This document shows, one piece after another, positions 1 through 64,000 of a stretch of 64,000 nt of DNA. Source of the stretch: Spirochaetia bacterium (GTDB lineage Bacteria; Spirochaetota; Spirochaetia; Sphaerochaetales; Sphaerochaetaceae); assembly GCA_022482625.1 (NCBI GenBank), contig JAKVOU010000001.1:3148784-3212783 (forward strand). Reading direction: 5' to 3'. Numbering within the stretch: the stretch's first letter is position 1; the number at the start of each line of letters is the position of its first letter. Below the pieces are notes generated by a model. The model saw nothing but the letters and a program-made list of their open reading frames with translations, did not search any database and was not told the origin of the DNA. A program made the position numbers and the translations under genes.

Positions 1-1821
1 ATGCATCGGTATTGGCCTGCTGTACAGGAATCCCTGCTGGTAGGTTGCCATCATGGATTGGATCATCTGTGCCTGATGCTTGGTCTCGATACCTTCGACT
101 ACCGTTGAAAGCCCAAGGTTATTGATGAGTTCAATCAGACCAGAAACCAAGATCCTGTAGCTGTCTTCCTCCTCACAGGGATATAGGAGCGAACGGTCAA
201 GCTTGATGATATCGAATGGCAATCTCAGCACTGCGTCTAGGTTTGCATATCCGGTTCCGAAATCGTCGATGGCAAACTGAATGCCTGCTTGCTGGAGCTT
301 AAGCATTGTTTCTTCGATGAACGGTACCTTGGAAGAAATACTTTCCGTGATTTCCAGTATAAATCTGGAAGGAGATACCTGATATTTCCCCATGAGAGAA
401 AGAATGTCCTCGGCAAGGTGCGGGTTCAGGCAGTCGCTGACACTCAGGTTGATGCTGATCCTTTCGAAGTTCCTCGGCAACTGTGTTGATTTCAAGTATC
501 TGCATGTTGCTTCGAGTATCTGGAATCCTATCTGATTTATCAATCCTTTTTCTTCAGCAATAGGAATGAATTGGTCCGGCATCAACAAGCCAAGTTCGTC
601 ATCTTCAATCCGTGCCAAGGCTTCTGCACTGACAAAGGCATCTTTTTCTGGGCAATACAGCGGTTGCAGATATACTGAAAGTGAGTGGTCTTCCAAAGCT
701 TTTCTCAGAGCATGTTCAATTTGTCTGTGATTCTTGAGGTCCTGCAGAAGCGTACCAGTGTCTGACATGACGGATAAACTCGGAATGGTCAGGTATTTGT
801 CAAATAGAGAACATATTTCGTAGGCATCCGTTGCTCCCTGAAGATCTTCAGTACAGATGAGATGGACATTGACGACTATGTCCTTTTTGCCTTTTTCCCT
901 GATGTTGATGGGGAGATGGTCCTCAAGGAAATCCCTGATATCCTGTTGGCTTTTTTCTGTAGAAGTCAGCAGGACAAAACTGTTGTGTCGGTATCTGAAA
1001 GCTTTGCATTTCCTGCAATCCGACAGCCAGTTGTCCAATTGTTTCTGTACCAACAGGGTATGCTTGAGGACTGATATGTTGCTTTCCGTACTGTTCTGTG
1101 TGGTGTCCAGCAAGATAGCCCGAAAGGAATTTTGTTGCCTAAGTAGGGATGAAATGTATCTTTCCAAGGTCCCTTCATCGCGGATGTTTTCTGATTCCAT
1201 GGAAAAATTTTCCCTGTTCTTAAGCAGTGCAAGAATTGCAAAGAATTGAAAAACAGGCAGCAATGCCATTGTTTTTTCTTGCACGAATAAAAAAGGAACA
1301 AGGAGCAGACTTAGATAAAAGATCAAGCCGGACAGTTGTTTCTTCGTATAGTTGTTTGCATGTTTCACGAGCATATGAACGGCTTGCATAAAGAATATCA
1401 ATGCTATGCTGCTTGCATACAGACGAAGCAACCATGACAATCGATGGATGTTTCCTGAGGTATTTTCCCGGTTGAAAGAAATGAAGAGCAAGCTTGCTCC
1501 CAACAGCATCAAGTCTCCTATATCTAAATGGAGCTTTCTTTTTTTATTCTGGTAGACAAGGCAAGAGACATATCTGGTAGCTAGATACGATATAAGCAAC
1601 AGGAATATCAACGTCATTTTCTCAAATGGAGCAGATATGAAATGTGACATACTGCCGATACCTATTGCTAGAACTGTCGAGCCAAATGAAAGCAAAGAAA
1701 CCTCAAACAGCAAGGAGAGTGCCCGTACAGAAGCTGTTTCTTCCTGATTGTCAAGATATCGGAAGAAAAGAATCAGTAGTATGACTAGACTGGCTGAGAG
1801 AAGAAAAAAATTGACTGTCAC
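1..1821 (-). CDS. Membrane-anchored EAL-domain c-di-GMP phosphodiesterase (3' end outside window)
   Basis: Reading leftward from a GTG at 1821 (GGAG about six bases upstream), 607 codons run open to the window edge, so the C-terminus is missing. The N-terminal ~200 residues contain several hydrophobic membrane segments. A poorly recognised middle region follows, then an EAL domain over roughly the last 250 visible residues. The EAL hallmarks are all present: AEALAR, the INLSV strand, LEITES, the DDFGTGY loop and VVEGIET. These are the metal- and substrate-binding residues of active c-di-GMP phosphodiesterases, so hydrolysis of c-di-GMP at the inner membrane is inferred. No GGDEF motif is visible; the segment before EAL could be a degenerate one. 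The gene stands apart from the neighbouring importer operon. Confidence 0.88.
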   Translation of the reverse strand, partial: MTVNFFLLSASLVILLILFFRYLDNQEETASVRALSLLFEVSLLSFGSTVLAIGIGSMSHFISAPFEKMTLIFLLLISYLATRYVSCLVYQNKKRKLHLDIGDLMLLGASLLFISFNRENTSGNIHRLSWLLRLYASSIALIFFMQAVHMLVKHANNYTKKQLSGLIFYLSLLLVPFLFVQEKTMALLPVFQFFAILALLKNRENFSMESENIRDEGTLERYISSLLRQQNSFRAILLDTTQNSTESNISVLKHTLLVQKQLDNWLSDCRKCKAFRYRHNSFVLLTSTEKSQQDIRDFLEDHLPINIREKGKKDIVVNVHLICTEDLQGATDAYEICSLFDKYLTIPSLSVMSDTGTLLQDLKNHRQIEHALRKALEDHSLSVYLQPLYCPEKDAFVSAEALARIEDDELGLLMPDQFIPIAEEKGLINQIGFQILEATCRYLKSTQLPRNFERISINLSVSDCLNPHLAEDILSLMGKYQVSPSRFILEITESISSKVPFIEETMLKLQQAGIQFAIDDFGTGYANLDAVLRLPFDIIKLDRSLLYPCEEEDSYRILVSGLIELINNLGLSTVVEGIETKHQAQMIQSMMATYQQGFLYSRPIPMH

Positions 1822-2070
1822 CGTTCGCTCCTTAGTCGAGAGAGAGGAAAACGACTTTCACCTTTTAATTGAGTATAGAGGATAAATTCGTTCATGTACA
1901 GACTTCTTACAAGAAAATAAGCAAAAAAGCATTACTTATGACATAAAAAACAAAATAAATGCTACTCTTTTATGGGAAATAGATATTTTTACGATGACAT
2001 TCCATTGCTGTTTATAGAATATGATGGCCAAAGTATGGCGATAGATTATAAAACTGATTTTTCCGAGTTT

Positions 2071-3495
2071 TTAGGTGTTGTTTTGGTGAGTTTGCCGATA
2101 CAATTCTTTGAATCTGAGATATTTTTCATGATAATAAGTCCCCGCTTTCCTGTCAGGGTGGTAGGCTACGGTGGGTCGTGACAGATGGGCATCAGCCTCT
2201 TTCAGGTTACCGTAGTAGCCCAATGAGGTTGATGCAAGCATGGATAGTCCCATCAGTTCTACCGGTTTGTCTGTCAAATCCCTTGTTTCCAGTTGCAGTA
2301 CCGTGCTTTTGAGCTGGCTGAGGAAGCCCATGTCCGAATGGTTGTCCGTAATGTAGAGACAGGTTGCAGCTTCACCCAGCTTGCCCATTGTATCCATGAC
2401 ATCATATATGGCCAGGCATATGCCCTCCATGATAGCCAAGGCAATTTCACCTCTTCCTGTAGTAAGACGGAGACCTGACAGGTTGCCGGTCAACTCACTG
2501 TTCCATATCGGAGCCCGTTCCCCGTTGAGGTAGGGGTGAAACAGCACATCTGTCTTTCCTGCCGTTTTTGCCATGTTGATGAATGTCCTGTAATCATCCT
2601 TTGCCAGGCCAAGCAGTCTCATGCCCCAATCTATTGCAGCGCCCGTGGTAGATATTACCCCGGAAAGATTCCATAGGTTGCTGTCTGCCGGATGTTCATA
2701 GCACATGAGCGGCGTACTGGTCACTTGCTTGCTGATGCAGAGGTTGATTCCCTCGCTTGTTCCGCTTCTGTCGCAGGCAAGATGGGGGCTGCAGGCTCCG
2801 CTGCCCAAGATTGAAAGGTAAAAGTCGGGTCCTCCTGCAATGACCTTTGTCTTTTGTGAAAGACCCAATGCATCTGCAGCCTTTTTCGTCAGTGTACCCA
2901 ATATTGTTCCGGGGCTGACAAAGGGAGGAAACAGATTCCGGTCAAGGCCAAAAGTATCCAGCAGGCTGTCCGTCCAATAATATTGGCCCAGATGTTTTGC
3001 AGGGAAAACGGTTGCAGCCGTGCCGGTCAAGGCATAGACAAGATATTCGCTGTTGGTAAGAAAACAGGTTACCTGTTCAAACAGTTCAGGTTCCTTTTCC
3101 TTTATCCGTAATATCTTCGGCAGATAGAAACTGCCGTCTATATGGCTTCCGACGGCTTGGGATACCCTTGGTGAGAATTCCTTGCCCCGTTGGTCAAGCC
3201 AAAGTCTTGCAGGGGCTGCCTTGAGCGTAAGCAGACCATTTCCCACAGTCGGCATACCGCAGACCGGCACTACCGTCGGGGCATTGCCGCTGATGATGAT
3301 AGCTTCGACCTGCTGCTTGGGCAGAGTCTTGACTGCTTCCTGCAATCCTTGCAGATATTGATATGGATTGCATTCTGCGACAGGTCCTTCGATATGATTT
3401 TCCAACCTTTGTATCGAAAGATGTGATAATACCCCGTGCGTATCTGCAAGGGCTGTTTTCAATGTCGTTGTGCCGATGTCAACTGTCAAGATCAT
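2071..3495 (-). CDS. FGGY-family carbohydrate kinase (xylulokinase-like)
   Basis: A 474-residue protein beginning with the ATPase-fold phosphate-1 motif VDIGTTTLKTAL. It has the two-domain FGGY layout, including GGPDFYLSILGSG and a C-terminal segment around NGERAPIWN. Family members phosphorylate sugars or polyols such as xylulose, ribulose or glycerol; the substrate cannot be read from sequence. It is the last gene of a minus-strand operon whose start overlaps the preceding permease stop by ATGA. That links it to a BMP-type importer and suggests it phosphorylates the imported sugar or a nucleoside-derived sugar in the cytoplasm. Length is normal for the family (about 480-500 residues). Confidence 0.85.
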   Translation of the reverse strand: MILTVDIGTTTLKTALADTHGVLSHLSIQRLENHIEGPVAECNPYQYLQGLQEAVKTLPKQQVEAIIISGNAPTVVPVCGMPTVGNGLLTLKAAPARLWLDQRGKEFSPRVSQAVGSHIDGSFYLPKILRIKEKEPELFEQVTCFLTNSEYLVYALTGTAATVFPAKHLGQYYWTDSLLDTFGLDRNLFPPFVSPGTILGTLTKKAADALGLSQKTKVIAGGPDFYLSILGSGACSPHLACDRSGTSEGINLCISKQVTSTPLMCYEHPADSNLWNLSGVISTTGAAIDWGMRLLGLAKDDYRTFINMAKTAGKTDVLFHPYLNGERAPIWNSELTGNLSGLRLTTGRGEIALAIMEGICLAIYDVMDTMGKLGEAATCLYITDNHSDMGFLSQLKSTVLQLETRDLTDKPVELMGLSMLASTSLGYYGNLKEADAHLSRPTVAYHPDRKAGTYYHEKYLRFKELYRQTHQNNT

Positions 3496-4364
3496 TGCTT
3501 GTGTTCCTTGAAATGATTTCTGTGTCCAGCATAGATGGAAACACCGATCAGTACAAGCAAGGCAAACAAGTTCGGCAAGGCAAGTACCAGATCTCCTGGC
3601 AATGAAGAAAATCCCTGAAGGTTGTCAGAAACTGCTTCGGCAAATGCAAATATCAATGTAGCAGGAAGCAGACCTATGATATCCCGTCCTCCCAAATAGA
3701 TGATGACCAAGGCTATCCAACCTTTTCCAGCTGTAATACCGGGAACATAGCTGCCTAGGTTCAGAGACAGGCTGCTACCTGCCAATGCACAGAAAAAACC
3801 TGAGATGAGAAAAGAAATTTCCCGTAACCGGTCCTGTCCTATACCGTAGCTTTTCAATGCACCAGCATCAATGCCACAGGCTTTGAGACGGATGCCGAAA
3901 GCAGTTCCTTTGATCAGTATGTAGCTGAGGACAAGCAGCAGCAATGCAATGAGCAGGAATGGGGAATGCTGTCCGAGCAAAGGATAGTTCCAAAGGGGTA
4001 GCTTGGGCATGTCTGGGAATGTGAGGATTCCTTTGTTGCCGTAGAATCTGAATGAAAGAGCTCCTGTCAATCCCGGAGCAAGCAGGTTTGCAGCCAGGGC
4101 AGTGATGAAAAAATTTGCTTTGAGCATTTGGGTGACTTTGCTTATCACGAATGCTAGGATAAGGGAAGCTGCTATTCCTATCATGGTGCCTAAGAAAAGA
4201 CTACCGGTATAGGCTGCGGCGGTATAGGAAAAATAAGCTCCCATGATCATCAAGCCTTCAAGGGCTATGTTAAGTGTACCTGCAAGTTCCGTATACAGGC
4301 CTCCGGTTGCTGCAAGCAACAGGGGAACCATGATATCCAACATGCTGTTGATGATCAGTTCCAT
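3492..4364 (-). CDS. BMP-type ABC transporter, inner-membrane permease 2 (YufQ/NupQ-like)
   Basis: A 290-residue, very hydrophobic protein with about eight to nine membrane segments and the BPD_transp_2 family pattern (TELAGTLNIALEGLMIMG near the N-terminus). Such permeases form half of the membrane channel of nucleoside/sugar importers of the BMP/RbsC group. The start overlaps the end of the first permease gene by 10 nt and the stop overlaps the kinase start by 4 nt, so translation is probably coupled across the operon. It is shorter than the partner permease, as is usual for these pairs. Confidence 0.88.
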   Translation of the reverse strand: MELIINSMLDIMVPLLLAATGGLYTELAGTLNIALEGLMIMGAYFSYTAAAYTGSLFLGTMIGIAASLILAFVISKVTQMLKANFFITALAANLLAPGLTGALSFRFYGNKGILTFPDMPKLPLWNYPLLGQHSPFLLIALLLLVLSYILIKGTAFGIRLKACGIDAGALKSYGIGQDRLREISFLISGFFCALAGSSLSLNLGSYVPGITAGKGWIALVIIYLGGRDIIGLLPATLIFAFAEAVSDNLQGFSSLPGDLVLALPNLFALLVLIGVSIYAGHRNHFKEHKQ

Positions 4365-5380
4365 GTGTTTTTCCTTCCTTTCAGCAATACCGTACTGGAT
4401 ATGAGCAGAAATACAAGTCCTTGTGCAATTTGTGCCAAATCACTTGTAACATCACTTTGCTGCATGGCAATGGTTGCGCCGCTTTGTATCCATGCAAAGA
4501 AGAATGAGGCAGGAAGGACTGCAATAGGATTGCCTGAAGCAATCAGGGCAACGGAAAAACTGCTCCATCCGATGCCTGATGAAAATTCCCTGAGAGTTGC
4601 ATGATACGTTCCCAACACCAACATTCCTCCTGCGAGGCCATGGAAGAAACCACTTAGGAACAAAGCCCAGACAATGCGTCCATGGCTGCCGATGCCGCCA
4701 TATCTTGCAAAATCTTCGTTTATGCCGACCATTCTTAGCTCATAGCCACCTTTTGTCTTGAACAGATAGGCGTTGACGATAAAAGTGAGGCAGACTGCAT
4801 AAATCAGAGCAGTACTGAGACCTGAAGGTGGTAGGATTTGATGAAGTTGCATGGATGCAGCTATCTGTCGGGTTGAAAGCAGATTTGTCTGCGGATCATG
4901 CAATGGTCCCGTAACGAGATAATTTCCTAGATTGATCATGCATGATGAGATCAGGTAAGAAGTAATCAGCTCGTTTGTTTTCCATATGGCTTTGAGCAAT
5001 CCGCTGAGGGCCGCCATAAGGCCACCGCATAAACCGCCTGCCAGCAATGCAATGACAGCTCCCAAAGGACCCCAGCCATGTAGACAGAGTCCTACTTGTG
5101 TCGTTACTAGTGCAGAAAGATATATTTGTCCCTCACCACCCAGGTTGATCAAGGAAGCCTTCAATGCGATGAGAATACCTAGGCCACCCAGGACCATGGG
5201 GACTGCAGCATTGAGCAGGTTTCCGAAATTGTAGAGATTTGAAAAAGGGCCGAGGCTCATGGCTGCTATTGTTTTCCATGGTTGGCGGCTAAGGATGAAT
5301 GAAAGCAAGGTAAGAAGCAGAAGGGCTATGCCAAGAATCTTCAATGTACCGACAACTGTTTCTTTTCTTCTGTATTTCAT
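4355..5380 (-). CDS. BMP-type ABC transporter, inner-membrane permease 1 (YufP/NupP-like)
   Basis: A hydrophobic protein of 341 residues from the ATG at 5380, which forms an ATGA overlap with the upstream ATPase stop. An ATG 33 nt further upstream is in frame, but the overlap favours 5380. The sequence has about nine to ten membrane helices and the permease signature (KASLINLGGEGQIYLSALV) typical of BPD_transp_2 proteins. It should pair with the shorter permease encoded next to make the translocation pore, energised by the ATPase encoded before it. Confidence 0.87.
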   Translation of the reverse strand: MKYRRKETVVGTLKILGIALLLLTLLSFILSRQPWKTIAAMSLGPFSNLYNFGNLLNAAVPMVLGGLGILIALKASLINLGGEGQIYLSALVTTQVGLCLHGWGPLGAVIALLAGGLCGGLMAALSGLLKAIWKTNELITSYLISSCMINLGNYLVTGPLHDPQTNLLSTRQIAASMQLHQILPPSGLSTALIYAVCLTFIVNAYLFKTKGGYELRMVGINEDFARYGGIGSHGRIVWALFLSGFFHGLAGGMLVLGTYHATLREFSSGIGWSSFSVALIASGNPIAVLPASFFFAWIQSGATIAMQQSDVTSDLAQIAQGLVFLLISSTVLLKGRKNTWN

Positions 5381-6903
5381 GCCTGTTTTTCTCCGATTCC
5401 AAGCATGTAGCAACCGATGACTGTCTTTGTAATTGCCGGAGTCATTTCAAACTGTGCCGCGATTGTTGCATCATGCAGTATGTTGACCCTGTCACTGAGC
5501 TCCATTATTTCATCGAGGTTGGAAGAAAGAAGGATAATTGCCTTTCCTTTTGCCTGCAGTTCCCTGATTCTGTCATGTACGTAGGTCGTTGCTGCTACAT
5601 CCAGTCCCCATGTAGGATTTGCAAGTACAATGTAATCCTCCATGTTGTGGATTTCCCTTGAAAATATTACTTTCTGTATGTTGCCGCCGCTCAACTGTCC
5701 GATTGCCTGTCCGAGCTGGCCAGTAATCTGACAATTTCCGATGATATCGTCGACGAATGCCTTTTTGCTGTCTTTCTGCAATGAAAAATATTCCTGCCTT
5801 TCATCTATGACGAGGTTTTCTTCCACTGTAGCATTCTGTCCACATCCATAGTGGATCCTGTTTGATGGAACGAAAGCGAGACCCATATGCCTCAGTTTTC
5901 TTGCTCCGAGATTTGTGATGTCTTTGCCTTTCAATCTGATCGTACCCCTGCTGGTAGGCAACATACCTCCCAGTACAGCTTCCAGGACACCCATGCCGTT
6001 GCCGCTTACACCGCAGAATCCAAGGACTTCCCCTGCATGGACGGTAAAACTGATATCGTGCAGCAATGGTTTCGCTTCGTTGTTCTTTTCAACCCAGATG
6101 TCATCTGCCCTGAGTATGGCCTTTGTATGCATCTTGTTTCTCAGGTCAGACGGCTCCATCCTATGTACGGTAACTGCAGATCCTACCATCAGTTTTGAGA
6201 GAAGGCATTGATCGACTTCCTGCTTTCTGTAGTTCCCGACCAGCTTGCCCTTTCTCATGACGACTATGCTATCTGCAATTTCCATGACTTCTTTGATCTT
6301 GTGCGTGATGAGAATGATGCAGTTGCCCTGGGTCTTGAGTTTTGCAAGCGTCCTGAACAGGGACTTCGTTTCTTGTTCGGTAAGCATGGAAGTCGGTTCG
6401 TCAAGTATGAGTATCTTGCTTTTCCTGTACAGCATCTTTGTGATTTCGACCAGTTGTTTTTCACCGACTCCCAGTTGCTTGACTTTCCTTGAAGCCTTCA
6501 GCGGAAAACCCTGCCTGTCAAGAAGCGCCTGGACTTTCTGTTCTGCCTTGTTTTTATCATAAAAAAACAGAAACGTCCTTGGTTCCATGCCAAGAACGAC
6601 ATTCTTGGCAATTGAGAAGGGGGCAAAAAGCATGAAATGCTGATGCACCATGCCTATTCCTACCTGCAGGGCCTCGGCGGGGGAAGAGAAACTGACTTGC
6701 TTTCCGTCTACTTCAATTGTTCCCGCGTCAGGACGTTCCATGCCATAGAGCAGATTCATCAATGTTGACTTTCCTGCACCGTTTTCCCCGACAATACAGG
6801 TTATGGAACCTTTGGAGAAAACAAGATTGACATCATCCACAGCCTTGATGCCGTATTCTTTGTAGGTTTTTGACAGGCCTTTTACCTGTATTGCAGGAAT
6901 CAT
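5377..6903 (-). CDS. BMP-type ABC transporter, duplicated ATPase subunit (YufO/NupO-like)
   Basis: A 508-residue protein with two ABC ATPase modules. The N-terminal half carries Walker A GENGAGKST, a degenerate signature (LGVGEKQLVEI) and Walker B ILDEPTS. The C-terminal half has GVSGNGMG in place of a full Walker A and LSGGNIQKV as signature. One complete and one degenerate site is the normal pattern for sugar/nucleoside ATPases of the RbsA/MglA/YufO type. The ATG overlaps the substrate-binding-protein stop by 4 nt. It powers import through the two permeases encoded downstream. Confidence 0.93.
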   Translation of the reverse strand: MIPAIQVKGLSKTYKEYGIKAVDDVNLVFSKGSITCIVGENGAGKSTLMNLLYGMERPDAGTIEVDGKQVSFSSPAEALQVGIGMVHQHFMLFAPFSIAKNVVLGMEPRTFLFFYDKNKAEQKVQALLDRQGFPLKASRKVKQLGVGEKQLVEITKMLYRKSKILILDEPTSMLTEQETKSLFRTLAKLKTQGNCIILITHKIKEVMEIADSIVVMRKGKLVGNYRKQEVDQCLLSKLMVGSAVTVHRMEPSDLRNKMHTKAILRADDIWVEKNNEAKPLLHDISFTVHAGEVLGFCGVSGNGMGVLEAVLGGMLPTSRGTIRLKGKDITNLGARKLRHMGLAFVPSNRIHYGCGQNATVEENLVIDERQEYFSLQKDSKKAFVDDIIGNCQITGQLGQAIGQLSGGNIQKVIFSREIHNMEDYIVLANPTWGLDVAATTYVHDRIRELQAKGKAIILLSSNLDEIMELSDRVNILHDATIAAQFEMTPAITKTVIGCYMLGIGEKQA

Positions 6904-7913
6904 TTGCTTAAGTCAATGTCTCCTTTTCTTACTTGGCTGAGGAAAGCATCAAAAGCATCCTTTACCTGTGGGGTCAACCCTTCTCCATAATATGGGGAAT
7001 CGTCAACAAAGTCGATGTATCCGTCCTTGATTCCCAATGCAGAGGCTTTTCCCCAGGCTATCGTTCCTTTGAGTGCTTCTGAAAGGATTTCAATGGCAAG
7101 TTGTTTTTCCTTGATGATGCCGCAGCCGATGACAGTCCCCGGAGCCGATGCATAGTCATCTACGTCCTTTTCTGTGATATAGGTTCCATGTGCTACGGCG
7201 CTTTTTATTGCGCCTTTTGCTGCACCTCCGATATCAAGTGCCATTACATCGACCCCTGATGCAACCATTGCATCGGTCAGTTCCTTTGCCTTTGAAGCAT
7301 CGAACCAATTGCCGATCATACGTTTGTCAAGCGTTATATCCTTGTCGACCTTCCGTGCTCCGGCCAGATAGCCTGGAATCATATAATCATTGAGCAGTGG
7401 ATAATCCTGCGCTACCAGATAACCGATTTTCTTTTCTTTGTTTGCACCCTTCATGTTGCTGGTAGTTACAAGACCTGCAAGGTAGCCAAGAAGCTGAGCT
7501 TGCTGGTACTGGTCGAAGGAATAGGTGCATATGTTGGGATTCCCTTCAAGATAGCCATCAGTTACCACGAATTTCTGCTTTGGAAATTTCTTTGAAATAT
7601 TGTTGCAGATTTCCGGCATTGAGGGATTTGTGGTCAATACCAGATCATAGGTACCAGAAGCCACAAGACTGGTCAATTGCGATTCCCATTCTGCTTGGTT
7701 ATAGCCTGCCTCGTAGACCTTGACCGTTACCTGCGGATGGTCAGCGGCAAATTCATTGGCACCGTCTGCCAATGCCTGATAGGTAGGACTTCCGTCCAAT
7801 ACGCCGCTTATATAGACGAGGACCTGCAATGTGTCCTTGTTCTTTTCCTGGGTTCCGCTGGCACCGAGCATCGCAAGTGGTATCAGGAGAAAGCACAGTG
7901 CTGCCTTATACAT
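6900..7913 (-). CDS. BMP-family substrate-binding protein of the importer
   Basis: A secreted binding protein of the BMP/PnrA family, recognised from the N-terminal domain (SPTYQALADGANEFA, LTTNPSMPE) and the conserved GYLAG segments. It is the first gene of the operon and delivers ligand, commonly purine nucleosides or related sugars, to the permeases. I chose the ATG at 7913 because a signal peptide then starts directly (MYKAALCFLLIPLAMLG). An in-frame ATG at 7955 would add 14 residues but has no sensible ribosome binding site. Unusually for the family, no lipobox cysteine follows the signal peptide (the sequence is LGASGTQ), so it may be periplasmic rather than lipid-anchored. Confidence 0.85.
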   Translation of the reverse strand: MYKAALCFLLIPLAMLGASGTQEKNKDTLQVLVYISGVLDGSPTYQALADGANEFAADHPQVTVKVYEAGYNQAEWESQLTSLVASGTYDLVLTTNPSMPEICNNISKKFPKQKFVVTDGYLEGNPNICTYSFDQYQQAQLLGYLAGLVTTSNMKGANKEKKIGYLVAQDYPLLNDYMIPGYLAGARKVDKDITLDKRMIGNWFDASKAKELTDAMVASGVDVMALDIGGAAKGAIKSAVAHGTYITEKDVDDYASAPGTVIGCGIIKEKQLAIEILSEALKGTIAWGKASALGIKDGYIDFVDDSPYYGEGLTPQVKDAFDAFLSQVRKGDIDLSK

Positions 7914-8032
7914 TCGTCTCAATATGCGTGAAGTGAAAAATAGTGTAGTTTCCATACCCTAAGACGCTATGCATACTGACATTCTTTTTCAAGGGAAGCT
8001 TGGGAAAAAGTCGGAAGAGGGAGCTTTTTTTT

Positions 8033-8056
8033 CTGACGTAGGTGAACCTACGTCAG
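8033..8056 (-). repeat. Perfect 10-bp inverted repeat over the end of the phosphomutase gene
   Basis: CTGACGTAGG, a four-base loop, then CCTACGTCAG. The hairpin includes the stop codon of the phosphohexomutase gene. On the minus strand it is followed by eight A rather than T, so it is not a canonical intrinsic terminator. It may protect the mRNA 3' end or help release in some other way. Confidence 0.6.
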
Positions 8057-9487
8057 CTTAGGCTTCATATGGTCAGAAAACTGAAAGCCGAACTTGCCAT
8101 AGAGCACATTTCCGTCATACCCTGTTGCATTGATGCTTTGTATGAGCTTTTTGCATATCCATATATAGGATACTTCATCCTTGCCCTCGGCATAGATGGT
8201 CATATGCGGTTCTGTATTGGAGGATCTGATTAGGAAAAAGCCTTTCTCGTTGTCCCATCTTATTCCGTCAACCAATAGCAGATGTCCAGTGGTCTCATCG
8301 GCATGCCGACGTATGCTATCCAAGAGGATCTTCCTGTCTTTTTCCTGCATGGGCAGGCGGATTTCACCGCTGTTTATAGGCATCGGATATTTCTTCCTGA
8401 AATCCGAAAGGGAAATATGCCAGAACTGCAATGCCTTGAGCACTTCAAGAGCTGCGAACAGGCCATCATCCTCATAGTTGTTTTCTTTGAAATATACATG
8501 TCCGCTGGTTTCAGCTGCGAGTCCGACATCTGTCTCTCGCATATGTATCTGCTGATTGACACGTCCGACCTTGGTGAGCAAAGGTATGCCTCCAAGTTCC
8601 TTGATGCCATCAAGGAATATCCTGCTGGCTTTGACTTCGCTTTGTACCTTATACCCAGGATGCCTGTCAAGATACGGTCCTGCAAGCAGCAGAAGCAGCT
8701 GTATGCCGCTCAATGGTTGTCCGTCTTCATCGACGATGGCAATCCTGTCAGCGTCACCGTCAAAGGCAACGCCGAGATTTGCCTGTTGCCCGCGTACGGT
8801 TTTGCCCAGCAACACAAGGTTTTCTGGTTTGCTTGGGTCGGGGGCATGGTTTGGAAAAGAACCGTCAATGGTATCACAGATGAGATAGTGATCCCCCGGC
8901 ATCTGCGAAAGAAAGGATTTCAGTATGAACAGGGCCGCTCCGTTGCCGGGATCCCATACGATGCGTTTGCCTGCAAATGTCTTTTTGTCTGCTTCGGCAA
9001 GCAAATGGGAAAGATAAGCTTCCTTTTCTCGTTTTCCTTCCGTTACCGTCCCTTGGCGCTGAAGCTGAAGACAACTGTCCTCTGCTGCTGTCCTTGCCAA
9101 GCCTGCAATATCTTTTTCCAGGAAGTTTCTGCCTTGGAGTACAAATTTCAAGCCGTTGTATGCCGGAGGATTGTGACTTGCTGTTACCATGAGTCCTCCA
9201 TCGGCATGCAGGGATGAAACGCTGTAATAGAGGCAAGGTGATGAGACCAAGCCTAGGTCAATGACCTGTATGCCGCTTTCGACAAGTCCCTTGATGAGTG
9301 CCTGTGAAGCTTCAGGCGAAGAAAGTCTTCCGTCTCTTCCGACGATACAGGAAATTCCATTTTTCGTAATAAGATAAGTTGCAAAGGTACGTCCGAACCA
9401 ATAGTAGTCTTCTGCTGTAAGCTCAGTACCATAGATGCCTCTGATATCTCCAGGTTTGAGTATTTCCTTGTTGAATATATGTCCCAT
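8048..9487 (-). CDS. Phosphomannomutase/phosphoglucomutase (alpha-D-phosphohexomutase)
   Basis: A 479-residue cytoplasmic enzyme interconverting hexose 1- and 6-phosphates. The catalytic phosphoserine loop is clear (VTASHNPPAYNG), as are the metal-binding loop (FDGDADRI), the sugar-binding segment (AAETSGHVYF) and a C-terminal phosphate-binding region (IRSSNTEPHMTIYAEG). Length fits the ManB/AlgC-type branch (about 450-480). It supplies sugar 1-phosphates for nucleotide-sugar and polysaccharide synthesis. Three bases separate it from the sensor kinase gene upstream, so it may be co-transcribed with the two-component pair. Mannose versus glucose preference cannot be decided here. Confidence 0.92.
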   Translation of the reverse strand: MGHIFNKEILKPGDIRGIYGTELTAEDYYWFGRTFATYLITKNGISCIVGRDGRLSSPEASQALIKGLVESGIQVIDLGLVSSPCLYYSVSSLHADGGLMVTASHNPPAYNGLKFVLQGRNFLEKDIAGLARTAAEDSCLQLQRQGTVTEGKREKEAYLSHLLAEADKKTFAGKRIVWDPGNGAALFILKSFLSQMPGDHYLICDTIDGSFPNHAPDPSKPENLVLLGKTVRGQQANLGVAFDGDADRIAIVDEDGQPLSGIQLLLLLAGPYLDRHPGYKVQSEVKASRIFLDGIKELGGIPLLTKVGRVNQQIHMRETDVGLAAETSGHVYFKENNYEDDGLFAALEVLKALQFWHISLSDFRKKYPMPINSGEIRLPMQEKDRKILLDSIRRHADETTGHLLLVDGIRWDNEKGFFLIRSSNTEPHMTIYAEGKDEVSYIWICKKLIQSINATGYDGNVLYGKFGFQFSDHMKPKLT

Positions 9488-9490
9488 TCT

Positions 9491-11257
9491 TTATCCCTTT
9501 CTTGCAGCAGTGTCAGTGGCTTTTTCCCATGTAAGGCAGAACGTAGTTCCTTTGCCAACAGTGCTCTGGACTTCTATCGTCCCTTGCATTTTTTCCATGA
9601 GTTTCCGGACTATTGACAGGCCTAGACCTGAACCTGCAATTTCGCTGTTCCGGGATTTCTCCACTCGGTAGAAACGTTCGAAGATATGGGGAATATCTGC
9701 CTTGCTGATTCCTATGCCTTGATCTGTTATCCTGATGATGACGTTTTCTCCTGATTCATATTCTTCTACCGTGATTTGTGTACCGTTTCCTGAATATTTC
9801 ATCGCATTGTCCAACAGGTTCCCGATAACCTGCATGACCCATAGTTGCTTGCCCTTGATCAAGGCCGGATTGCTGGAGAGTGAACATTGTATATGTATTC
9901 CCCTGTCTGCAACTTTTTCTGACTGTAGGGTACATGCTGCTTCGAGCAGTGGCTGCAGATGAATTTGCTCGAGTGGTTCCTCTGCTTTTTGGTCAATTCT
10001 TGATAAGGACAGAAGTTCTTCGATAAGGTGTTCCATGTGCCCGGTTTCTGACAGTATTGCTGAAATGCATTCTTCCTTGTCTGCCTTGCTGAGTTCTATC
10101 TGCTTGTCCGCAAGTGCCTGGGCATAACCGCTGAGAATAGCCATGGGAGTTTTCAGTTCATGTGAAACATTGGCAACGAACTCATCTTTCATCTGTTCCA
10201 GTTGCCAATGTTCTGTGATATCCCTGAGCATGACAAGTACTCCTTCCTTTGCATAGGGTATATATTTGTCGAACAATATCCTGGCTTCTGCTTCGATTAT
10301 GGTACCGTCATCCTTTCGCATCGTCTGGTTCCTGTTTTTCTCGTCCGTGAAGACGGACTGTGCCATGTGGAGTATCTGTGCAAAAAGCTGATTGGAATCC
10401 ATTGTCAACGGCTGACAGAACAATTCCCTTTCCTGGACATCAAGGAAAGAGCAGGCCTTGGGGTTGATCAACGTGACTTTTCCGTTTCTGTCAGTCATCA
10501 GGATGCCTGAAGAAAGATCTGAAAGCAAGGAATTCATACGGCTGATCTTTGTTCGGTCTGCTTCAAGCAGGACCCTATGGTTGTATACCAGCTGATTGAA
10601 GGAGGCAACCAGTTCCTTGATTTCATCGGCAGCTTCATTGTCAACTGCAAGTACCTGGAAATCTGATTGAGGAAGTGCCGTATTTTTTGCATTCTTGAGC
10701 AATTTTTTCAATGGACGTCGATAGTAGTGCAGGTGAATACGTGAAACGAGATAGGCAATGAAGCACAATATCAGAACCATGCTCAGAAGTTCCAGGCCTA
10801 TCGTAGTGAACCGTATAGAATCATCTGCCGTCTGATAACTGAAATCCAGCAGGTATGTCCTATTCGAAACCACTATTTTACTTGCATATGAAATGGATCG
10901 GTGGTCACCTGTCTTTACAATGTTCTGGAACCAACCGTTTTGGCTTGCCTTGAGCAACTGTGCATTGAAGTAAGTCGATCCTATTTTCCTGTCGATACCT
11001 TTTGTTGCAAGTACCCTGTATGTCCCGTCAGTAATGACAAGGAAACGGACTGTCGTGGATTTGAAATCCTTGATGCAAGCTGTTACATCTTCGCCTTCAA
11101 GCAGTTTGTCCTTGATGTACTGGGTATCGTTCTGTCCAAGGAAACGAACATGAGCCAGTGCAAATTCCTGTATTTGTCCGATGAGGATCAAGGACAGCAG
11201 AAGTATACTGCAGCCAGCAAGGATAAGAAGCAGCCATCGCCTATTGTTTGTGTTCAA
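9491..11257 (-). CDS. PhoR-like membrane sensor histidine kinase
   Basis: About 588 residues from a TTG at 11257; an ATG at 11311 would add 18 residues but overlap the regulator gene by 71 nt. Order: one membrane segment, an extracytoplasmic sensor of about 130 residues, a second membrane segment, a HAMP-like linker, a PAS-like domain, HisKA with the phosphoacceptor histidine in VSHELKTPM, then the ATPase domain with N box (NLLDNAMKYS), DQGIGI and GSGLGLSI. It autophosphorylates and passes phosphate to the regulator encoded just upstream. The signal is unknown. The architecture matches PhoR or YycG/WalK-type kinases. Confidence 0.92.
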   Translation of the reverse strand: MNTNNRRWLLLILAGCSILLLSLILIGQIQEFALAHVRFLGQNDTQYIKDKLLEGEDVTACIKDFKSTTVRFLVITDGTYRVLATKGIDRKIGSTYFNAQLLKASQNGWFQNIVKTGDHRSISYASKIVVSNRTYLLDFSYQTADDSIRFTTIGLELLSMVLILCFIAYLVSRIHLHYYRRPLKKLLKNAKNTALPQSDFQVLAVDNEAADEIKELVASFNQLVYNHRVLLEADRTKISRMNSLLSDLSSGILMTDRNGKVTLINPKACSFLDVQERELFCQPLTMDSNQLFAQILHMAQSVFTDEKNRNQTMRKDDGTIIEAEARILFDKYIPYAKEGVLVMLRDITEHWQLEQMKDEFVANVSHELKTPMAILSGYAQALADKQIELSKADKEECISAILSETGHMEHLIEELLSLSRIDQKAEEPLEQIHLQPLLEAACTLQSEKVADRGIHIQCSLSSNPALIKGKQLWVMQVIGNLLDNAMKYSGNGTQITVEEYESGENVIIRITDQGIGISKADIPHIFERFYRVEKSRNSEIAGSGLGLSIVRKLMEKMQGTIEVQSTVGKGTTFCLTWEKATDTAARKG

Positions 11258-11942
11258 GGATATAGCCGACTCCCCTGAGGGTGGTAATGAAGCAATCAGT
11301 AATTTGTGCATCTTGGAATTTGCTCCTCAGATGCCTGATGTGTACATCCAGGCTCCTTCCGATTTCTTCTATGTCTCTGTTGAAGATGGTTTCGGCAATA
11401 GCTTCCCTCGGCAATACTTCGCCAGGATGTCTCATCAACAGTTCCAAAATCCTGAATTCAGTCAATGTCAGATCCAATTCGGCTTTTTCTCCCTTTGCCC
11501 GATAATTCTTTCGGTCCAGGGTCAGGGAACCCAAGCGGAGTATGCCGACATTGTTGCCTTTAAGCAACCTGACTTGCCTGATAGCTGCCTCTATTCTCAA
11601 TAGCAGTTCCTGGATGTCGAATGGTTTTGTTATGTAATCATCGGCACCATAGCTGAGGCCTGCAATCCTGTCATTTAGCTGTGATTTTGCGCTGATCATC
11701 AATACGGGAATAGTCCTGGTAGCAGGTTCTTCCTTAAGCAACCTGCAGACATCCTTGCCATCCATACCTGGCATCATTACATCAAGCAATATTGCATCGA
11801 TCTGCTTTTCCCTTGCCAGGCGCAGGGCACTTGTACCTTCATAAGCTGCCAGCGGGGTGTACCCATGGGCTCGGAGGTTCAACATCAGCATCCGCACCAT
11901 CTGTTTTTCGTCATCGACTACCAGAATCGTTCCCTTTTCCAT
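11241..11942 (-). CDS. OmpR/PhoB-family response regulator
   Basis: A 233-residue protein with an N-terminal receiver domain (acidic pair D10/D11, phosphoacceptor D54 in LLDVMMPG, lysine in TKPFD). A C-terminal winged-helix DNA-binding domain ends in the usual RGVGYILE segment. It is the partner of the adjacent kinase, whose start overlaps or abuts its stop. It probably controls genes for envelope or phosphate homeostasis by analogy with PhoB, but no target site is evident in the window. Confidence 0.94.
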   Translation of the reverse strand: MEKGTILVVDDEKQMVRMLMLNLRAHGYTPLAAYEGTSALRLAREKQIDAILLDVMMPGMDGKDVCRLLKEEPATRTIPVLMISAKSQLNDRIAGLSYGADDYITKPFDIQELLLRIEAAIRQVRLLKGNNVGILRLGSLTLDRKNYRAKGEKAELDLTLTEFRILELLMRHPGEVLPREAIAETIFNRDIEEIGRSLDVHIRHLRSKFQDAQITDCFITTLRGVGYILEHKQ

Positions 11943-11992
11943 TTGTCAGCTCCCAATCTGAAAGGATAAAGGACCAGGCCACAAAAGGCAAT

Positions 11993-12012
11993 CGGCAGAC
12001 TTCCGTCTGCCG
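11993..12012 (-). terminator. Stem-loop after the FbpC-like ATPase gene
   Basis: Eight-base perfect stem CGGCAGAC/GTCTGCCG with a TTCC loop, ten bases past the stop of the ATPase gene. On the minus strand it is followed by ATTGCCTTTTG, a weak T-run, so it is a plausible but not ideal intrinsic terminator. Confidence 0.6.
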
Positions 12013-12021
12013 ACAGGTATG

Positions 12022-13134
12022 TCACACCAAACTTCCAAGTCCAAGGTTCTTGCCTGATTCCTTGTCGAACAGGACATACTTTTTTCCTGGGAATGTTACT
12101 TTGACCTTGTCGTCCATCTTGAAATCAACATCACCGAATACGACGCAGGTAAGGAGCATGTCGTCAATTTTTATCTTGAGGATAGTTTCCATGCCTGACG
12201 GCAGTGTTGAATAGATGGTGGCGTCAAACATACCTTCTGTACCGATTATGATATTTTCCGGTCTGATGCCAAGGGTTACTTTTGTTGCATTGCCTAGGGT
12301 GATGGGACCTGTCAAAGGGGTAAACAGCAGGGACAGGCTGCCTTGTTTCAATTGGATTTCATCAAGGTTGACCTGGGAAGCTTCCATGTCAATGAAGTTG
12401 ATATTGGGAGACCCGACGAAATCTGCCACAAAGATGTTTGCAGGATTACGATAGACCTCCAAAGGTGGTCTGTACTGCTGTAGGATTCCTTCTCTGATCA
12501 GACAGATTTTCGTAGACAATGTCATTGCTTCCAATTGGTCATGCGTGACATAGACGAACGTAGATTTTGTTTCCTGATGCAATCTTTTGAGCTCTGTTCT
12601 CATTTCCATCCTTAATTTTGCATCAAGGTTGGAAAGAGGTTCGTCCATCAGGAGTATTTTCGGGCCCGTGGCAAGTGTACGTGCAATGGCAACACGCTGC
12701 TGCTGTCCACCTGACAATTCTGCAGGATACCGGTCCACGTACGTATCAATCTGGAGCATCTGGGTCAGTTCCTTTACTCTGGCATCGATTTTTTCCTTGT
12801 CCCATTTCAAGTTTTCCAGTCCGAATGAAATGTTTTTATACACGGTCATATGAGGCCATAATGCATAATTCTGGAAAAGAAAGCCGACATGTCTTTTGTC
12901 CGGTGATACATCTATGCCCTTGCTTGCGGAAAAGACACACTCGTCGTCGATGAATATCTCACCTTCGGTCGGGGTTTCAAGACCTGCGATCATACGCAAT
13001 GTAGTAGTCTTGCCACAGCCGGACGGGCCCAAGAGTGAAACGAACTGCCCGTCTTCAATGACCATGTTCAGGTCATGTACAGCTTCGGCTTTTCCGAAGC
13101 GCTTGGTAATATGGTTCAGTGTAATGGTCGGCAT
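12022..13134 (-). CDS. ABC importer ATPase, iron(III)/polyamine type (FbpC/PotA-like)
   Basis: A 370-residue ATPase with Walker A GPSGCGKTT, Q-loop FLFQNYALWP, signature LSGGQQQR, Walker B LLMDEPLSNLD and the H-loop THDQ. A C-terminal TOBE-type domain of about 120 residues follows. This is the standard form of the CUT1/iron/polyamine ATPase. The GGAGG ribosome binding site overlaps the end of the permease gene, only one base before the ATG. It is the last gene of a binding protein-permease-ATPase operon importing an unidentified solute, possibly ferric iron. Confidence 0.93.
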   Translation of the reverse strand: MPTITLNHITKRFGKAEAVHDLNMVIEDGQFVSLLGPSGCGKTTTLRMIAGLETPTEGEIFIDDECVFSASKGIDVSPDKRHVGFLFQNYALWPHMTVYKNISFGLENLKWDKEKIDARVKELTQMLQIDTYVDRYPAELSGGQQQRVAIARTLATGPKILLMDEPLSNLDAKLRMEMRTELKRLHQETKSTFVYVTHDQLEAMTLSTKICLIREGILQQYRPPLEVYRNPANIFVADFVGSPNINFIDMEASQVNLDEIQLKQGSLSLLFTPLTGPITLGNATKVTLGIRPENIIIGTEGMFDATIYSTLPSGMETILKIKIDDMLLTCVVFGDVDFKMDDKVKVTFPGKKYVLFDKESGKNLGLGSLV

Positions 13135-13135
13135 T

Positions 13136-14929
13136 TCAATTTCCTCCTATGCCTTTGTCAATTGATGCGCCGGTCACCTTGTTGATGATCTGGTTGCTTA
13201 TGACGACGAACAGTACGATCAAAAGGTTGATTGCGTTTGCATACTGGTTCCAGCCTTTCTCGTTGTACTGGAAGAGCATGGTAGTCAGAATCCTGGAAGT
13301 AGGTGTAACCAGCAGGATGAAGAGTGACAGTTCCCTCATACAGGAGATGAAAGGCAACAGATACCCTGAGATGAAACTTGATTTCTGGATGGGGAAGATG
13401 ATCTTGGTCATTCTTTTCCACCATCGGATTCCCTGTATCGTACCTGCTTCTTCTATTTCTCCGCTGAGCTGGTGCATGGCACCTATGCTTGCACGGGATG
13501 CAAACGGCAGATACTTGACTGCACCGACAAGAACAAGCAGGGCAAAGGAACCGTAGAGAGGAGGAATGAAACCTCTCCGTACCGCAAACATCGAAAGGTA
13601 AATTGCTCCGAAGGCCATACTGGGCATCAGATAGGGGAAGAATGCAAGGTTATTGACCAATGTGGAGAGTTTCGTACCTCTTCCTTTTGCAATGGCATAG
13701 CCTGCCAGTATACCGACGGTACCGGAAATGAAAGCCACCAGGATAGAAAGCCTGATAGAGTTCCATAGCCCTCTGTAGATTGAAGCATTCCTGAGGATAC
13801 CGGCTTCCCCGTTGGCTATGTCAGGCGAACCTTTGCCGACCCAGAAGACGGTAGAGAAGTTACTCAAGGAATAGTTGCCCGGTACGACGAGGAAGGATTC
13901 TATGGCAAAGGATACCAGTGGCATGATGCAGACGAAGAAGATACAGACCAGCAGGATAATCGTAATCGGCCAGTTGAATTTCCTTAGTTTTACAAGTGCT
14001 ATGTTGGAGCTTTTACCTGTTATGGTGGTGTAGTTCTTTCTTGTACCGACGATTTTTTGGTTTGCGGCAAGAATGGCTACGCCGATGATGATCATGATCA
14101 GTGCCATGATATATCCATAACCGGGATTAAGGCCATTGAGTGTCCTGTACATCTGTGTCGTCAGGACTTGGTAACGTACCGGAGTCCCTAGGAAAGCCGG
14201 TACGGCAAAGGCACTCATGGCACTTGAGAAAACAAGCAGGAAGGTGGAAAGAAGTGCAGGGAGGACGATCGGTACGGTAATCTTTTTCATGATTGTCCAT
14301 CGGGAAGCTCCAAGAAGTGTGGCTGCTTCCTCAAGGTTTGCATCCATGTTTCTCAGGATGCCGCCTATAAGGATATAAGCGAACGGTGCATAGTGCATAC
14401 CCAGGACCATGATGATCGGGAATGGACCATAAGCGAACCAGTTGGGGGTTTCAATTCCCGTGAGGACCGTAAACAGCCCGGGAGCTCCTCCGACCAATGA
14501 GTTCTTGAAGAAGTTGAGCCAGAACATGGCAAGGGTCCATGATGGCATGATATAAGGGAATATGAAGAGGGTGGACACCAGGCTTTTGTATTTCAGGTCT
14601 GATCGGGTGACGAGCCAGGCAACAATACCTCCAAGAATGATTGAAACGAGGCAGGAGCCTAGGGCAATATAAAGGGTATTGCCTAGTGGTTCATAGAATA
14701 TTTTCTTGCTGATGCTTGAAAAAAGTACTTTTTTCCAATGATAGAGCGTAAAATCTCCCACCATTGCTCCCTTTATCTTCATCATTTCTGACTGATGGAC
14801 GGTAAAGGTATCCCTTATGATGGAAAACATAGGGATGATCGTCAGGTAAATCAAGACGATGGAAAGTACGAACAGAATGACATTATGAGGCTTTTTGAAG
14901 AAGCTCTTGATTCGGTTTTTGTAAGTCAA
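13136..14929 (-). CDS. Fused double-module ABC permease (FbpB-like)
   Basis: About 598 residues with two permease halves, each of about six membrane helices and each with an EAA-type loop (LEEAATLLGASRW in the first, IEEAGTIQGIRWW in the second). Fused BPD_transp_1 modules are typical of FbpB-type iron importers. I place the start at the TTG at 14929, preceded by GGAAGGAA at good spacing. An in-frame ATG at 14986 lies inside a strong hairpin and has no ribosome binding site. It forms the membrane pore for the binding protein and ATPase encoded on either side. Confidence 0.9.
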   Translation of the reverse strand: MTYKNRIKSFFKKPHNVILFVLSIVLIYLTIIPMFSIIRDTFTVHQSEMMKIKGAMVGDFTLYHWKKVLFSSISKKIFYEPLGNTLYIALGSCLVSIILGGIVAWLVTRSDLKYKSLVSTLFIFPYIMPSWTLAMFWLNFFKNSLVGGAPGLFTVLTGIETPNWFAYGPFPIIMVLGMHYAPFAYILIGGILRNMDANLEEAATLLGASRWTIMKKITVPIVLPALLSTFLLVFSSAMSAFAVPAFLGTPVRYQVLTTQMYRTLNGLNPGYGYIMALIMIIIGVAILAANQKIVGTRKNYTTITGKSSNIALVKLRKFNWPITIILLVCIFFVCIMPLVSFAIESFLVVPGNYSLSNFSTVFWVGKGSPDIANGEAGILRNASIYRGLWNSIRLSILVAFISGTVGILAGYAIAKGRGTKLSTLVNNLAFFPYLMPSMAFGAIYLSMFAVRRGFIPPLYGSFALLVLVGAVKYLPFASRASIGAMHQLSGEIEEAGTIQGIRWWKRMTKIIFPIQKSSFISGYLLPFISCMRELSLFILLVTPTSRILTTMLFQYNEKGWNQYANAINLLIVLFVVISNQIINKVTGASIDKGIGGN

Positions 14930-14949
14930 AATCGTTTCCTTCCGACAGT

Positions 14950-15005
14950 GGCAACCGGGTTGCCAGAATTTTGATGCAAGCGGCAAGGGCAGGGCCCTTA
15001 CCGCT
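14950..15005 (-). promoter_or_regulatory. Two intercistronic hairpins between binding-protein and permease genes
   Basis: In the minus-strand RNA the larger hairpin pairs 15005-14994 with 14990-14979: twelve base pairs including one G-U, with a three-base loop. A second smaller one covers 14964-14950 (GGCAAC/GTTGCC). Neither is followed by a T-run. Such structures between a highly expressed binding-protein gene and its permease gene often stabilise the upstream mRNA or limit read-through; that role is inferred. Confidence 0.6.
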
Positions 15006-15019
15006 CTTGGTCAAAGAGA

Positions 15020-16177
15020 TCAGTAGATGTATTCGTTGAGGAATTCCTCTACATCTGCCCTGTTTTCGAAGCAGTAAGTGGGGTCTTCCATGACCAGTTT
15101 CTTTTCCCAGAAGGATACGGGGTGGTCTCCTTCGTTGATCTTTATGTTTGGATTTGAAGAATAGGTTCCGATATCCGAAGACCATGGTTTGAAACCTTCT
15201 TCCGTCAGGAGATATTCGATGAACAGTTTCGCGGCTGCAGGATGCTTGGCATTGCTGCACATAAGGGCATAGATAGGATAGATGAAGCCACAGAACGGTT
15301 CGACATTGAGCATCGGCTGCAGTGCAAGGTCCTTGGATTTGACATAGCGGAGTTTTGAATAGACGAACAGTCCTGCATTCTGTGCCTTGTGCTGTCCTTT
15401 TACACCGATGCTTTCAGCTGTCTTGGTATCAGAAGTCGTTACGACGAGGTCATTGCTGTATAGGTCCTTTATCCATTCATAGCCGGCATTTTTCGTAGTA
15501 AGCGTGATATCCTTGCCGAAGTAGTCCTTGTAAGCCTTTGCAATCTGGTCCGCTATTTCCGGTTTCGTGATGGTTGTCAGGAAATTTGCATTGACACTTT
15601 CCTGGAACGGATTCTTGAATTGGAACTTGCCTTTCCATTCATCTGTAGTCAATGCCCAGATATTGTCGAATGGTTCCGTAGTTGAATCTTCATTGTTGAA
15701 AATAAAGAGCTTGTTGATCATTGCAAATACCAGAGGGTCCTGGTAGTTCTGAGGAATGACAGACTTCATGCTTTCCGGCATATAGGAATACAGATAACCG
15801 AGGTTGATCAACTCACCCATGACTCTTCCGCCGTCCTGGGCAATGACGAAGTCAGCTCCCTGTGCGCCGATTGACTGTTCCTTTGCAACTTTTTCAATGA
15901 GTTCATAGTCCTTGAGATCTGTTGCTTCGACGTCGATGCCATATTTTTCTTTGAAACCTTCGGCTGCATTGGCTATTCTGCTGGTGATGGAATAGACTAC
16001 GACTTTTCCTTCCTTCTGGGCTTCGGCAACCAACTCATCGTGGCTCATCGGAGCCTGCTGTTGCTTTGCTGCGGGCTGCTGCTTTGCAGGAGCCTCACTG
16101 TTTCCGTTTGCAAAAATTGGTAGTGTTGCTGTAGTAAGCAATGTTGCCAAAAGGGTAATCCGAGCAAGATTTTTCAT
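15020..16177 (-). CDS. Extracellular solute-binding protein, iron(III)-type (FbpA-like)
   Basis: A 385-residue periplasmic binding protein of the bacterial SBP_1/13 type. It has an N-terminal signal peptide ending near LPIFANG, then a Gln/Ala/Pro-rich linker of about 20 residues, and the start of the mature fold at ELVAEAQKEGKVVVYS. The last motif is typical of FbpA-like and related ABC binding proteins. There is no lipobox cysteine. AAGGAG stands before the ATG and a good sigma-70 promoter lies upstream. The ligand is uncertain: ferric iron is the usual guess for the family, but phosphonates or other solutes are possible. Confidence 0.88.
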   Translation of the reverse strand: MKNLARITLLATLLTTATLPIFANGNSEAPAKQQPAAKQQQAPMSHDELVAEAQKEGKVVVYSITSRIANAAEGFKEKYGIDVEATDLKDYELIEKVAKEQSIGAQGADFVIAQDGGRVMGELINLGYLYSYMPESMKSVIPQNYQDPLVFAMINKLFIFNNEDSTTEPFDNIWALTTDEWKGKFQFKNPFQESVNANFLTTITKPEIADQIAKAYKDYFGKDITLTTKNAGYEWIKDLYSNDLVVTTSDTKTAESIGVKGQHKAQNAGLFVYSKLRYVKSKDLALQPMLNVEPFCGFIYPIYALMCSNAKHPAAAKLFIEYLLTEEGFKPWSSDIGTYSSNPNIKINEGDHPVSFWEKKLVMEDPTYCFENRADVEEFLNEYIY

Positions 16178-16222
16178 TGTCTTCTCCTTTTAGTGTTAAT
16201 TTTTCTTAACATAGTTTCTTAA

Positions 16223-16250
16223 GTTATATCGTAGTTTTCTGAATTGTCAA
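16223..16250 (-). promoter_or_regulatory. Sigma-70 type promoter of the FbpABC-like operon
   Basis: On the minus strand TTGACA (16250-16245), a 16-base spacer and TATAAC (16228-16223). The start codon of the binding-protein gene is about 45 bases further on. Confidence 0.75.
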
Positions 16251-16456
16251 TGAAAATTTTGTTTTTTCTGTGATTCTTTATGAAGGTACAGCTGCAGACA
16301 TCTGAAAAGATAGTTGCCATTGCTTCACTTTTATGCTGTTCTGTGTTATGATAAAAAGAAAAGGAAAATTCTGATGTTCTTTCCTATAATGAAGTTAGTA
16401 TAGGGGAAAATAAGGTCGTTTTTCTATTTTTAAGAGCTTTGGGGAGGAAGAGGCTT

Positions 16457-16948
16457 ATGCAGAAGAAAGATGCATGTAAGGTAAGTTGCTTGCAGCCGAT
16501 GCCGAAGGCAATAGTATCATGCAGAGGAAAAGACGGTAGGAACAATGCCTTGGTCGTCGGATATTGTGGAAACTGCAGTTTTGATCCACCTATGGTCATG
16601 GTCGGTATCGCGCCCAGCAGGTTTTCACATCACTTGATAAAGGAATCGGGATGTCTGGTCATCAATCTTCCAGGTAAGGATTTCAAGCATGAATATGGGG
16701 TAATCGGTTCCAAGAGTGGCAGGGATATTGACAAGTTCAAGACACTTGGCTTGAAAAGCACGGATGGAGATGTTGTGGCAGCTCCTGTGCTTGATGATTG
16801 TCCGATCAACATGGAATGTAAAGTCGTGGATTCCCTTGTGACAGGATCTCATGAAATGTTCATCTGCAAGGTAGAGAAGGTACATGCGCCTGAGACTGCC
16901 ATTGGGACAGATGGTAAGATAGACTTTTCCAAGTTGGATCTGCTGTAA
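16457..16948 (+). CDS. Flavin reductase-like FMN-binding split-barrel protein
   Basis: About 163 residues from the ATG at 16457, which has GGAGGAAG upstream. Segments LPMPKAIVSCRG-like start, NCSFDPPMVMVGIAPSRFSHHLI and CLVINLPGKDF match the flavin reductase-like split-barrel family. These bind FMN and reduce or shuttle flavin for partner oxidoreductases in the cytoplasm. It converges with the SDR gene pair and shares a bidirectional terminator with it. The partner enzyme is unknown. Confidence 0.87.
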   Translation: MQKKDACKVSCLQPMPKAIVSCRGKDGRNNALVVGYCGNCSFDPPMVMVGIAPSRFSHHLIKESGCLVINLPGKDFKHEYGVIGSKSGRDIDKFKTLGLKSTDGDVVAAPVLDDCPINMECKVVDSLVTGSHEMFICKVEKVHAPETAIGTDGKIDFSKLDLL

Positions 16949-16954
16949 AAAAAA

Positions 16955-16989
16955 GACGGTACTGATGATACGAATCATTCAGTACCGTC
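16955..16989. terminator. Bidirectional terminator between flavin reductase and SDR genes
   Basis: GACGGTACTGA pairs with TCAGTACCGTC, with four further pairs inside. On the minus strand eight T follow, a strong intrinsic terminator for the SDR operon. On the plus strand the tail is a weaker T-rich stretch. Confidence 0.85.
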
Positions 16990-16999
16990 GAGGGGTATT

Positions 17000-18526
17000 T
17001 TATTTTACATCAAGTTCTGACACGGTTTTCGGGTATTCCCTTTCTGGTTCTGACTTGTCATGAAGAGGATTCCATACCTGGGCAAGGAAAGGTTCAACCT
17101 TGGCTCTTGCCGCATAATTCCAGCTTTTCCTTTCACAATGAGGACACCAGTGTCCACCTTCGAGGATCAAACGTGGACTTGCTTCAAATTCATGGCTGAA
17201 AGCACAGACGAAGTGTAGTTTGCTTTTCCAATCTCCTGTTTCCATTGTCTTGGACAGGCATTTCCCTCCTCGGAATTCTGCTGCCTGTTTCATGTTATCC
17301 AGACAGAGTTCACTTTCCGGCTTTGTTTCATCATAGCCGTGGTCTATATGGACTACGTTGTCCCAGTCCTTGAAATGTTCCATGTCATTTATGTTACCAG
17401 GAAGTTGTTCCCAATTTTTTTTACTTCCCCAATAAGCATCTATATACAGGGTCATATCCTGTTCTATGAATCTGACTGTGCCATGTTCGGTCCTTGCTTG
17501 TTTGACGAAGGTATTTCTGATGAGCTTTCCCATGAGGCTTTGGCCTCCGGGCAGGTGACACAGTGCTTTTGAAAGACTTGCTTCAGCTCCCAGATTCTGG
17601 AGGTATGCATCATAGAAGTATTGCATGGAATCATGTCGGAAATGAAGGAAATCCTCCAGTTTGTCTGAATCCAGATAGTACTGTCCGTGGAAATTCCGCG
17701 TTGCATACCATTTTGGCCTGATGACATGTGAAAGATCCCTGAAGCCGATGGTTGTGTACAGTTTCCGATACATCGTATAGGTATCGACCCTACAGGCATC
17801 ACCACCGCCGATATTGTAGATATGTCCCCAGAAAGTATCAGGCAGGGAACCTTCATATTCCATATGGCAGAGATTGCCGAGCAGTCGGCCTGAATCGCGG
17901 TCAGAAACATATTCCAAGACGTTATCCAGACAGTTGTGGAACATGATGGCATCTTTTACCTTGCTCATTGCCGGACCCATTATGCCGGTCTGGCGCAGAC
18001 TTGCCCAATAAGTGAGGTCAGATTCAATCAAGAGTCTTTCTGCTGCTATCTTTGATACTGCATAGTAGTCGAAGATGCTTGGTTTGATCGGGTCCCCGAC
18101 GCGTCCCCAGTGGATTGGAGGCATCCGGTCTCCTGTTTCTGCTACGGTACCGATGGAAACGACTTTGACTTCTCCGGCCCGACCTTGGGCGTCGATGGCA
18201 TCAATGATGTGCTTCATTGATCCATAGTTTATTTTCATGGCAAGGTCGGGATGGTAGTCTGCCGTCGGAGAAACCAAGGCTGCTACATGCAATACGATAT
18301 CTGCTTCCTTTGTACAGGCGTAGACATCTTCATACTTCGTGAGATCTCCCCAATGTATTGAAATGCCTCTCTGGTTTTCAAATGGCTTGAGTTTTTCCCT
18401 GTCTGCCTTTGTCCCGAGGGCCAGGATGGTGATGTCTTGCTTGTCACTGTCTTCAAGCAATGCTTGCAGGACCTCAGTTTCCATATTCCCTGTAGCTCCG
18501 GTAAGGAAGACTTTTTGTTTGCGCAT
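17000..18526 (-). CDS. NAD-dependent epimerase/dehydratase-like SDR with C-terminal zinc-ribbon-like segment
   Basis: A 508-residue protein. Residues 1 to about 300 form an extended short-chain dehydrogenase with dinucleotide-binding TGATGNM and the YxxxK active-site pair in YYAVSKIAAE. After a linker the C-terminal ~90 residues hold cysteines and a histidine spaced like a treble-clef zinc ribbon: C423 in GGKCLS, C441, H445, then WCPHC at 461-464. That part is not usual for the family. It is the second gene of an operon, six bases after another SDR, downstream of a palindromic operator and a divergent TetR regulator. The substrate is unknown; both genes are probably induced together. Confidence 0.82.
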   Translation of the reverse strand: MRKQKVFLTGATGNMETEVLQALLEDSDKQDITILALGTKADREKLKPFENQRGISIHWGDLTKYEDVYACTKEADIVLHVAALVSPTADYHPDLAMKINYGSMKHIIDAIDAQGRAGEVKVVSIGTVAETGDRMPPIHWGRVGDPIKPSIFDYYAVSKIAAERLLIESDLTYWASLRQTGIMGPAMSKVKDAIMFHNCLDNVLEYVSDRDSGRLLGNLCHMEYEGSLPDTFWGHIYNIGGGDACRVDTYTMYRKLYTTIGFRDLSHVIRPKWYATRNFHGQYYLDSDKLEDFLHFRHDSMQYFYDAYLQNLGAEASLSKALCHLPGGQSLMGKLIRNTFVKQARTEHGTVRFIEQDMTLYIDAYWGSKKNWEQLPGNINDMEHFKDWDNVVHIDHGYDETKPESELCLDNMKQAAEFRGGKCLSKTMETGDWKSKLHFVCAFSHEFEASPRLILEGGHWCPHCERKSWNYAARAKVEPFLAQVWNPLHDKSEPEREYPKTVSELDVK

Positions 18527-18532
18527 GATCGG

Positions 18533-19546
18533 TCATTCTCCCTTCATGTCGAGTGTCTTTGCATGTTTGTCAAGGATATCAAGGCAGAGTTGGACAGAAT
18601 CACCGATGGCTTTGTCAATATCGTCTTCTTCGACACCAAGAGGTTCACAGCCGAGGGACTTGTCGATGAAGAGCTTTGAGCATTGAAGGTCTGTAAACTT
18701 GACCATGTTCAGGCCTCCTTCGATGTCGTTCTCTTTTTGCTCCTTCATGATTTTCCTGGCGCCGATTTCATAGAGCTGGTTCGGAATGGTGATGATTTTT
18801 TTGTCAGGGCAACCCAGGTATTTGTGGAAGATTGCAAGCAGCTGTTTCCATTCCATGTCGTAGTAGCCGATAGGATAGCAATTGCCGCCCTTGTTGCGTT
18901 CGATGGCACCTGCTATTGCCTGACCTACCTGATGGACTGTCACCATTGCAGTTCCGCCTTTCGGATACATCGTTGCACCTTTCATGCCTCTGATGTTCTC
19001 GACCATGAACAGCCATACAGGTTTCCTTCCCGGTTGGGTCCCGAAGATATATGGGAGTTCCAGAACTGCGACATCAAAATCCTGGTCTGCGAATGACATG
19101 GCAATGTCTTCCTGGTCCCGTCTGCTTTTGATATAGGGATGCCATTCCGTCAGTTTCTTTTCGGGCCAGATTTTGCTGAAATAGGCAAAGTACGAGCCTA
19201 GGATGACTGCGTGCTTGACCCCGGTTTCCTTTGCCAGCGTAAGCAGATGCTTTACCGGATCTATGTTATACTTTTTGTACAGGTCATAGATCGGATGGGG
19301 ACCTTCGACTCTTTCATCTACTCCTGCAGCAAAGACGAAACCGTCACAGCCTTTGAGGAAGCCTCTTATTTCATCATCACTCATCTGCAGATAATTTCCG
19401 TATTTGATTTCCATCTGCGGAGGAAGGACAGCTCCTTCGGGGAGGGGCGGAAGTGCAATTGCAGTCACTTCATGTCCTCTTGCAATCAATTCCTTGGCTC
19501 CTTCACTGCCAAGTAGACCTGTGCCACCTATCATACATATCTTCAT
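18533..19546 (-). CDS. NAD(P)-dependent SDR-family oxidoreductase/epimerase
   Basis: About 337 residues from the ATG at 19546 (AAGGAG six bases upstream); a more distal ATG at 19615 lies inside the operator region and is unlikely. The dinucleotide-binding motif is GGTGLLGSEGA near the N-terminus. The fold looks like an atypical or extended SDR; a clear YxxxK is not obvious, so catalysis could be altered or the protein could act as an NAD-binding isomerase. It leads a two-gene operon with the larger SDR and is divergent from a TetR-type regulator, which probably represses it. Confidence 0.83.
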   Translation of the reverse strand: MKICMIGGTGLLGSEGAKELIARGHEVTAIALPPLPEGAVLPPQMEIKYGNYLQMSDDEIRGFLKGCDGFVFAAGVDERVEGPHPIYDLYKKYNIDPVKHLLTLAKETGVKHAVILGSYFAYFSKIWPEKKLTEWHPYIKSRRDQEDIAMSFADQDFDVAVLELPYIFGTQPGRKPVWLFMVENIRGMKGATMYPKGGTAMVTVHQVGQAIAGAIERNKGGNCYPIGYYDMEWKQLLAIFHKYLGCPDKKIITIPNQLYEIGARKIMKEQKENDIEGGLNMVKFTDLQCSKLFIDKSLGCEPLGVEEDDIDKAIGDSVQLCLDILDKHAKTLDMKGE

Positions 19547-19605
19547 GTTATGCTCCTTGAGAAATAGTTTTTTGTGAGCATTCTCTTTAGCTCTCATTTT
19601 TAAAG

Positions 19606-19626
19606 ATATAGACACTGTGTCTATAT
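19606..19626. promoter_or_regulatory. Perfect 21-bp palindrome, probable TetR operator
   Basis: ATATAGACAC-T-GTGTCTATAT: ten-base arms around one central base, midway between the divergent TetR and SDR genes. On the minus strand it lies between a TTGCAA (possible -35) and a TATCTT/TATATC (possible -10) of the SDR operon, the expected place for a repressor. Confidence 0.8.
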
Positions 19627-19732
19627 TGCAACCATCAGTTGTTTTTATTATGCTGTGTCTGCAACAGAAACACTGCTTATTGTCTATTTCGTAGCAATTT
19701 CAGCTGTTACTGGGGCAAGGAAAGCACAGAAA

Positions 19733-20293
19733 ATGGAAAAAGAAAATCAAAGGACTAGGTTAACCAAGCAATTGTTGAGAAATAGTCTGATAGCATTGCT
19801 GCAGGAAAACCCTATCAGCAGGATTTCCATCAAGGAAATCTGTGCCAAGGCTGAGATCAACCGGTCTACGTTCTATCTGCACTATCGTAACCAGTTTGAT
19901 TTGCTGGATGCCATTGAGAAGGAATTGCTGGACAACGTGCAGGCACATCTGAAAAATATCGGGATAGGCTCGGACGGGCGTCAGTATCTGGTTGCATTGC
20001 TGTCCTATATCGAGCAGAATGCAGACATCTTCAGGGCTCTGCTGTGCAATCCCCAGGATACGACGTTCCGTCAGACATTTGTTGCCTCCGCATTCAAGAA
20101 CATGCAGGCATATATCAAGCTTACCTGCCCGGAAAACATCAATGACTATATCCAGGGTTTTCTTGTCATGGGATGTCTTGATTTGATTCAGAAATGGGTG
20201 GAATCGGGCTTTGATATTCCAGCAGAACGACTTGCTGATTTGATGTTTCGTCTGTCTGCCGGTGCAGTGCGTCCGTTTTCTTGTCTGAAGTAA
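19733..20293 (+). CDS. TetR/AcrR-family transcriptional regulator
   Basis: About 186 residues from the ATG at 19733. The N-terminal helix-turn-helix is typical (ISRISIKEICAKAEINRSTFYLHYRN), and the C-terminal ~120 helical residues would bind an effector and form the dimer. In-frame upstream codons exist back to 19655, but they precede the recognisable domain and lie close to the operator. It is divergent from the two SDR genes and probably represses them, and perhaps itself, through the 21-bp palindrome between them. The ligand is unknown. Confidence 0.88.
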   Translation: MEKENQRTRLTKQLLRNSLIALLQENPISRISIKEICAKAEINRSTFYLHYRNQFDLLDAIEKELLDNVQAHLKNIGIGSDGRQYLVALLSYIEQNADIFRALLCNPQDTTFRQTFVASAFKNMQAYIKLTCPENINDYIQGFLVMGCLDLIQKWVESGFDIPAERLADLMFRLSAGAVRPFSCLK

Positions 20294-20333
20294 AAAAAAT
20301 AGCCTGTCCTTTTGTAGAACAGGTTACTTTTTT
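20292..20333. terminator. Bidirectional terminator between tetR-like gene and tRNA-Arg
   Basis: AGCCTGT (20301-20307) pairs with ACAGGTT (20319-20325), one pair being G-U. A T6 run follows on the plus strand and a T8 run on the minus strand, so it can end both the regulator and the tRNA transcripts. Confidence 0.8.
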
Positions 20334-20337
20334 GCCT

Positions 20338-20411
20338 TGAGAGCAACAGGATTCGAACCTGCGGCCTCAACCTCCGGAGGGTTGCGCTCTATCCAGCTGA
20401 GCTATGCTCCC
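20338..20411 (-). tRNA. tRNA-Arg(CCG)
   Basis: A 74-nt cloverleaf on the minus strand. Acceptor GGGAGCA pairs with TGCTCTC; D stem GCTC/GAGC; anticodon stem CAACC/GGTTG with loop CTCCGGA giving anticodon CCG; T arm GCAGG-TTCGAAT-CCTGT. CCA is not encoded. It reads the arginine codon CGG. It is a single tRNA gene with its own promoter and terminator. Confidence 0.95.
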
Positions 20412-20463
20412 AACAGGAAAGTGTTTTTTACTTTCTTACTGCGCTACTTGCGCAACGCTAGTA

Positions 20464-20492
20464 TTTGTACCGCTTTTCATGGTAAGTGTCAA
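20464..20492 (-). promoter_or_regulatory. Promoter of tRNA-Arg
   Basis: On the minus strand TTGACA (20492-20487), a 17-base spacer and TACAAA (20469-20464), about 50 bases before the mature tRNA 5' end. Confidence 0.65.
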
Positions 20493-21389
20493 CAATGAGA
20501 AATGGCTCCAGCCGTGGTCATAGACAAAGAAAACGTATAGCCATGTCTGATAGTTACTTATTGGTATATAATCCTTATTGGTATACATAATGGTTAATAA
20601 GTGTTTCGCTCATTCTATTTTTCGAAATTTTTTTCTATGAGAAATGACTTTGAAGTTTTTCTGGAAATTGATTTCTACATATTTCTCCACATTCACTTTC
20701 ACTGGGAGCGGTTATAATTCTTATCATTGCATGGTAAGGATCTGGCCTTATGTTACTGTGCTCTTGTTTTTTTCTAGCTGCAGTAGACTTTCTCCAAGGA
20801 TTCCCTGCCTCGATAAGAGAGAAAGAATACCTTGTTTATTCCATCTTTGTTTTCAGTACCTCGGCTGGGAAAAAATTATTGATTGATCTGCATTGTTTCT
20901 TTGTCCATGCCCTTGCCATCCTGCCCTGTCTGCGGTACTGCACAGCAGGCAGGACAGTTCCTTTTACTGTACCTGTCCATTATTGTTTTTATCCAATTGG
21001 CAAAATAGGGGATGTATTGTTACCTGTGGATGAATATTTTCTTTATGATATCACGATTTCCATAGCAGTTATTTTCTCTTCAATTATTTTTCATCTCAGA
21101 GTTTGCTTAATGTTGAACATGATAAGCCACAAAAAGAATAAGGATTTGGTCAAGTTATCCATTCCAGGCATGTCAGAGAGACGAGATTAGCAAAGTAGCA
21201 TTGAATTCAAATGACCATATTTTTACATAGTTAATAAAATAATTTAGTTCATATCTATTTATCAGCAAACTAAATGAATCAATTAAAATTCAAGTTTATT
21301 GGTAATATAAAACCTATTCATAACAGTGGATATTTCTTACAATGATCTTAGTGAAGGGCCTATTTTATGCTTATTGGGAGGATGCAACT
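20493..21389. other. AT-rich stretch with no convincing gene
   Basis: Open frames of 80 and 146 codons on the plus strand (20644-20886, 20750-21190) show no family motif, no good ribosome binding site and unusual composition, so I do not call them. A hairpin of 12 of 13 pairs (20921-20957) followed by TTCCTTTT looks terminator-like, which leaves open a short transcript ending there. ATTGGTA motifs occur near 20570, 20585 and 21298. Confidence 0.5.
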
Positions 21390-21773
21390 TTGAAAAACAC
21401 ACTGAAAATCCTGTTTGTATTCATTGTGGTATTTAGTATATTTGCCATAAGCTATGGATTCAGGATTGCCAATGGAAAGAAAGTTGCCTTTCGCATCAAC
21501 AACAAGTCTCCATATACGGTTCTTGATCTTGAAATATGCTTATCAACAAATCCGGAAGTAAAGACTACACAGGATACGTTGTTAGATGATTCTTTTACGA
21601 CTTTGCCATTGGATATGTCTACCGTTATAAATAGCGGAAAGTACTTTATTAATTACAAGATCAATGGTAACCAGGAAACGGAGAGGTTTGGTAACTATAC
21701 CAAAGGTTATCCCTCAGAGAGTACAGTCAATATAACCATAGGAGTGGATTATTTGCCTTTGATAGATGACTGA
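21390..21773 (+). CDS. Small exported/anchored protein, paralogue of the lipoprotein at 26203
   Basis: 127 residues from a TTG at 21390 with GGGAGG eight bases upstream; the resulting N-terminus (KNTLKILFVFIVVFSIF) is a clean signal or anchor segment. An ATG at 21342 would put charged residues before it. The rest is a small, probably beta-rich domain of unknown function. It aligns over its whole length with the protein at 26203-26601, sharing EICL, a LDM-x-V-S/N-G pair and PSESTV-x-ITI. The lipobox cysteine of that paralogue is replaced here by tyrosine, so this copy is probably membrane-anchored rather than lipidated. No database family is recognised. Confidence 0.7.
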   Translation: MKNTLKILFVFIVVFSIFAISYGFRIANGKKVAFRINNKSPYTVLDLEICLSTNPEVKTTQDTLLDDSFTTLPLDMSTVINSGKYFINYKINGNQETERFGNYTKGYPSESTVNITIGVDYLPLIDD

Positions 21774-21972
21774 AAAAGTTTTTCGATGATAGCTTTTACT
21801 CAATTGAAACTGCTATGAGTCTCTATATGACTTTTCTCTTTATGCTACCCTATCCTTGGAAATGGACGAGTCTGATATGACTTCAGGTATCTTGTTTTTC
21901 TTTCCCAAAACGGAGGGTTTAAGTTCCAAAGCTGCCTTTTTGTTTTGTATATCTCTTTCAAAATGAAGGTAT

Positions 21973-22965
21973 TCATTGCTTATCTCGCGGCATTCCTTTT
22001 GTTTTACTATCTTTTATTATTTTCAAATTTATTTGGCTCAGGACAGAAGCATTTCCCATTGTTTCGTGTTTTTGCTCATGCATTGCTGCTGTTTGTGAAG
22101 TAATGGTAGCCAAGAACATTAAAGTACAGCCGACTATTTCTCTGGAATTCAGTGTTTCCCTTAGAACAATCCAGCCGCATAAGGCAGAGAAGACAGATTC
22201 CAAACTAAGAATTAGGGTAGCTGCTACAGGATCTAATTCTTTTTGTCCTGATGTCTGTAAAGTGTAAGCAATTCCACAAGATAAGATTCCTGTATATAAA
22301 ATAGGAATACTCGCACGCATTATTGATTGTAATTCAGGATGCTCAAACATGAATGCAGCCATTATGCTTAACAACCCGCATATTGAGAATTGAAGGCAGG
22401 ATAGCTTTATGCAATCTTCCTTTGATGAATAGAAATCGATTGCGAGTATATGAATTGATGTTGTAAAAGCACAAAGTAAGACAAGAGTATCTCCAAAGCT
22501 GAGAATCAACTTTGCATCGATGCATAGCAGATACATGCCAACGGTTGCAAGAAGAATGCAACCCCATGTTTTCAGATCAATACGTTTGCCTCGAAAGCGT
22601 TCTAGGATAGGAACAATGATTATATATAGGGACGTAATGAAACCGGCTTTTCCAACCGTAGTATAGGCTATGCCTGCCTGTTGCAATGAGGCCGTGACAA
22701 AAAGGATGCTTCCGCAAATAAAACCTCCCTTGAGTAAGGAATAATTTTTTTTTGGAGAATTGCTGGATTTTGCTTTATCCCTATGGCCTTGATAATCTGT
22801 TATCAGAATTAACGGCAAGAGTACGCATGCTCCGATCAAGAACCGTACTGCATTGAATGTAAAGGGCCCTACTGATTTTGTCCCGATACTTTGGGCGACC
22901 AAAGAGGTTCCCCAGATTAGTGTTGCACTTATAAGCATGATTCCACCGATGGTTTTTTGTTGCAT
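21973..22965 (-). CDS. DMT-superfamily (EamA) transporter
   Basis: A 330-residue protein with about ten membrane helices in two EamA repeats. The first contains ATLIWGTSLVAQS and the second ends with LESVFSALCGWIVLRE, both typical of drug/metabolite transporters that export amino acids or other metabolites. A charged C-terminal tail of about 30 residues follows. It is divergent from a CGNR zinc-finger regulator at 23109, and inverted repeats in the shared control region suggest that regulator controls it. Confidence 0.9.
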   Translation of the reverse strand: MQQKTIGGIMLISATLIWGTSLVAQSIGTKSVGPFTFNAVRFLIGACVLLPLILITDYQGHRDKAKSSNSPKKNYSLLKGGFICGSILFVTASLQQAGIAYTTVGKAGFITSLYIIIVPILERFRGKRIDLKTWGCILLATVGMYLLCIDAKLILSFGDTLVLLCAFTTSIHILAIDFYSSKEDCIKLSCLQFSICGLLSIMAAFMFEHPELQSIMRASIPILYTGILSCGIAYTLQTSGQKELDPVAATLILSLESVFSALCGWIVLRETLNSREIVGCTLMFLATITSQTAAMHEQKHETMGNASVLSQINLKIIKDSKTKGMPRDKQ

Positions 22966-23043
22966 AGTCCTTGGCCTTTTAAATGTAACTGCTTTGTGGT
23001 ATAATAATGGTTACTTACGGTTGTTATTTTATGCTACCGTGAC

Positions 23044-23073
23044 GTAACTGTCAATATATATTTTGATAGTTAC
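23044..23073. promoter_or_regulatory. Inverted repeat in the DMT/CGNR divergent region
   Basis: GTAACTGTCAA (23044-23054) and TTGATAGTTAC (23063-23073), eleven-base arms with one mismatch and an 8-base AT spacer. GTAACT and GGTTAC half-sites also occur at about 22986 and 23007, flanking a TATAAT. It is a candidate operator for the CGNR regulator. Confidence 0.55.
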
Positions 23074-23108
23074 ATATGATATATTTACCTACAAAGAGAG
23101 GTGCTTAG

Positions 23109-23651
23109 GTGAAATTCCTGTGTTTAGATTTTATAAATAGCCGATGGTATATCACACATAAACCTTTTTCTGATCCTCTTGATGATTGCACGTGGTTAGC
23201 TCAATTCTGCAACAAATGGGATTTGCCTGAACTTATCCCTTCAATGCGTGGATTTGAGAAACTAATAACGTTCCGGGAATTTATGTTTCAAACTTTAATG
23301 AAAATGTGTGTTGGACGGATTGTCGGGTCTCAGGAAATACATGAACTTAATCAGATATTACTGCAGGGAACCCCTAAAAAGGTGTTGGTTGAACAAGACG
23401 GCCACTATATTCTGAAAACACAGCAGCAATCGGATGACATTGCATGGATTATGTATCAGATTGTATTGTCTTTCAGTGTGTTGATTACGGAATATCCTTT
23501 GCAATACCTAAAGAAATGCGGAAATCCAGAATGTGATTGGATATTCTATGATGACAGTAAAAGCCATACGAGAAAATGGTGCGATAACAGATGTGCAAGC
23601 CTTATGAAAGTGCGTAGATATAGGGCATCCAAAAAAAGGCAAGAGCAATGA
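23109..23651 (+). CDS. CGNR zinc-finger / ABATE-domain regulator
   Basis: A 180-residue protein starting at GTG with GAGG seven bases upstream. The N-terminal ~120 residues fit the ABATE (putative stress-induced regulator) domain. The C-terminal 45 residues carry the treble-clef zinc finger: CGNPECDWIFYDDS, then WCDNRCASLMKVRRYR, giving four cysteines and the basic VRRYR helix that contacts DNA. Here CDNRC stands where CGNR is usual. It is divergent from the DMT transporter, which it may regulate in response to an unknown small molecule. Confidence 0.85.
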   Translation: MKFLCLDFINSRWYITHKPFSDPLDDCTWLAQFCNKWDLPELIPSMRGFEKLITFREFMFQTLMKMCVGRIVGSQEIHELNQILLQGTPKKVLVEQDGHYILKTQQQSDDIAWIMYQIVLSFSVLITEYPLQYLKKCGNPECDWIFYDDSKSHTRKWCDNRCASLMKVRRYRASKKRQEQ

Positions 23652-24092
23652 TTACACAATACCTTGGACCGGTGTTGTCCGAAATAGGGTATCCTATTGG
23701 CAAAAGAAGCCGTTTCAAAAGTTCAGGTTTTTCGGCAGTTCTCTTTTGATTTATCTTGAGTTTCCTGAGCATGGAGAAGTAAAAGTGCGTTATGCTATCA
23801 ATGGATTCCCATGTATACAGACTATGTCCTGACATCCTATTGCCGGTTCAGCTGGAATTGACCGCAAGCAAAGCCGTCCTGTCCCGCTTCTTGAAAGCTA
23901 TTTGATACTTTCCTATTTGTTTTTTAGGGCGTGAGCTAAGTTCATCTAAGCAAGGGATGCTTTTATAAAACCAAGGAAAAGCGATAAACTGCTTTCGTCT
24001 TTTTGCAGATTGATGTGAAAGAGCCTGATTGATTTGCTTACGGCTTGGTTCCTTGTGGAATCGGATACTGCATCGGTTGTTTTGGAGCTTAT
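23652..24092. other. Intergenic stretch, no gene seen
   Basis: Short overlapping frames only, none with motif or ribosome binding site. I looked for cobalamin-riboswitch core elements before the CobD-like gene and found none. Confidence 0.5.
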
Positions 24093-25145
24093 ATGGATTA
24101 TCGCTTGTCAACGGAAAAAGGGGAAGAAACATACTTTGATTTTTCAGTCAATACAAACCCGTTGGGAGTAACTGATGTGCTGCGACAGGCAGGCGATGGT
24201 TTTGTTTCAAGCTTCGGGTTCTATCCTGATCCTGATTGCCGACAATTGAAAAAGGCTCTTGCAGATCGATATGGTGTACCGATGGCCTCTCTCTACTGTG
24301 GCAGTGGGGCAGATGATGTGTTCTATCGTTTGATATTGTCATTAAGGCCAAGGAAAGCCTTGGTCATCGAACCTACGTTCGAGGAATATGCCGTTGCCTT
24401 GTCGTTGGTTGACTGTGAGATTATACATTGTCAGCTGTCAATGTCAGATGGATTTTCCCTTGATATGGACCGGCTCCTCTCTTTGGCTGTACGACAGGAT
24501 ATCGTCATTGTCTGCAATCCGAATAATCCTACAGGGACACTGATACCACGGAAGGAACTGTTGGAGCTGATCAGTATCTGTGAGGCAAACGATACTGTCT
24601 GTGTCGTTGATGAATGTCTTATGGAAATGATGGAGGATTGGAGGCAGCATACCGTCAGGCAAGAGGTAGAAAACTTCTGTAATTTGGTTGTCATCGATGC
24701 CTTTACAAAGACTTATGCCCTTGCTGGTCTTCGCCTTGGCTTTGTTATCACAGGACATGAGGGCTTGGTCGAGAAGATGCAAAGACAGGGGCAGGCGTTC
24801 AATGTTTCTTCGCCTGCTCAGTTTGCCGGTATCCTGGCTCTGTCAGATGCTGCTCCGTATCTTTCCCGCACGTATGTCTTGTTGGCACAGGAACGTATGT
24901 TCTTGTCTTTATCGTTCAAAAGGCTCCATGTTCAATTTTTCCCGACTGTTGCCAATTTTTTCCTTGTGAAATCTTCTGTTGCACATTTCAATGAAAAGTT
25001 ATTGCTCTTGGGCATCAAGGCCAGGGACTGTACGAAGTTCTATGGCCTTGATGCTTCATATAGCCGTCTTGCAATCCGGACTCATGAGGAAAACATTGCC
25101 TTGGTGAAGGCGTTGGAGAAAATACTGGAAAGTTGTTGTATCTGA
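24093..25145 (+). CDS. PLP-dependent class I/II aminotransferase (CobD / HisC-like)
   Basis: About 350 residues from an ATG at 24093 with GGAG five bases upstream. The PLP fold is clear: DFSVNTNPLG at the N-terminus, YPDPDCRQLKKALA, VCNPNNPTGT, VVDECLMEM, and the Schiff-base lysine in DAFTKTYALAGLRLGF. It matches threonine-phosphate decarboxylase (CobD) and histidinol-phosphate aminotransferase relatives. The N-terminal HGG segment of classical CobD is missing; an upstream in-frame extension to 24045 does not supply it. No cobalamin or histidine genes lie nearby, so the substrate is left open. Confidence 0.82.
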   Translation: MDYRLSTEKGEETYFDFSVNTNPLGVTDVLRQAGDGFVSSFGFYPDPDCRQLKKALADRYGVPMASLYCGSGADDVFYRLILSLRPRKALVIEPTFEEYAVALSLVDCEIIHCQLSMSDGFSLDMDRLLSLAVRQDIVIVCNPNNPTGTLIPRKELLELISICEANDTVCVVDECLMEMMEDWRQHTVRQEVENFCNLVVIDAFTKTYALAGLRLGFVITGHEGLVEKMQRQGQAFNVSSPAQFAGILALSDAAPYLSRTYVLLAQERMFLSLSFKRLHVQFFPTVANFFLVKSSVAHFNEKLLLLGIKARDCTKFYGLDASYSRLAIRTHEENIALVKALEKILESCCI

Positions 25146-25269
25146 TGTTATTTTTTCTGATACTAAGAGGAATAATCGAACAATACTATCGTGTTGCATT
25201 TATATAGTTACAGACATATCATATTATAAAAGATTTATTTGTTTGCTTTTTTAATTCTGAGGTTTTGTC

Positions 25270-25776
25270 ATGCAAAGGTATTTTTGTTTTTTATTTTCCA
25301 TTCTGTTTACTGTTTTTTGCTTGCTAGGATGTTCATTGAAGGTGAGGATAACAGATATTGCAAAGGAACTTGGAATAGATGCGGTCGCAGATGGAACAAT
25401 TTGTGATGAAACTGATACTCATAGTGGAAACGGTGATGGATATACCTTTGTAAAAATAAGTTTTGACAATACTTGTGCATCTGTATTTGAATCTGCTGTT
25501 GATTCAAATTCCAATTGGAAACCTTTGCCTTTATCGTGCAACTTGCAAGAAGTGGTGTATGGACAAGGAAGACGGGGACCATATCTTACTGATACACAGG
25601 ATAATGTCTTGATGCCGTCAATTGAAAATGGATATTGGTATTTTTATGACAGGTATGAGGGTGGTGGCAACCATCATGATGATTGCACTATTCTTGTTCG
25701 TCCATCTTTCAATTTTACCATTGCGATTTATGACAAAGATGAACATTTTCTATATTTTTGCAGATACGATACATAA
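25270..25776 (+). CDS. Lipoprotein of unknown function
   Basis: 168 residues with a lipoprotein signal peptide (lipobox LLGC, cysteine at about residue 19) and GAGG seven bases before the ATG. The mature part is soluble, rich in aromatic and acidic residues towards the end (YWYFYDRYEGGG), and has no recognised domain. It would be anchored to the outer leaflet of the inner membrane or to the outer membrane. It sits in an AT-rich accessory stretch with other small exported proteins. Confidence 0.72.
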   Translation: MQRYFCFLFSILFTVFCLLGCSLKVRITDIAKELGIDAVADGTICDETDTHSGNGDGYTFVKISFDNTCASVFESAVDSNSNWKPLPLSCNLQEVVYGQGRRGPYLTDTQDNVLMPSIENGYWYFYDRYEGGGNHHDDCTILVRPSFNFTIAIYDKDEHFLYFCRYDT

Positions 25777-26202
25777 ATAAAAATGGCCTCTATAAAAGAC
25801 TGAGTGAAAGCAACCTATAACAATTTGTTTTTCTTTATTACTTGGCTAATAGATTTACTGATATCATAGGTATCTTTCAGTGCCAATAAAAATATACATC
25901 TTATATTACCTGCTGATTATGAATACTTGACAGGGTATTTTAATAAACTTTTACTAATAAATTGTCATATGATTATATTTAGATTCAATTTAATATTTGT
26001 AAATATGTATATATTGTGTAAATAAATATATCATCAAAAATAGTAAGAAATACACTTTTATTACTACAAAATATATTATACAATTATTTATGCTTGATAT
26101 GACATGATATGTCAGAAAGCGGTGTAACTGGGAGAGACGTTGTTTTATGCAGGAACTTTCACCGTGGATTGATTATCCTGGCTTAGGAGAAAAAAAACTT
26201 CT
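25777..26202. other. AT-rich gap without genes
   Basis: Very AT-rich, no frame worth calling. A small palindrome GACATGATATGTC occurs near 26101-26113, about 90 bases before the next start codon. It presumably holds the promoter of the lipoprotein gene at 26203. Confidence 0.5.
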
Positions 26203-26601
26203 ATGAGAAAATCATATGGAATTCTAGGTGTAGTCCTAGTGCTACTTTGCAGCATATTGGTAGGATGCAGTTTTAACATAGTCAATGCAAAGACGGTAAC
26301 TTTCAATATAAAGAATACTGGTTCAGATGCTGTAACTAATGTCGAGATTTGCCTTACGAAAGATGCTGATACGAAAGTTACATCTTCGGCGACTATAACT
26401 GGTCACGGAGGAACGCTTTCACTTTCTCTAGATATGACTTCCGTTGTAAGTACTGGACAATATTACCTTACTTGCGATGTTGGAAATATTTTCAAGGACA
26501 AGACTTTTGGTAGTTATACTCTCGGTTCTCCATCCGAAAGTACTGTTGCAATAACAATTTCTTCTGATGCTGATCCTGTTATTGCCGTTGATGGTGATTG
26601 A
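26203..26601 (+). CDS. Small lipoprotein, paralogue of the protein at 21390
   Basis: 132 residues with a lipoprotein signal (lipobox LVGC, cysteine about residue 22). The mature domain of about 110 residues is Ser/Thr-rich and probably all-beta. It aligns end to end with the 21390-21773 product, with FNIKN, VEICL, LSLDMTSVVSTGQYYL and PSESTVAITI in the same order. No known family is recognised. AGGAG lies 12 bases before the ATG and a perfect stem-loop terminator follows the gene, so it appears to be a monocistronic unit. Confidence 0.75.
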   Translation: MRKSYGILGVVLVLLCSILVGCSFNIVNAKTVTFNIKNTGSDAVTNVEICLTKDADTKVTSSATITGHGGTLSLSLDMTSVVSTGQYYLTCDVGNIFKDKTFGSYTLGSPSESTVAITISSDADPVIAVDGD

Positions 26602-26642
26602 GATCAGGGCTCATTTTATTGACAGTTGGTTCCATGCAAAAA

Positions 26643-26670
26643 ATTCCATCCTAAACAGGATGGAATTTTT
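26643..26670. terminator. Bidirectional intrinsic terminator
   Basis: ATTCCATCCT-AAAC-AGGATGGAAT, ten perfect pairs, with T5 on the plus strand and T6 on the minus strand. It lies between the convergent lipoprotein and secreted-protein genes. Confidence 0.92.
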
Positions 26671-26699
26671 ATTATCTGTTTGATTTGTAGGGTGTTTGT

Positions 26700-27245
26700 T
26701 TAGTCAGCTGTGTAGGTAACCGTTACGTCACTCTGGTACTCACCTGCATCAGGATTGGTAGCAGCTGCCCAGTAGAGGTAGAACTCTGCCACATGGGTGT
26801 CCTTCTGGTAGCCTACGGGAAGCGTAACTGTGGTGGGCGTGGAAATCTTTGTGGAGCTGTCGGAAGGGTTGAGATATTGCACGCTGACAGCCTGTTCCTC
26901 GTGGGTTGTCTTGTCGCTCCTAGTGGTATAAAAGCTGGTGGCCGTGACACCTATGGAGAGGCTGGTAGCGGAGGTCTGGTTGCCGGAGGCCTTGAGGATG
27001 AAGTCCTTTGTGGAGCCTGCGGAAGCCAGCGCGTTGTCATCCAGGGTGATGGAGTAAGGGTTCTTTGAGCTCGTGTAGTCGGAAAGGTTGACCTCTGTGC
27101 TGTCTGATGGTTCATAATAGAGTGCTGTCGTAATTGCTTCGGTCGGAACCTTGGTGGCAAGTTTGACATAGTTGCTTGTGTCTGTTGCGAAGGTGGCGGC
27201 TGCTGCAAGTGTTGCTACTGCGATGGCTGTGATAAACTTTTTCAT
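26700..27245 (-). CDS. Secreted Ser/Thr-rich protein, pilin- or spore-coat-U-like fold possible
   Basis: 181 residues with a cleavable signal peptide (MKKFITAIAVATLAAAATFA). The mature part is rich in Ser, Thr, Asp and Ala, lacks cysteine, and ends in alternating strands (WAAATNPDAGEYQSDVTVTY). That ending resembles the C-terminal donor-strand regions of secreted pili/coat U proteins (…AGxYxDxVTVT…), but this is pattern similarity only. It has a near-consensus promoter, so it may be well expressed. It is probably a periplasmic or surface structural protein. Confidence 0.7.
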   Translation of the reverse strand: MKKFITAIAVATLAAAATFATDTSNYVKLATKVPTEAITTALYYEPSDSTEVNLSDYTSSKNPYSITLDDNALASAGSTKDFILKASGNQTSATSLSIGVTATSFYTTRSDKTTHEEQAVSVQYLNPSDSSTKISTPTTVTLPVGYQKDTHVAEFYLYWAAATNPDAGEYQSDVTVTYTAD

Positions 27246-27295
27246 TTGGTTGATTCTCCCTATTTCTTTTTTTAGTTTTTCTTGTTTACGATTTG

Positions 27296-27324
27296 AATAT
27301 ACAGCGACTTATAACTTATGTCAA
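27296..27324 (-). promoter_or_regulatory. Near-consensus sigma-70 promoter of the secreted protein gene
   Basis: On the minus strand TTGACA (27324-27319), a 17-base spacer and TATATT (27301-27296), about 50 bases before the start codon. The rest of the 27246-27666 gap is AT-rich and shows no gene. Confidence 0.8.
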
Positions 27325-27597
27325 TAGTTGCAAGAAAAAATATTTAAAATTTTTTTTATTATTGGTAATTAAGCCATAATTTTAACATATTTCCTATAAA
27401 AAGAAGTGAACAACCTTTATTGTGGTAGTATATCTTTGCTATGTGTTAACATAAGTATATACTATCCAAATATGACATTTTCGTAATAATGTAAAACTTT
27501 TTGAATATGCTATCCAATATAAGAATTTAGCAAAGATATCAGTTCCTTTTGTCTGTTGCGGTGGTCAGGTGAAGATGAATTTGACGTACTGATAAAT

Positions 27598-27633
27598 TCA
27601 GCCCAGACCTATCAAGCTATAAGTCTGGGCTGA
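27598..27633 (-). terminator. Stem-loop after the 3-hydroxyacyl-CoA dehydrogenase gene
   Basis: TCAGCCCAGAC pairs perfectly with GTCTGGGCTGA around a 14-base loop, about 35 bases past the stop. The minus-strand tail ATTTATC is only weakly T-rich. Confidence 0.6.
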
Positions 27634-27666
27634 TGAATTGAGGCGTTGAAAGCTAGTTGTTGCTTG

Positions 27667-28614
27667 TTAGTCGTTTCCTTTTTCAAAGGATGCAAGCAGT
27701 TTGCTTTGTGCCATGAACTTGGCGTCCCTGTTTTTTATTGCTTCTTTGTCTTTGCCTTTATGGTAGTCATAGAACCCTTCTTGACTTTTTACTCCCAGTT
27801 TGCTTTCTGCAACCAGCTTGTTGAACAATGGCTGAGGCTGTTGGTCTGCACTGAGATCGGCATACAGGTACTTTGCGACATTATGGAAAACATCCAGACC
27901 TCCCAAGTCAGTGACTTCAAAAGGGCCGAGACAGGCATACCTGAAACCGAGTCCGTATTTCATGCAATCATCGACATCCTTGAAAGATCCTATACCGTTC
28001 TCGACGATGTGGATTGCTTCTCTCAATACTGCAAGCTGCAGACGGTTTGCAATGAAACCCTTTGCATCCTTATGTACCATGATTGGTTTCTTTCCCAGGG
28101 ACAGGGATAGGTCATATACCTGTTTGGCCGTTGCCTCACTGGTTTTTTCTCCTTTTATCACTTCGATGAGGGGGATCAGATGTGGAGGGTTGAACCAGTG
28201 CATACCGACGAAACGTTCTGGATGACTTACTGCAGTAGCCAGTTTTGTGATGGAAAGGCCGGATGTATTTGTGGCAAGTATTGCATCTTCCCTTGCAAGG
28301 TCACTGATTTGTTTCCAGTAGACCGATTTGATTGTCAGATCTTCTGCAATTGACTCGACGACAAGGTCACATGCGGCAAAACTGCCAAGATCTTTCGTGT
28401 AAGTAAGCTTTTTGAGAATGGCATCTTTATCTTTTTGATCAAGTTGGCCTTCTGCGATTTTTGTTTCCAAAGCCGTATATATTTGTTCTTTGCTTTTTAT
28501 TCCTGTTGCTTCATGTCGATAGACAACGGTGACATGGTAACCTTTTTCTGCAAATATCAGGGCCATGGAGGTGCCCATGGTACCGGCTCCTGCCAATGCA
28601 ATGTCTTTTATCAT
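27667..28614 (-). CDS. 3-hydroxyacyl-CoA dehydrogenase
   Basis: A 315-residue enzyme with the N-terminal NAD-binding motif GAGTMGTSMA, the catalytic region NTSGLSITKLA and VGMHWFNPPHLIPLIEV, and the C-terminal helical domain starting near GFIANRLQ. The catalytic histidine is in MHWFNPP. It oxidises or reduces 3-hydroxyacyl-CoA with NAD(P) in the cytoplasm, as in beta-oxidation or butyrate formation. No thiolase, crotonase or acyl-CoA dehydrogenase genes are adjacent, so its pathway is not fixed by context. AAGGAG precedes the ATG. Confidence 0.92.
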   Translation of the reverse strand: MIKDIALAGAGTMGTSMALIFAEKGYHVTVVYRHEATGIKSKEQIYTALETKIAEGQLDQKDKDAILKKLTYTKDLGSFAACDLVVESIAEDLTIKSVYWKQISDLAREDAILATNTSGLSITKLATAVSHPERFVGMHWFNPPHLIPLIEVIKGEKTSEATAKQVYDLSLSLGKKPIMVHKDAKGFIANRLQLAVLREAIHIVENGIGSFKDVDDCMKYGLGFRYACLGPFEVTDLGGLDVFHNVAKYLYADLSADQQPQPLFNKLVAESKLGVKSQEGFYDYHKGKDKEAIKNRDAKFMAQSKLLASFEKGND

Positions 28615-28715
28615 GCTAGATACTCCTTGTTGTCCATTTTAGATATTTTTTTATTAAATACAATATGGTTGCGTGGGAACTCCTCTAGGGATATGCTGGT
28701 AGAAAGAGGTAGTGT

Positions 28716-29297
28716 ATGGGGTTGCTATTTACAAATAAGGATATTACGGAACTTGAGGTGGAATCCATAGTCAATGCAGCAAATGAATACCTTGCACCTG
28801 GGGGTGGGGTATGCGGTGCAATTTTTGCAGCAGCAGGACGTAAGGAGCTTGCACAGGAATGCAGGTCGATCGGACATTGCAGTACCGGTTCTTCTGTAAT
28901 TACAGGAGGATATAAGCTCAAGGCAAAATATATCATCCATACCGTCGGACCACGATATCTTGGCGGGAAAGAAGGCGAAGAAGCCTTGCTCCGTTCCTGC
29001 TATGTGTCTGCCTTGGCGCTTTGTAAGGAGAAAAATCTGTCTTCCATAGCATTCCCGCTGATTTCTGCAGGAATCTTCGGCTATCCTAAGGATGAAGCCT
29101 TATGGATAGCCATAGAAGAAATCGAACGGTTCCTTTCAACATCAAGGGAGACAGATGTTTACCTGAGCCTTTGGGGACGAAGGACGAACTGGGCGGCCTT
29201 ATACAAGAATTGCAGATTCTTTGCGTCCCGTTTTACTCCTTCGTTTTATGATCCTGCACAAATATTGCACCTGCTTGAAATATTCCAGCAGAAATAA
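28716..29297 (+). CDS. Macro-domain protein (O-acetyl-ADP-ribose deacetylase-like)
   Basis: A 193-residue protein that is essentially a single macro domain. It has DITELEVESIVNAANEYLAPGGGV at the N-terminus (Asn-Ala-Ala-Asn and the glycine-rich loop that bind ADP-ribose), IIHTVGP in the middle and the second loop FPLISAGIFGYP. Relatives hydrolyse O-acetyl-ADP-ribose or remove ADP-ribose from proteins or nucleic acids. The ATG has GAGGT upstream. It stands alone between oppositely oriented genes; no ADP-ribosyltransferase is next to it. Confidence 0.92.
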   Translation: MGLLFTNKDITELEVESIVNAANEYLAPGGGVCGAIFAAAGRKELAQECRSIGHCSTGSSVITGGYKLKAKYIIHTVGPRYLGGKEGEEALLRSCYVSALALCKEKNLSSIAFPLISAGIFGYPKDEALWIAIEEIERFLSTSRETDVYLSLWGRRTNWAALYKNCRFFASRFTPSFYDPAQILHLLEIFQQK

Positions 29298-29307
29298 CCT
29301 GTTCCTA

Positions 29308-30069
29308 TCAGCGTGTGGGTTCCATCTGATAGACGATGGTAATGGAGGAGGTGACGTCGAGATTCCCTGCTGGGGTATCAGTCGAAGCGTTTCCTTCTGC
29401 CATTGAAGCAGTTGCCATCAGTACTTTGGGCTGATAGGTCCTTTCTTGGACAATACTCTCGGATGCTGTGTTGCCGATGGTGATCGGAGCACCTAGCACC
29501 ATATTGCTTGCCAGAGCCAATACTCTGGCTTTTTCTGTTGCCTTTTCTACGGCGAGCTTACGGGCTTGGCGTATTGCTTCCGTTTTGTCATCCTTATCAA
29601 AGGTGATATTGCCGAGGGTGATGTTGCTGACTTGTCCCAGGTCATCGATGATGTTTCCAAGTTTTTTCGTATCTTTGTCTATGCCTGTGACCTTGACCTG
29701 GATACTTTGGGAGGCTCTTTGCCCTTTCAGGACTTGTTTGCCATCAATCCAGTCATATTCCGGCCGAAGGGAAAGTGATTGCAGCTGTAGATCTTTTTCG
29801 TCAATCGAAAAGCTTTCCAGAATTGTCCGTAATTTGTTCATTTTGCTACTTGTTTCCTGCAGGGCTTCCGTCGTCGTATCTTTGAGTTCACTGACCTGTA
29901 TGGTAAACAGGGCTGTGTCAGGTTTCACCTTGACTTCTCCCGTACCGCTGACGGTAATCGTTCTGACCATTTCCTGTTGATGGCCTGCCAGGCTTGAGCA
30001 AGCCGTAAGAACCAATGAAGCGAAGCAAATCGCAAGGACGGCAAGTATTCCGCCGGTTCTGTGTTTCAT
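29308..30069 (-). CDS. SIMPL (DUF541) domain lipoprotein
   Basis: About 253 residues from the ATG at 30069, supported by AGGAG and a clean lipoprotein signal peptide (lipobox LTAC); an ATG at 30138 would only add a charged extension. The mature part is the SIMPL fold: ITVSGTGEVKVKPDTALF at the start, a helix-rich middle and ARKLAVEKATEKARVLA towards the end. Family members are periplasmic or outer-membrane proteins linked to oxidative stress or signalling, without an enzyme activity that is well defined. Confidence 0.88.
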   Translation of the reverse strand: MKHRTGGILAVLAICFASLVLTACSSLAGHQQEMVRTITVSGTGEVKVKPDTALFTIQVSELKDTTTEALQETSSKMNKLRTILESFSIDEKDLQLQSLSLRPEYDWIDGKQVLKGQRASQSIQVKVTGIDKDTKKLGNIIDDLGQVSNITLGNITFDKDDKTEAIRQARKLAVEKATEKARVLALASNMVLGAPITIGNTASESIVQERTYQPKVLMATASMAEGNASTDTPAGNLDVTSSITIVYQMEPTR

Positions 30070-30212
30070 AATGAAAATCTCCTGTTTCTTGTCTGAAATT
30101 ACCATATCATACCATGGATTTTTATTGCACGGTGGCATGACAGTCGTTTTTTTGATTTTTTCCTTGCATTATCCTGAAAACGGTTGTTCAATAAAATAGA
30201 AAAGGAGTTTGT

Positions 30213-30440
30213 GGTGTGTTGTTCACTGTCATTGGCTGGGCATTGTATGCCATAGCCTTCTGGATTTATGAGCGATGCATAGGCAATGGTTTTTGCCTGT
30301 CGTTCGCTATAGGATGTTTGATTTCCTGTGTGTTTTCTCTTTCTGATCCAGAGATAAGTGACCAAGTCTCAGTATTCATATGTTCGGGAAGCGGTATATT
30401 TGTACTGGACAGGCTACATAAGAAAAAGCATCACAGGTAA
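30213..30440 (+). CDS. Small membrane protein, NfeD-N-like
   Basis: 75 residues from GTG at 30213 with AAGGAG eight bases upstream. Two to three hydrophobic segments (VIGWALYAIAFWIYE, LSFAIGCLISCVFSL, VFICSGSGIFVLD) followed by a basic tail LHKKKHHR. The spacing resembles the membrane half of NfeD proteins without the OB-fold domain, but identity is too low to be sure. It may be a truncated NfeD or an unrelated small membrane protein. A terminator lies about 75 bases downstream. Confidence 0.55.
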   Translation, partial: GVLFTVIGWALYAIAFWIYERCIGNGFCLSFAIGCLISCVFSLSDPEISDQVSVFICSGSGIFVLDRLHKKKHHR

Positions 30441-30514
30441 GTGTAAGGGATGTCTTGGTCCGGAAGATGGTTCCGGGTGAATATGTTTTCTATTTGGTGC
30501 CGTATTCGGCATTG

Positions 30515-30550
30515 GGGCTGTAACCCAGTATGCTTGGGTACAGCCCTTTT
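30515..30550 (+). terminator. Terminator after the small membrane protein gene
   Basis: GGGCTGT(A)ACCCA pairs with TGGGTACAGCCC, twelve pairs with one bulged base, followed by TTTTCTTG. A second small hairpin (CCGGAA/TTCCGG) lies near 30460. Confidence 0.8.
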
Positions 30551-30554
30551 CTTG

Positions 30555-31175
30555 TTATTGTTGCCGTAGCAGTTCGGGCTGGTTGGCTGCTTCTCTCATA
30601 AACAGGCCCAATGCCATCAGCATCATGCCGTTGTCATAGAGAGAATCCTTGCCCATCTGCCTGATTACTTCATGGACTGGTACGGACTGCACATCGAGCT
30701 GTTCAGTTGCATCGAGATGTTGGGCGGTGACTTGGTGCAACCCTTCGGCAAGGTATACTATGGCTCGGTTGTTCATCAGTGCCGGATTTGGATTGATATC
30801 AGCAAGGAAGGTAAAGGACTGTGCCGCCAAGCCGGTCTCTTCTTCCAGTTCCCTTTTTGCTGCTGTCAGGCCATCTTCCCCGGCATCGATTATTCCTGCG
30901 GGAAATTCCCGTATTACCTTACGTGCTCCATGTCGGAATTGTTGGACCATGACAAAACATGGTATGCCTTTTCCGTTCCGATACCATGGGATGATTGTAA
31001 TCCAATTCGGCGCTTTGAGAGTAACGAAAGAGCCCCGCACCCCTTGCTGTGACTCCCGTTCGTCCTGTTGGAGATCGAATATGGGAGTATGCAACAGGTC
31101 TTTATGTGCTACTTCCTTCCAGACCAAGTGGGAGGGATCTTCGGTATTCCCGATTCTGAAACGATCGGTTTCCAT
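30555..31175 (-). CDS. Nudix hydrolase (ADP-ribose pyrophosphatase-like)
   Basis: About 206 residues from the ATG at 31175, one base after the Mrp stop codon. The Nudix box is intact: G-x5-E-x7-RE-L-EEETG-L within GIIDAGEDGLTAAKRELEEE. The preceding QQFRHGARKVIREFPAG segment is typical of the NudF/ADP-ribose pyrophosphatase branch. It hydrolyses nucleoside diphosphates linked to another group, probably ADP-sugars, with Mg2+. It is translationally coupled to mrp. Confidence 0.9.
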   Translation of the reverse strand: METDRFRIGNTEDPSHLVWKEVAHKDLLHTPIFDLQQDERESQQGVRGSFVTLKAPNWITIIPWYRNGKGIPCFVMVQQFRHGARKVIREFPAGIIDAGEDGLTAAKRELEEETGLAAQSFTFLADINPNPALMNNRAIVYLAEGLHQVTAQHLDATEQLDVQSVPVHEVIRQMGKDSLYDNGMMLMALGLFMREAANQPELLRQQ

Positions 31176-31176
31176 C

Positions 31177-32106
31177 TCAGCTGTGCCTTGATGAACAGTT
31201 GCTTGTGCAGTGGGCACATGCCTCAGGTGAACAATGTGAGGTGCCCTGGAGATCATTGGGATCATAATGGGAAACCTTCGTATGTGCATCAATGTACAAG
31301 GCAATTTCCCTCATCTTCTTGCTGCTTGGGCTTTCCGGCGTACCGTCAATGTAGTTTTTGCCTGTATCTTCACTTTCCATCAGCGGGATTTCCATGGGAA
31401 TCTTACCTAGGAACGGTACATCCATCATCTTGCACATCTTTTCGCCACCGCCTGTGCCGAACACCGGAATTTCCGTTCCGCAATGAGGGCAGATAAGTCC
31501 ACTCATGTTTTCAATGACGCCGATTACCGGTACATTGAGCTTCTTTGAGAAAGAAACGCTTCGCTTGGAATCGAGGATTGCCACTTCCTGCGGAGTAGTG
31601 ACGACAATGGAACCGGTCATTTCCGGTATTGCCTGGATTGCTGTCAGCTGTTCATCTCCTGTCCCTGGGGGCGTGTCGATCAACAGATAGTCCAAGGTGC
31701 CCCAGTCGACATCTCCTATGAATTGGCGGACTACGCCTGTTTTCATGGCGCCACGCCAGATTATAGGAGCATCCTGTTGCTCCAGTGCAAAGGAAAGGCT
31801 GACTACATACAGTCCTTCCCGTACCTTTACCGGTTCAAAGCGATTTCCGTCGGGTGAGGCGTTGAGTACGCCGTTTTCACAGCCGAACATCTTGGCTACG
31901 TTCGGTCCGTGCAGATCAGTGTCAAGGACACCGACGGTATGTCCTGCATCAACCAATGCATTGGCCAGGTTTATGGTAACGGTAGTTTTGCCGACGCCTC
32001 CCTTGCCGCTCATGATGATGATTTTCTTTCCGATCTTATCCATGGCGGATCGTATTCTTTTATCTTGTTGCTCCATTTCATTTGCAGCATTCTGCTCTGC
32101 CATCAT
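31177..32106 (-). CDS. mrp: Mrp/NBP35-type P-loop ATPase, Fe-S cluster carrier
   Basis: About 309 residues from tandem ATGs at 32106/32103 with GGAG just upstream; the frame is open further but without start signals. It has the deviant Walker A SGKGGVGKTT, switch regions DTDLHGPN and LIDTPPGTGDE, and the CPHC pair near the C-terminal third that holds the bridging Fe-S cluster in this family. An additional Cys/His-rich tail (CSPEACAHCTSNC) ends the protein. It delivers Fe-S clusters to apoproteins in the cytoplasm. The Nudix gene follows directly. Confidence 0.92.
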   Translation of the reverse strand: MMAEQNAANEMEQQDKRIRSAMDKIGKKIIIMSGKGGVGKTTVTINLANALVDAGHTVGVLDTDLHGPNVAKMFGCENGVLNASPDGNRFEPVKVREGLYVVSLSFALEQQDAPIIWRGAMKTGVVRQFIGDVDWGTLDYLLIDTPPGTGDEQLTAIQAIPEMTGSIVVTTPQEVAILDSKRSVSFSKKLNVPVIGVIENMSGLICPHCGTEIPVFGTGGGEKMCKMMDVPFLGKIPMEIPLMESEDTGKNYIDGTPESPSSKKMREIALYIDAHTKVSHYDPNDLQGTSHCSPEACAHCTSNCSSRHS

Positions 32107-32241
32107 AGTGCTCCTCTGGTGGTGCAATACCATCATATGTCTTGTTGATAAAGATAAGGAAAATATGGCTGTTAGGCAACCCTTTTTGCGGCCTACTCTT
32201 TTCCATGGTACCAAATAGCAGACAAATTGCCAAAGCTTGCC

Positions 32242-32270
32242 TTGCATATCTCTTTGTATATCAGTATCAT
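32242..32270 (+). promoter_or_regulatory. Probable promoter of oadGAB
   Basis: TTGCAT (32242-32247), a 17-base spacer and TATCAT (32265-32270), about 75 bases before the oadG start. Confidence 0.55.
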
Positions 32271-32346
32271 AGGATGCGAGTACATTGAGACATGATTTTG
32301 TCAGGTCCCATATGTACCAATCTACAACAACAAACCAGGAGTCCGT

Positions 32347-32634
32347 ATGATACAATTGGCGCAACAATCGGCAGAAACTCTTTCTGCCAATCTATCTAAT
32401 GGCGTCGTACTCATGCTGCTTGGAATGGGAACCGTATTCCTGTTCCTGGTCATTTTGATTTTCGTTACGAAAGGAATGAGTTCAATCGTAAGGAAAATCG
32501 AAGCCAAGAGACCTGCACCTGCACCTGCAGCTGCACGTCCTGCAGCAATGCCGAAGACCGCTTCGGCCGCGATGGGTACTGACCCGGAAATCGCCGCAGC
32601 CATCGTTGCTGCCGTGGTCGAGTCCAAAAGATAA
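32347..32634 (+). CDS. oadG: Oxaloacetate decarboxylase gamma subunit
   Basis: A 95-residue protein with one N-terminal membrane helix (VVLMLLGMGTVFLFLVILIF), an Ala/Pro-rich linker and a short C-terminal segment. Size and layout fit OadG, the small subunit that assembles the alpha and beta subunits and binds Zn2+ in characterised enzymes. AGGAG lies five bases before the ATG. It is first in the oadG-oadA-oadB operon. Confidence 0.9.
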   Translation: MIQLAQQSAETLSANLSNGVVLMLLGMGTVFLFLVILIFVTKGMSSIVRKIEAKRPAPAPAAARPAAMPKTASAAMGTDPEIAAAIVAAVVESKR

Positions 32635-32658
32635 AAAATCAAAAGGAACAACAGAACA

Positions 32659-34488
32659 ATGAAGAAAAAGAAAGTCGATTTTATGTGTACAGCTTTCCGC
32701 GACGGTTTCCAGTCCGTTTTCGGAGCCCGTGTCTTTACCAAGGATTTCATGCCGGCCGTTGCTGCTGCAAAAGAGGCAGGCATCACCCATTTTGAGGCCG
32801 GTGGCGGAGCCCGTTTCCAGTCTCTTTATTTTTATAGCAATGAAGATGCTTTCGACATGATGGATGAATTCCGAAGAGTGGCAGGTCCTGATGCAAATCT
32901 CCAGACCCTGTCCCGTGGTGTCAATGTCGTCGGATTGGATTCCCAGCCACGTGACATCATCAAGCTGCACGCACAGATGTTCAAGAAACATGGTATGACT
33001 ACCATCCGTAACTTTGATGCTCTCAACGATGTCAACAACCTGATCGATAGCGGACAGGCAATTCACGATGCCGGACTCAAGCATGAAGTAACGGTTACCA
33101 TGATGAGCCTTCCCCCAAATGTTACCGGTGCGCATGATCCTGATTTCTATGAAAATGTCCTTCGCCAGATTTTGGATGCCGGCATTCCTTTCGATTCCGT
33201 CTGTTTCAAGGACGCTTCGGGAACTACTACGCCGCATGTGGTTTATGAAACCATAAAGAGGGCGAGGAAACTGTTGGGCAATGATGTTCCTATCTGTATC
33301 CATAGCCATGAAACTGCAGGTGTATCAGTTGCACAGTATCTGATGGCTCTTGAAGCCGGTGTCAACCAGATTGACGTATCCATGTCACCTTGTTCCGGCG
33401 GCACCTGTTCTCCTGATATCATTACCATGTGGCATGCACTTCGTGGTACGGAATTTGAACTTGATGTTGACATTGACAAGATCAAGAAAGCAGAGGAAGT
33501 TTTCCAGGACTGCATGAAAGATTATTTCTTGCCTCCTGAAGCATCGAAAGTCAATCCGACTATTCCGTTCTTCCCGCTTCCCGGCGGTGCTCTTACAGCC
33601 AATACCCAGATGCTCCGTGACAATGGCTTGATGGATAAGTTCCCCCAGATTGTAAAAGCAATGGGTGAGACGGTTGCAAAGGGTGGTTTCGGTACTTCTG
33701 TTACTCCTGTTTCCCAGTTTTATTTCCAACAGGCATTCAACAATGTCATGTTCGGACCGTGGAAAAAGATTGCAGAAGGCTACGGCAAGATGGTCCTTGG
33801 CTATTTTGGCAAGACCCCTGTTGCTCCTGATCCGGAAGTTGTCAAGATTGCTGCCGAACAGCTCAAGCTGGAACCCACTACAAAGAAAGTTGTCGATATC
33901 AATGATGCAGATCCTACCAAGGGTCGTGATGTTGCGATCAAGATGTTGAAGGACAATAACGTTGAAGTTACTGATGAGAATATTTTCATTGCAGCTTCAT
34001 GTAAGGAAAAGGGGATCCTCTATCTGACCGGAAAGTCAAAGGCTAACGGGGTAAGAAAGATTGACCGCAAGGCTGAAGAAGCAAGGAAGAAGGGTGAATT
34101 TACCGTTACCGTCAATGGCAAGGCCTATGGTGTCAAGCTCAGCAAGGCTGATGCTAAGGTGAACGGTGTCTCTTATCCTCTTACCGTCAAGACAGGTATT
34201 GATGAAGCTGCCATTGCTGCTTCTGCTGCTGTTGCAGCACCGGCTGCTGCCGCTTCTGCTGTACCTGCAGGACCTGGCACACCTGTTGTTGCTCCTATGC
34301 CTGGACTGGTACTTCGTTTCAATGTCAAGGAAGGCGATGTAGTTACCAAGAACCAGAGCCTTATGGTCATGGAAGCCATGAAAATGGAAAATGAAATCTT
34401 TGCACCATGTGATGGCACGGTGACTAAGATTTGTGTAAGTCAGGGGCAACAGCTTGTTGCTGATGATGAGCTGATGATCATCGGCTGA
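32659..34488 (+). CDS. oadA: Oxaloacetate decarboxylase alpha subunit with biotin-carrier domain
   Basis: A 609-residue protein. Residues 1 to about 300 form the carboxyltransferase TIM barrel ([31 protein letters not shown]), followed by the conserved PYC/OADA helical domain, an Ala-rich flexible linker at about 520-545 and a C-terminal biotinyl domain with the carrier lysine in [10 protein letters not shown]. It transfers the carboxyl group of oxaloacetate to biotin, which then goes to the membrane beta subunit. Adjacent oadG and oadB distinguish it from pyruvate carboxylase or other biotin enzymes. Confidence 0.95.
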
Positions 34489-34502
34489 GGAGAAGAAAGT
34501 TT

Positions 34503-35699
34503 ATGATTGGTAACGCATTGCACCAACTATGGTATACGACCGGCATCACAGGCTTCCTTGGCCTGGCCAGTTCGGAATTCAATATGGGCAACTTTGCAAT
34601 GATTCTTGTCGGATTGTTGCTGGTTTACCTTGGGATCAAGAAAGGTTACGAACCTTTGCTCCTGATTCCTATTGGATTCGGTTGTATTCTCTGTAACATC
34701 CCGCTGGCTTATATTTCCGGGATTGATCCCGCCAACAATTCGGCTGGATTCATCAAGGTCTTGTTCGATGCTGGTATCAGCACAGGTCTTTTCCCTATTC
34801 TCATATTCATGGGTGTAGGAGCGATGACCGATTTTGGACCGCTCATTGCAAATCCGAAGACGTTGCTGTTAGGAGCTGCCGCCCAGTTCGGTATCTTCTG
34901 TGCTCTTCTCGGTGCACTGGCTCTGTCCTTTGTGCCTGGCATCCATTTCAACCTGCATGCCGCCGCTTCCATTGGTATCATCGGTGGTGCTGATGGTCCT
35001 ACCGCCATTTATGTGACCAGCCGCTTGAAGCCTGACTTGTTAGGGCCGATTGCAGTTGCTGCTTATTCATACATGGCTTTGGTTCCTATCATCCAGCCAC
35101 CTATCATGAGAGCTTTGACTACCCCTGAAGAAAGAAAGATCAAGATGCAGCAGCTTCGCCCGGTTTCAAAGACCGAGAAGATCCTTTTCCCGATTACTGT
35201 TATTTTAATCTGTGCCTTATTGCTTCCTACAGCTACGCCCTTGCTGGGTTCTCTTATGTTCGGTAACCTTGCCAAGGAATGCGGAGCAATAAACCGTCTC
35301 AGTGATACCATGCAGAATTCGTTGATGAATATTGTCACGATTTTCCTTGGCTTGTCTGTCGGTTCGAAGATGGAAGCCAGTCACTTCCTCAAGTTGAATA
35401 CCCTGGGTATTTTGTTGCTTGGGTTGATTGCTTTCTCTATCGGTACTGGCGCTGGCGTACTTATTGCGAAGTTGATGAATAAGTTGACTCCAAAGCATCC
35501 TGTGAATCCTCTTATTGGTTCTGCAGGTGTTTCTGCAGTTCCTATGGCTGCCCGTGTGTCAAGCAAGGTAGGTCAGGAGGAAGATCCTCAGAATTTCCTT
35601 CTGATGCATGCCATGGGACCGAATGTAGCCGGAGTTCTTGGTTCTGCCGTAGCAGCTGGTGTCTTGCTTGCTGTGGTTCCTTTCATGGAAGCTCTGTAA
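34503..35699 (+). CDS. oadB: Na+-translocating oxaloacetate decarboxylase beta subunit
   Basis: A 398-residue integral membrane protein with about nine helices. It has the family signatures [30 protein letters not shown] and SAVPMAARV; the Asp in GGADGPT is part of the Na+ path in studied enzymes. It decarboxylates carboxybiotin and couples this to Na+ export, giving a sodium gradient. It starts 14 bases after oadA with GGAG upstream and is followed by a strong terminator. Confidence 0.95.
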
Positions 35700-35730
35700 G
35701 TTTGAAATCCTGCTGATAAAGCAAAAATAT

Positions 35731-35769
35731 CAGGGAGCTGAAATTGATCAGCTCCCTGTTTTTTTTTTT
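35731..35769. terminator. Strong terminator of oadGAB, also facing the CpXC gene
   Basis: CAGGGAGCTGA-AATTGA-TCAGCTCCCTG, eleven perfect pairs, followed by T11 on the plus strand. On the minus strand the tail is ATATTTTT, so it can also end the convergent transcript. Confidence 0.95.
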
Positions 35770-35802
35770 GTCATTTTGAGTTATAATAATTTCTGTTTTT
35801 TT

Positions 35803-36426
35803 TTATTCTTTTCGTGCAAGTTCAGAAAATAAATTGTATGCCCAATTGGAATCAATGAGATAGTAGTCGTCACTTTCTGCATGGTTCTGTGTAAGTTTGA
35901 GCAGTTTTTCATAGAAGTGGTATTCCAGTTTGATCGCTTGGTTTTCATGGTTGGTGTCAGAAATGGCAAAAGTAAGTTCTTTACCAGGGTCTTGCATCAG
36001 GAAACGTAGGTTTTCTATTTGTGTGTTTCTGTAGGTGATATAGGCTTTGGAAAGCTCAATGGCCCTGTCATCCAAGCCTGCATCGAAGATGACGATTTTT
36101 TCTTTGAGATCGATGACTGAGGTGACAATCCTGTTGATGGAGGTCTTTGCTTCAAGACGAACCGAGCTGAGATCTAGTTTTTCTAAATCCGGGGCTACCA
36201 GGATTGTCAGATCTGCTTTTTCGTCAATATAGAGCAACTCGTGGTTGATCAGGAAGCTGTTTCCGCAATTCTTGCATGTCATCATAAAGAGAGAATCTGT
36301 CAGTATACCGAGTTTCAACTGGGGGTCGGTGGTAACGTTGACTAGGTTTCGTAAAGTTCGTTTTTGGCAGTGTCTGCACTTGGGGCAAGTTATTTCTGCT
36401 TCGAATATGGCTGTATGTTCTTCCAT
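35803..36426 (-). CDS. CpXC-domain protein
   Basis: A 207-residue soluble protein. The N-terminal ~110 residues match the CpXC domain: CPKC at 14-17, the middle strand DPQLKLGILTDSLFMMTC, a second CKNCG pair and LLYIDE. The two CxxC pairs probably bind zinc. The C-terminal half is helical and unassigned. Function of the family is unknown. It is divergent from the alpha/beta hydrolase gene. Confidence 0.85.
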   Translation of the reverse strand: MEEHTAIFEAEITCPKCRHCQKRTLRNLVNVTTDPQLKLGILTDSLFMMTCKNCGNSFLINHELLYIDEKADLTILVAPDLEKLDLSSVRLEAKTSINRIVTSVIDLKEKIVIFDAGLDDRAIELSKAYITYRNTQIENLRFLMQDPGKELTFAISDTNHENQAIKLEYHFYEKLLKLTQNHAESDDYYLIDSNWAYNLFSELARKE

Positions 36427-36560
36427 GGAATTACCATATCATGAATCATCGGTTTCCAAAAGATACTTGCCGGATACTGCTGTTCATTTTGAAAAAAGAA
36501 AGCAAGCAGTATGTCTGATAGACTTGAGATGAATCGTTGTTCAGGGGTATAGTTGATGAC

Positions 36561-37505
36561 ATGGAATGTGCCGTCATAGTTGTGTTGCTTATAATTTTAC
36601 TATTGGTCTGGAGTTCGACGCTTGTCTTCTATAAGGATAGGCAGACAAAGCCCTTGGAGACTGACGAGAGCAAATGTTTTGCTCCCAGATGCCACAGTAT
36701 CATCAAGGTCCATGAAGATACTCCCAGTGATGTTGCCGTTTTCATGATACATGGTTTTCCTTCTACGCCTCATGTCTATGCATATGCCAGTGAACGGCTG
36801 TTTGATGCGGGGTTCGATACTTTTGCATATCTTATGCCCGGTTTCGGTACTGATCCCAAGGATTTGAAGAAAACGACTTATACCCAATGGTTTGACTTTA
36901 CCTGCAGGAAATATGAGCAGTTACGTCAGAAATATCATACGGTATTTGTGCTTGGAATCAGCATGGGTGGCTTCATGGCAATGCATCTTTCTGAGGTGTA
37001 CCATGGGAGTGACAAGCGTCCTGATGCCATTGTGACAGTCGATGCTCCTATTGTCTATAACAGCTTAAAAGACCATATTGTGACAAGGCCTGTGATGTAT
37101 CTTGTAAGGATACTTGCCATATTCAAATCTACTTTTGCCACTGGGTGCGTAAATGGTATCGACAGTGTTGATGGAAATGAAGATTGGACTGGGTACAAGG
37201 GTTTGTTCATTCACCAGGGATTGAGCTTGATTGTGGCTGAAAATAAGGTACGTAAAAAGCTTTCTTTGATTGATGTGCCGATGTTTTCCATGCATGAATG
37301 TCATGACAAGACAGTTCCTTTCGGCAACTTTATGATTATTTCAAGAGAAAATGGTTCTCCTGATTTTCGCGGTAGGGTAGTAAAGATGGGGTCGGTCAAT
37401 CATAATCATCATGTCCTGTTGATGTACCGTTCTGTCAGGGTTGGGCTTATGGATGAAATATTGACATTTTTGGAGGAAAAGCTACATGACAAAGAAACGA
37501 AGTGA
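36561..37505 (+). CDS. Membrane-anchored alpha/beta hydrolase
   Basis: About 314 residues from the ATG at 36561; a TTG at 36537 is also possible. An N-terminal membrane helix (VIVVLLIILLLVW) is followed by an alpha/beta hydrolase fold with oxyanion segment MIHGFPSTPH, the nucleophile elbow GISMGG (Ser), an acid in DVPMFSMHECHD and a catalytic His near SVNHNHH. It probably hydrolyses esters or acyl chains at the membrane surface, like carboxylesterases or monoglyceride lipases. It overlaps the deaminase gene by 20 nt, so the two are co-transcribed. Confidence 0.87.
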   Translation: MECAVIVVLLIILLLVWSSTLVFYKDRQTKPLETDESKCFAPRCHSIIKVHEDTPSDVAVFMIHGFPSTPHVYAYASERLFDAGFDTFAYLMPGFGTDPKDLKKTTYTQWFDFTCRKYEQLRQKYHTVFVLGISMGGFMAMHLSEVYHGSDKRPDAIVTVDAPIVYNSLKDHIVTRPVMYLVRILAIFKSTFATGCVNGIDSVDGNEDWTGYKGLFIHQGLSLIVAENKVRKKLSLIDVPMFSMHECHDKTVPFGNFMIISRENGSPDFRGRVVKMGSVNHNHHVLLMYRSVRVGLMDEILTFLEEKLHDKETK

Positions 37506-37968
37506 TTATATCAGCTGGGATGAGTATTTTATGGGTGTTGCGATGCTTTCTGCGTTCAGGAGCAAAGATCCCAATACTCAGGTAGGTTGCTGTATAGTCA
37601 ATCCGCAGAAGAAAATCGTCGGTGTCGGGTACAATGGTTTTCCGACTGGCTGTGATGATGATGAACTGCCGTGGGGTAGAGAAGGAGATTGGCTTGAGAC
37701 CAAATATCCGTATGTCTGTCATGCAGAGCTCAATGCAATACTGAACAGTACTTGTAACCTGGATGGCTGTAGCCTCTATGTCAGTCTGTTCCCTTGCAAT
37801 GAATGCGCAAAGGCAATCATCCAAAGCGGTATCAGGGAAGTAGTGTATCTCTGTGATAAGTATGAGCAAGCTGATAACACTGTTGCTTCCAAGAAGATGC
37901 TTACTGCAGCTGGTGTGGTATTGAGGAAATTACCACAGAATCATAAAAAGATGACGGTTGAGATTTAA
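37486..37968 (+). CDS. Deoxycytidylate (dCMP) deaminase-like protein
   Basis: A 160-residue cytidine/deoxycytidylate deaminase. The zinc site is complete: HAE at the centre (VCHAELNAIL) and PCNEC downstream. SKDPNTQVGCCIV and GYNGFPTGCDDDELPW are typical of dCMP deaminases (ComEB-like) rather than free cytidine deaminases. It would convert dCMP to dUMP for dTTP synthesis. Its start lies inside the end of the hydrolase gene and a terminator follows directly. Confidence 0.92.
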   Translation: MTKKRSDYISWDEYFMGVAMLSAFRSKDPNTQVGCCIVNPQKKIVGVGYNGFPTGCDDDELPWGREGDWLETKYPYVCHAELNAILNSTCNLDGCSLYVSLFPCNECAKAIIQSGIREVVYLCDKYEQADNTVASKKMLTAAGVVLRKLPQNHKKMTVEI

Positions 37969-37975
37969 AAAAAAC

Positions 37976-38002
37976 TCCCCACTGGTTATGTGGGGAATTT
38001 TT
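37976..38002 (+). terminator. Terminator after the dCMP deaminase gene
   Basis: TCCCCAC-TGGTTAT-GTGGGGA followed by ATTTTT, ten bases past the stop codon. The A-run on the other side could let it act on minus-strand transcripts coming from the CRISPR array. Confidence 0.85.
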
Positions 38003-38118
38003 ACGACTAATCGTTACAAAAGGTATAACTTACCACCTGAAAAATAGTTAGCAAAAAGCCTCTATAATAGTGAAAAAACATATTGCTTGGTAAATTAAAC
38101 CATGATTATCTTTTGTGA

Positions 38119-38218
38119 TGTTTGTAAATATCAGAAAGGGCATACTTCTCAAATGTATGCAGCTTAGGAATCAAAGCTTCTGGATTTACAGAATTATAAA
38201 AAAATATACTTCTTAAAT
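38119..38218 (-). repeat. Decayed CRISPR repeats beyond the array
   Basis: Two 36-base segments at 38119-38154 (27 of 36 matching the repeat) and 38183-38218 (about 23 of 36) lie 64 and 66 bases apart and in phase with the array. They look like old repeats with their spacers at the leader-distal end. Confidence 0.65.
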
Positions 38219-38248
38219 AAAGATACCCGTGGGCAATGATACAATGCT

Positions 38249-41200
38249 GGTTATAGGTATTAGAAAGAACATACTACTCAAATCCACATTCGTGGGGGTG
38301 TTTCTCTACCAAAACGTTAAAAAACATACTACTCAAACCTGTCGGACATGTCAAGCAAAAAAATAAAGGTTTATAGGTATTAGAAAGAACATACTACTCA
38401 AACATAAAAGAGAACCTGCAGAAACTTGAAGAGGGTTTATAGGTATTAGAAAGAACATACTACTCAAACAGAGCTACTGTCCTAGGTCTTGGCATCAAAG
38501 GTTTATAGGTATTAGAAAGAACATACTACTCAAACCTTCTCCAGACGCATTGCCGTCTTGCGGATGGTTTATAGGTATTAGAAAGAACATACTACTCAAA
38601 CAGGGGCTGCAACAGAGTATTTTGAGCCGGTGGTTTATAGGTATTAGAAAGAACATACTACTCAAACTCGTGCGAGGTGGGAGACCATCTAGCAAAGGGT
38701 TTATAGGTATTAGAAAGAACATACTACTCAAACGATTAGCAGAACCATTGATACTTCCGCAGCGGTTTATAGGTATTAGAAAGAACATACTACTCAAACT
38801 TATTGCATCATTGCCTGCATTGGCACCTGGGTTTATAGGTATTAGAAAGAACATACTACTCAAACGGATGAGATTACCTCATTCCTGGCCGAGAAGGTTT
38901 ATAGGTATTAGAAAGAACATACTACTCAAACAAGAATTAGAAAGTGACGGCACTTCCACTTGGTTTATAGGTATTAGAAAGAACATACTACTCAAACTAG
39001 CTTTCTCTTTGTCACGAGCGGCCTGAGGGTTTATAGGTATTAGAAAGAACATACTACTCAAACGGACAAGGCGAGCTCGCATCAGGGGAACGAGGTTTAT
39101 AGGTATTAGAAAGAACATACTACTCAAACGCTACCTGGACTGGCTGGAGGGCAACGGCAGGTTTATAGGTATTAGAAAGAACATACTACTCAAACTTTCG
39201 ATCGGGACCTGGGACACTTCCACATGGTTTATAGGTATTAGAAAGAACATACTACTCAAACCGATAATTGGGACCGATGTAGCGGTAGAACGGTTTATAG
39301 GTATTAGAAAGAACATACTACTCAAACGAATCTAAAAAAATTCGCACCTGCAGGGTTTATAGGTATTAGAAAGAACATACTACTCAAACAGCATACCATG
39401 GATAAGTGCCACAGCCTGTGGTTTATAGGTATTAGAAAGAACATACTACTCAAACAAAGGGACGGCGAATCATTTGGTGGGATAGGGTTTATAGGTATTA
39501 GAAAGAACATACTACTCAAACCGCACTCCTGACTGCCACCGCCACCGGCACGGTTTATAGGTATTAGAAAGAACATACTACTCAAACGTCAAGGCTTGGG
39601 TTGACAACCCATTCAGAGGTTTATAGGTATTAGAAAGAACATACTACTCAAACTTTTGCATTTGCAGGATTATCAATGAGACCGGTTTATAGGTATTAGA
39701 AAGAACATACTACTCAAACATCCTTTCACCTTCTGGAACAATCTTAATAGGTTTATAGGTATTAGAAAGAACATACTACTCAAACTTATGTACTGAGTAG
39801 GGCTTTTTGCCTGACGGTTTATAGGTATTAGAAAGAACATACTACTCAAACAGGTCATAGCTCCTTGTGTCGTCAACTACAGGTTTATAGGTATTAGAAA
39901 GAACATACTACTCAAACGGATACCTCAGCCCTATATGAGCCGCGAATGGTTTATAGGTATTAGAAAGAACATACTACTCAAACCCTGGGCATAGGCAATG
40001 CTCCCGATGTCGGGGTTTATAGGTATTAGAAAGAACATACTACTCAAACATCTACGCTACGCTGCACATCATTAGTCTGGGTTTATAGGTATTAGAAAGA
40101 ACATACTACTCAAACAACTCTGTCCCCATCGTTTTTAACGATGTAGGTTTATAGGTATTAGAAAGAACATACTACTCAAACATAGGGTCGACACAGCAGG
40201 TTGCCGGATTCGGTTTATAGGTATTAGAAAGAACATACTACTCAAACAGGTCCAAGGTCACATTGTCGCAATGCTTGGGTTTATAGGTATTAGAAAGAAC
40301 ATACTACTCAAACTAATTGCGACTCCGGGTGAAACTGTTGATTGGTTTATAGGTATTAGAAAGAACATACTACTCAAACGCAGCGTGCCTGTGTATCTCG
40401 CATGTCCATGGTTTATAGGTATTAGAAAGAACATACTACTCAAACCCATCATGGATGTAGATTAAATCGTCGCCAGGTTTATAGGTATTAGAAAGAACAT
40501 ACTACTCAAACGCAACACCTTTATACGACACAGACGTGATAGGTTTATAGGTATTAGAAAGAACATACTACTCAAACCTTCTTGACCTCAATGGATTCCA
40601 GGTGCGTGGTTTATAGGTATTAGAAAGAACATACTACTCAAACGGAGGTGACTGGTCAAAGGATGGCATAAAGGGTTTATAGGTATTAGAAAGAACATAC
40701 TACTCAAACACAGACATGGTCTTTGACACAATTTTGCTGGGTTTATAGGTATTAGAAAGAACATACTACTCAAACTCCCCATCGACATCCATATCATCAT
40801 AATAGGGTTTATAGGTATTAGAAAGAACATACTACTCAAACTGAAGATAGAGCTTTTGGCAAATGGGGTAAGGTTTATAGGTATTAGAAAGAACATACTA
40901 CTCAAACCCCCATGTTTCGCAATCCGTTTTGTCGGCCGGTTTATAGGTATTAGAAAGAACATACTACTCAAACGAAGCAGTTACCTCAAAGCCCAAGGAT
41001 GGAGGTTTATAGGTATTAGAAAGAACATACTACTCAAACGCGTCGGGTGGATTGCCACCCTTCGGTGCTGGTTTATAGGTATTAGAAAGAACATACTACT
41101 CAAACAGGACATGAGGGACACATTCAAGTTGCGCTGGTTTATAGGTATTAGAAAGAACATACTACTCAAACGACACCATCAGGTCAGTACAACGCCAGGG

Positions 41201-41633
41201 GGGTTTATAGGTATTAGAAAGAACATACTACTCAAACTCCGAAGAGTGTCATAGGCTCTTGGGAACGGGTTTATAGGTATTAGAAAGAACATACTACTCA
41301 AACTGTATTATGACGTATTAAATGACAATTACTGGTTTATAGGTATTAGAAAGAACATACTACTCAAACACAATCCTCTTGTCGGCAACTGCTATCAGTG
41401 GTTTATAGGTATTAGAAAGAACATACTACTCAAACGAACCTCCTTGTAGCGGTTGTTCATAATGCGGTTTATAGGTATTAGAAAGAACATACTACTCAAA
41501 CCGACTGTAATGCAGTGTACAAACCCTGTGAGGTTTATAGGTATTAGAAAGAACATACTACTCAAACTATGTGACGGATTTTGACGAGGAGAACGGCGGT
41601 TTATAGGTATTAGAAAGAACATACTACTCAAAC
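38249..41633 (-). CRISPR. Type II-A CRISPR array, 50 uniform repeats plus two imperfect ones
   Basis: The 36-base repeat reads GGTTTATAGGTATTAGAA then AGAACATACTACTCAAAC on the plus strand. Fifty copies, apparently identical, start every 66 bases from 38368 to 41598, giving 30-base spacers; one interval is 62 bases with a 26-base spacer (39328-39353). Two imperfect repeats precede them: 38249-38283 (one base deleted, last base changed) and 38303-38338 (only the 3' half conserved). Spacers all look different. Transcription is on the minus strand from the leader next to csn2, so the imperfect repeats lie at the old, leader-distal end. The crRNA repeat is GTTTGAGTAGTATGTTCTTT in its first 20 bases and pairs with the tracrRNA at 47969. 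Confidence 0.99.
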
Positions 41634-41790
41634 TGAACATCTGTTAACTGTAATAGATGCGAGAGTGACAACAAACACATCTATCTGAAGCAAACAATTT
41701 AGTCCAGCTTGAGTGGTTTCCATAATTGAATCCTTTATTAATCATTTCCTACAATTGATATTATATCATAAACAGTAAAAAAATCCTACA
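41634..41790 (-). promoter_or_regulatory. CRISPR leader
   Basis: 157 AT-rich bases between the csn2 stop and the first repeat, in the usual leader position of type II-A loci. A TATAAT (minus strand, 41765-41760) could be the -10 of the array promoter; a clear -35 is lacking. The last leader bases before the repeat are AACAGATGTTCA. Confidence 0.75.
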
Positions 41791-42462
41791 CTAAAACTGA
41801 CAAAAATCTGTATCTATCACAACTTTCTGGAATAGTTCTTTATCAATAGAAATATCTTTGGCTTCTATAAACATTATAGCAATTGATTCCTTGATGCAAC
41901 TTTCTATCAGTTTAGTAATTTCATTCATAGGTAAAAAATTCATAAGATTGACAAAACAGAATAAAGAATAGTGCATGTATTTATTATATGATAAAACTGA
42001 ATCAAAAATATGTTCAACCAAGGAATTACCGAGAGTGTCGACATGAAATGACAAGGCTTTGATTATTGCGTTAATAGGAATTTCTTCTACAGGAGTAATA
42101 GCACCAGGAAAATCATATGCGAGGTCAATAGCATATGATTTAAGCATGCTTATTAACTTGTTTGTTGCTTCATAGTGGTATTCGTTTATGGCGTCTTCTT
42201 CCACTTGTTTATTGATTGCATTTAATATTATTTTATCATTCGGATCAAAGGCTAGGGGGTCAATGATTACTTTTAGATTTTTATCAAGTGGCATTATTTT
42301 TTCTTCTTCAGATAAAACAAATAAACCAGAATTTCCTTCACTTTGATTTTTTAGCTCAGTAAGAACTTGCGAAAACACAGAAGGTGCTTCTATGACGAGC
42401 AGAAGAGATTTTCTTTCTATATTAGAAAATTTAAAACATAATTCAGGATGTACTAAGTTCAT
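41791..42462 (-). CDS. csn2: CRISPR-associated protein Csn2 (type II-A)
   Basis: A 223-residue protein. The N-terminal part LLLVIEAPSVFSQVLTEL, FVLSEEEKIMPLDKN and VIIDPLAFDPNDKII matches the short Csn2 family, followed by the helical region and the C-terminal strand SIAIMFIEAKDI. Csn2 forms a ring-shaped tetramer that slides on DNA ends and is needed for spacer acquisition with Cas1-Cas2 and Cas9. Its start overlaps the cas2 stop by 4 nt. Its presence assigns the locus to subtype II-A. Confidence 0.9.
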   Translation of the reverse strand: MNLVHPELCFKFSNIERKSLLLVIEAPSVFSQVLTELKNQSEGNSGLFVLSEEEKIMPLDKNLKVIIDPLAFDPNDKIILNAINKQVEEDAINEYHYEATNKLISMLKSYAIDLAYDFPGAITPVEEIPINAIIKALSFHVDTLGNSLVEHIFDSVLSYNKYMHYSLFCFVNLMNFLPMNEITKLIESCIKESIAIMFIEAKDISIDKELFQKVVIDTDFCQF

Positions 42463-42764
42463 AGGAAAACTACTTTATCAATAGTATTGATGATGTCAGA
42501 TTTTGACTTTCCGACGATATATTCCATTTCGTTGTATTCTTTTTCGGAAAGAACCAATACTTGTACAATTCCTTCTTCAAGTTTATAATTTCTTAGCTTT
42601 TCTATTACTAATTTCGCTGAGGAAGGATTTAAGACAATTTTTGAATAGATTGATTCCTGCATCATAATAAAACCTTCCGTTATTAGCCATTTCCTAAACT
42701 TTCTATACGTCCTTTTTTGATTGCTAGTCAGTATCGGTAAATCAAACATAATTAAGATTCTCAT
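42459..42764 (-). CDS. cas2: CRISPR-associated endonuclease Cas2
   Basis: About 101 residues from the ATG at 42764, giving the standard beginning MRILIMFDLP with the conserved Asp of Cas2. The frame also holds an ATG at 42782 and a TTG at 42788, which would overlap cas1. The ferredoxin-like fold is indicated by KRTYRKFRKWLITEGFIMMQ and the strand VQVLVLSEKEY. It bridges Cas1 dimers in the spacer-integration complex. Confidence 0.93.
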   Translation of the reverse strand: MRILIMFDLPILTSNQKRTYRKFRKWLITEGFIMMQESIYSKIVLNPSSAKLVIEKLRNYKLEEGIVQVLVLSEKEYNEMEYIVGKSKSDIINTIDKVVFL

Positions 42765-42774
42765 TATTTTTTTC

Positions 42775-43650
42775 TCATTCATATTCAAAAAATTTGATTA
42801 GATTGATATTTTTGGATTGCAAAGCTTGGAATAAACTTGTGCAATAAATTTCAGTGGCATTGAGAAAATCATAATGCCTGTCATTTATTTTTAATTTACA
42901 ATTGAATATACCCAGCAATTCATGCTTCAAAGTCGTTGTAAATTCATCGAAAGGCATCATATAAAAGACAATCTGATCGACTAATGGTCGAAAAGGTTCC
43001 ATCAAATCACAACCAAGATTAAAAGTATTATGTACATTTGAATGGCAAATTCCTAATTCCGTCAAATATCCATTCTTTACGATTTCTCGATTGAACACTG
43101 ACAATAAGATCCCATAACCGTAATTCAAAGCTGCATTAATGGGGGTATCTGTATGTCTGGAAAAATTATTTCCAAATAGAAGATGGAAATATTTTTTTGC
43201 AACTTGTGCTTCCATTTTTGATTTGTCTCCAAGTAACACGCTTTCTGCTTTTGCTTTAAAATATCCTAGGTCGTCAATATGAAGCCGGGCAACCATTTCT
43301 TGTTGTTTCTTTATCTTTTGTCTTACAATTTCTGTCCAGACCAAAGTCTTTGCATTAATAGTCCAATTGATTTGTACTAAGATTCGTTCATTTGTTGTTT
43401 GGGCACAATAAAATGGTTTTAATTCGGAGCAGGGATTGCGAGTACTATCACAGAAAATAGTATCAATACCTCGATTTGCTAACTCCTGTAACAAAACTAC
43501 AGTAAGGCTGACTGCGGTACTTTCAATTATCAACACAGAAATTTCATCAAGAAAAACTTTTTGTATACCATCACTTGTCCGTATGACAAGGTAATTCATC
43601 CTATACTCAAGTTTTGACTGATGACTGATTACAATAGTTCTGAAGCTCAT
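42775..43650 (-). CDS. cas1: CRISPR-associated integrase Cas1 (type II)
   Basis: A 291-residue protein with the type II Cas1 layout. An N-terminal beta domain comes first, then a helical domain with the metal ligands E147 (KMEAQVAKKYF), H203 (ELGICHSN) and E218 (NLGCDLMEPFRPLVD). It inserts new spacers at the leader-repeat junction together with Cas2. The start overlaps the cas9 stop by 4 nt. Confidence 0.96.
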   Translation of the reverse strand: MSFRTIVISHQSKLEYRMNYLVIRTSDGIQKVFLDEISVLIIESTAVSLTVVLLQELANRGIDTIFCDSTRNPCSELKPFYCAQTTNERILVQINWTINAKTLVWTEIVRQKIKKQQEMVARLHIDDLGYFKAKAESVLLGDKSKMEAQVAKKYFHLLFGNNFSRHTDTPINAALNYGYGILLSVFNREIVKNGYLTELGICHSNVHNTFNLGCDLMEPFRPLVDQIVFYMMPFDEFTTTLKHELLGIFNCKLKINDRHYDFLNATEIYCTSLFQALQSKNINLIKFFEYE

Positions 43651-46600
43651 GGGACTTTTATCTCGGTTCGTTTTTCATATATCCCTGTAGCTGATTGATA
43701 GATAAACGTAATAGAATCTTGAAGGTTCCTATTAATTTTTGAACTTTCAATTGCTTTTAAGCCCCCTATTAAACTTAAATCAATAGTTCCTTGTCTACAA
43801 GAAAAGAGCAGTAGCAATTGTTCAAGGAGGTTTGCTTGAGTAACTATATTGGATGAAACGAATTCTGATAAATTTTTTTCTAAAAATAATTTATTTGAAA
43901 CCGTAACTTTGTTTTTATATATAGCATTCGTACATTTAGATAACAATGTATGATAAAGTTCTATATTTCTTTCTGGTGAAAGGCGATACTGATATGCTTT
44001 CAATTCAAGAAGTTTCTTGTTTTCTGGTGTCATTTTATCTTTTTTTGTTTCAATTGGTTTTATGTATGTAAGATATTTTTCTAAGTAATAACTGTATTCA
44101 TATGAATTGGAATCAAGGATTAGAGGTACCGCAGTTTTTAAAGCAATTTTGTTTCCAGAGGCGCCAGAAATTTCATAGATAAAACCCTTGTAGCGTATTT
44201 TTGTGTTGATTAAGATTTTCGGCAAGATGATTACAGGATCTTTAAGGCCTAACGTTTCAGTACAATATTGCTGCAAGGACATTTTACCACTGTCAATTTG
44301 TGAAACTAACCAAATAGGGACATCTGAGAATGTTTTTATTCTTTTCCCTTTTGCCGTATGTTCAACCAAGAAGAAATAAGCCTTCCCTGTTTTATTGTAT
44401 CCACCATATTTTTCAATCTTACAGAGGCGTTTATCTGAGGATTTAATTGGTAATACATCATTATTTGTGCCATGCCTAACTATGGTTTGATCAGAAATAG
44501 CTCCTTTCTTTTGAAAACATTGTCTGGTAAAAAGTATATCATTACGCTCCATGAACTTTCGTATAGTACGTATGGTTCCTGTTTCTGGATAGGCTTGTAA
44601 ATTGTTTTTTGCTTTGATTCTGGCATCTCTGTTTGTATCTCTTAGCCAAGCAACTTGATTATTCCGTTCAATATCGTAGAAAAATAATTTGCCAAGATTA
44701 TAAGAATTCTCATGTAAGGAAACAGCATCGGTTTTGTTTCGTTTCGAAAAGATATATCTGGGATCGTTTGTAAACTTTGTGTAATATGTATTACCGACTA
44801 CGATATTCAAATATGCATCCTTTGCATGATGCAAATCATTTACAATTCTACTTTTATGCAGTTCAAATGTATTTCTGAAATCAGTTACGTTTCTTGCTTT
44901 TGAATATACTATGACAGAATTCGGACACATTTTATTCAAAAGTCTTCCAATTTCCTTTGTACTCTGCCTGGTTTCAACGATTTGACGAGCAATAAAATTT
45001 TCGAACTCATCATCAGAAAATTGGGTTGTCCTCGTTAACCTTGTATACTTTTCCTTGGAAATCAACTTGTTGTCAAGCAATAATTTCCAAAAAACTTGGC
45101 AATGTTGTTGAATCGTAGAATCAAGTGGGTAACTGTCTGATTTTTTCCCATTTTCGTTGCTAAGCACGAGTACGCGATTATCCAAACTGTCATCCTTGAC
45201 TTTACTTTGTGGATAAATATGATCAATATCGAAACGTTTGCTGCCTGATAACAATTGTTGCAGATCAATTTTTTCATTTGTATACATGCATCTACCCAAT
45301 TGTGTATAGTAAAGATACAATTTTGTTTTTCGCAGGTTATCATCAGATTGTGATTCAATGGATGTAAGAAGTTCTGTTGCATCTGGGTTATCAGTCAGAT
45401 TCTTTAATTTGGTTCGAATATCTTCCTTTCTGGAAACAGTCCTTTTCCCTTTCTTTTCATCTTCTCTAGCCATCTCAATGAAAATTTTTTCGGGATCAAC
45501 ACCCATGGTTTGCCGAATTTCCTTGGAAACCAGCAACGTTTGCCAAATTGCACGTTTCACAGAAGGGGAAACAAGCAATGGCTCAACAAGGGATTCATAA
45601 GACCATGTGTAGTCTTGTTCTGTTTTTCTTCGTTCTTCTTCGACCGATTTAGTAATGGTATATTTATTGCTGAGCAATTTCATCAAATTGGCAGATGTTT
45701 CATGCATTAGCGTGAGAATTGATTTGCATTCACCGGTTGCCTTGTCAACATCATACATTTCTGTTAAAAACTTTTTTGATAAATTTCCCCAGCCGGAATA
45801 ACTTTTGCATTTATTTAGGATATCTTTTTGTTGTGTGGTTGTAAGTTTGTCCTTATATTTTTCAGAAAGTTTTTTCCCTAATAGGTCCTGTCCTTCACTA
45901 AAAATTGTTGCCCATTCAATAATTTCTTCAACTTCATCCTTAGATAAGATATTGCTTTCCAAATAAGGGGAGAAATCGATGTAGCCTCTGAGGACTGTCT
46001 TGATGTTTTGATCTATCCCTGTAATTTCTAATTCTTCATCTTTTCTATAATAGCCTCGGATAATCAAAAATTTCCTTATCCCTTTTTGTGTAACAGTCTT
46101 TTGCTTTTTAAACAGATTAAAAAGCTGTTCCTTGGCTTCAATTGTCAAAGCAATTCCATTGATACGAAGATTATTCAGTTCATTCAACAAAGAAAATTCA
46201 CTGTAAGCCAATGAATTTTTCGGTAAAACATTTTCAGCGGGAAGATAAGTACACTTTCGTGTCATCTTTCGGATAAAAGCATTACCACATGCAGGTAAAT
46301 CAACTTGTTCCTTAAATTTCCATGGTCTGATAGGGCTTTTGCCATCATCTTTCCTGACCATCCAACTGAATTTTTGATATTCTTTGCCGGAGCCATCATT
46401 TTCAACCAAAGGTCCGACATAGTAAGGTATTCTGAAATTCATCAGCGCAATAATTTTTTTATTGACTGAATAACCTTCATCATCTGTGGAATTCAAAAAA
46501 GGCAGGTAAGTTGCTGCATTAAGAAGGATTTCCTGCAATTCAGCTTGATTCAATTGGTAAGGAATTGTCCTGTTGGATATATCTTTAGCTTTTGGTAGCA

Positions 46601-47873
46601 TGAGGTTGTTTTCAAGTCTATTTTTTACAGTATTGAGCAAAACATCGGAATTGTCGGAAACATAATCTTTGGGGAAAAAGATACCTTTGAAATATTTGTT
46701 TACTGCTTCCATGGAACATTTTGATTTTGTAGGTTTCTTTTTCTCGAATTTAGGTTTTATATGTTTTCCGTTTTTTTCTATAACAAGGCCATGTCCAATG
46801 TAATCGAGGTAATTGTTTTCTATATTCGTTGCATTGAAAGCCTCTTCATATTTGTCTGGATGATATTTTCTCATCAGCTGTTTCAAATCGGCAAGATCTT
46901 TCCTGTGCTGTTCATAGGCATCAACTTTTGCATATGACAGATACTTTTGCCCATGAAGCATCTCATCAAGCAGAGACCAATTATAAATTCGTTTTAGGGT
47001 AAGAATTACTTGAAAAAAATCTTCTCCTACTTGGCTACAGAGTTTATCTTCAATTGTTTCATAAGTACTGCTTTTGAATTCAAAGTCTTTGATTTCCTTC
47101 TCTTCTATGTCATAATCAGGAAATAGCTTATCCAATTTTGTTTTGTGTCCAAGCAAAGCTTTTGCAATTTCAGTACAAACTTGTTTTTGGAGCTTATTGT
47201 CAGAATCTGAAATTTCAAACAAAGAGATGAGCGTTTTTTGTTTGTCGTACATTGAGTGATTCACAAGGGTGTTTTTTATTTCATCAATACCCTGCGGGTA
47301 TTGTAAGTTTATTTCCAGTACATCATTGAATAGTCTTTGCAATTCAAGAAATTGAGGTATAACATTTTTTGTACTTTCCAAGGACTGGTTTTCAAAGATA
47401 AAATGTCCCCGATGTTTCAGGATATGGTGAAGTGCAAGATACACTAACCTGATGTCATGTGGATTTTTATTATCAATCAAATCTTTCCTGAGATGGTAAA
47501 TCGTAGGATAAGTTTTATGGAATTGTATATCGGAGTATTTTTTATCATTGAATAGGGTATTCTTGTCCTTACTATTTTTATCATCAAGACAATATTTGCT
47601 TTCTGCCAGGCGAGCGAAGAAATTTGCGTCAGTCTTTTTGATTTCTTCTTCAAACAATTCATCCAGCAAATCGAGTCTGGTATGTTTTCTGAGTGTCCTT
47701 CTTCTTGCTGCACGATAAGCTCTTCTATCTTCTGCGGAATTTGCACTTTCAAAAAGACGGATACCCCATAGTGCTTTTCCTTTTTTTCTTTCAATAGTAT
47801 AAGCTTCATCCGTAACAGCCCAGCCAACACTTCCAGTTCCACAATCAAGACCTAAATAGTATTTTTCTGACAT
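43647..47873 (-). CDS. cas9: Cas9 RNA-guided endonuclease (type II-A, 1408 residues)
   Basis: RuvC-I holds D10 in YLGLDCGTGSVGWAV. The arginine-rich bridge helix follows (DRRAYRAARRRTLRK, about 49-63), then a long recognition lobe to about 760. RuvC-II has E800 in IFIEMARED, the HNH domain H885 in FDIDHIYPQS, and RuvC-III H1016/D1019 in LHHAKDAYLN. The C-terminal ~350 residues form the PAM-interacting region. All catalytic residues are present, so both DNA strands should be cut. Size is like the long II-A Cas9s (about 1370-1400). GAGGAG stands five bases before the ATG. It heads the cas9-cas1-cas2-csn2 operon and is divergent from the tracrRNA gene. Confidence 0.99.
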   Translation of the reverse strand: MSEKYYLGLDCGTGSVGWAVTDEAYTIERKKGKALWGIRLFESANSAEDRRAYRAARRRTLRKHTRLDLLDELFEEEIKKTDANFFARLAESKYCLDDKNSKDKNTLFNDKKYSDIQFHKTYPTIYHLRKDLIDNKNPHDIRLVYLALHHILKHRGHFIFENQSLESTKNVIPQFLELQRLFNDVLEINLQYPQGIDEIKNTLVNHSMYDKQKTLISLFEISDSDNKLQKQVCTEIAKALLGHKTKLDKLFPDYDIEEKEIKDFEFKSSTYETIEDKLCSQVGEDFFQVILTLKRIYNWSLLDEMLHGQKYLSYAKVDAYEQHRKDLADLKQLMRKYHPDKYEEAFNATNIENNYLDYIGHGLVIEKNGKHIKPKFEKKKPTKSKCSMEAVNKYFKGIFFPKDYVSDNSDVLLNTVKNRLENNLMLPKAKDISNRTIPYQLNQAELQEILLNAATYLPFLNSTDDEGYSVNKKIIALMNFRIPYYVGPLVENDGSGKEYQKFSWMVRKDDGKSPIRPWKFKEQVDLPACGNAFIRKMTRKCTYLPAENVLPKNSLAYSEFSLLNELNNLRINGIALTIEAKEQLFNLFKKQKTVTQKGIRKFLIIRGYYRKDEELEITGIDQNIKTVLRGYIDFSPYLESNILSKDEVEEIIEWATIFSEGQDLLGKKLSEKYKDKLTTTQQKDILNKCKSYSGWGNLSKKFLTEMYDVDKATGECKSILTLMHETSANLMKLLSNKYTITKSVEEERRKTEQDYTWSYESLVEPLLVSPSVKRAIWQTLLVSKEIRQTMGVDPEKIFIEMAREDEKKGKRTVSRKEDIRTKLKNLTDNPDATELLTSIESQSDDNLRKTKLYLYYTQLGRCMYTNEKIDLQQLLSGSKRFDIDHIYPQSKVKDDSLDNRVLVLSNENGKKSDSYPLDSTIQQHCQVFWKLLLDNKLISKEKYTRLTRTTQFSDDEFENFIARQIVETRQSTKEIGRLLNKMCPNSVIVYSKARNVTDFRNTFELHKSRIVNDLHHAKDAYLNIVVGNTYYTKFTNDPRYIFSKRNKTDAVSLHENSYNLGKLFFYDIERNNQVAWLRDTNRDARIKAKNNLQAYPETGTIRTIRKFMERNDILFTRQCFQKKGAISDQTIVRHGTNNDVLPIKSSDKRLCKIEKYGGYNKTGKAYFFLVEHTAKGKRIKTFSDVPIWLVSQIDSGKMSLQQYCTETLGLKDPVIILPKILINTKIRYKGFIYEISGASGNKIALKTAVPLILDSNSYEYSYYLEKYLTYIKPIETKKDKMTPENKKLLELKAYQYRLSPERNIELYHTLLSKCTNAIYKNKVTVSNKLFLEKNLSEFVSSNIVTQANLLEQLLLLFSCRQGTIDLSLIGGLKAIESSKINRNLQDSITFIYQSATGIYEKRTEIKVP

Positions 47874-47933
47874 AAAAACTCCTCAATATGATTTTGATTC
47901 TAACATATTTGTCTTGAAATACAAACAAAATAC

Positions 47934-47962
47934 TTGACAATTTCTAATAGGTATTCTAGGGT
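47934..47962 (+). promoter_or_regulatory. tracrRNA promoter
   Basis: TTGACA (47934-47939), a 17-base spacer and TAGGGT (47957-47962), which keeps the three most conserved -10 bases. The predicted start falls at about 47969, exactly where the anti-repeat begins. Confidence 0.65.
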
Positions 47963-47968
47963 TACAGA

Positions 47969-48062
47969 TAGAAAGAACATACGTTCAAATAAAAATTAAT
48001 TCAAATCGCCCTAGGGCTCGCATTGTGCGAATAAGGTTTGCTGAAAAGCAGACCTATTTTTT
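47969..48062 (+). ncRNA. tracrRNA of the type II-A system
   Basis: Bases 47969-47982 (TAGAAAGAACATAC) are complementary to 14 bases of the crRNA repeat. After a small bulge TCAAAT (47985-47990) pairs with the repeat's first six bases, one pair being G-U. This gives the usual upper stem, bulge and lower stem of a crRNA:tracrRNA duplex. Downstream are a short hairpin GCCC-TA-GGGC, a second TCGCA-TTG-TGCGA, and a terminator hairpin AGGTTTGCT-GAAA-AGCAGACCT followed by TATTTTTT. Predicted length is about 94 nt. It is transcribed away from cas9 and is required for crRNA processing by RNase III and for Cas9 activity. Confidence 0.9.
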
Positions 48063-48113
48063 AGTAAATATCTTTTTCATTTTCTCCTTGTTAAGGATAG
48101 TATCGCATGTGTG

Positions 48114-48134
48114 GTGGGACGCATATTGTCCCAC
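48114..48134. repeat. GTGGGAC palindrome shared with 58923-58941
   Basis: GTGGGAC-GCATATT-GTCCCAC, a perfect seven-base inverted repeat. The first 19 bases match GTGGGACATATATTGTCCC at 58923-58941 at 17 of 19 positions. It is a possible operator or promoter element; on the minus strand it is followed by GATACTAT and then AAGGAGAAAATG. Confidence 0.6.
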
Positions 48135-48170
48135 TAAGAGAAATTTTATTATTTTTTTATGCTATTCCCT

Positions 48171-48207
48171 TTAAAAAAGAAAATACCCGTCAAACCTGAC
48201 GGGTATT
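48171..48207 (-). terminator. Terminator of the metal-importer operon
   Basis: AATACCCGTCA-AACC-TGACGGGTATT, eleven perfect pairs, followed on the minus strand by TTCTTTTTT. It separates the importer operon from the CRISPR locus. Confidence 0.92.
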
Positions 48208-48239
48208 ACAAGGAAAATCCAGATATTATCTATATGTTT

Positions 48240-49022
48240 TTACTGTTTTTGGAAAGCCTCTGAAAGTTCCTGGATATTTGCCTGTTCCATCTTGAGCAAG
48301 GCATCAGGGCCAAGATTTTCAGGGAAATTTCTCCATACGATAAGCTTGCTGTTCAGACTGACTTCGCAGAGAGGATTTGCAAGAGGATTATGGATATTGT
48401 CGATGATGAGATCGAACTTGCCATCCTTTGCTTCCTTGATCTGAGCAGGAGTAACCGGTCCTGGTCCGAAGGTTCCTTTGACATCTAGGCCGATGTCCTT
48501 TGCAAAATCCACCTGATGGGAATTGACATAGCAGGACAACTTATCCAATCCTTGGTCTTTTACCATTTTTCGTGCTGCAATAATCATCTGTTCATAAGCT
48601 GCAACACGCTTTTCGCTGATTACCTCGGTTCCTGCCTTCTTTGCAATGATTGCGGCAGAAGACTTTACAGTTGCAAGGTCATTTGTAGTCGTTATCTTGA
48701 CCATCTTGTCCTGTGGCAAGGTACTGTCTCCCAAGGTCTTCATCATGACTTCATATCCTGCATAGATGAACAGGCTGCAAGTCGACAATGCCTTGATATC
48801 AGACGGTGTCAGTTCATACTCAGGTGGGTGAACCAAGTTTGCCGGTGCAAGGTTCCTGACATTGTCCAATCCGCCTAACTCAGCAAAGGCTACAGTCCAT
48901 GTGTTGCTGGCAAGATACGTCTTTTGTCCAGCTGAAGCCTGCTGTTCAATCTGTGCTTGGGCTGTTACAGGCAGGCAGACAAGCAGCACAGCCAATAGCC
49001 CGGAAAAGAATTTTTTCTTCAT
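48240..49022 (-). CDS. Metal ABC transporter substrate-binding protein (cluster A-I, ZnuA/TroA-like)
   Basis: A 260-residue secreted protein with signal peptide MKKKFFSGLLAVLLVCLPVTAQA. The family marker region is LVHPPEYELTPSDIKAL, where PHEYEPTPSD is usual, so the first histidine ligand is shifted or lost. A second block is VNSHQVDFAKDIGL. There is no His-rich loop. It is probably a divergent Zn2+/Mn2+ binding protein. The start overlaps the permease stop by ATGA. It is the last gene of the operon DUF3842 - ATPase - permease - binding protein. Confidence 0.82.
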   Translation of the reverse strand: MKKKFFSGLLAVLLVCLPVTAQAQIEQQASAGQKTYLASNTWTVAFAELGGLDNVRNLAPANLVHPPEYELTPSDIKALSTCSLFIYAGYEVMMKTLGDSTLPQDKMVKITTTNDLATVKSSAAIIAKKAGTEVISEKRVAAYEQMIIAARKMVKDQGLDKLSCYVNSHQVDFAKDIGLDVKGTFGPGPVTPAQIKEAKDGKFDLIIDNIHNPLANPLCEVSLNSKLIVWRNFPENLGPDALLKMEQANIQELSEAFQKQ

Positions 49023-49828
49023 ATCTCAATACTCCTTAATTTCTTGCTTCCTTTTGAGAAGCTTGTAAGTGCATAAAAAACAGCCGCCAAGAGGGCAATG
49101 GTTGCACTCAGCGGGAAATCCCAGAACAGCGACAGGAAGTATCCTCCTATAGATAGGATGAGCCCTGTAATGGCCGAGAACATGAATAGTTGTCTGGAGC
49201 CTGAAGAGACCCTTGCTGCAATAAGTACGGGAAGAATCAAAAGGGCGTCTATAAGCAGGGCCCCGATCAATCTCATAGCCATGGCAACGACCAATGCAAC
49301 CACGACCACCATCGTGTAGTAATGGAATTTGACCTTGACGCCGAGACTATTGGCAATATCCTTATCAAAGAAGATTGCGGTGATTTTCCCAAAGTTTACT
49401 TTCAGATACACCAGCTCGAACAGACACAGTGCAGCGAGCAGGATCAGGTCAATGTCTCTCAAGGCATACGGGCTGCCCCACAGCAGCTGCATTGAATCCT
49501 TGGAAGGAACGTCAAATACATGCATGATCAAGGAAGCAAGTCCCATGGTAAAGACCATTGAAGCAGCGCTGGACATGGACTTGTTGCCCTTGAGGGCAAG
49601 TACCATCCATACAACGAGCAGATTGGTCAGGAAAGAAACCGGAGCTTCCGGAATACCGAAAGCAAGGGAAATCGCTCCTCCCAGTATGACTCCATGCATC
49701 AGGGCATAGCGAAGCGGAACCAGATCAAGTCTGAGGACCATGACACCGCAAAGTGGGAAACATACACCTCCCATCAACAGTGCTGCAAGTGCCCGCATCA
49801 TAGGCGGCAACAGAAGCAGTTCAAGCAT
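49019..49828 (-). CDS. Metal ABC transporter permease (ZnuB/TroC-like)
   Basis: About 269 residues from the ATG at 49828, which overlaps the ATPase stop by 8 nt; an upstream in-frame ATG at 49918 would run deep into the ATPase gene. It has about eight membrane helices and the ABC-3 family pattern (YALMHGVILGGAISLAFG, MRLIGALLIDALLILPVLIA). It makes the membrane channel for Zn2+, Mn2+ or Fe2+ import. Confidence 0.9.
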   Translation of the reverse strand: MLELLLLPPMMRALAALLMGGVCFPLCGVMVLRLDLVPLRYALMHGVILGGAISLAFGIPEAPVSFLTNLLVVWMVLALKGNKSMSSAASMVFTMGLASLIMHVFDVPSKDSMQLLWGSPYALRDIDLILLAALCLFELVYLKVNFGKITAIFFDKDIANSLGVKVKFHYYTMVVVVALVVAMAMRLIGALLIDALLILPVLIAARVSSGSRQLFMFSAITGLILSIGGYFLSLFWDFPLSATIALLAAVFYALTSFSKGSKKLRSIEI

Positions 49829-50846
49829 CTGGAGCCTCCAGACGGAAAGTCCGCCATCCCAGTTCTTCCTGGAACTGCCGGTCATGGCTGACACATAGGA
49901 TGGTGGGCATCGTATCAAGCGTCAAGGCCTGCAGCAAGCTGACCAGTTCACTGCGCCCGCTTTCATCCAAGTAAGATGTCGGTTCGTCCAGCAACAGCAA
50001 TCTTGCTCCTTGGCAGAGACAACGGGCTATGGAAACCTTCTGTTGTTCTCCGCCGGAAAGGCTGAAATAGTTTCTTTTTGTTAAGGCCGCTACGCCACAA
50101 CGTCTCAGGGATGTATCGATGAGAAATTTTTTCTCTTCTTGGGATAGGGTCGGGTCAACACCCATCTCAACGACTTCCCTGACGGACATGGGAAAACTTT
50201 CTGCAGTAGTACCCTGCTTGATGTAACCGATCATCCTGCTTGGCAAATTCTTCATCAGCTTGCCGTCGATCAGGAGACTTCCGCTGTCCGGCTGAAGCTG
50301 TCCGAGCAGTATCTTGAGCAATGTAGTTTTTCCTGCGCCGTTTTCACCTATGATAAGCAGGGGTTCTCCTGCCCCGATTTCAAGATTCAAGTCTCGCAAT
50401 ACCTTTTTAGGGCCGAAGCTGAGGCAGAGGTGTTCTGCTTTGACAATGACGCCGTCAACCAGTTTGGCCTTTCGCCTCAACAGCCGATAGATTTCATCGA
50501 GGTCATCAATATCCTGGAGCAGTGTTTCGGTCATGCAGGCAAGTCTCTCGACTTGCCGATCATAGCTGTAGGCAATACCATGGTTTTCAAGAAAACTTTC
50601 AGCAGGCTTGCTGATCAGGTTGAATTTGACTTTTTTGATACCCATGCGGACCATCAGGGCAGCAGCAGCCTTGCCTCCTGCCGTGTCATGGGCAGAAAGC
50701 GTACCTGCCGGTTGCTGCTTGGAGAGGAAACGTTCCAATTCAAAAAGTGGATGTAGCCATTTCCCAGATGAGGAAAAGATCAATTTGTCATCTTCACATA
50801 CACAAAGGGTTTTTCCCTCTGGCAAGTTTTGGAGGTATAAGTCCAT
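49821..50846 (-). CDS. Metal ABC transporter ATPase with N-terminal DUF1893-like domain
   Basis: 341 residues. Residues 1 to about 125 resemble DUF1893 (KLIFSSSGKWLHPLFEL, GGKAAAALMVRMGIKKV, LISKPAESFLENHGI). Residues ~132-341 are a complete ABC ATPase: Walker A GENGAGKTT, signature LSGGEQQKV, Walker B LLLLDEPTS, H-loop SHDRQ. Metal ATPases are usually only about 230-260 residues, so the fusion is unusual. DUF1893 also occurs as a free-standing protein. The attached domain could sense a ligand or metal and tune transport; this is inference. A terminator-like hairpin lies immediately before the ribosome binding site. Confidence 0.88.
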   Translation of the reverse strand: MDLYLQNLPEGKTLCVCEDDKLIFSSSGKWLHPLFELERFLSKQQPAGTLSAHDTAGGKAAAALMVRMGIKKVKFNLISKPAESFLENHGIAYSYDRQVERLACMTETLLQDIDDLDEIYRLLRRKAKLVDGVIVKAEHLCLSFGPKKVLRDLNLEIGAGEPLLIIGENGAGKTTLLKILLGQLQPDSGSLLIDGKLMKNLPSRMIGYIKQGTTAESFPMSVREVVEMGVDPTLSQEEKKFLIDTSLRRCGVAALTKRNYFSLSGGEQQKVSIARCLCQGARLLLLDEPTSYLDESGRSELVSLLQALTLDTMPTILCVSHDRQFQEELGWRTFRLEAPDA

Positions 50847-50857
50847 AGTTGATTCCT

Positions 50858-50888
50858 AAAAAAACAGAAAGACCCCTTTGAGGGCCTT
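50858..50888 (-). terminator. Terminator/attenuator between DUF3842 and the ATPase gene
   Basis: On the minus strand AAGGCCC-TCAAAG-GGGTCTT (one G-U pair) followed by TCTGTTTTTTT, ending 11 bases before the ATPase start codon. A separate hairpin GGCTCC-TTCCT-GGAGCC covers 50926-50942. The position suggests attenuation of the importer genes. Confidence 0.7.
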
Positions 50889-50951
50889 CCTGGCAAAAAA
50901 CAAGATATAATAATGCTGTCTGAGCGGCTCCTTCCTGGAGCCATTGCAAGT

Positions 50952-51386
50952 CTATAGATAATGTCCTGCAGGGTCAAGGGACGCCAATTGTTCCTTGAGC
51001 AATGCCATCGCATCCCTGATCAGCATATCCAATCCGATTTTTTCTGTACCGGCAATCAGGACATTGCATTTTGTCAATGGAATGATGATTTTCTGTGCGT
51101 TGCTTTGTCCGATTGCTGTAGCCATTTTGGGCGTAATTTCACCATGTAGGGCATCTGCTATGAGAATTCCCATAGGACCGATGATAATGTCACTGTTTCT
51201 GCAGGCTACGATTACCGGATTTTCGCCAGTAGCAATGGCATCTGCGCCTGCTTTGAGCATGTTGCTGGTTGCTATACCGTTGGTCCCTATCGCAAGTACT
51301 GTCAATTTGGAATACCTTTGTTTTATTTCTTTGACCAAGCTGTTGCCCAGACTTCCTCCTTGGCCGTCAATTACCGTTATTTTCAT
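50952..51386 (-). CDS. DUF3842 family protein
   Basis: A 144-residue cytoplasmic protein starting MKITVIDGQGGSLGNSLV, with a Rossmann-like beginning. The middle ATSNMLKAGADAIATGENPVIV and the block IIIGPMGILIADALHGEITP match DUF3842. No catalytic function is known. It precedes the metal-importer genes and has a palindromic site in its upstream region; the repeated pairing suggests a role in metal or cofactor homeostasis, which is inference. Confidence 0.85.
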   Translation of the reverse strand: MKITVIDGQGGSLGNSLVKEIKQRYSKLTVLAIGTNGIATSNMLKAGADAIATGENPVIVACRNSDIIIGPMGILIADALHGEITPKMATAIGQSNAQKIIIPLTKCNVLIAGTEKIGLDMLIRDAMALLKEQLASLDPAGHYL

Positions 51387-51449
51387 GTATGCTCCTCAAA
51401 ACTATTCTTGATGAAACGGCATGGCCTGTCAACTGCTGTTTATTTTCAC

Positions 51450-51464
51450 TATATTGGTAATATA
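51450..51464. promoter_or_regulatory. 15-bp palindrome upstream of the metal-importer operon
   Basis: TATATT-GGT-AATATA between the divergent DUF3842 and molybdenum-hydroxylase genes. It is a candidate site for a metal-responsive repressor. Near copies occur at 21296 and 58957. Confidence 0.5.
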
Positions 51465-51504
51465 AAACTATCTCTTTGCCCCATCAGCTATAGTTTGTAC
51501 TGCC

Positions 51505-51533
51505 TTGACAGAATAGCCATTACCTTCGATAAT
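51505..51533 (+). promoter_or_regulatory. Sigma-70 promoter of the molybdenum hydroxylase gene
   Basis: TTGACA (51505-51510), a 17-base spacer and GATAAT (51528-51533). Two direct copies of TAAGCGAC ten bases apart (51566-51573 and 51576-51583) follow. Confidence 0.75.
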
Positions 51534-51628
51534 AGGGAGTAGCGGGTATCACAGAACGGGCTGATTAAGCGACGCTAAGCGACACGCAGATTTCATGCAT
51601 GCTTCCATGCTTTTTCAGGAGGAACGCT

Positions 51629-54202
51629 GTGGCATATACTTTCAGCGTCAATGGAAGTGAGATATTCACAAATCAAGATAAGAGTTTGCTGAGGTTCCTG
51701 AGGGAAAATCTGAATCTCTACGGAGCTAAGGATGGCTGTAGTGAAGGTGCCTGCGGGACCTGTACGGTCATTGTCGATGGAAAGGCCAGGAAAGCCTGTA
51801 CCATCAGGACTTCCCGATTGGAAGGCCGGCATGTGACGACTATTGAAGGGCTTTCCGAGCGAGAACAGGAGGTCTACAGCTATTGCTTTGCTGTCGATGG
51901 GGCCGTACAATGTGGATTTTGTATCCCTGGTATGGTCATGGCGGCAAAAGCTCTGTTGGATGAGAATGACAATCCTACCCTTCAGCAGGTAAAGGATGCT
52001 ATACGCGGCAATATCTGCCGTTGTACCGGTTATGTAAAGATTGAAAAGGCAATTCTTGACTGTGCAAGATTCTTCAGGGAAAACCTACCTATTCCTGAAA
52101 ACAACGAATTGCCTCGGCTTGACATGCGGTACACCAGGCCCGATGCTGTGGCAAAAGCCTTGGGAAAAGGTATCTATACTGATGATATCAATCTGGAAGG
52201 GATGCTTCACTGTCGGGTTCTTAGAGCTGCCTATCCCAGGGCCAGGGTTGTCAGGCTCGATATCAGCAAGGCTATGGCCCATCCTGACTGTGTCTATGTG
52301 GCAACTGCGGATGATGTACCGGAAAATATACTTGGACATCTGGTATTGGACTGGGATGTCATGATTCATGTAGGAGATATTACCCGTTATATCGGAGATG
52401 CCATTGCAATCGTAGCTTCAACAAATATTGATTCTCTCGATCAGATCCTTGGACTTATTGAAGTTGAATACGAAGTGCTTGAACCTATGACCACCGTGGA
52501 AGAAGCCTTGAAAGAAGGAAGCCCGAAGATCCATAAGGGTGGCAATATCCTTGATGTGGAACATATCATCAGGGGCAATGCTGACAAAGCTATAGCGGAA
52601 AGTGCGCATGTGGTTACCAGAACTTACCATACGCCGTATACGGAACATGCTTTCATGGAAGTCGAATGTGCCGTTGCGAAACCTGAAGGTAATGATGGTG
52701 TGCTTGTCTATACGTCCAGCCAGTCCATCTATGACGAACAGCGGGAGATCTCCCGGATGCTCAAGATTCCCAAGGAAAAAGTCCATTGTCACAGCATGCT
52801 TGTAGGCGGTGGCTTCGGCGGCAAGGAGGACATGAGTGTCCAGCATCATGCCGCACTGATGGCTTGGTTGACCAAGAAGCCCTGCAAGTTACATCTTACC
52901 CGGCAGGAAAGCCTGATGGTCCATCCCAAACGCCATCCTATGGACATAACCATTACTACTGCCTGTGATGAAAAGGGATATATCACAGGTATGAAAGCAG
53001 TGATCCTTTCAAATACAGGAGCCTATGCCTCATTGGGCGGTCCTGTCTTGCAGAGGGCCTGTACCCATGCATCCGGACCGTACAACTACCAGAACATAGA
53101 CATCTTGGGCAAGGCAATCTATACGAACAATGTTCCTGCAGGAGCCTTCAGGGGATTCGGAGTGACCCAAAGTTGCTTTGCTGTAGAAAGCAACCTTAAC
53201 CTGCTTGCAGAGGAAGTCGGCATGGATCCCTTCGATTTCAAGTATATGAATGCCCTCAGGCCTGGCGATGTCATGCCCAATGGTCAGGTTGCAGGGCCTG
53301 ACTGCGGTATCAGGGAATGTATGGATGCCGTACGGGATGCCTATAAGGCAAGTCCGTATACAGGGCTTGCGATTTCATTCAAGAATACAGGCCTTGGTGT
53401 CGGAGTTCCTGATTCCGGACGTTGTATTTTGAGCATCGAGCATGGTGTGGTCCATGTCCGTACCAGTGCGGCCTGCATGGGACAAGGTATAGCTACCATG
53501 TGTACCCAGATGCTCGGACAGTCATGTGGCCTGACATCAGAGCAGATTTTTGTCGAACCACCGGATACTACCAGGACACCCGATTCCGGCTGCAGTACTG
53601 CCAGCAGGCAGACAGCCTTTACCGGCGAAGCAGTGAAAAGGGCTGCGGCAAAGCTCAATGCGGAGTTGACGCAAGGGAAAAAACTTTCTGACTTGGAAGG
53701 GAAGGAATTCTCCGGTGAATTTACTTTTCTTTCTGATCCCATAACTTCGACGAAGGATCATCCTGTCAGCCACCTCGCATACAGCTATGCAAGTGAAGTG
53801 GTTGAACTTGATGCAGATGGCAAGTTGCAGAAGGTTACCTATGCCTGTGATATCGGGACAGTGGTCAACATTACTGCCGCTGAAGGGCAGGTAGAAGGTG
53901 GCGTAGCCATGGGACTTGGCTATGGGCTGACTGAGGATTTTCCCACCGAAGGTGGTTATCTGAAAGTGAAGTACGGTACTCTTGGGCTGTTGCGTTCAAC
54001 GCAGATGCCTGAACAGATAGATGTCAAGTTTGTCCATGGTCCTGGAAAGAGTCCCTATGCTTATGGAGCTAAGGGAATAGGAGAATTGAGTGCCATACCG
54101 GGAGCTCCGGCTTGTCAGCATGCATACTATAGGAAGGATCATGTCTTCAGGACAGAATTGCCTTTGAAAGATACATTCTATAAAAAAAACAAGAAGAAAT
54201 GA
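51629..54202 (+). CDS. Fused [2Fe-2S]/molybdopterin hydroxylase (selenium-dependent xanthine dehydrogenase-like)
   Basis: About 857 residues from GTG at 51629 with AGGAGG upstream. Residues 1-75 are a plant-type ferredoxin domain (GCSEGACGTC), 80-150 the helical [2Fe-2S] domain (QCGFCIPGM, NICRCTGYVKI). The rest is the molybdopterin subunit (VGGGFGGKEDM, GAFRGFGVTQS, final GAKGIGELSA loop with the catalytic Glu). There is no FAD domain. This fused layout and the sequence fit selenium-dependent molybdenum hydroxylases (about 850 residues) that oxidise purines or related heterocycles. Selenium dependence is inferred from similarity only; no selenium genes are in the window. A peptidase and a PanE-like reductase follow. 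Confidence 0.87.
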   Translation: MAYTFSVNGSEIFTNQDKSLLRFLRENLNLYGAKDGCSEGACGTCTVIVDGKARKACTIRTSRLEGRHVTTIEGLSEREQEVYSYCFAVDGAVQCGFCIPGMVMAAKALLDENDNPTLQQVKDAIRGNICRCTGYVKIEKAILDCARFFRENLPIPENNELPRLDMRYTRPDAVAKALGKGIYTDDINLEGMLHCRVLRAAYPRARVVRLDISKAMAHPDCVYVATADDVPENILGHLVLDWDVMIHVGDITRYIGDAIAIVASTNIDSLDQILGLIEVEYEVLEPMTTVEEALKEGSPKIHKGGNILDVEHIIRGNADKAIAESAHVVTRTYHTPYTEHAFMEVECAVAKPEGNDGVLVYTSSQSIYDEQREISRMLKIPKEKVHCHSMLVGGGFGGKEDMSVQHHAALMAWLTKKPCKLHLTRQESLMVHPKRHPMDITITTACDEKGYITGMKAVILSNTGAYASLGGPVLQRACTHASGPYNYQNIDILGKAIYTNNVPAGAFRGFGVTQSCFAVESNLNLLAEEVGMDPFDFKYMNALRPGDVMPNGQVAGPDCGIRECMDAVRDAYKASPYTGLAISFKNTGLGVGVPDSGRCILSIEHGVVHVRTSAACMGQGIATMCTQMLGQSCGLTSEQIFVEPPDTTRTPDSGCSTASRQTAFTGEAVKRAAAKLNAELTQGKKLSDLEGKEFSGEFTFLSDPITSTKDHPVSHLAYSYASEVVELDADGKLQKVTYACDIGTVVNITAAEGQVEGGVAMGLGYGLTEDFPTEGGYLKVKYGTLGLLRSTQMPEQIDVKFVHGPGKSPYAYGAKGIGELSAIPGAPACQHAYYRKDHVFRTELPLKDTFYKKNKKK

Positions 54203-54269
54203 CAACTGTACCTGTGTGATTATTCTGAGGTGTATAGCCGTGCATAGGATTTTTCGGTAGGATGAGCCT

Positions 54270-55334
54270 ATGGACACTTTGGAATATCTACAGCAGCTTC
54301 TTACCATTCCATCGCCGTCAGGACAAGAGGATGAGATTTCCCTCTTTCTTGGTAAGCAGCTGGAAGAGTTTGGTTTTGCGGTCAAAAAGGATGCCTTCGG
54401 CAACCTTATTGCCCGCAACTGTTCCCCCGATGTCGGAGCTATATTGCTTTCTGTGCATATGGATACCGTCAGTTCTGCTGTCAATGTACTTCCGGTCATA
54501 AAGGACGGATATCTGGTCAATGATGGAAACGGGCCGTTAGGCATTGATGACAAACTGGGTGTTGCAGCCATATTGTCCTTGTTGGAACGTAAGACAGACA
54601 GCTTTCCCTTTGTAATCTGCATTACAAGAGGTGAGGAGCAAGGCTTGTCCGGTGCCCGTCATCTTGACTATTCCCTTCTTGGAAAAGTCAGGTTCGGCTA
54701 TGTTTTCGATGCTAATGGAAAGATCGGTACTGTCGTTATACAAGCTCCGGGGAAAATACAGTCAAAAGCTATTTTCCATGGGCAAAGTGCCCATGCAGGA
54801 TTTGAACCTGAAAAAGGTATCAGTGCCATCCAACTTGCCTGCAAGGCAGTCAATGAAATGAAGTTGCTGAGAGTTGATGATGAAACGACTGCCAACATCG
54901 GCTCGTTTCAGGCATCCGGCGCAACAAACATTGTCTGTGACCGGGCTGAACTGACTTTTGAAGTGAGAAGCAGGAACCTTGAAAAGCTTCGGCAGGTCCA
55001 ACAGAAACTGGAAGATGTCTGTCTGTCGGCAGCACAATCAGGCGGAGGTACGGTTTCAATTGAAAGGGAAACGTCATATCTGCCTTATGAAAAACCATCA
55101 AACTGTGCAAGCTTAGTGTACCTTTCAGGTAGATACACCGGGTCCGTATGGCCTACGGCCACCGGAGGCGGTAGTGATGCCAACTGTTTCAACGCACATG
55201 GATATGATGCCTTGGTATGTGCCATCGGCTATGAATATCCCCATACATCGAAGGAACGCGTACTGCTTAGGCAGATTGCTGAACTTGATAAGTTGTTTAC
55301 TGATTTGTTTATGGATCAAAGGATTGAAGAATGA
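54270..55334 (+). CDS. M20-family metallopeptidase (PepT/YgeY-like)
   Basis: A 354-residue zinc hydrolase. Metal-site motifs are SVHMDTV (His, Asp), GIDDKLGVAAIL (bridging Asp), ITRGEEQGLSGA (general base Glu and ligand) and TGGGSDANCFNAHG. A small dimerisation/lid domain sits in the middle (AHAGFEPEKGISAI). It would cleave a dipeptide, tripeptide or N-carbamoyl/acyl substrate. It starts 67 bases after the hydroxylase and overlaps the next gene by ATGA; in purine-degrading clusters such peptidases accompany molybdenum hydroxylases, so a shared pathway is plausible. Confidence 0.88.
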   Translation: MDTLEYLQQLLTIPSPSGQEDEISLFLGKQLEEFGFAVKKDAFGNLIARNCSPDVGAILLSVHMDTVSSAVNVLPVIKDGYLVNDGNGPLGIDDKLGVAAILSLLERKTDSFPFVICITRGEEQGLSGARHLDYSLLGKVRFGYVFDANGKIGTVVIQAPGKIQSKAIFHGQSAHAGFEPEKGISAIQLACKAVNEMKLLRVDDETTANIGSFQASGATNIVCDRAELTFEVRSRNLEKLRQVQQKLEDVCLSAAQSGGGTVSIERETSYLPYEKPSNCASLVYLSGRYTGSVWPTATGGGSDANCFNAHGYDALVCAIGYEYPHTSKERVLLRQIAELDKLFTDLFMDQRIEE

Positions 55335-56260
55335 AAGAGATCAAAACTGTAGCAATGGTCGGATGCGGGGCTGTCGGAGCTCTGTATGGAATCAGATTAT
55401 GGAAGCATCTTGGTGCCGATTTCCAGATAGTGGCATCCGGCAGCCGCAAGGAAAGGTATGAAAGGGATGGCTTTGTCATCAATAATGAGCTTGTACATTT
55501 TCCCATCGTTTCTCCTGAAGCATTGCAACCTGTTGATTTCTTTATCTTTGCAACAAAGAACCTGCAGTTGGAGACGGCCATAGAAGAGTCTCGGAAAGCT
55601 ATCGGGCCTTCAACCATCGTTCTTTCTTTGCTCAATGGCATTGACAGTGAATATCGGCTTGCCGAAGAATTCGGCAAGGAGAATGTACTTTTTGGTTTCT
55701 GTGTCGGCATGTCCAGTGTGCATGTGGGGAACCATATTGATTTTTCTTCTGAGGGTAGCATTGTCTTCGGGGATGGGGATAACCGGTCTACTTTGCAGGT
55801 CAAGTCTGTCGCAACATTGCTTGAAGCCAGTGGCATCAGCCATGTAGTTCCTCAGAACATCAGGCATGACCAATGGAAAAAGTTCATGATGAATACTGCC
55901 TACAATACCCTTTCTTCCATTTGCAGGGCAGGATACGGTGTGTTCGCAGGAGATGCCTTGAAGAAACTTGTCTGGCAGGTCAACGATGAAGTGCAGAAGG
56001 TCGCTGCGGCCGAGGGTGTCATACTGACAGAAGATGACAAGGCCTCAAACCAGAAGATCATCCTTTCCATCGATCCTATGGGAAAGACTTCCATGTACCA
56101 GGATATGGAGGCTGGGAGGCCGACGGAAAACAATTGGTTCTGTGGTACTGTCGTCAGACTAGGGGAAAAGCATGGCCTTGCTACTCCGGTCTGTGCGACG
56201 CTCAATCTGATGGCACAGGCATGTGAGGATGCAAACCAAGCCAGGAGAGAGCAACAGTAA
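55331..56260 (+). CDS. Ketopantoate reductase-family (PanE/ApbA) oxidoreductase
   Basis: A 309-residue NADP-binding protein. The N-terminal Rossmann motif is VGCGAVGALYG, with ATKNLQLETAI and SLLNGIDSE downstream. The C-terminal helical domain has KKFMMNTAYNTLSSI (catalytic Lys/Asn) and SSMYQDME-like SMYQDMEAGRPTE. PanE reduces 2-dehydropantoate for coenzyme A synthesis, but many family members act on other 2-oxoacids. The cluster with the hydroxylase and peptidase, coupled by an ATGA overlap, suggests a catabolic role instead. Confidence 0.88.
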   Translation: MKEIKTVAMVGCGAVGALYGIRLWKHLGADFQIVASGSRKERYERDGFVINNELVHFPIVSPEALQPVDFFIFATKNLQLETAIEESRKAIGPSTIVLSLLNGIDSEYRLAEEFGKENVLFGFCVGMSSVHVGNHIDFSSEGSIVFGDGDNRSTLQVKSVATLLEASGISHVVPQNIRHDQWKKFMMNTAYNTLSSICRAGYGVFAGDALKKLVWQVNDEVQKVAAAEGVILTEDDKASNQKIILSIDPMGKTSMYQDMEAGRPTENNWFCGTVVRLGEKHGLATPVCATLNLMAQACEDANQARREQQ

Positions 56261-56263
56261 AAT

Positions 56264-57187
56264 CTACCGTTGCCTTGACTTCAGTTCTTCTTCAGCCCGT
56301 TGCTTTGCTACCATCATGAGCGGCAGAAGTTTCGGGGCTGTGGAAAGGACAGCAGACATTTCTGTTTCACTTGTTGGCACAGCTTTGCATAGCTGGACCA
56401 ATTTCCGTTTGTCCAATATTTTTGCAGGTGGGACATTCCATTGCCTGGCAAGTGTATCACGTGCAATAAAAAAGTATTTCAGATATACCTTTTCTTCTGG
56501 CTGCAGTTTCTTCCAGTTGCATATCTTCATCCAACCGGGCTTCGGTTTGTTTTTTTCCTTGCCGGCCATTTTCATCTGGGCAAGGATTTCCTTGGTTTTC
56601 CCTTCTGCCTGGCATTCATTTTCAAGACTCGATTTGAGATCATGAAGATAGGCTACGTCAAGCAAAGCATACTGAATCTGTTCATTGCCAAGAGGGCGTT
56701 TGAGCCAGTTGGTCATCTGGTTCTTTTTCTTTGAACCTGAGGTCTGTATCGTAATACCAAGATTCCTTTCTACCAAGGAAGTATAATTGCCTTGGAAACC
56801 GAGTGCCAATGCGGGAATCCTGACATCCCAGACATTTCTGATCTGCAAGCCGAATTCTTTCCTGACCAAGGAAGCGTCACTGGCACAGTCGAACATGATC
56901 TTTTCCAACTCGCCGTCTTCAAAAAGTAAGGCAAGCCCTGCCTTGGAAACTTTCAGGGGATCGATCAGATAGAAACTACGGGTATCATAGAGCTGGACCA
57001 GGCAAAGATGTTCTCCGTAGACATGGAGATTGAATTCTCCTTCAAAATCCATAGCAATGCTGGTCAGCCCATCGTTTTTCCAACCGGTAATAAGCTGTTG
57101 GATTTCATTATCCGTTTCAATGATTGTATAAGACAACATGTTGATATCATAACGTTTGGGCGGCAGATAGAAAAGGGTCGGATCCAT
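56264..57187 (-). CDS. rnd: Ribonuclease D
   Basis: A 307-residue DEDDy exonuclease. Exo I is in AMDFEGEFN (Asp, Glu), Exo II around FDCASDASLV, and Exo III in YALLDVAYL with the Tyr and final Asp. The C-terminal ~100 residues form an HRDC domain (LARQWNVPPAKILDKRKLVQL). RNase D trims the 3' ends of tRNA and other small RNAs. The stop lies three bases from the convergent PanE-like gene. Start taken at 57187, with a weak AAGG upstream. Confidence 0.92.
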   Translation of the reverse strand: MDPTLFYLPPKRYDINMLSYTIIETDNEIQQLITGWKNDGLTSIAMDFEGEFNLHVYGEHLCLVQLYDTRSFYLIDPLKVSKAGLALLFEDGELEKIMFDCASDASLVRKEFGLQIRNVWDVRIPALALGFQGNYTSLVERNLGITIQTSGSKKKNQMTNWLKRPLGNEQIQYALLDVAYLHDLKSSLENECQAEGKTKEILAQMKMAGKEKNKPKPGWMKICNWKKLQPEEKVYLKYFFIARDTLARQWNVPPAKILDKRKLVQLCKAVPTSETEMSAVLSTAPKLLPLMMVAKQRAEEELKSRQR

Positions 57188-57249
57188 AATGGACCCGACC
57201 TTGGTTTAGTTAGGACATATTTTACTTTTCAGTAGAGACATCCCTGTTC

Positions 57250-58552
57250 TCAGACATAGCTTGCATTTGGGTCTGTCGCTGGAAGTATCAAGTTGAGGAG
57301 GATCCCTACCAACGTAGCAAGGGCAACACCACCTAGGGAGAAGGTAAGGCCTCCGCCCATAGGGAATGAAATCAGGCCACCTCCGATACCGATGACAAGG
57401 ATCACGGAACTGATTGTCAGATTACGCTTGTCTTGGTAATCCACACCGCTTTCCTACAAGTGTCCTCAGTCCACTGGAGGCAATGATGCCGAACAGCAGC
57501 ATTGAAATACCACCGAGGACCGGATTAGGTATCGTCCTGATCAAGGCACCGAATTTGGTGAAGAAAGAAAGGACCGTAGCCAGGACTGCAGCACCTCCGA
57601 TTACCCAGACACTGTATACCCTTGTGATGGCAAGTACACCGATATTTTCTCCGTAGGTCGTATTTGGAGGACCGCCCCACAAGGCAGCCCATGCTGTTGC
57701 AAGCCCGTCGCCCAGCAAGGTCCTGTGCAGGCCCGGATCTTCATAGAAATCCTGTCCGACGACTTTGCTCAATACCAGGATATCTCCCAGATGTTCGCAG
57801 ATAGTCGCGAAGGAAACGATTATGAATGTCAGGATAGCCACGATATTGAATTTGGGGAAGGCAAAGGTAGGCAGTCCGAATACCGGTGCATCTTTGACGA
57901 CTTGGAAATCAATGATGTGATAGGCTGGGAAAAAGAGTCCCATGATCAGGGTAAAGAAATAACCGCTGAACAGACCGATGAGAATCGGGATCAAGGCCCA
58001 GAATTTCTTGAAGAAGATATTTGCTGTGATAGTGACGGCAAGGGTAAAGAGTGCGATGGAGAAGTACACGAGGCTATAGCTGCCTGAAGCATCATTCATT
58101 GCCATTGACATGGCTGTAGGGGCTAAGCTCAGTCCGATGACGATGATGACAGAACCGATGACAACAGGAGGAAGAGCCTTGTTGAGCCATTCATGGCCTG
58201 CTACTTTGATTATTCCTGCGACGATGGCATAGAACAGTCCTGCAAACATTGCACCACCCATTGCATATGGCATGCCATATGCAGCACTGACTGCTATGAT
58301 TGCTGGTATGAATGCAAATGAACTTCCTAGGAAAGCGGGTACTTTGGCTTGGGTAAGCAGTATGTAGAGCAATGTACCTGTCCCAGCGCTGAATAAGGCG
58401 GCACTTGGACTCAATCCTGTGAGAATCGGTACAAGAATCGTAGCCCCGAACATTGCAAAGACATGTTGGATACTGAGGAAAATCCATTGCTTTGTCGGTG
58501 GCTTGTCTTTTGGTCCGTAAATTGCCTGTGAACTCTTTTTGTTTTCTGGCAT
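57250..58552 (-). pseudogene. uraA: Uracil/nucleobase:cation symporter (UraA, NCS2) broken by a one-base frameshift
   Basis: From the ATG at 58552 (GGGAG upstream) the frame encodes an NCS2 permease with typical helices and the motif GGPPNTTYGENIGV, up to GISMLLFGIIASSGLRTLV. It then changes to GKRCGLPRQA and stops at 57422. The other frame continues as SGVDYQDKRNLTISSVILV through GIGGG to the end at 57250. Removing one G at about 57453-57454 restores one frame of about 433 residues, the normal family length. The gene is therefore either recently inactivated or the base is an assembly error. If intact it imports uracil using a proton gradient. Confidence 0.9.
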
Positions 58553-58731
58553 GTATGCTCCCTGTTGTCTGCTGCCGACAGGAAGTCTGAAGCCTGCCGA
58601 CTTCAAACAGTTGTTTAGTTGACTGATCGAAAGTCTCTTAAACGTAACAGAATTACATCCCTATGAAAAGAGTCTTGCATGGTAATATATAGACAAAGTT
58701 CTTTTTCCATCCAACACGATGCAACAGTTTC

Positions 58732-58884
58732 CTATTTCCCCTTGATGATGGGGTATAGAGCTCCGACAATTACCAACAAGGGGAACAGCAGCAGTACTAT
58801 GATGCCAATTACAAACATACCGGACTTGTGTGCAAGAAATGAATCCAATGGTTTTTGTGCCAAATATTCTTCTGTTGTTTTCAT
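58732..58884 (-). CDS. 50-residue single-helix membrane protein
   Basis: Starts at ATG 58884 with GAGGAG nine bases upstream and ends at TAG 58732-58734. The protein begins MKTTEEYLAQKPLDSFLAHK, has one strongly hydrophobic helix (MFVIGIIVLLLFPLLVIVGA) and ends YPIIKGK, with a positive cytoplasmic tail. Such layouts occur in small transporter- or stress-associated membrane peptides. It lies 180 bases before the uracil permease start on the same strand, so it could be transcribed with it. A GTGGGAC palindrome lies about 40-60 bases upstream. No family recognised. Confidence 0.7.
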   Translation of the reverse strand: MKTTEEYLAQKPLDSFLAHKSGMFVIGIIVLLLFPLLVIVGALYPIIKGK

Positions 58885-58999
58885 ATGTATCGCTCCTCTG
58901 CTTTCCTATGATACGGCAGAGAGTGGGACATATATTGTCCCTATCGTAGAAAACTTCACTATATTTGTAATTCAAAGTCGATGGATGCGTTTGTTACCA

Positions 59000-59267
59000 T
59001 CATTCCTCAGGATGATTGAATGTCCGTTGAAGTTCAGGAAAAAACAGTTTCAGCTGATAGCCGTCTACGGTAGCATGATGGACTGTGACAGAAAGCGGCA
59101 TCAACAGCCTGTCACCGTTTTCCTGTAAAGCCGCCTGCTTCGAATGAAGGTACATAGTAATCCTTGATCCCGTGGTTATGAAGCGAAAAACTATTGAACG
59201 TAAACCATGGAATGCAGGAAATGATGTATGTATTTGCAGGAGGAAGTTCTTTTGCTTTTCCTGGCAT
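59000..59267 (-). pseudogene. Chloramphenicol acetyltransferase remnant (C-terminal ~85 residues, frameshifted)
   Basis: The minus strand encodes ISCIPWFTFNSFSL, then YYVPSFEAGGFTGK, and after a one-base frame change at about 59117 GDRLLMPLSVTVHHATVDGY and ELQ. These match the C-terminal half of type A chloramphenicol acetyltransferases in order and spacing, including the catalytic HHxxxDG. The N-terminal ~125 residues are not found between here and the WYL gene, whose stop is at 59425. It is a dead fragment. The rest of the 58885-59424 stretch holds no gene I can support. Confidence 0.82.
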
Positions 59268-59424
59268 AGTGTAATTTTTCCTTCAGCATGGGCATGGAGA
59301 GTACTTTACTGTTATGATGGCGACATTATTGTCGTTTATTTGGATAATAAGAGCCCTATATGTCGTTTTTTTGTCAACTGGTTCCTCTGTCATTGAAAAA
59401 AACAGAATTTTATGCTGACTGACC

Positions 59425-60362
59425 TTATTGTGAAGCAATTTTTTCCATTGCCTGTATTTCTTCTTTCCATAGGCGAACCAACTCTGCAGGTTCCAACGGT
59501 TCAGCTAATTTCCCGAAAGAAAGTATTTTATGAAGTACTTCGTTGAGTGAAGAAACAGGAAGTGAAAGCAAAAGCTCATCCTTGTTTTTTATGATGCTTT
59601 GCTCCTTGTGCCAGACTTGGGTACTTATTTCATTTATTGCCAGACCTGTGAACCTTATGGTGACCATGACCGGTTTTTTTTCCATATAGACACCGAATCC
59701 AGAACTCATATACTCCTGCAGGAATTCTTCTGTAACGGTATGTGCATTCTGTTCATCCAATACTGACAGATGATGGATGCGCGCAAGATGAAAATTCCTC
59801 AATGCCTGTTTTTGGGTATCATATGCAATCAGATACCATGTGGAACTTACGGAAACAAGTTTTATCGGTTCTACATGACGACGCGTTATGTCGCCGGTGA
59901 TGCTTTGATATTCCATTGCTATCCGTTTGTTTTTCTCCATTGCTTCAATGACTTTTGAAAAGATAGTCTGATCAGGCAAATCGATGATCGGACTCAGGAA
60001 TACGATTTTGTCAGATATCAGCAGGCTGTCTTTTCCCATACCATTTTCAAAACTTTGCTGCAGAAGGTCGGTTGCCAAAGGCATAAGTCCTGTATGCTTG
60101 CTGAAATTCCTGACGACAGCATTGAGAAGGAGCATCTTTTCATTGGTATGGGAATAGGATAGACGAAATCCCGGACGGTAGCAGTAAGCTTTCCGTGTTG
60201 CGGAAAACTCAATTTCTGCATCAAGTCGTTCCCGCATGTACTCAATATCTCTTTTTGCCTGGCGCGTACTGATTTCAAATTTCTTGGCTATATCTGAAGA
60301 AGTAACGTCATTTCCGATTCCAGTCTTTCATTGATCCAAATGATTCTTTCCGTCTGACTCAT
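59425..60362 (-). pseudogene. WYL-domain HTH regulator with a one-base frameshift near its start
   Basis: An ATG at 60362 begins MSQTERIIWINERLE, then the frame stops after about 24 codons. The next frame continues GNDVTSSDIAKKFEISTRQ, a winged-helix DNA-binding domain, directly into the long frame to 59425. One base is missing at about 60317. The C-terminal part holds the WYL domain (AMEYQSITGDI, TWYLIAYDTQKQ) and the WCX tail. A shortened product from ATG 60237 lacks the DNA-binding helices. WYL proteins regulate genes in response to nucleic acid or metabolite ligands. Either a disabled regulator or a sequence error. Confidence 0.85.
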
Positions 60363-60463
60363 AGATACACATTACCATGTTCCTCAGTTTTTAAAAAGTA
60401 TGGTAACTTATAAAAATAGATCAGTTTGTAAATATATTGTTGACTAATAACAAGGCCAATGTT

Positions 60464-61018
60464 ATGCTCATGAACATGAAAAAGACAATACTCCTATGTG
60501 CTTGTTCTCTTTTCTTGCTTTCTGGTCTTTTTGCTGCATCTTCTTCCAATGAGCAGGTTGGACCAGGATTGCTTGGCTATGAAACTGAATGGACCGGAGA
60601 AAAACTTGGGTTTAGCTGTGGTGCGTATCTTGCCCAGTTGCTTGCTCTAGGCTTGCCGTCATCAGATGATGAACCTGAACTTTTTGACGGACCGCCGGTC
60701 ATCGCTCTTGACCAGACGATATTTTTCCTTCAGGAAAGTCAGCGGCAAAAAGGATTCCATCAAAGAATCGGGGCAATGGCTTTTGAGATCATGCAACCCG
60801 TAGATGGAATCAGAGCCGTTGCAGGGTTGGGTATTGCTACTGAGGTGAACTACCAGTTTGACAGACGTCAGGGTATTTTCCTTCGTTTTCGCCTGCCAGT
60901 ACTTGAAGCTTCGTTCGATAAGACAGGTTGTCTTGGATATCGCTTTACGCTGTTTTCCCTTAATTTGCTTGAGACAAGCGGTGGCCTCAGCATCGGTTAC
61001 CGTTTCTTTGAAAGGTAG
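60464..61018 (+). CDS. Secreted protein, tandem paralogue A (possible outer-membrane beta-barrel)
   Basis: About 184 residues with an N-terminal signal peptide (MKKTILLCACSLFLLSGLFA). The start is uncertain among ATGs at 60464, 60470 and 60476; AAGG fits 60464. The mature part alternates polar and hydrophobic residues and ends in GYRFFER, like a barrel strand. The segment DRRQGIFLRFRLPVLEASF recurs in the next gene. No known family is recognised. It is two bases from the next start and presumably co-transcribed. Confidence 0.7.
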   Translation: MLMNMKKTILLCACSLFLLSGLFAASSSNEQVGPGLLGYETEWTGEKLGFSCGAYLAQLLALGLPSSDDEPELFDGPPVIALDQTIFFLQESQRQKGFHQRIGAMAFEIMQPVDGIRAVAGLGIATEVNYQFDRRQGIFLRFRLPVLEASFDKTGCLGYRFTLFSLNLLETSGGLSIGYRFFER

Positions 61019-61020
61019 GT

Positions 61021-61548
61021 ATGATGAAGAAAAAACTGTGTGTACTTATCCTTGCAGTGATGATTGCAACTTCATCACTGTCCGCAGGGAATTCCATAAA
61101 CTGGCAGTATAGTCCCTGTTTTGTCGGTTGTGAAATAGAGCATGTCGATACGTATGGCAGCAAAGGCTTCGGAGTCTATGCATTCCCGTTGCTTGCAGAT
61201 GTCAGTAACTATACGGATACTGATTTTCCCAATGGGATCCTGACCCAAAGCACACTTCATTCTTTTGCCGGTCCTATGGACGAGAAAGGTTTCCAGACTC
61301 GACTGGGAGGCACACTGGCAGAGTGGATAGGCTATGTTGATTCAGAATTTGCGATGACTGTGATTGTCTGTGCAAATGCTGAACTTTCATATCGTTATGC
61401 TGACAGACAAGGCCTGTTTCTACGTTCCTTGTTGCCGCTCTGTGCTTTTTCCTATCAAGAAGGAAGTTTTGATGCCTACAACCTGATGCCGATGAATTTT
61501 CTCTATATGCCGGTGTGTACGACGTTCGGTTATCGCTATTCATTTTGA
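61021..61548 (+). CDS. Secreted protein, tandem paralogue B (possible outer-membrane beta-barrel)
   Basis: 175 residues with signal peptide MMKKKLCVLILAVMIATSSLSA. DRQGLFLRSLLPLCAFSY corresponds to the segment of paralogue A, both preceded by an E-x-x-Y strand and both ending in an aromatic-rich GYRY/GYRF. The C-terminal aromatic residue is what outer-membrane barrels show. Function unknown. A strong terminator follows. Confidence 0.72.
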   Translation: MMKKKLCVLILAVMIATSSLSAGNSINWQYSPCFVGCEIEHVDTYGSKGFGVYAFPLLADVSNYTDTDFPNGILTQSTLHSFAGPMDEKGFQTRLGGTLAEWIGYVDSEFAMTVIVCANAELSYRYADRQGLFLRSLLPLCAFSYQEGSFDAYNLMPMNFLYMPVCTTFGYRYSF

Positions 61549-61578
61549 TTTGATAATTGTTTTTTATGATTGCAAAAA

Positions 61579-61609
61579 AGGGCGAACCTTTTCGGTTCGC
61601 CCTGATTTT
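61579..61609. terminator. Bidirectional terminator between secreted-protein genes and pckG
   Basis: AGGGCGAACC-TTTTC-GGTTCGCCCT, ten perfect pairs, with GATTTTT on the plus side and TTTTTT on the minus side. Confidence 0.93.
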
Positions 61610-61622
61610 TACTCAATTGCTT

Positions 61623-63527
61623 TTAGTCAGCTACATATTTTCCAGGAAGGATTTCGTTTCCGAACTTCTTCTTTGCAGCAGTAATCTTTGCAATGTAGTT
61701 GTTCCATTCTGCATAGATCTCAGGTGAGCAATTTGCATCCATCTTCTTGAAGTATGCCTTGGACCTTTCAAGCTTTTCAATCCACTTCGTGCAACGGAAA
61801 GTGAACTGATAATCATACTCTTCACGGGTATAGTCTTCATCTAGAAGATCCTTGAACAGCTTCTTGAGGTCTTCATATACTGGAATCTTTCCGGTCGGTG
61901 TATCCAGAGCTTCGAAGTCTCCATGGATCCTTCCTTCTGCCCAGTGTACCCAGACTTTCTTTGCAAGCTTGGAGTTGCAGAACTTTCCGTCAGGAGTTCT
62001 CAGGAAGTAGTTCGTGGAGAATACCTTCGGGCAATCCTTGACGCTTTCGCCGAACTTGATGTTGTTTGCGGTATATTCTCCAAGAGGATAGGAGAGGAAG
62101 TCCATGTTTGCCATCGGGCTTGGCTTCCTGACGCCCTCAGCTCCAAGTGTAGCTGAAGTTGTTTCTGATTCAAGAGTGCAGGCCTTAAGCAGGATACCGT
62201 CCTTCCATGTTGCTGATTCTTCGCATGGAACACAGGTGTCACTGTCACGTCCGCCATAGAGTACGCCCTGGACCTTGACGCCCTGCTTGTCTTCGAAGCC
62301 TGCTCTGTCAAAGTTGTCCAGGTAATCGAGCCTCATGGTGTAACGGGCGTTGCCGTGTGCACATTTGATCTCGTTTCCTTTTGCATCTTTCTTGCCTTCA
62401 TACCAGTCTGGACCGGAGAAGTTGTCGCCCTTGGTCGGAGTGTCCATACCTGAACCAAGCCAGTACGGGAGGTTGTCTGGTCCACGAAGAACGTTGGAGA
62501 AAATGATTTCCTGGTTTGTCGTCAGGTTCTTGAAGATAAGAGGGTCGTCCTTGGCGTTGACGTCCTTGATGATACCGAAGATACCTTGTTCGACGTTGAC
62601 TGCCCTGAATTCACCATCAATGTTCCTGAAATAGGCAATGTCATCACCGACGATCTGTTCGCCGGGAATCATAGCTGTGGAAGTCTTGCCGCAAGCTGAT
62701 GGATAAGCACCGGTGAAGTATGTCCTTCTGTTCTTTTCCTTGTTGAGACAAGCCATGACGAACATATGTTCGCACAGCCAGCCTTCCTTGCCGGACTTGT
62801 TGATCGCAAGTCTCATGGAATGCTTCTTGAGACCGACGGTGTTACCTGCATACTGTGCGTTCATGGAATAGACGATGTTGTTCTGGGTATCCATGTAGAT
62901 CCTGCGCTTGTCAAGGTTCTTGCAGGTGTTCCTTTCATCAAGCTTTCCTGCGGAATGGATGAAGCAGAAGATTTCATTCTTTGCAGCACCCTTGAGCGCC
63001 TTGAAGTGTTCATAAGCGGCCCTGTACAGGATGGTTTCTGAATGTGCGACATACCAAGAATCGGTAAACTGTACACAGGGAATGGTGAATTCTGAGAATG
63101 TAGGACCTTCACAGAAAAACTTGACCACTGCGTCCTTGCCCTTCATGATATCCTTTGCAATGCCCATGATTTCCTTGAGGCCTGCTTCATATTCAACGGA
63201 ATTCAAGGTCTTCATCTTTTCCAGGTTCTCTGCCTTGACCATGTACTTGGTGTTGACCTTGTCACGTGCCTGGTCACCGGCGTTATCCCAGTGAATGGTC
63301 TGCTTGTCACGTGCAAGTGTAAATTCCTCACCTTTTGCCAATGCCTGGTCTCTAATGTACTGTTCATCTTCCTTGCTGTCGTTGCAGACATAGATGGAAG
63401 CGGGGTTGCAGTGTTCGGCAAACTTTCCGACGAAATCCATGACTTTTTCATTGTCAAGGAGAGCAAGCTTGTTGAAGCTTTCTTCACTCATCTTGCTTTT
63501 AAGCAAATCAATGTACTTAGAATTCAT
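61623..63527 (-). CDS. pckG: Phosphoenolpyruvate carboxykinase (GTP)
   Basis: A 634-residue cytoplasmic enzyme of the GTP-dependent class. The nucleotide P-loop is AYPSACGKTST with the reactive Cys, followed by the metal and GTP-binding region (VGDDIAYFRN). NARYTMRLDYLDNFDRAGFE and ENIP-like C-terminal segments are normal. It interconverts oxaloacetate + GTP and PEP + CO2 + GDP; in fermenting bacteria it often runs towards oxaloacetate. With oadGAB in the same window it sets the oxaloacetate branch point. AGGAG lies six bases before the ATG. Confidence 0.96.
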   Translation of the reverse strand: MNSKYIDLLKSKMSEESFNKLALLDNEKVMDFVGKFAEHCNPASIYVCNDSKEDEQYIRDQALAKGEEFTLARDKQTIHWDNAGDQARDKVNTKYMVKAENLEKMKTLNSVEYEAGLKEIMGIAKDIMKGKDAVVKFFCEGPTFSEFTIPCVQFTDSWYVAHSETILYRAAYEHFKALKGAAKNEIFCFIHSAGKLDERNTCKNLDKRRIYMDTQNNIVYSMNAQYAGNTVGLKKHSMRLAINKSGKEGWLCEHMFVMACLNKEKNRRTYFTGAYPSACGKTSTAMIPGEQIVGDDIAYFRNIDGEFRAVNVEQGIFGIIKDVNAKDDPLIFKNLTTNQEIIFSNVLRGPDNLPYWLGSGMDTPTKGDNFSGPDWYEGKKDAKGNEIKCAHGNARYTMRLDYLDNFDRAGFEDKQGVKVQGVLYGGRDSDTCVPCEESATWKDGILLKACTLESETTSATLGAEGVRKPSPMANMDFLSYPLGEYTANNIKFGESVKDCPKVFSTNYFLRTPDGKFCNSKLAKKVWVHWAEGRIHGDFEALDTPTGKIPVYEDLKKLFKDLLDEDYTREEYDYQFTFRCTKWIEKLERSKAYFKKMDANCSPEIYAEWNNYIAKITAAKKKFGNEILPGKYVAD

Positions 63528-63994
63528 GTATTACTCCTGTTGTAATAAATTGTTCATTCAAAAATGGGTTGTACCCCAGAGGACCTCCGAAGGAAACAAC
63601 ATCCACCTTACCGAATCGTCGGTATCCGTGGTCCTAGTCCGGATACCATTCACTATGATACTGATTTTCAGCGTTGGATTCAATAGCTGTTTGTCCGTAG
63701 AAACAGAAGTGCACCGGCCATCCAATGAGGAAGAAAAAGTTGTCCTGTTCTTCATAGGTAGCATACATCGAATTAAAAAATGTGTAACCCTGTAAAAGAC
63801 AATAAAAAGCTTGATTTTGCTTTTTTTACTTAATTGCAAAGAATTTTTAGATAAAATTATGACAAAAAACTGTAAGTTATGTTCCATTACTCACATGAAT
63901 CATTGATTATCTTATATCTTCCTGTTGCACGCTTGGCACTCTGCACGATACACTGGAAAATGGTGAGAAATGATAGTTCGGAGGACAATAGGCA
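63528..63994 (-). other. pckG upstream region with stable hairpins
   Basis: No gene seen. On the minus strand a perfect eight-pair stem GGTATCCG/CGGATACC covers 63621-63647, and GTTGT/ACAAC ends enclose a second folded segment at 63550-63580. Frames of 109 and 133 codons here overlap each other and show no motif. A structured 5' leader of pckG is possible; no known riboswitch class was recognised. Confidence 0.45.
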
Positions 63995-64000
63995 ATGAGT
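63995..64000 (+). CDS. Possible start of a rightward gene cut by the window edge
   Basis: An ATG at 63995 is preceded by GGAGG ten bases upstream. Only two codons are visible, so nothing can be said about the product. Confidence 0.25.

What the first reader, a model, noticed from the sequence alone, without database searches (positions are those of the whole stretch)
38249..48062. Complete type II-A CRISPR-Cas locus with a 1408-residue Cas9 and a 50-repeat array
All parts are visible: cas9 with intact RuvC and HNH residues (D10, E800, H885, D1019), cas1, cas2, csn2, leader, a long uniform array and a tracrRNA. The repeats look identical over 3.3 kb and spacers are all different, which points to a recently active acquisition system. 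The locus is clearly more AT-rich than its flanks, which fits horizontal acquisition.
Basis: partly seen in the sequence, partly recalled or inferred. Interest (0 to 1): 0.65.

Follow-up and report, generated by a model that had tools for sequence, protein, structure and literature searches.

The report
Intact Cas9 immunity, possibly frozen memory
A spirochaete-family bacterium carries a complete, ordinary Cas9 (type II-A) CRISPR immune locus with 49 stored spacers, but one spacer matches the bacterium's own threonine-synthesis gene, and the short DNA signal that normally marks where new spacers are added is missing.

Summary
The window carries a complete type II-A CRISPR-Cas locus: cas9 (1408 aa, catalytic residues intact), cas1, cas2, csn2, 50 letter-identical 36-nt repeats with 49 unique spacers, and a divergent tracrRNA with a terminator. 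The host is inferred to belong to the Sphaerochaetaceae. The nearest solved Cas9 is FrCas9.

(1) The leader ends in ATGTTCA; of 58 related II-A arrays, 51 end in GAG and 4 in TTGGG. GAG occurs nowhere in this 157-nt leader, so insertion at the first repeat is probably impaired now, or obeys another signal. (2) Spacer S37 matches the host's own thrA 30/30. Its 3' flank is GCCT; the opposite side reads CATA, fitting FrCas9's NNTA PAM, so it may be a self-derived spacer inserted backwards and harmless. (3) Four degenerate repeats extend the array's old end to 38119. (4) AT-richness also marks cas9 in relatives, and the nearest Cas9s lie in the same family at about 42% identity: no donor or date.

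No convincing outside protospacer was found. The genome also carries I-C and III-A systems. An ordinary new member of a known kind with two testable oddities.

The parts
43647..47873 (-). cas9, 1408 aa, RuvC and HNH residues intact
42775..43650 (-). cas1 (type II class), 291 aa; E147/H203/E218 conserved in 14 sequences
42459..42788 (-). cas2, 109 aa
41791..42462 (-). csn2, 223 aa (short form)
41634..41790 (-). leader, 157 nt; ends ATGTTCA next to the first repeat, no GAG; TGATATAAT extended -10-like sequence inside
38368..41633 (-). CRISPR array: 50 identical 36-nt repeats (GTTTGAGTAGTATGTTCTTTCTAATACCTATAAACC in crRNA sense), 49 unique spacers
38303..38338 (-). degenerate repeat, 13 mismatches
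38248..38283 (-). degenerate repeat, 3 mismatches
38183..38218 (-). degenerate repeat, 13 mismatches
38119..38154 (-). degenerate repeat, 9 mismatches; old end of the array
39196..39225 (-). spacer S37, 30/30 match to the host's own thrA at G000:C1:169173-169202
39984..40013 (-). spacer S25, weak candidate match (25/30, last 15 nt exact) to a phage terminase gene, flank AGTA
47969..48061 (+). tracrRNA (ends approximate): anti-repeat 47969-47990, two small hairpins, terminator hairpin 48034-48055 plus T run

Best explanation
This is a chromosomal type II-A CRISPR-Cas locus of a Sphaerochaetaceae bacterium. Cas9 with a crRNA:tracrRNA duplex cuts DNA that matches a spacer beside a 3' PAM. Cas1-Cas2-Csn2 with Cas9 once added the 49 spacers at the csn2 side. 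Shown by sequence: all genes intact, array, tracrRNA, self-matching spacer, missing leader motif. Inferred: (a) interference is functional (about 0.75); (b) the PAM resembles the NNTA of FrCas9 (about 0.5); (c) S37 came from the host chromosome and is tolerated because the side that the crRNA needs has no PAM (about 0.6), perhaps because the spacer was inserted backwards (about 0.35); (d) acquisition at the first repeat is now weak, misdirected or lost because the leader-anchoring sequence is gone (about 0.55). The overall figure is for the locus and its general mode of action.
For: All four II-A genes intact and above the curated cut-offs; Cas9 and Cas1 catalytic residues conserved; 50 perfect repeats; tracrRNA folds with the repeat, z -8.9, with terminator; same layout as FrCas9; full-length match to FrCas9 including the PAM-interacting domain. 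Leader: GAG end in 51 of 58 relatives and absent here, motif required elsewhere. Self spacer: 30/30, chance about 3e-10, no near copy in 60 relatives, PAM-like CATA on the opposite side only.
Against: No expression data. No convincing outside protospacer, so the PAM rests on homology, one weak match and one post hoc reading. All 50 repeats are identical, so any loss of acquisition must be recent. II-A leader ends vary (third group with only CG), so this Cas1-Cas2 may read another signal.
Confidence: 0.85

Rival explanations
1. Fully active system whose Cas1-Cas2 recognises a different leader end; acquisition at the first repeat goes on normally.
For: Cas1, Cas2 and Csn2 intact; 50 identical repeats and 49 unique spacers; Cas1 only 47-48% identical to its nearest relatives, so it could have changed specificity.
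Against: Nearest relatives with both similar and different repeats keep GAG or a one-letter variant; GAG absent from all 157 nt.
Confidence: 0.35
2. Interference is off (unexpressed cas9, or an anti-CRISPR in the genome), which is why a perfect self spacer is tolerated.
For: S37 matches a chromosomal gene 30/30; blocking of Cas proteins is a recognised route to tolerance.
Against: Intact Cas9 and guide RNA; no NNTA beside the guided end of the target, so no block is needed if that is the PAM. Expression and anti-CRISPR genes were not tested.
Confidence: 0.2
3. The locus was recently acquired from another phylum.
For: AT-rich against flanks; absent from three genomes held of the genus; flanking genes not adjacent in a relative.
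Against: Nearest Cas9s are in the same family plus one Cloacimonadota bin, with long branches; cas9 is AT-rich in a related genus too; no close relative in 84,980 species.
Confidence: 0.25
4. S37 has a regulatory role on thrA (Cas9 binding without cutting).
For: Perfect match kept in an old part of the array (position 37 of 49).
Against: A full-length match favours cutting if a PAM is present; the site lies inside the coding region; no NNTA on the guided side.
Confidence: 0.03

Closest known systems
FrCas9 type II-A system of Faecalibaculum rodentium (PDB 9JWK; PAM NNTA)
   Same: Full-length Cas9 homology including the PAM-interacting domain; tracrRNA divergent upstream of cas9, crRNA collinear with cas genes.
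   Different: Distant in sequence; different repeat; PAM here unmeasured.
Type II-A loci of Sphaerochaetaceae genus g3, e.g. Sphaerochaeta sp. S2 (L100, G066, G070, G058)
   Same: Same gene order and protein sizes; Cas9 42%, Cas1 47-48%, Cas2 52% identical.
   Different: Their leaders end TTGAG or TTGAT, here TTCA; different repeat; shorter leader (98-99 v 157 nt).
Treponema denticola type II-A (Cas9 1395 aa, Csn2 224 aa)
   Same: Spirochaete, II-A, short Csn2, GTTTGAG repeat start (PMC4607530).
   Different: Different repeat; T. denticola Cas9 itself was not compared here.
Sphaerochaeta globus type II-C
   Same: Same bacterial family, Cas9-based.
   Different: II-C: Cas9 1179 aa and no csn2.

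Membership tests
CRISPR-Cas type II | Cas9 with RuvC and HNH nuclease domains | tested here: met
   Pfam and NCBIfam matches, catalytic residues invariant
CRISPR-Cas type II | tracrRNA with anti-repeat next to a CRISPR array | tested here: met
   47969-48061; joint fold z -8.9; terminator
CRISPR-Cas subtype II-A | csn2 in the operon with cas9-cas1-cas2 | tested here: met
   TIGR01866 128 bits, cut-off 35; same strand and order
CRISPR-Cas subtype II-A | 36-nt repeats with about 30-nt spacers | tested here: met
   50 repeats, 48 spacers of 30 nt
II-A leader groups 1-3 (PMC5382924; common, not defining for II-A) | Leader end ATTTGAG, CTRCGAG or CG next to GTTT | tested here: not met
   Leader ends ATGTTCA; no GAG in 157 nt
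FrCas9-like PAM class | 5'-NNTA-3' PAM | tested here: inconclusive
   One weak protospacer with AGTA; self target fits only on the opposite side, CATA
CRISPR-Cas type II | DNA interference and spacer acquisition in the cell | not testable with these tools
   Needs an experiment

The most novel reading that the evidence does not exclude
A type II-A system with an intact effector whose array is a frozen memory: the leader-anchoring sequence was lost recently, so it interferes but no longer inserts at the first repeat; or else its Cas1-Cas2 has moved to a leader signal not described for II-A. It also carries a perfect self spacer made harmless by inverted insertion.
Probability: 0.3. Interest if true: 0.45.

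Novelty: new member of a known kind. Interest (0 to 1): 0.3.

Why it matters
It adds a divergent FrCas9-related Cas9 (best identity 45%) from a little-studied family, with its own guide RNA and array, and so a candidate for PAM screening. A natural loss of the leader anchor beside 50 intact repeats would test whether that motif is needed for acquisition outside streptococci. The thrA spacer offers a natural test of how self-derived spacers survive.

Tried and rejected
A first genome search used a guessed repeat pattern and found nothing, as it was not this repeat. Array against phages and plasmids: only chance matches. Array against relatives and family: apart from self, only weak hits; S38 fell in a non-phage gene, S49 in a phosphate-dikinase-like gene, S32 is simple sequence. 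Five degenerate spacer patterns in viral contigs: none. Terminase-guided phage loci: no further match. 1072 spacers of relatives against the phage loci: none. Overlap between spacers of the host's three CRISPR systems, to read the PAM: nothing longer than an 11-nt match. A hidden repeat in the leader, or leader similarity to relatives: no hidden repeat, similarity not above shuffles. Cas9 exceeds the length limit for structure prediction.

Full report
OBSERVATION. The locus is real and complete. On the minus strand lie cas9 (43647-47873, 1408 aa), cas1 (42775-43650), cas2 (42459-42788) and csn2 (41791-42462). Pfam and NCBIfam assign each above curated cut-offs: Cas9 TIGR01865 at 870 bits, type II Cas1 at 277, Csn2 at 128. 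Cas1 keeps E147, H203 and E218. The array at 38368-41633 holds 50 repeats without a mismatch and 49 different spacers, 48 of 30 nt and one of 26 nt. Beyond it four degenerate repeats continue in register (38119, 38183, 38248, 38303; 3-13 mismatches). The boundary is abrupt: 50 perfect units abut an old, eroded stretch.

GUIDE RNA. On the plus strand between cas9 and the next gene, 47969-47990 is complementary to the crRNA repeat and is followed by two small hairpins and an intrinsic terminator (48034-48055 plus a T run; 2 terminator-like sites found, 0.2 expected). Repeat and tracrRNA joined by GAAA fold as a standard Cas9 guide (z -8.9). The layout, with tracrRNA divergent and upstream of cas9 and the array collinear with the cas genes, is that described for FrCas9 (PMC8931148).

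PLACE AMONG KNOWN CAS9s. The best solved match is 9JWK, which PMC13052146 names as FrCas9. It is also the only solved Cas9 whose sequence aligns to the C-terminal, PAM-interacting part at 1e-10. A single-sequence scan of 84,980 species found no close relative; a profile scan found 410 relatives, the best 80 at 35-44%. The tree puts the window's Cas9 with those of Sphaerochaetaceae genus g3 and a Cloacimonadota bin (SH-aLRT 97), on a long own branch (0.75). The family is inferred to be Sphaerochaetaceae: contig G010:C46 of the same family has the length (136137) of a Sphaerochaeta sp. Phil3 contig.

HORIZONTAL ORIGIN. The locus is AT-rich (31-34% v 46-48%), but cas9 of genus g3 is also AT-rich against its flanks (39% v 43-47%), and the spacers here are 49% GC. 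Three other genomes held of the genus gave no cas9 at 1e-50; in one, the two flanking genes are 15.7 kb apart with unrelated metabolic genes between them. This fits gain here or loss elsewhere. No donor or date follows.

SELF SPACER. S37 (39196-39225) matches the host chromosome 30 of 30 at G000:C1:169173-169202, inside an aspartokinase/homoserine dehydrogenase gene followed by a threonine synthase gene. The chance of such a match is about 3e-10. No copy within 3 mismatches exists in 60 relatives, 3 of them of the genus, so the spacer most likely came from this species' own chromosome (inference). The 3' flank that the crRNA would need is GCCT. Read on the other strand, the flank is CATA, which fits NNTA. 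A spacer taken next to a proper PAM but inserted backwards would look like this and would be harmless. TA at those positions occurs at about 5% of sites, and this side was examined after the fact, so it is suggestive only. Lack of a PAM is a recognised reason for tolerance (PMC6990116).

OUTSIDE TARGETS. No convincing protospacer was found in phage, plasmid, viral or family genomes. The best is S25: 25 of 30 with the last 15 nt exact in a terminase gene of a phage-like contig of a related genome, flank AGTA. About 0.9 matches this good are expected by chance in the bases searched (my estimate), so it is a candidate only.

LEADER. In 58 related arrays the leader ends in GAG in 51, in TTGGG in 4 and otherwise in 3 (one row re-read for a repeat boundary off by one; a few rows are the same locus fetched twice). 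Published work names ATTTGAG (87 of 167 loci), CTRCGAG (55) and CG (25) as II-A leader ends (PMC5382924), and reports that the last 10 leader bp are necessary and sufficient to direct integration, with mutation there dramatically impairing it (PMC6895254). Here the leader ends ATGTTCA; GAG does not occur in its 157 nt, and the gap between csn2 and the array is longer than in 15 relatives (39-116 nt). The leader shows no significant similarity to relatives' leaders and no hidden repeat. Insertion at the first repeat is therefore predicted to be impaired or to follow another signal. Because all 50 repeats are still identical, any loss would be recent.

MECHANISM. Shown by sequence: intact genes, array, tracrRNA, self match, leader end. 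Inferred: transcription of the array from the extended -10-like sequence in the leader, processing with tracrRNA, PAM-dependent cutting by Cas9, past acquisition at the csn2 side. Not shown: expression, PAM, present acquisition.

CONTEXT. The genome carries two further systems: I-C with 177 repeats at C1:1935388-1947007 (Cas1c, Cas4, Cas7, Cas8c, Cas5c) and III-A with 23 repeats at C1:192462-194174 (Cas10/Csm1, Csm3). No II-A spacer shares more than 11 nt with theirs.

VERDICT. An ordinary, complete type II-A system, new as a sequence but not as a kind. A possibly frozen leader and a probably harmless self spacer are the points worth testing.

Noticed in passing
G000:C1:1935388-1947007 and cas genes to about 1952900 (L208): The same genome carries a type I-C system with a 177-repeat array (166 distinct of 176 spacers); a block of three spacers is repeated at 2714-3407 of L208.
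   Followed up: partly
G000:C1:183551-194174 (L207): The same genome carries a type III-A system (Cas10/Csm1, Csm3, Cas1) with a 23-repeat array, about 14 kb beyond the thrA gene that spacer S37 matches.
   Followed up: partly
L062/L063 (genome G133, C1:260073-262511 and 301719-303473): In a related genome with the published T. denticola repeat, cas9 is split by an insertion of about 39 kb between the RuvC-II and HNH parts, and an ORF joins the start of cas1 to the end of cas2; the array of 5-6 repeats remains.
   Followed up: partly
39328-39353: Spacer S35 is 26 nt instead of 30; it contains a run of seven T.
   Followed up: no
38119-38338: Four degenerate repeats in register at the array's old end; a strongly decayed copy (38303) lies between a nearly intact one (38248) and the intact array.
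   Followed up: partly
20001-28000: A second AT-rich stretch (38-40% GC) next to a tRNA gene at 20338-20411; genes look ordinary (permease-like, CGNR zinc finger, aminotransferase-like).
   Followed up: no
L054 (G045:C30): A 19-kb phage-like contig in a related genome with a large terminase and apparent portal and head genes; relatives with 59-65% identical terminases in IMG/VR contigs and in three family genomes.
   Followed up: partly

Follow-up and report, generated by a model that had tools for sequence, protein, structure and literature searches.

In the crRNA:tracrRNA duplex of Streptococcus pyogenes the internal loop is asymmetric, the tracrRNA contributing more bases to it than the crRNA. 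Guides of the S. pyogenes type carry a nexus followed by two hairpins, according to passages of PMC7606464, where the Tde and Cca1 groups of tracrRNAs are named apart from the Spy-like group. Passages of PMC6882279 place an AA between the lower stem and the nexus in most type II-A systems and describe the bulge as needed in other systems and missing in some species. Excerpts of PMC6070500 and PMC4521832 report a double-stemmed nexus, also termed a 'bulged stem loop nexus', in lactobacilli and Bifidobacterium bifidum. In the sections of PMC8931148 that treat FrCas9 of Faecalibaculum rodentium, small-RNA sequencing in E. coli shows a tracrRNA that lies upstream of cas9 and is transcribed in the direction opposite to the cas genes.

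The stretch of spirochaete DNA analysed here (the window, 64,000 nt) holds at 47968-48062 (+) what is, with a probability of roughly 94%, a tracrRNA gene belonging to a type II-A CRISPR-Cas9 system, the host being a member of the family that includes Sphaerochaeta. The call is based on pairing with the repeat, uniqueness, covariation with the repeat, covariation of the hairpins, and promoter position; transcription we infer. The RNA is an ordinary member of a type already known and its gene looks intact; the single odd feature is its internal joint. No Rfam 15 family matches it above the gathering threshold, and the matches listed for Sphaerochaeta or spirochaete tracrRNA in the open-licence literature include no paper on this RNA.

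The type II-A locus and its guide RNA

The window contains one locus with cas9, cas1, cas2 and csn2, encoded on the minus strand and apparently intact (Table 1). Its array holds 49 distinct spacers between exact repeats, and the repeat, read in the direction of the cas genes, is GTTTGAGTAGTATGTTCTTTCTAATACCTATAAACC. Degenerate repeat copies at 38119, 38248 and 38317, past the array's far end, correspond to the decay that is usual on the trailer side. A search for protospacers in 50,697 phage records gave only four matches at E 0.3, which are unconvincing, and the spacers have no match in the rest of the window at up to five substitutions. The best PDB match of the Cas9 is 9jwk, probably FrCas9, an identity assumed from its length. 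Elsewhere in the window, a large open frame at 51599-54202 matches selenium-dependent xanthine dehydrogenase (TIGR03311).

Table 1. Features of the CRISPR-Cas9 locus and of the tracrRNA gene, in window coordinates
Feature	Coordinates	Strand	Remarks
CRISPR array	38248..41633	- (crRNA strand)	50 exact repeats and one degenerate (38248)
csn2, type II-A marker	41791..42462	-	TIGR01866
cas2	42459..42788	-	TIGR01573
cas1, type II	42775..43650	-	TIGR03639
cas9, 1408 aa	43647..47873	-	TIGR01865, 869.6 bits
tracrRNA promoter, -35 box TTGACA	47934..47939	+	read in the sequence; offset kept in the family
ATAGGTATT	47947..47955	+	identical to 9 nt in the repeat's distal part; within the promoter spacer
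-10 box TAGGGT	47957..47962	+	17 nt past the -35 box; weak, 3/6 match
tracrRNA	47968..48062	+	about 95 nt, putative start; matched by held-out covariance model at 47984-48031
Upper anti-repeat TAGAAAGAACATAC	47969..47982	+	14 nt, identical to the repeat
Bulge G	47983..47983	+	1 nt, faces 2 nt of the crRNA
Lower anti-repeat TTCAAAT	47984..47990	+	7 pairs, two of them G.U
A/T-rich linker	47991..48007	+	17 nt, carries a second TTCAAA motif; length kept across aligned rows
First small hairpin (nexus position) GCC-CUAG-GGC	48008..48017	+	fold, covariation
Second small hairpin UCGCA-UUG-UGCGA	48018..48030	+	fold, covariation
Intrinsic terminator	48034..48062	+	9-bp stem with GAAA loop (stem-loop 48034-48055), T run to 48062

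Upstream of cas9 and divergent from it, the tracrRNA gene begins about 95 nt from the cas9 start, and stem-loops and an intrinsic terminator lie 3' of its anti-repeat. This layout had been proposed in a sequence-only reading of the window, and its order of promoter, anti-repeat, two small hairpins and GAAA-loop terminator holds at the positions in Table 1. That reading had drawn the hairpins as GCCC/GGGC and TCGCA/TGCGA; both are present, the first with only 3 bp around a CUAG loop, since pairing GCCC with GGGC leaves a loop of 2 nt. It had also contrasted two small hairpins with the single nexus of S. pyogenes. The two RNAs share a bulged duplex, a nexus-like stem-loop, two further hairpins and a T run. 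They do differ, in that the first hairpin here follows a 17-nt linker instead of an AA junction, hairpins 1 and 2 touch, and the internal loop is 2x1 (crRNA x tracrRNA) rather than larger on the tracrRNA side. However, because the nexus and two hairpins of Spy-like guides correspond to two small hairpins and a terminator here, the number of stem-loops is no real difference, and the notion of two elements in place of one nexus falls away.

Judged by clade, the likely home of this tracrRNA is the Tde and Cca1 groups, Tde presumably standing for the spirochaete Treponema denticola. Its nexus region, like that of lactobacilli and B. bifidum, contains more than a single stem, although here the stems are those of two separate adjoining hairpins, as against the nexus forms described in parts of PMC6070500 and PMC4521832. 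The F. rodentium locus, as portrayed in extracts of PMC8931148, is likewise of type II-A with cas1, cas2 and csn2 and has its tracrRNA upstream in the opposite direction; the likeness is one of layout, and the lengths differ, its tracrRNA being 71 nt without the T run compared with about 88 nt here.

Pairing with the repeat and position of the promoter

Cofolded, crRNA and tracrRNA form 14 pairs and then 7 more, separated by an internal loop with 2 nt on the crRNA and 1 nt on the tracrRNA, at −24.7 kcal/mol. Of the 14+6 bp duplex around a small bulge read earlier, the upper 14 pairs stand, while the lower stem has 7 pairs, two of them G.U. Such folding had been proposed as a check on the gene; it gives that duplex energy, and both hairpins covary across relatives. 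Outside the array, the exact 14-mer TAGAAAGAACATAC has a single occurrence in the window. Across the 3 contigs of the genome (3.47 Mb), TAGAAAGAACATACN{0,6}TCAAA matches 51 array copies and, beyond the array, this locus only; neither the opposite strand nor a reversed control contains the pattern. Genome searches allowing three mismatches add 13 non-CRISPR places vs 12 in the reversed control, and 12 vs 22. An anti-repeat with better pairing elsewhere, which had been named as an outcome that would speak against the gene, was thus found neither by the pattern nor by the three-mismatch searches. Ranked on duplex energy alone, it comes first among 8,022 tiles, with a lead of just 1.4 kcal/mol. 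The whole tracrRNA is more stable than its shuffles (z −3.7). Since the two small hairpins on their own are no more stable than shuffles (P 0.12), comparison with relatives had to decide.

The promoter is placed by its distance from the lower anti-repeat. TTGAC lies 46-55 nt before it in 18 of 21 family loci, where shuffles lead one to expect 1.6, and the other three have TGGACA at −49; TTGACA in the window is at −50. Outside the family, TTGAC stands at −64 to −80 in 22 of 26 loci and at −51 or −52 in two, and is absent in two. These offsets suggest that the transcript starts at the anti-repeat in spirochaetes and some 20 nt further up in most other loci, where the anti-repeat is often longer. 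L066, L136, L099, L064, L065 and other clostridial loci have anti-repeats of up to 27 unbroken pairs and promoters about 20 nt further upstream. The TTGACA promoter of the sequence-only reading is thereby upheld in its −35 box and its conserved position; its −10 box TAGGGT is poor, and a stricter consensus scan does not list the pair, whose sole support is that conserved position. Several relatives, L048 and L054 among them, have a tracrRNA −35 box that runs into the start and ribosome-binding site of cas9, which would put the cas9 promoter within the tracrRNA gene or past it; in the window this box and the cas9 start are about 60 nt apart.

The promoter spacer also holds ATAGGTATT, possibly a leftover from the distal part of a once longer anti-repeat that survived inside the promoter. 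When the 29-nt segment is shuffled, 606 of 20,000 versions match as well (3%), and the remnant is therefore only a hint; the rest of the window has two such 9-mers in 59,800 bases.

Comparison with relatives

Among 139 genomes of the family, 33 match the Cas9 at E ≤0.001, 26 of them (this genome included) over most of the protein, and the closest relatives found are just ~42-44% identical. The stretch upstream of cas9 was read in the window and 25 family loci. A set of 80 loci from named genomes was obtained with an alignment query, a single-protein query having yielded none. A covariance model, R1, which spans the lower stem, the linker and both small hairpins, was built from nine relatives, all of them sequences with a six-base loop and with the window excluded. 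R1 recovers the window at 47984-48031 with an E-value of 5.8e-4 in 1.24 Mb; the window's locus was not reported in a genome-wide search at an E limit of 0.001 or in a search of the phylum with stricter filters. The model recovers 22 of 26 family loci and, at E ≤1, 35 of the 80 named-genome loci, the full 80 including five contigs of its training genomes; 34 of the 35 matches lie within ~330 nt upstream of cas9. In L130 and L068 the match is on the cas9 strand, not divergent, with no TTGAC ahead of either. R1 finds no fitting unit in the family loci L058, L060 and L061, whose Cas9 is ~35% identical, and none in L062, which holds a 3' piece of cas9 without the upstream region. Candidate anti-repeats do occur upstream in L058, L060 and L061, with stem-loops of another shape behind them.

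Joint scanning with R1 took in the window, 26 family loci and 24 of the 80 named loci, chosen as earlier R1 matches; L118 and L123, which are weak matches, were added for the swap test, the promoter offsets and the linker and loop measurements. The first MAFFT view leaves out L041, L042, L058, L060 and L061, and alignment A3 additionally leaves out the window and L052.

Repeat and anti-repeat change together across these relatives. Over 35 loci, cognate pairs average −28.9 kcal/mol vs −14.75 for swapped ones (sd 0.89; the strongest mean among 20,000 permutations is −18.4). The cognate repeat heads the ranking in 24 loci, the window among them, and is in the top three in all 35. The hairpins covary as well. 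In 45 distinct rows, 7 of the 8 hairpin pairs have changed on both sides, 98.6% of 349 cells are paired, and double-sided changes fill 71 cells vs 16.3 in shuffles, none of 500 of which reaches as high, counts that lean towards the proposed structure, alignments A5 and A6 having been fitted to the model. Slid alignments, used as controls, reach at most 75% paired cells and 7 double changes. In the 80-locus set alone with the window, all 8 pairs show double-sided change, and RNAalifold gives the identical 8 pairs.

The spacing of these parts is also conserved. All 48 aligned rows have a linker of 16-20 nt and a gap of 0-1 nt between hairpins 1 and 2, and 40 keep CAA or CAAA in the linker. Of 41 loci, 36 have a 1x3 internal loop (crRNA x tracrRNA); the window is the only one with a 2x1 loop. 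The crRNA repeat of L052 also begins GTTTGAGTAGTATGTT, its row showing an additional 5' base; between CATAC and GTTCAAAT this locus carries TAAA, which is missing from the window. The 2x1 loop is here read as a small deletion in the window's anti-repeat, and it might impair function.

The second TTCAAA, in the linker, was considered as an alternative lower anti-repeat and ruled out: in a comparison by eye of relatives whose crRNA repeat starts GCTTTG or GCTTCG (L048, L050, L053, L054), the first motif tracks the change in the repeat and the second does not. Folding of the linker back onto the anti-repeat gives −3.76 for own pairs vs −2.44 (sd 0.23) in 45 loci, and −5.44 vs −4.04 (sd 0.35, P 0.00015) in 20 family loci, statistics that ignore kinship. 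The window shows nothing of the kind (−1.0), and with kinship uncontrolled a conserved switch is not claimed.

Alternative readings and implications

That a stray repeat fragment and some hairpins came together by chance is very unlikely, close to negligible. The shuffle-like stability of the hairpins and the narrow lead in duplex energy would allow it, but position, order, the unique exact 14-mer, the held-out model match and the comparative evidence all oppose it. A start further upstream, from TTGAAA (47914) and GACAAT (47936), would give a longer RNA that also pairs through ATAGGTATT. This pair of boxes is the sole promoter-like site on the plus strand of the gap found by scanning (9/12), the added sequence slightly strengthens the duplex (−27.4 vs −24.7), and the promoter of clostridial relatives does lie ~20 nt further up. 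Yet the scan finds 3 sites where shuffles hold 2.1, and the offset of −46 to −55 common to all 21 family loci (18 with TTGAC, 3 with TGGAC), which the window fits, makes the longer form quite improbable.

The internal joint raises a different matter, whether the gene is decaying, with about four anti-repeat bases that held the usual bulge lost and interference no longer good. The missing TAAA and the solitary 2x1 loop fit such a loss, as does the account in passages of PMC6882279 of a bulge required in other systems, though absent in some species. Against this, the cas genes are open and full length, the array has 50 identical repeats and 49 distinct spacers, and promoter, hairpins and terminator are retained, so that decay appears unlikely. 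An apparently intact tracrRNA gene is the preferred reading. As a tentative extension, less likely than not, the inverted 2x1 joint would function and the Cas9 would have become adapted to guides lacking the usual bulge, while the conserved 17-nt linker of the clade would be a module read by Cas9, able in many relatives to fold on the anti-repeat before the crRNA arrives.

By analogy with the known pathway, RNA polymerase would start near 47968, right at the anti-repeat, and stop at 48062. The tracrRNA would then pair through 14 + 7 bases with every repeat in a pre-crRNA transcribed off the other strand. After cleavage of the upper duplex by RNase III, the dual guide would be bound by Cas9 through its lower stem, its linker and both small hairpins.

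This tracrRNA would be the missing RNA for putting the 1408-aa Cas9 to use. The comparative set defines a guide-RNA architecture common to spirochaetes and Clostridia, together with the window's departure from it. If the locus is active, the bulge would be less essential than has been assumed.
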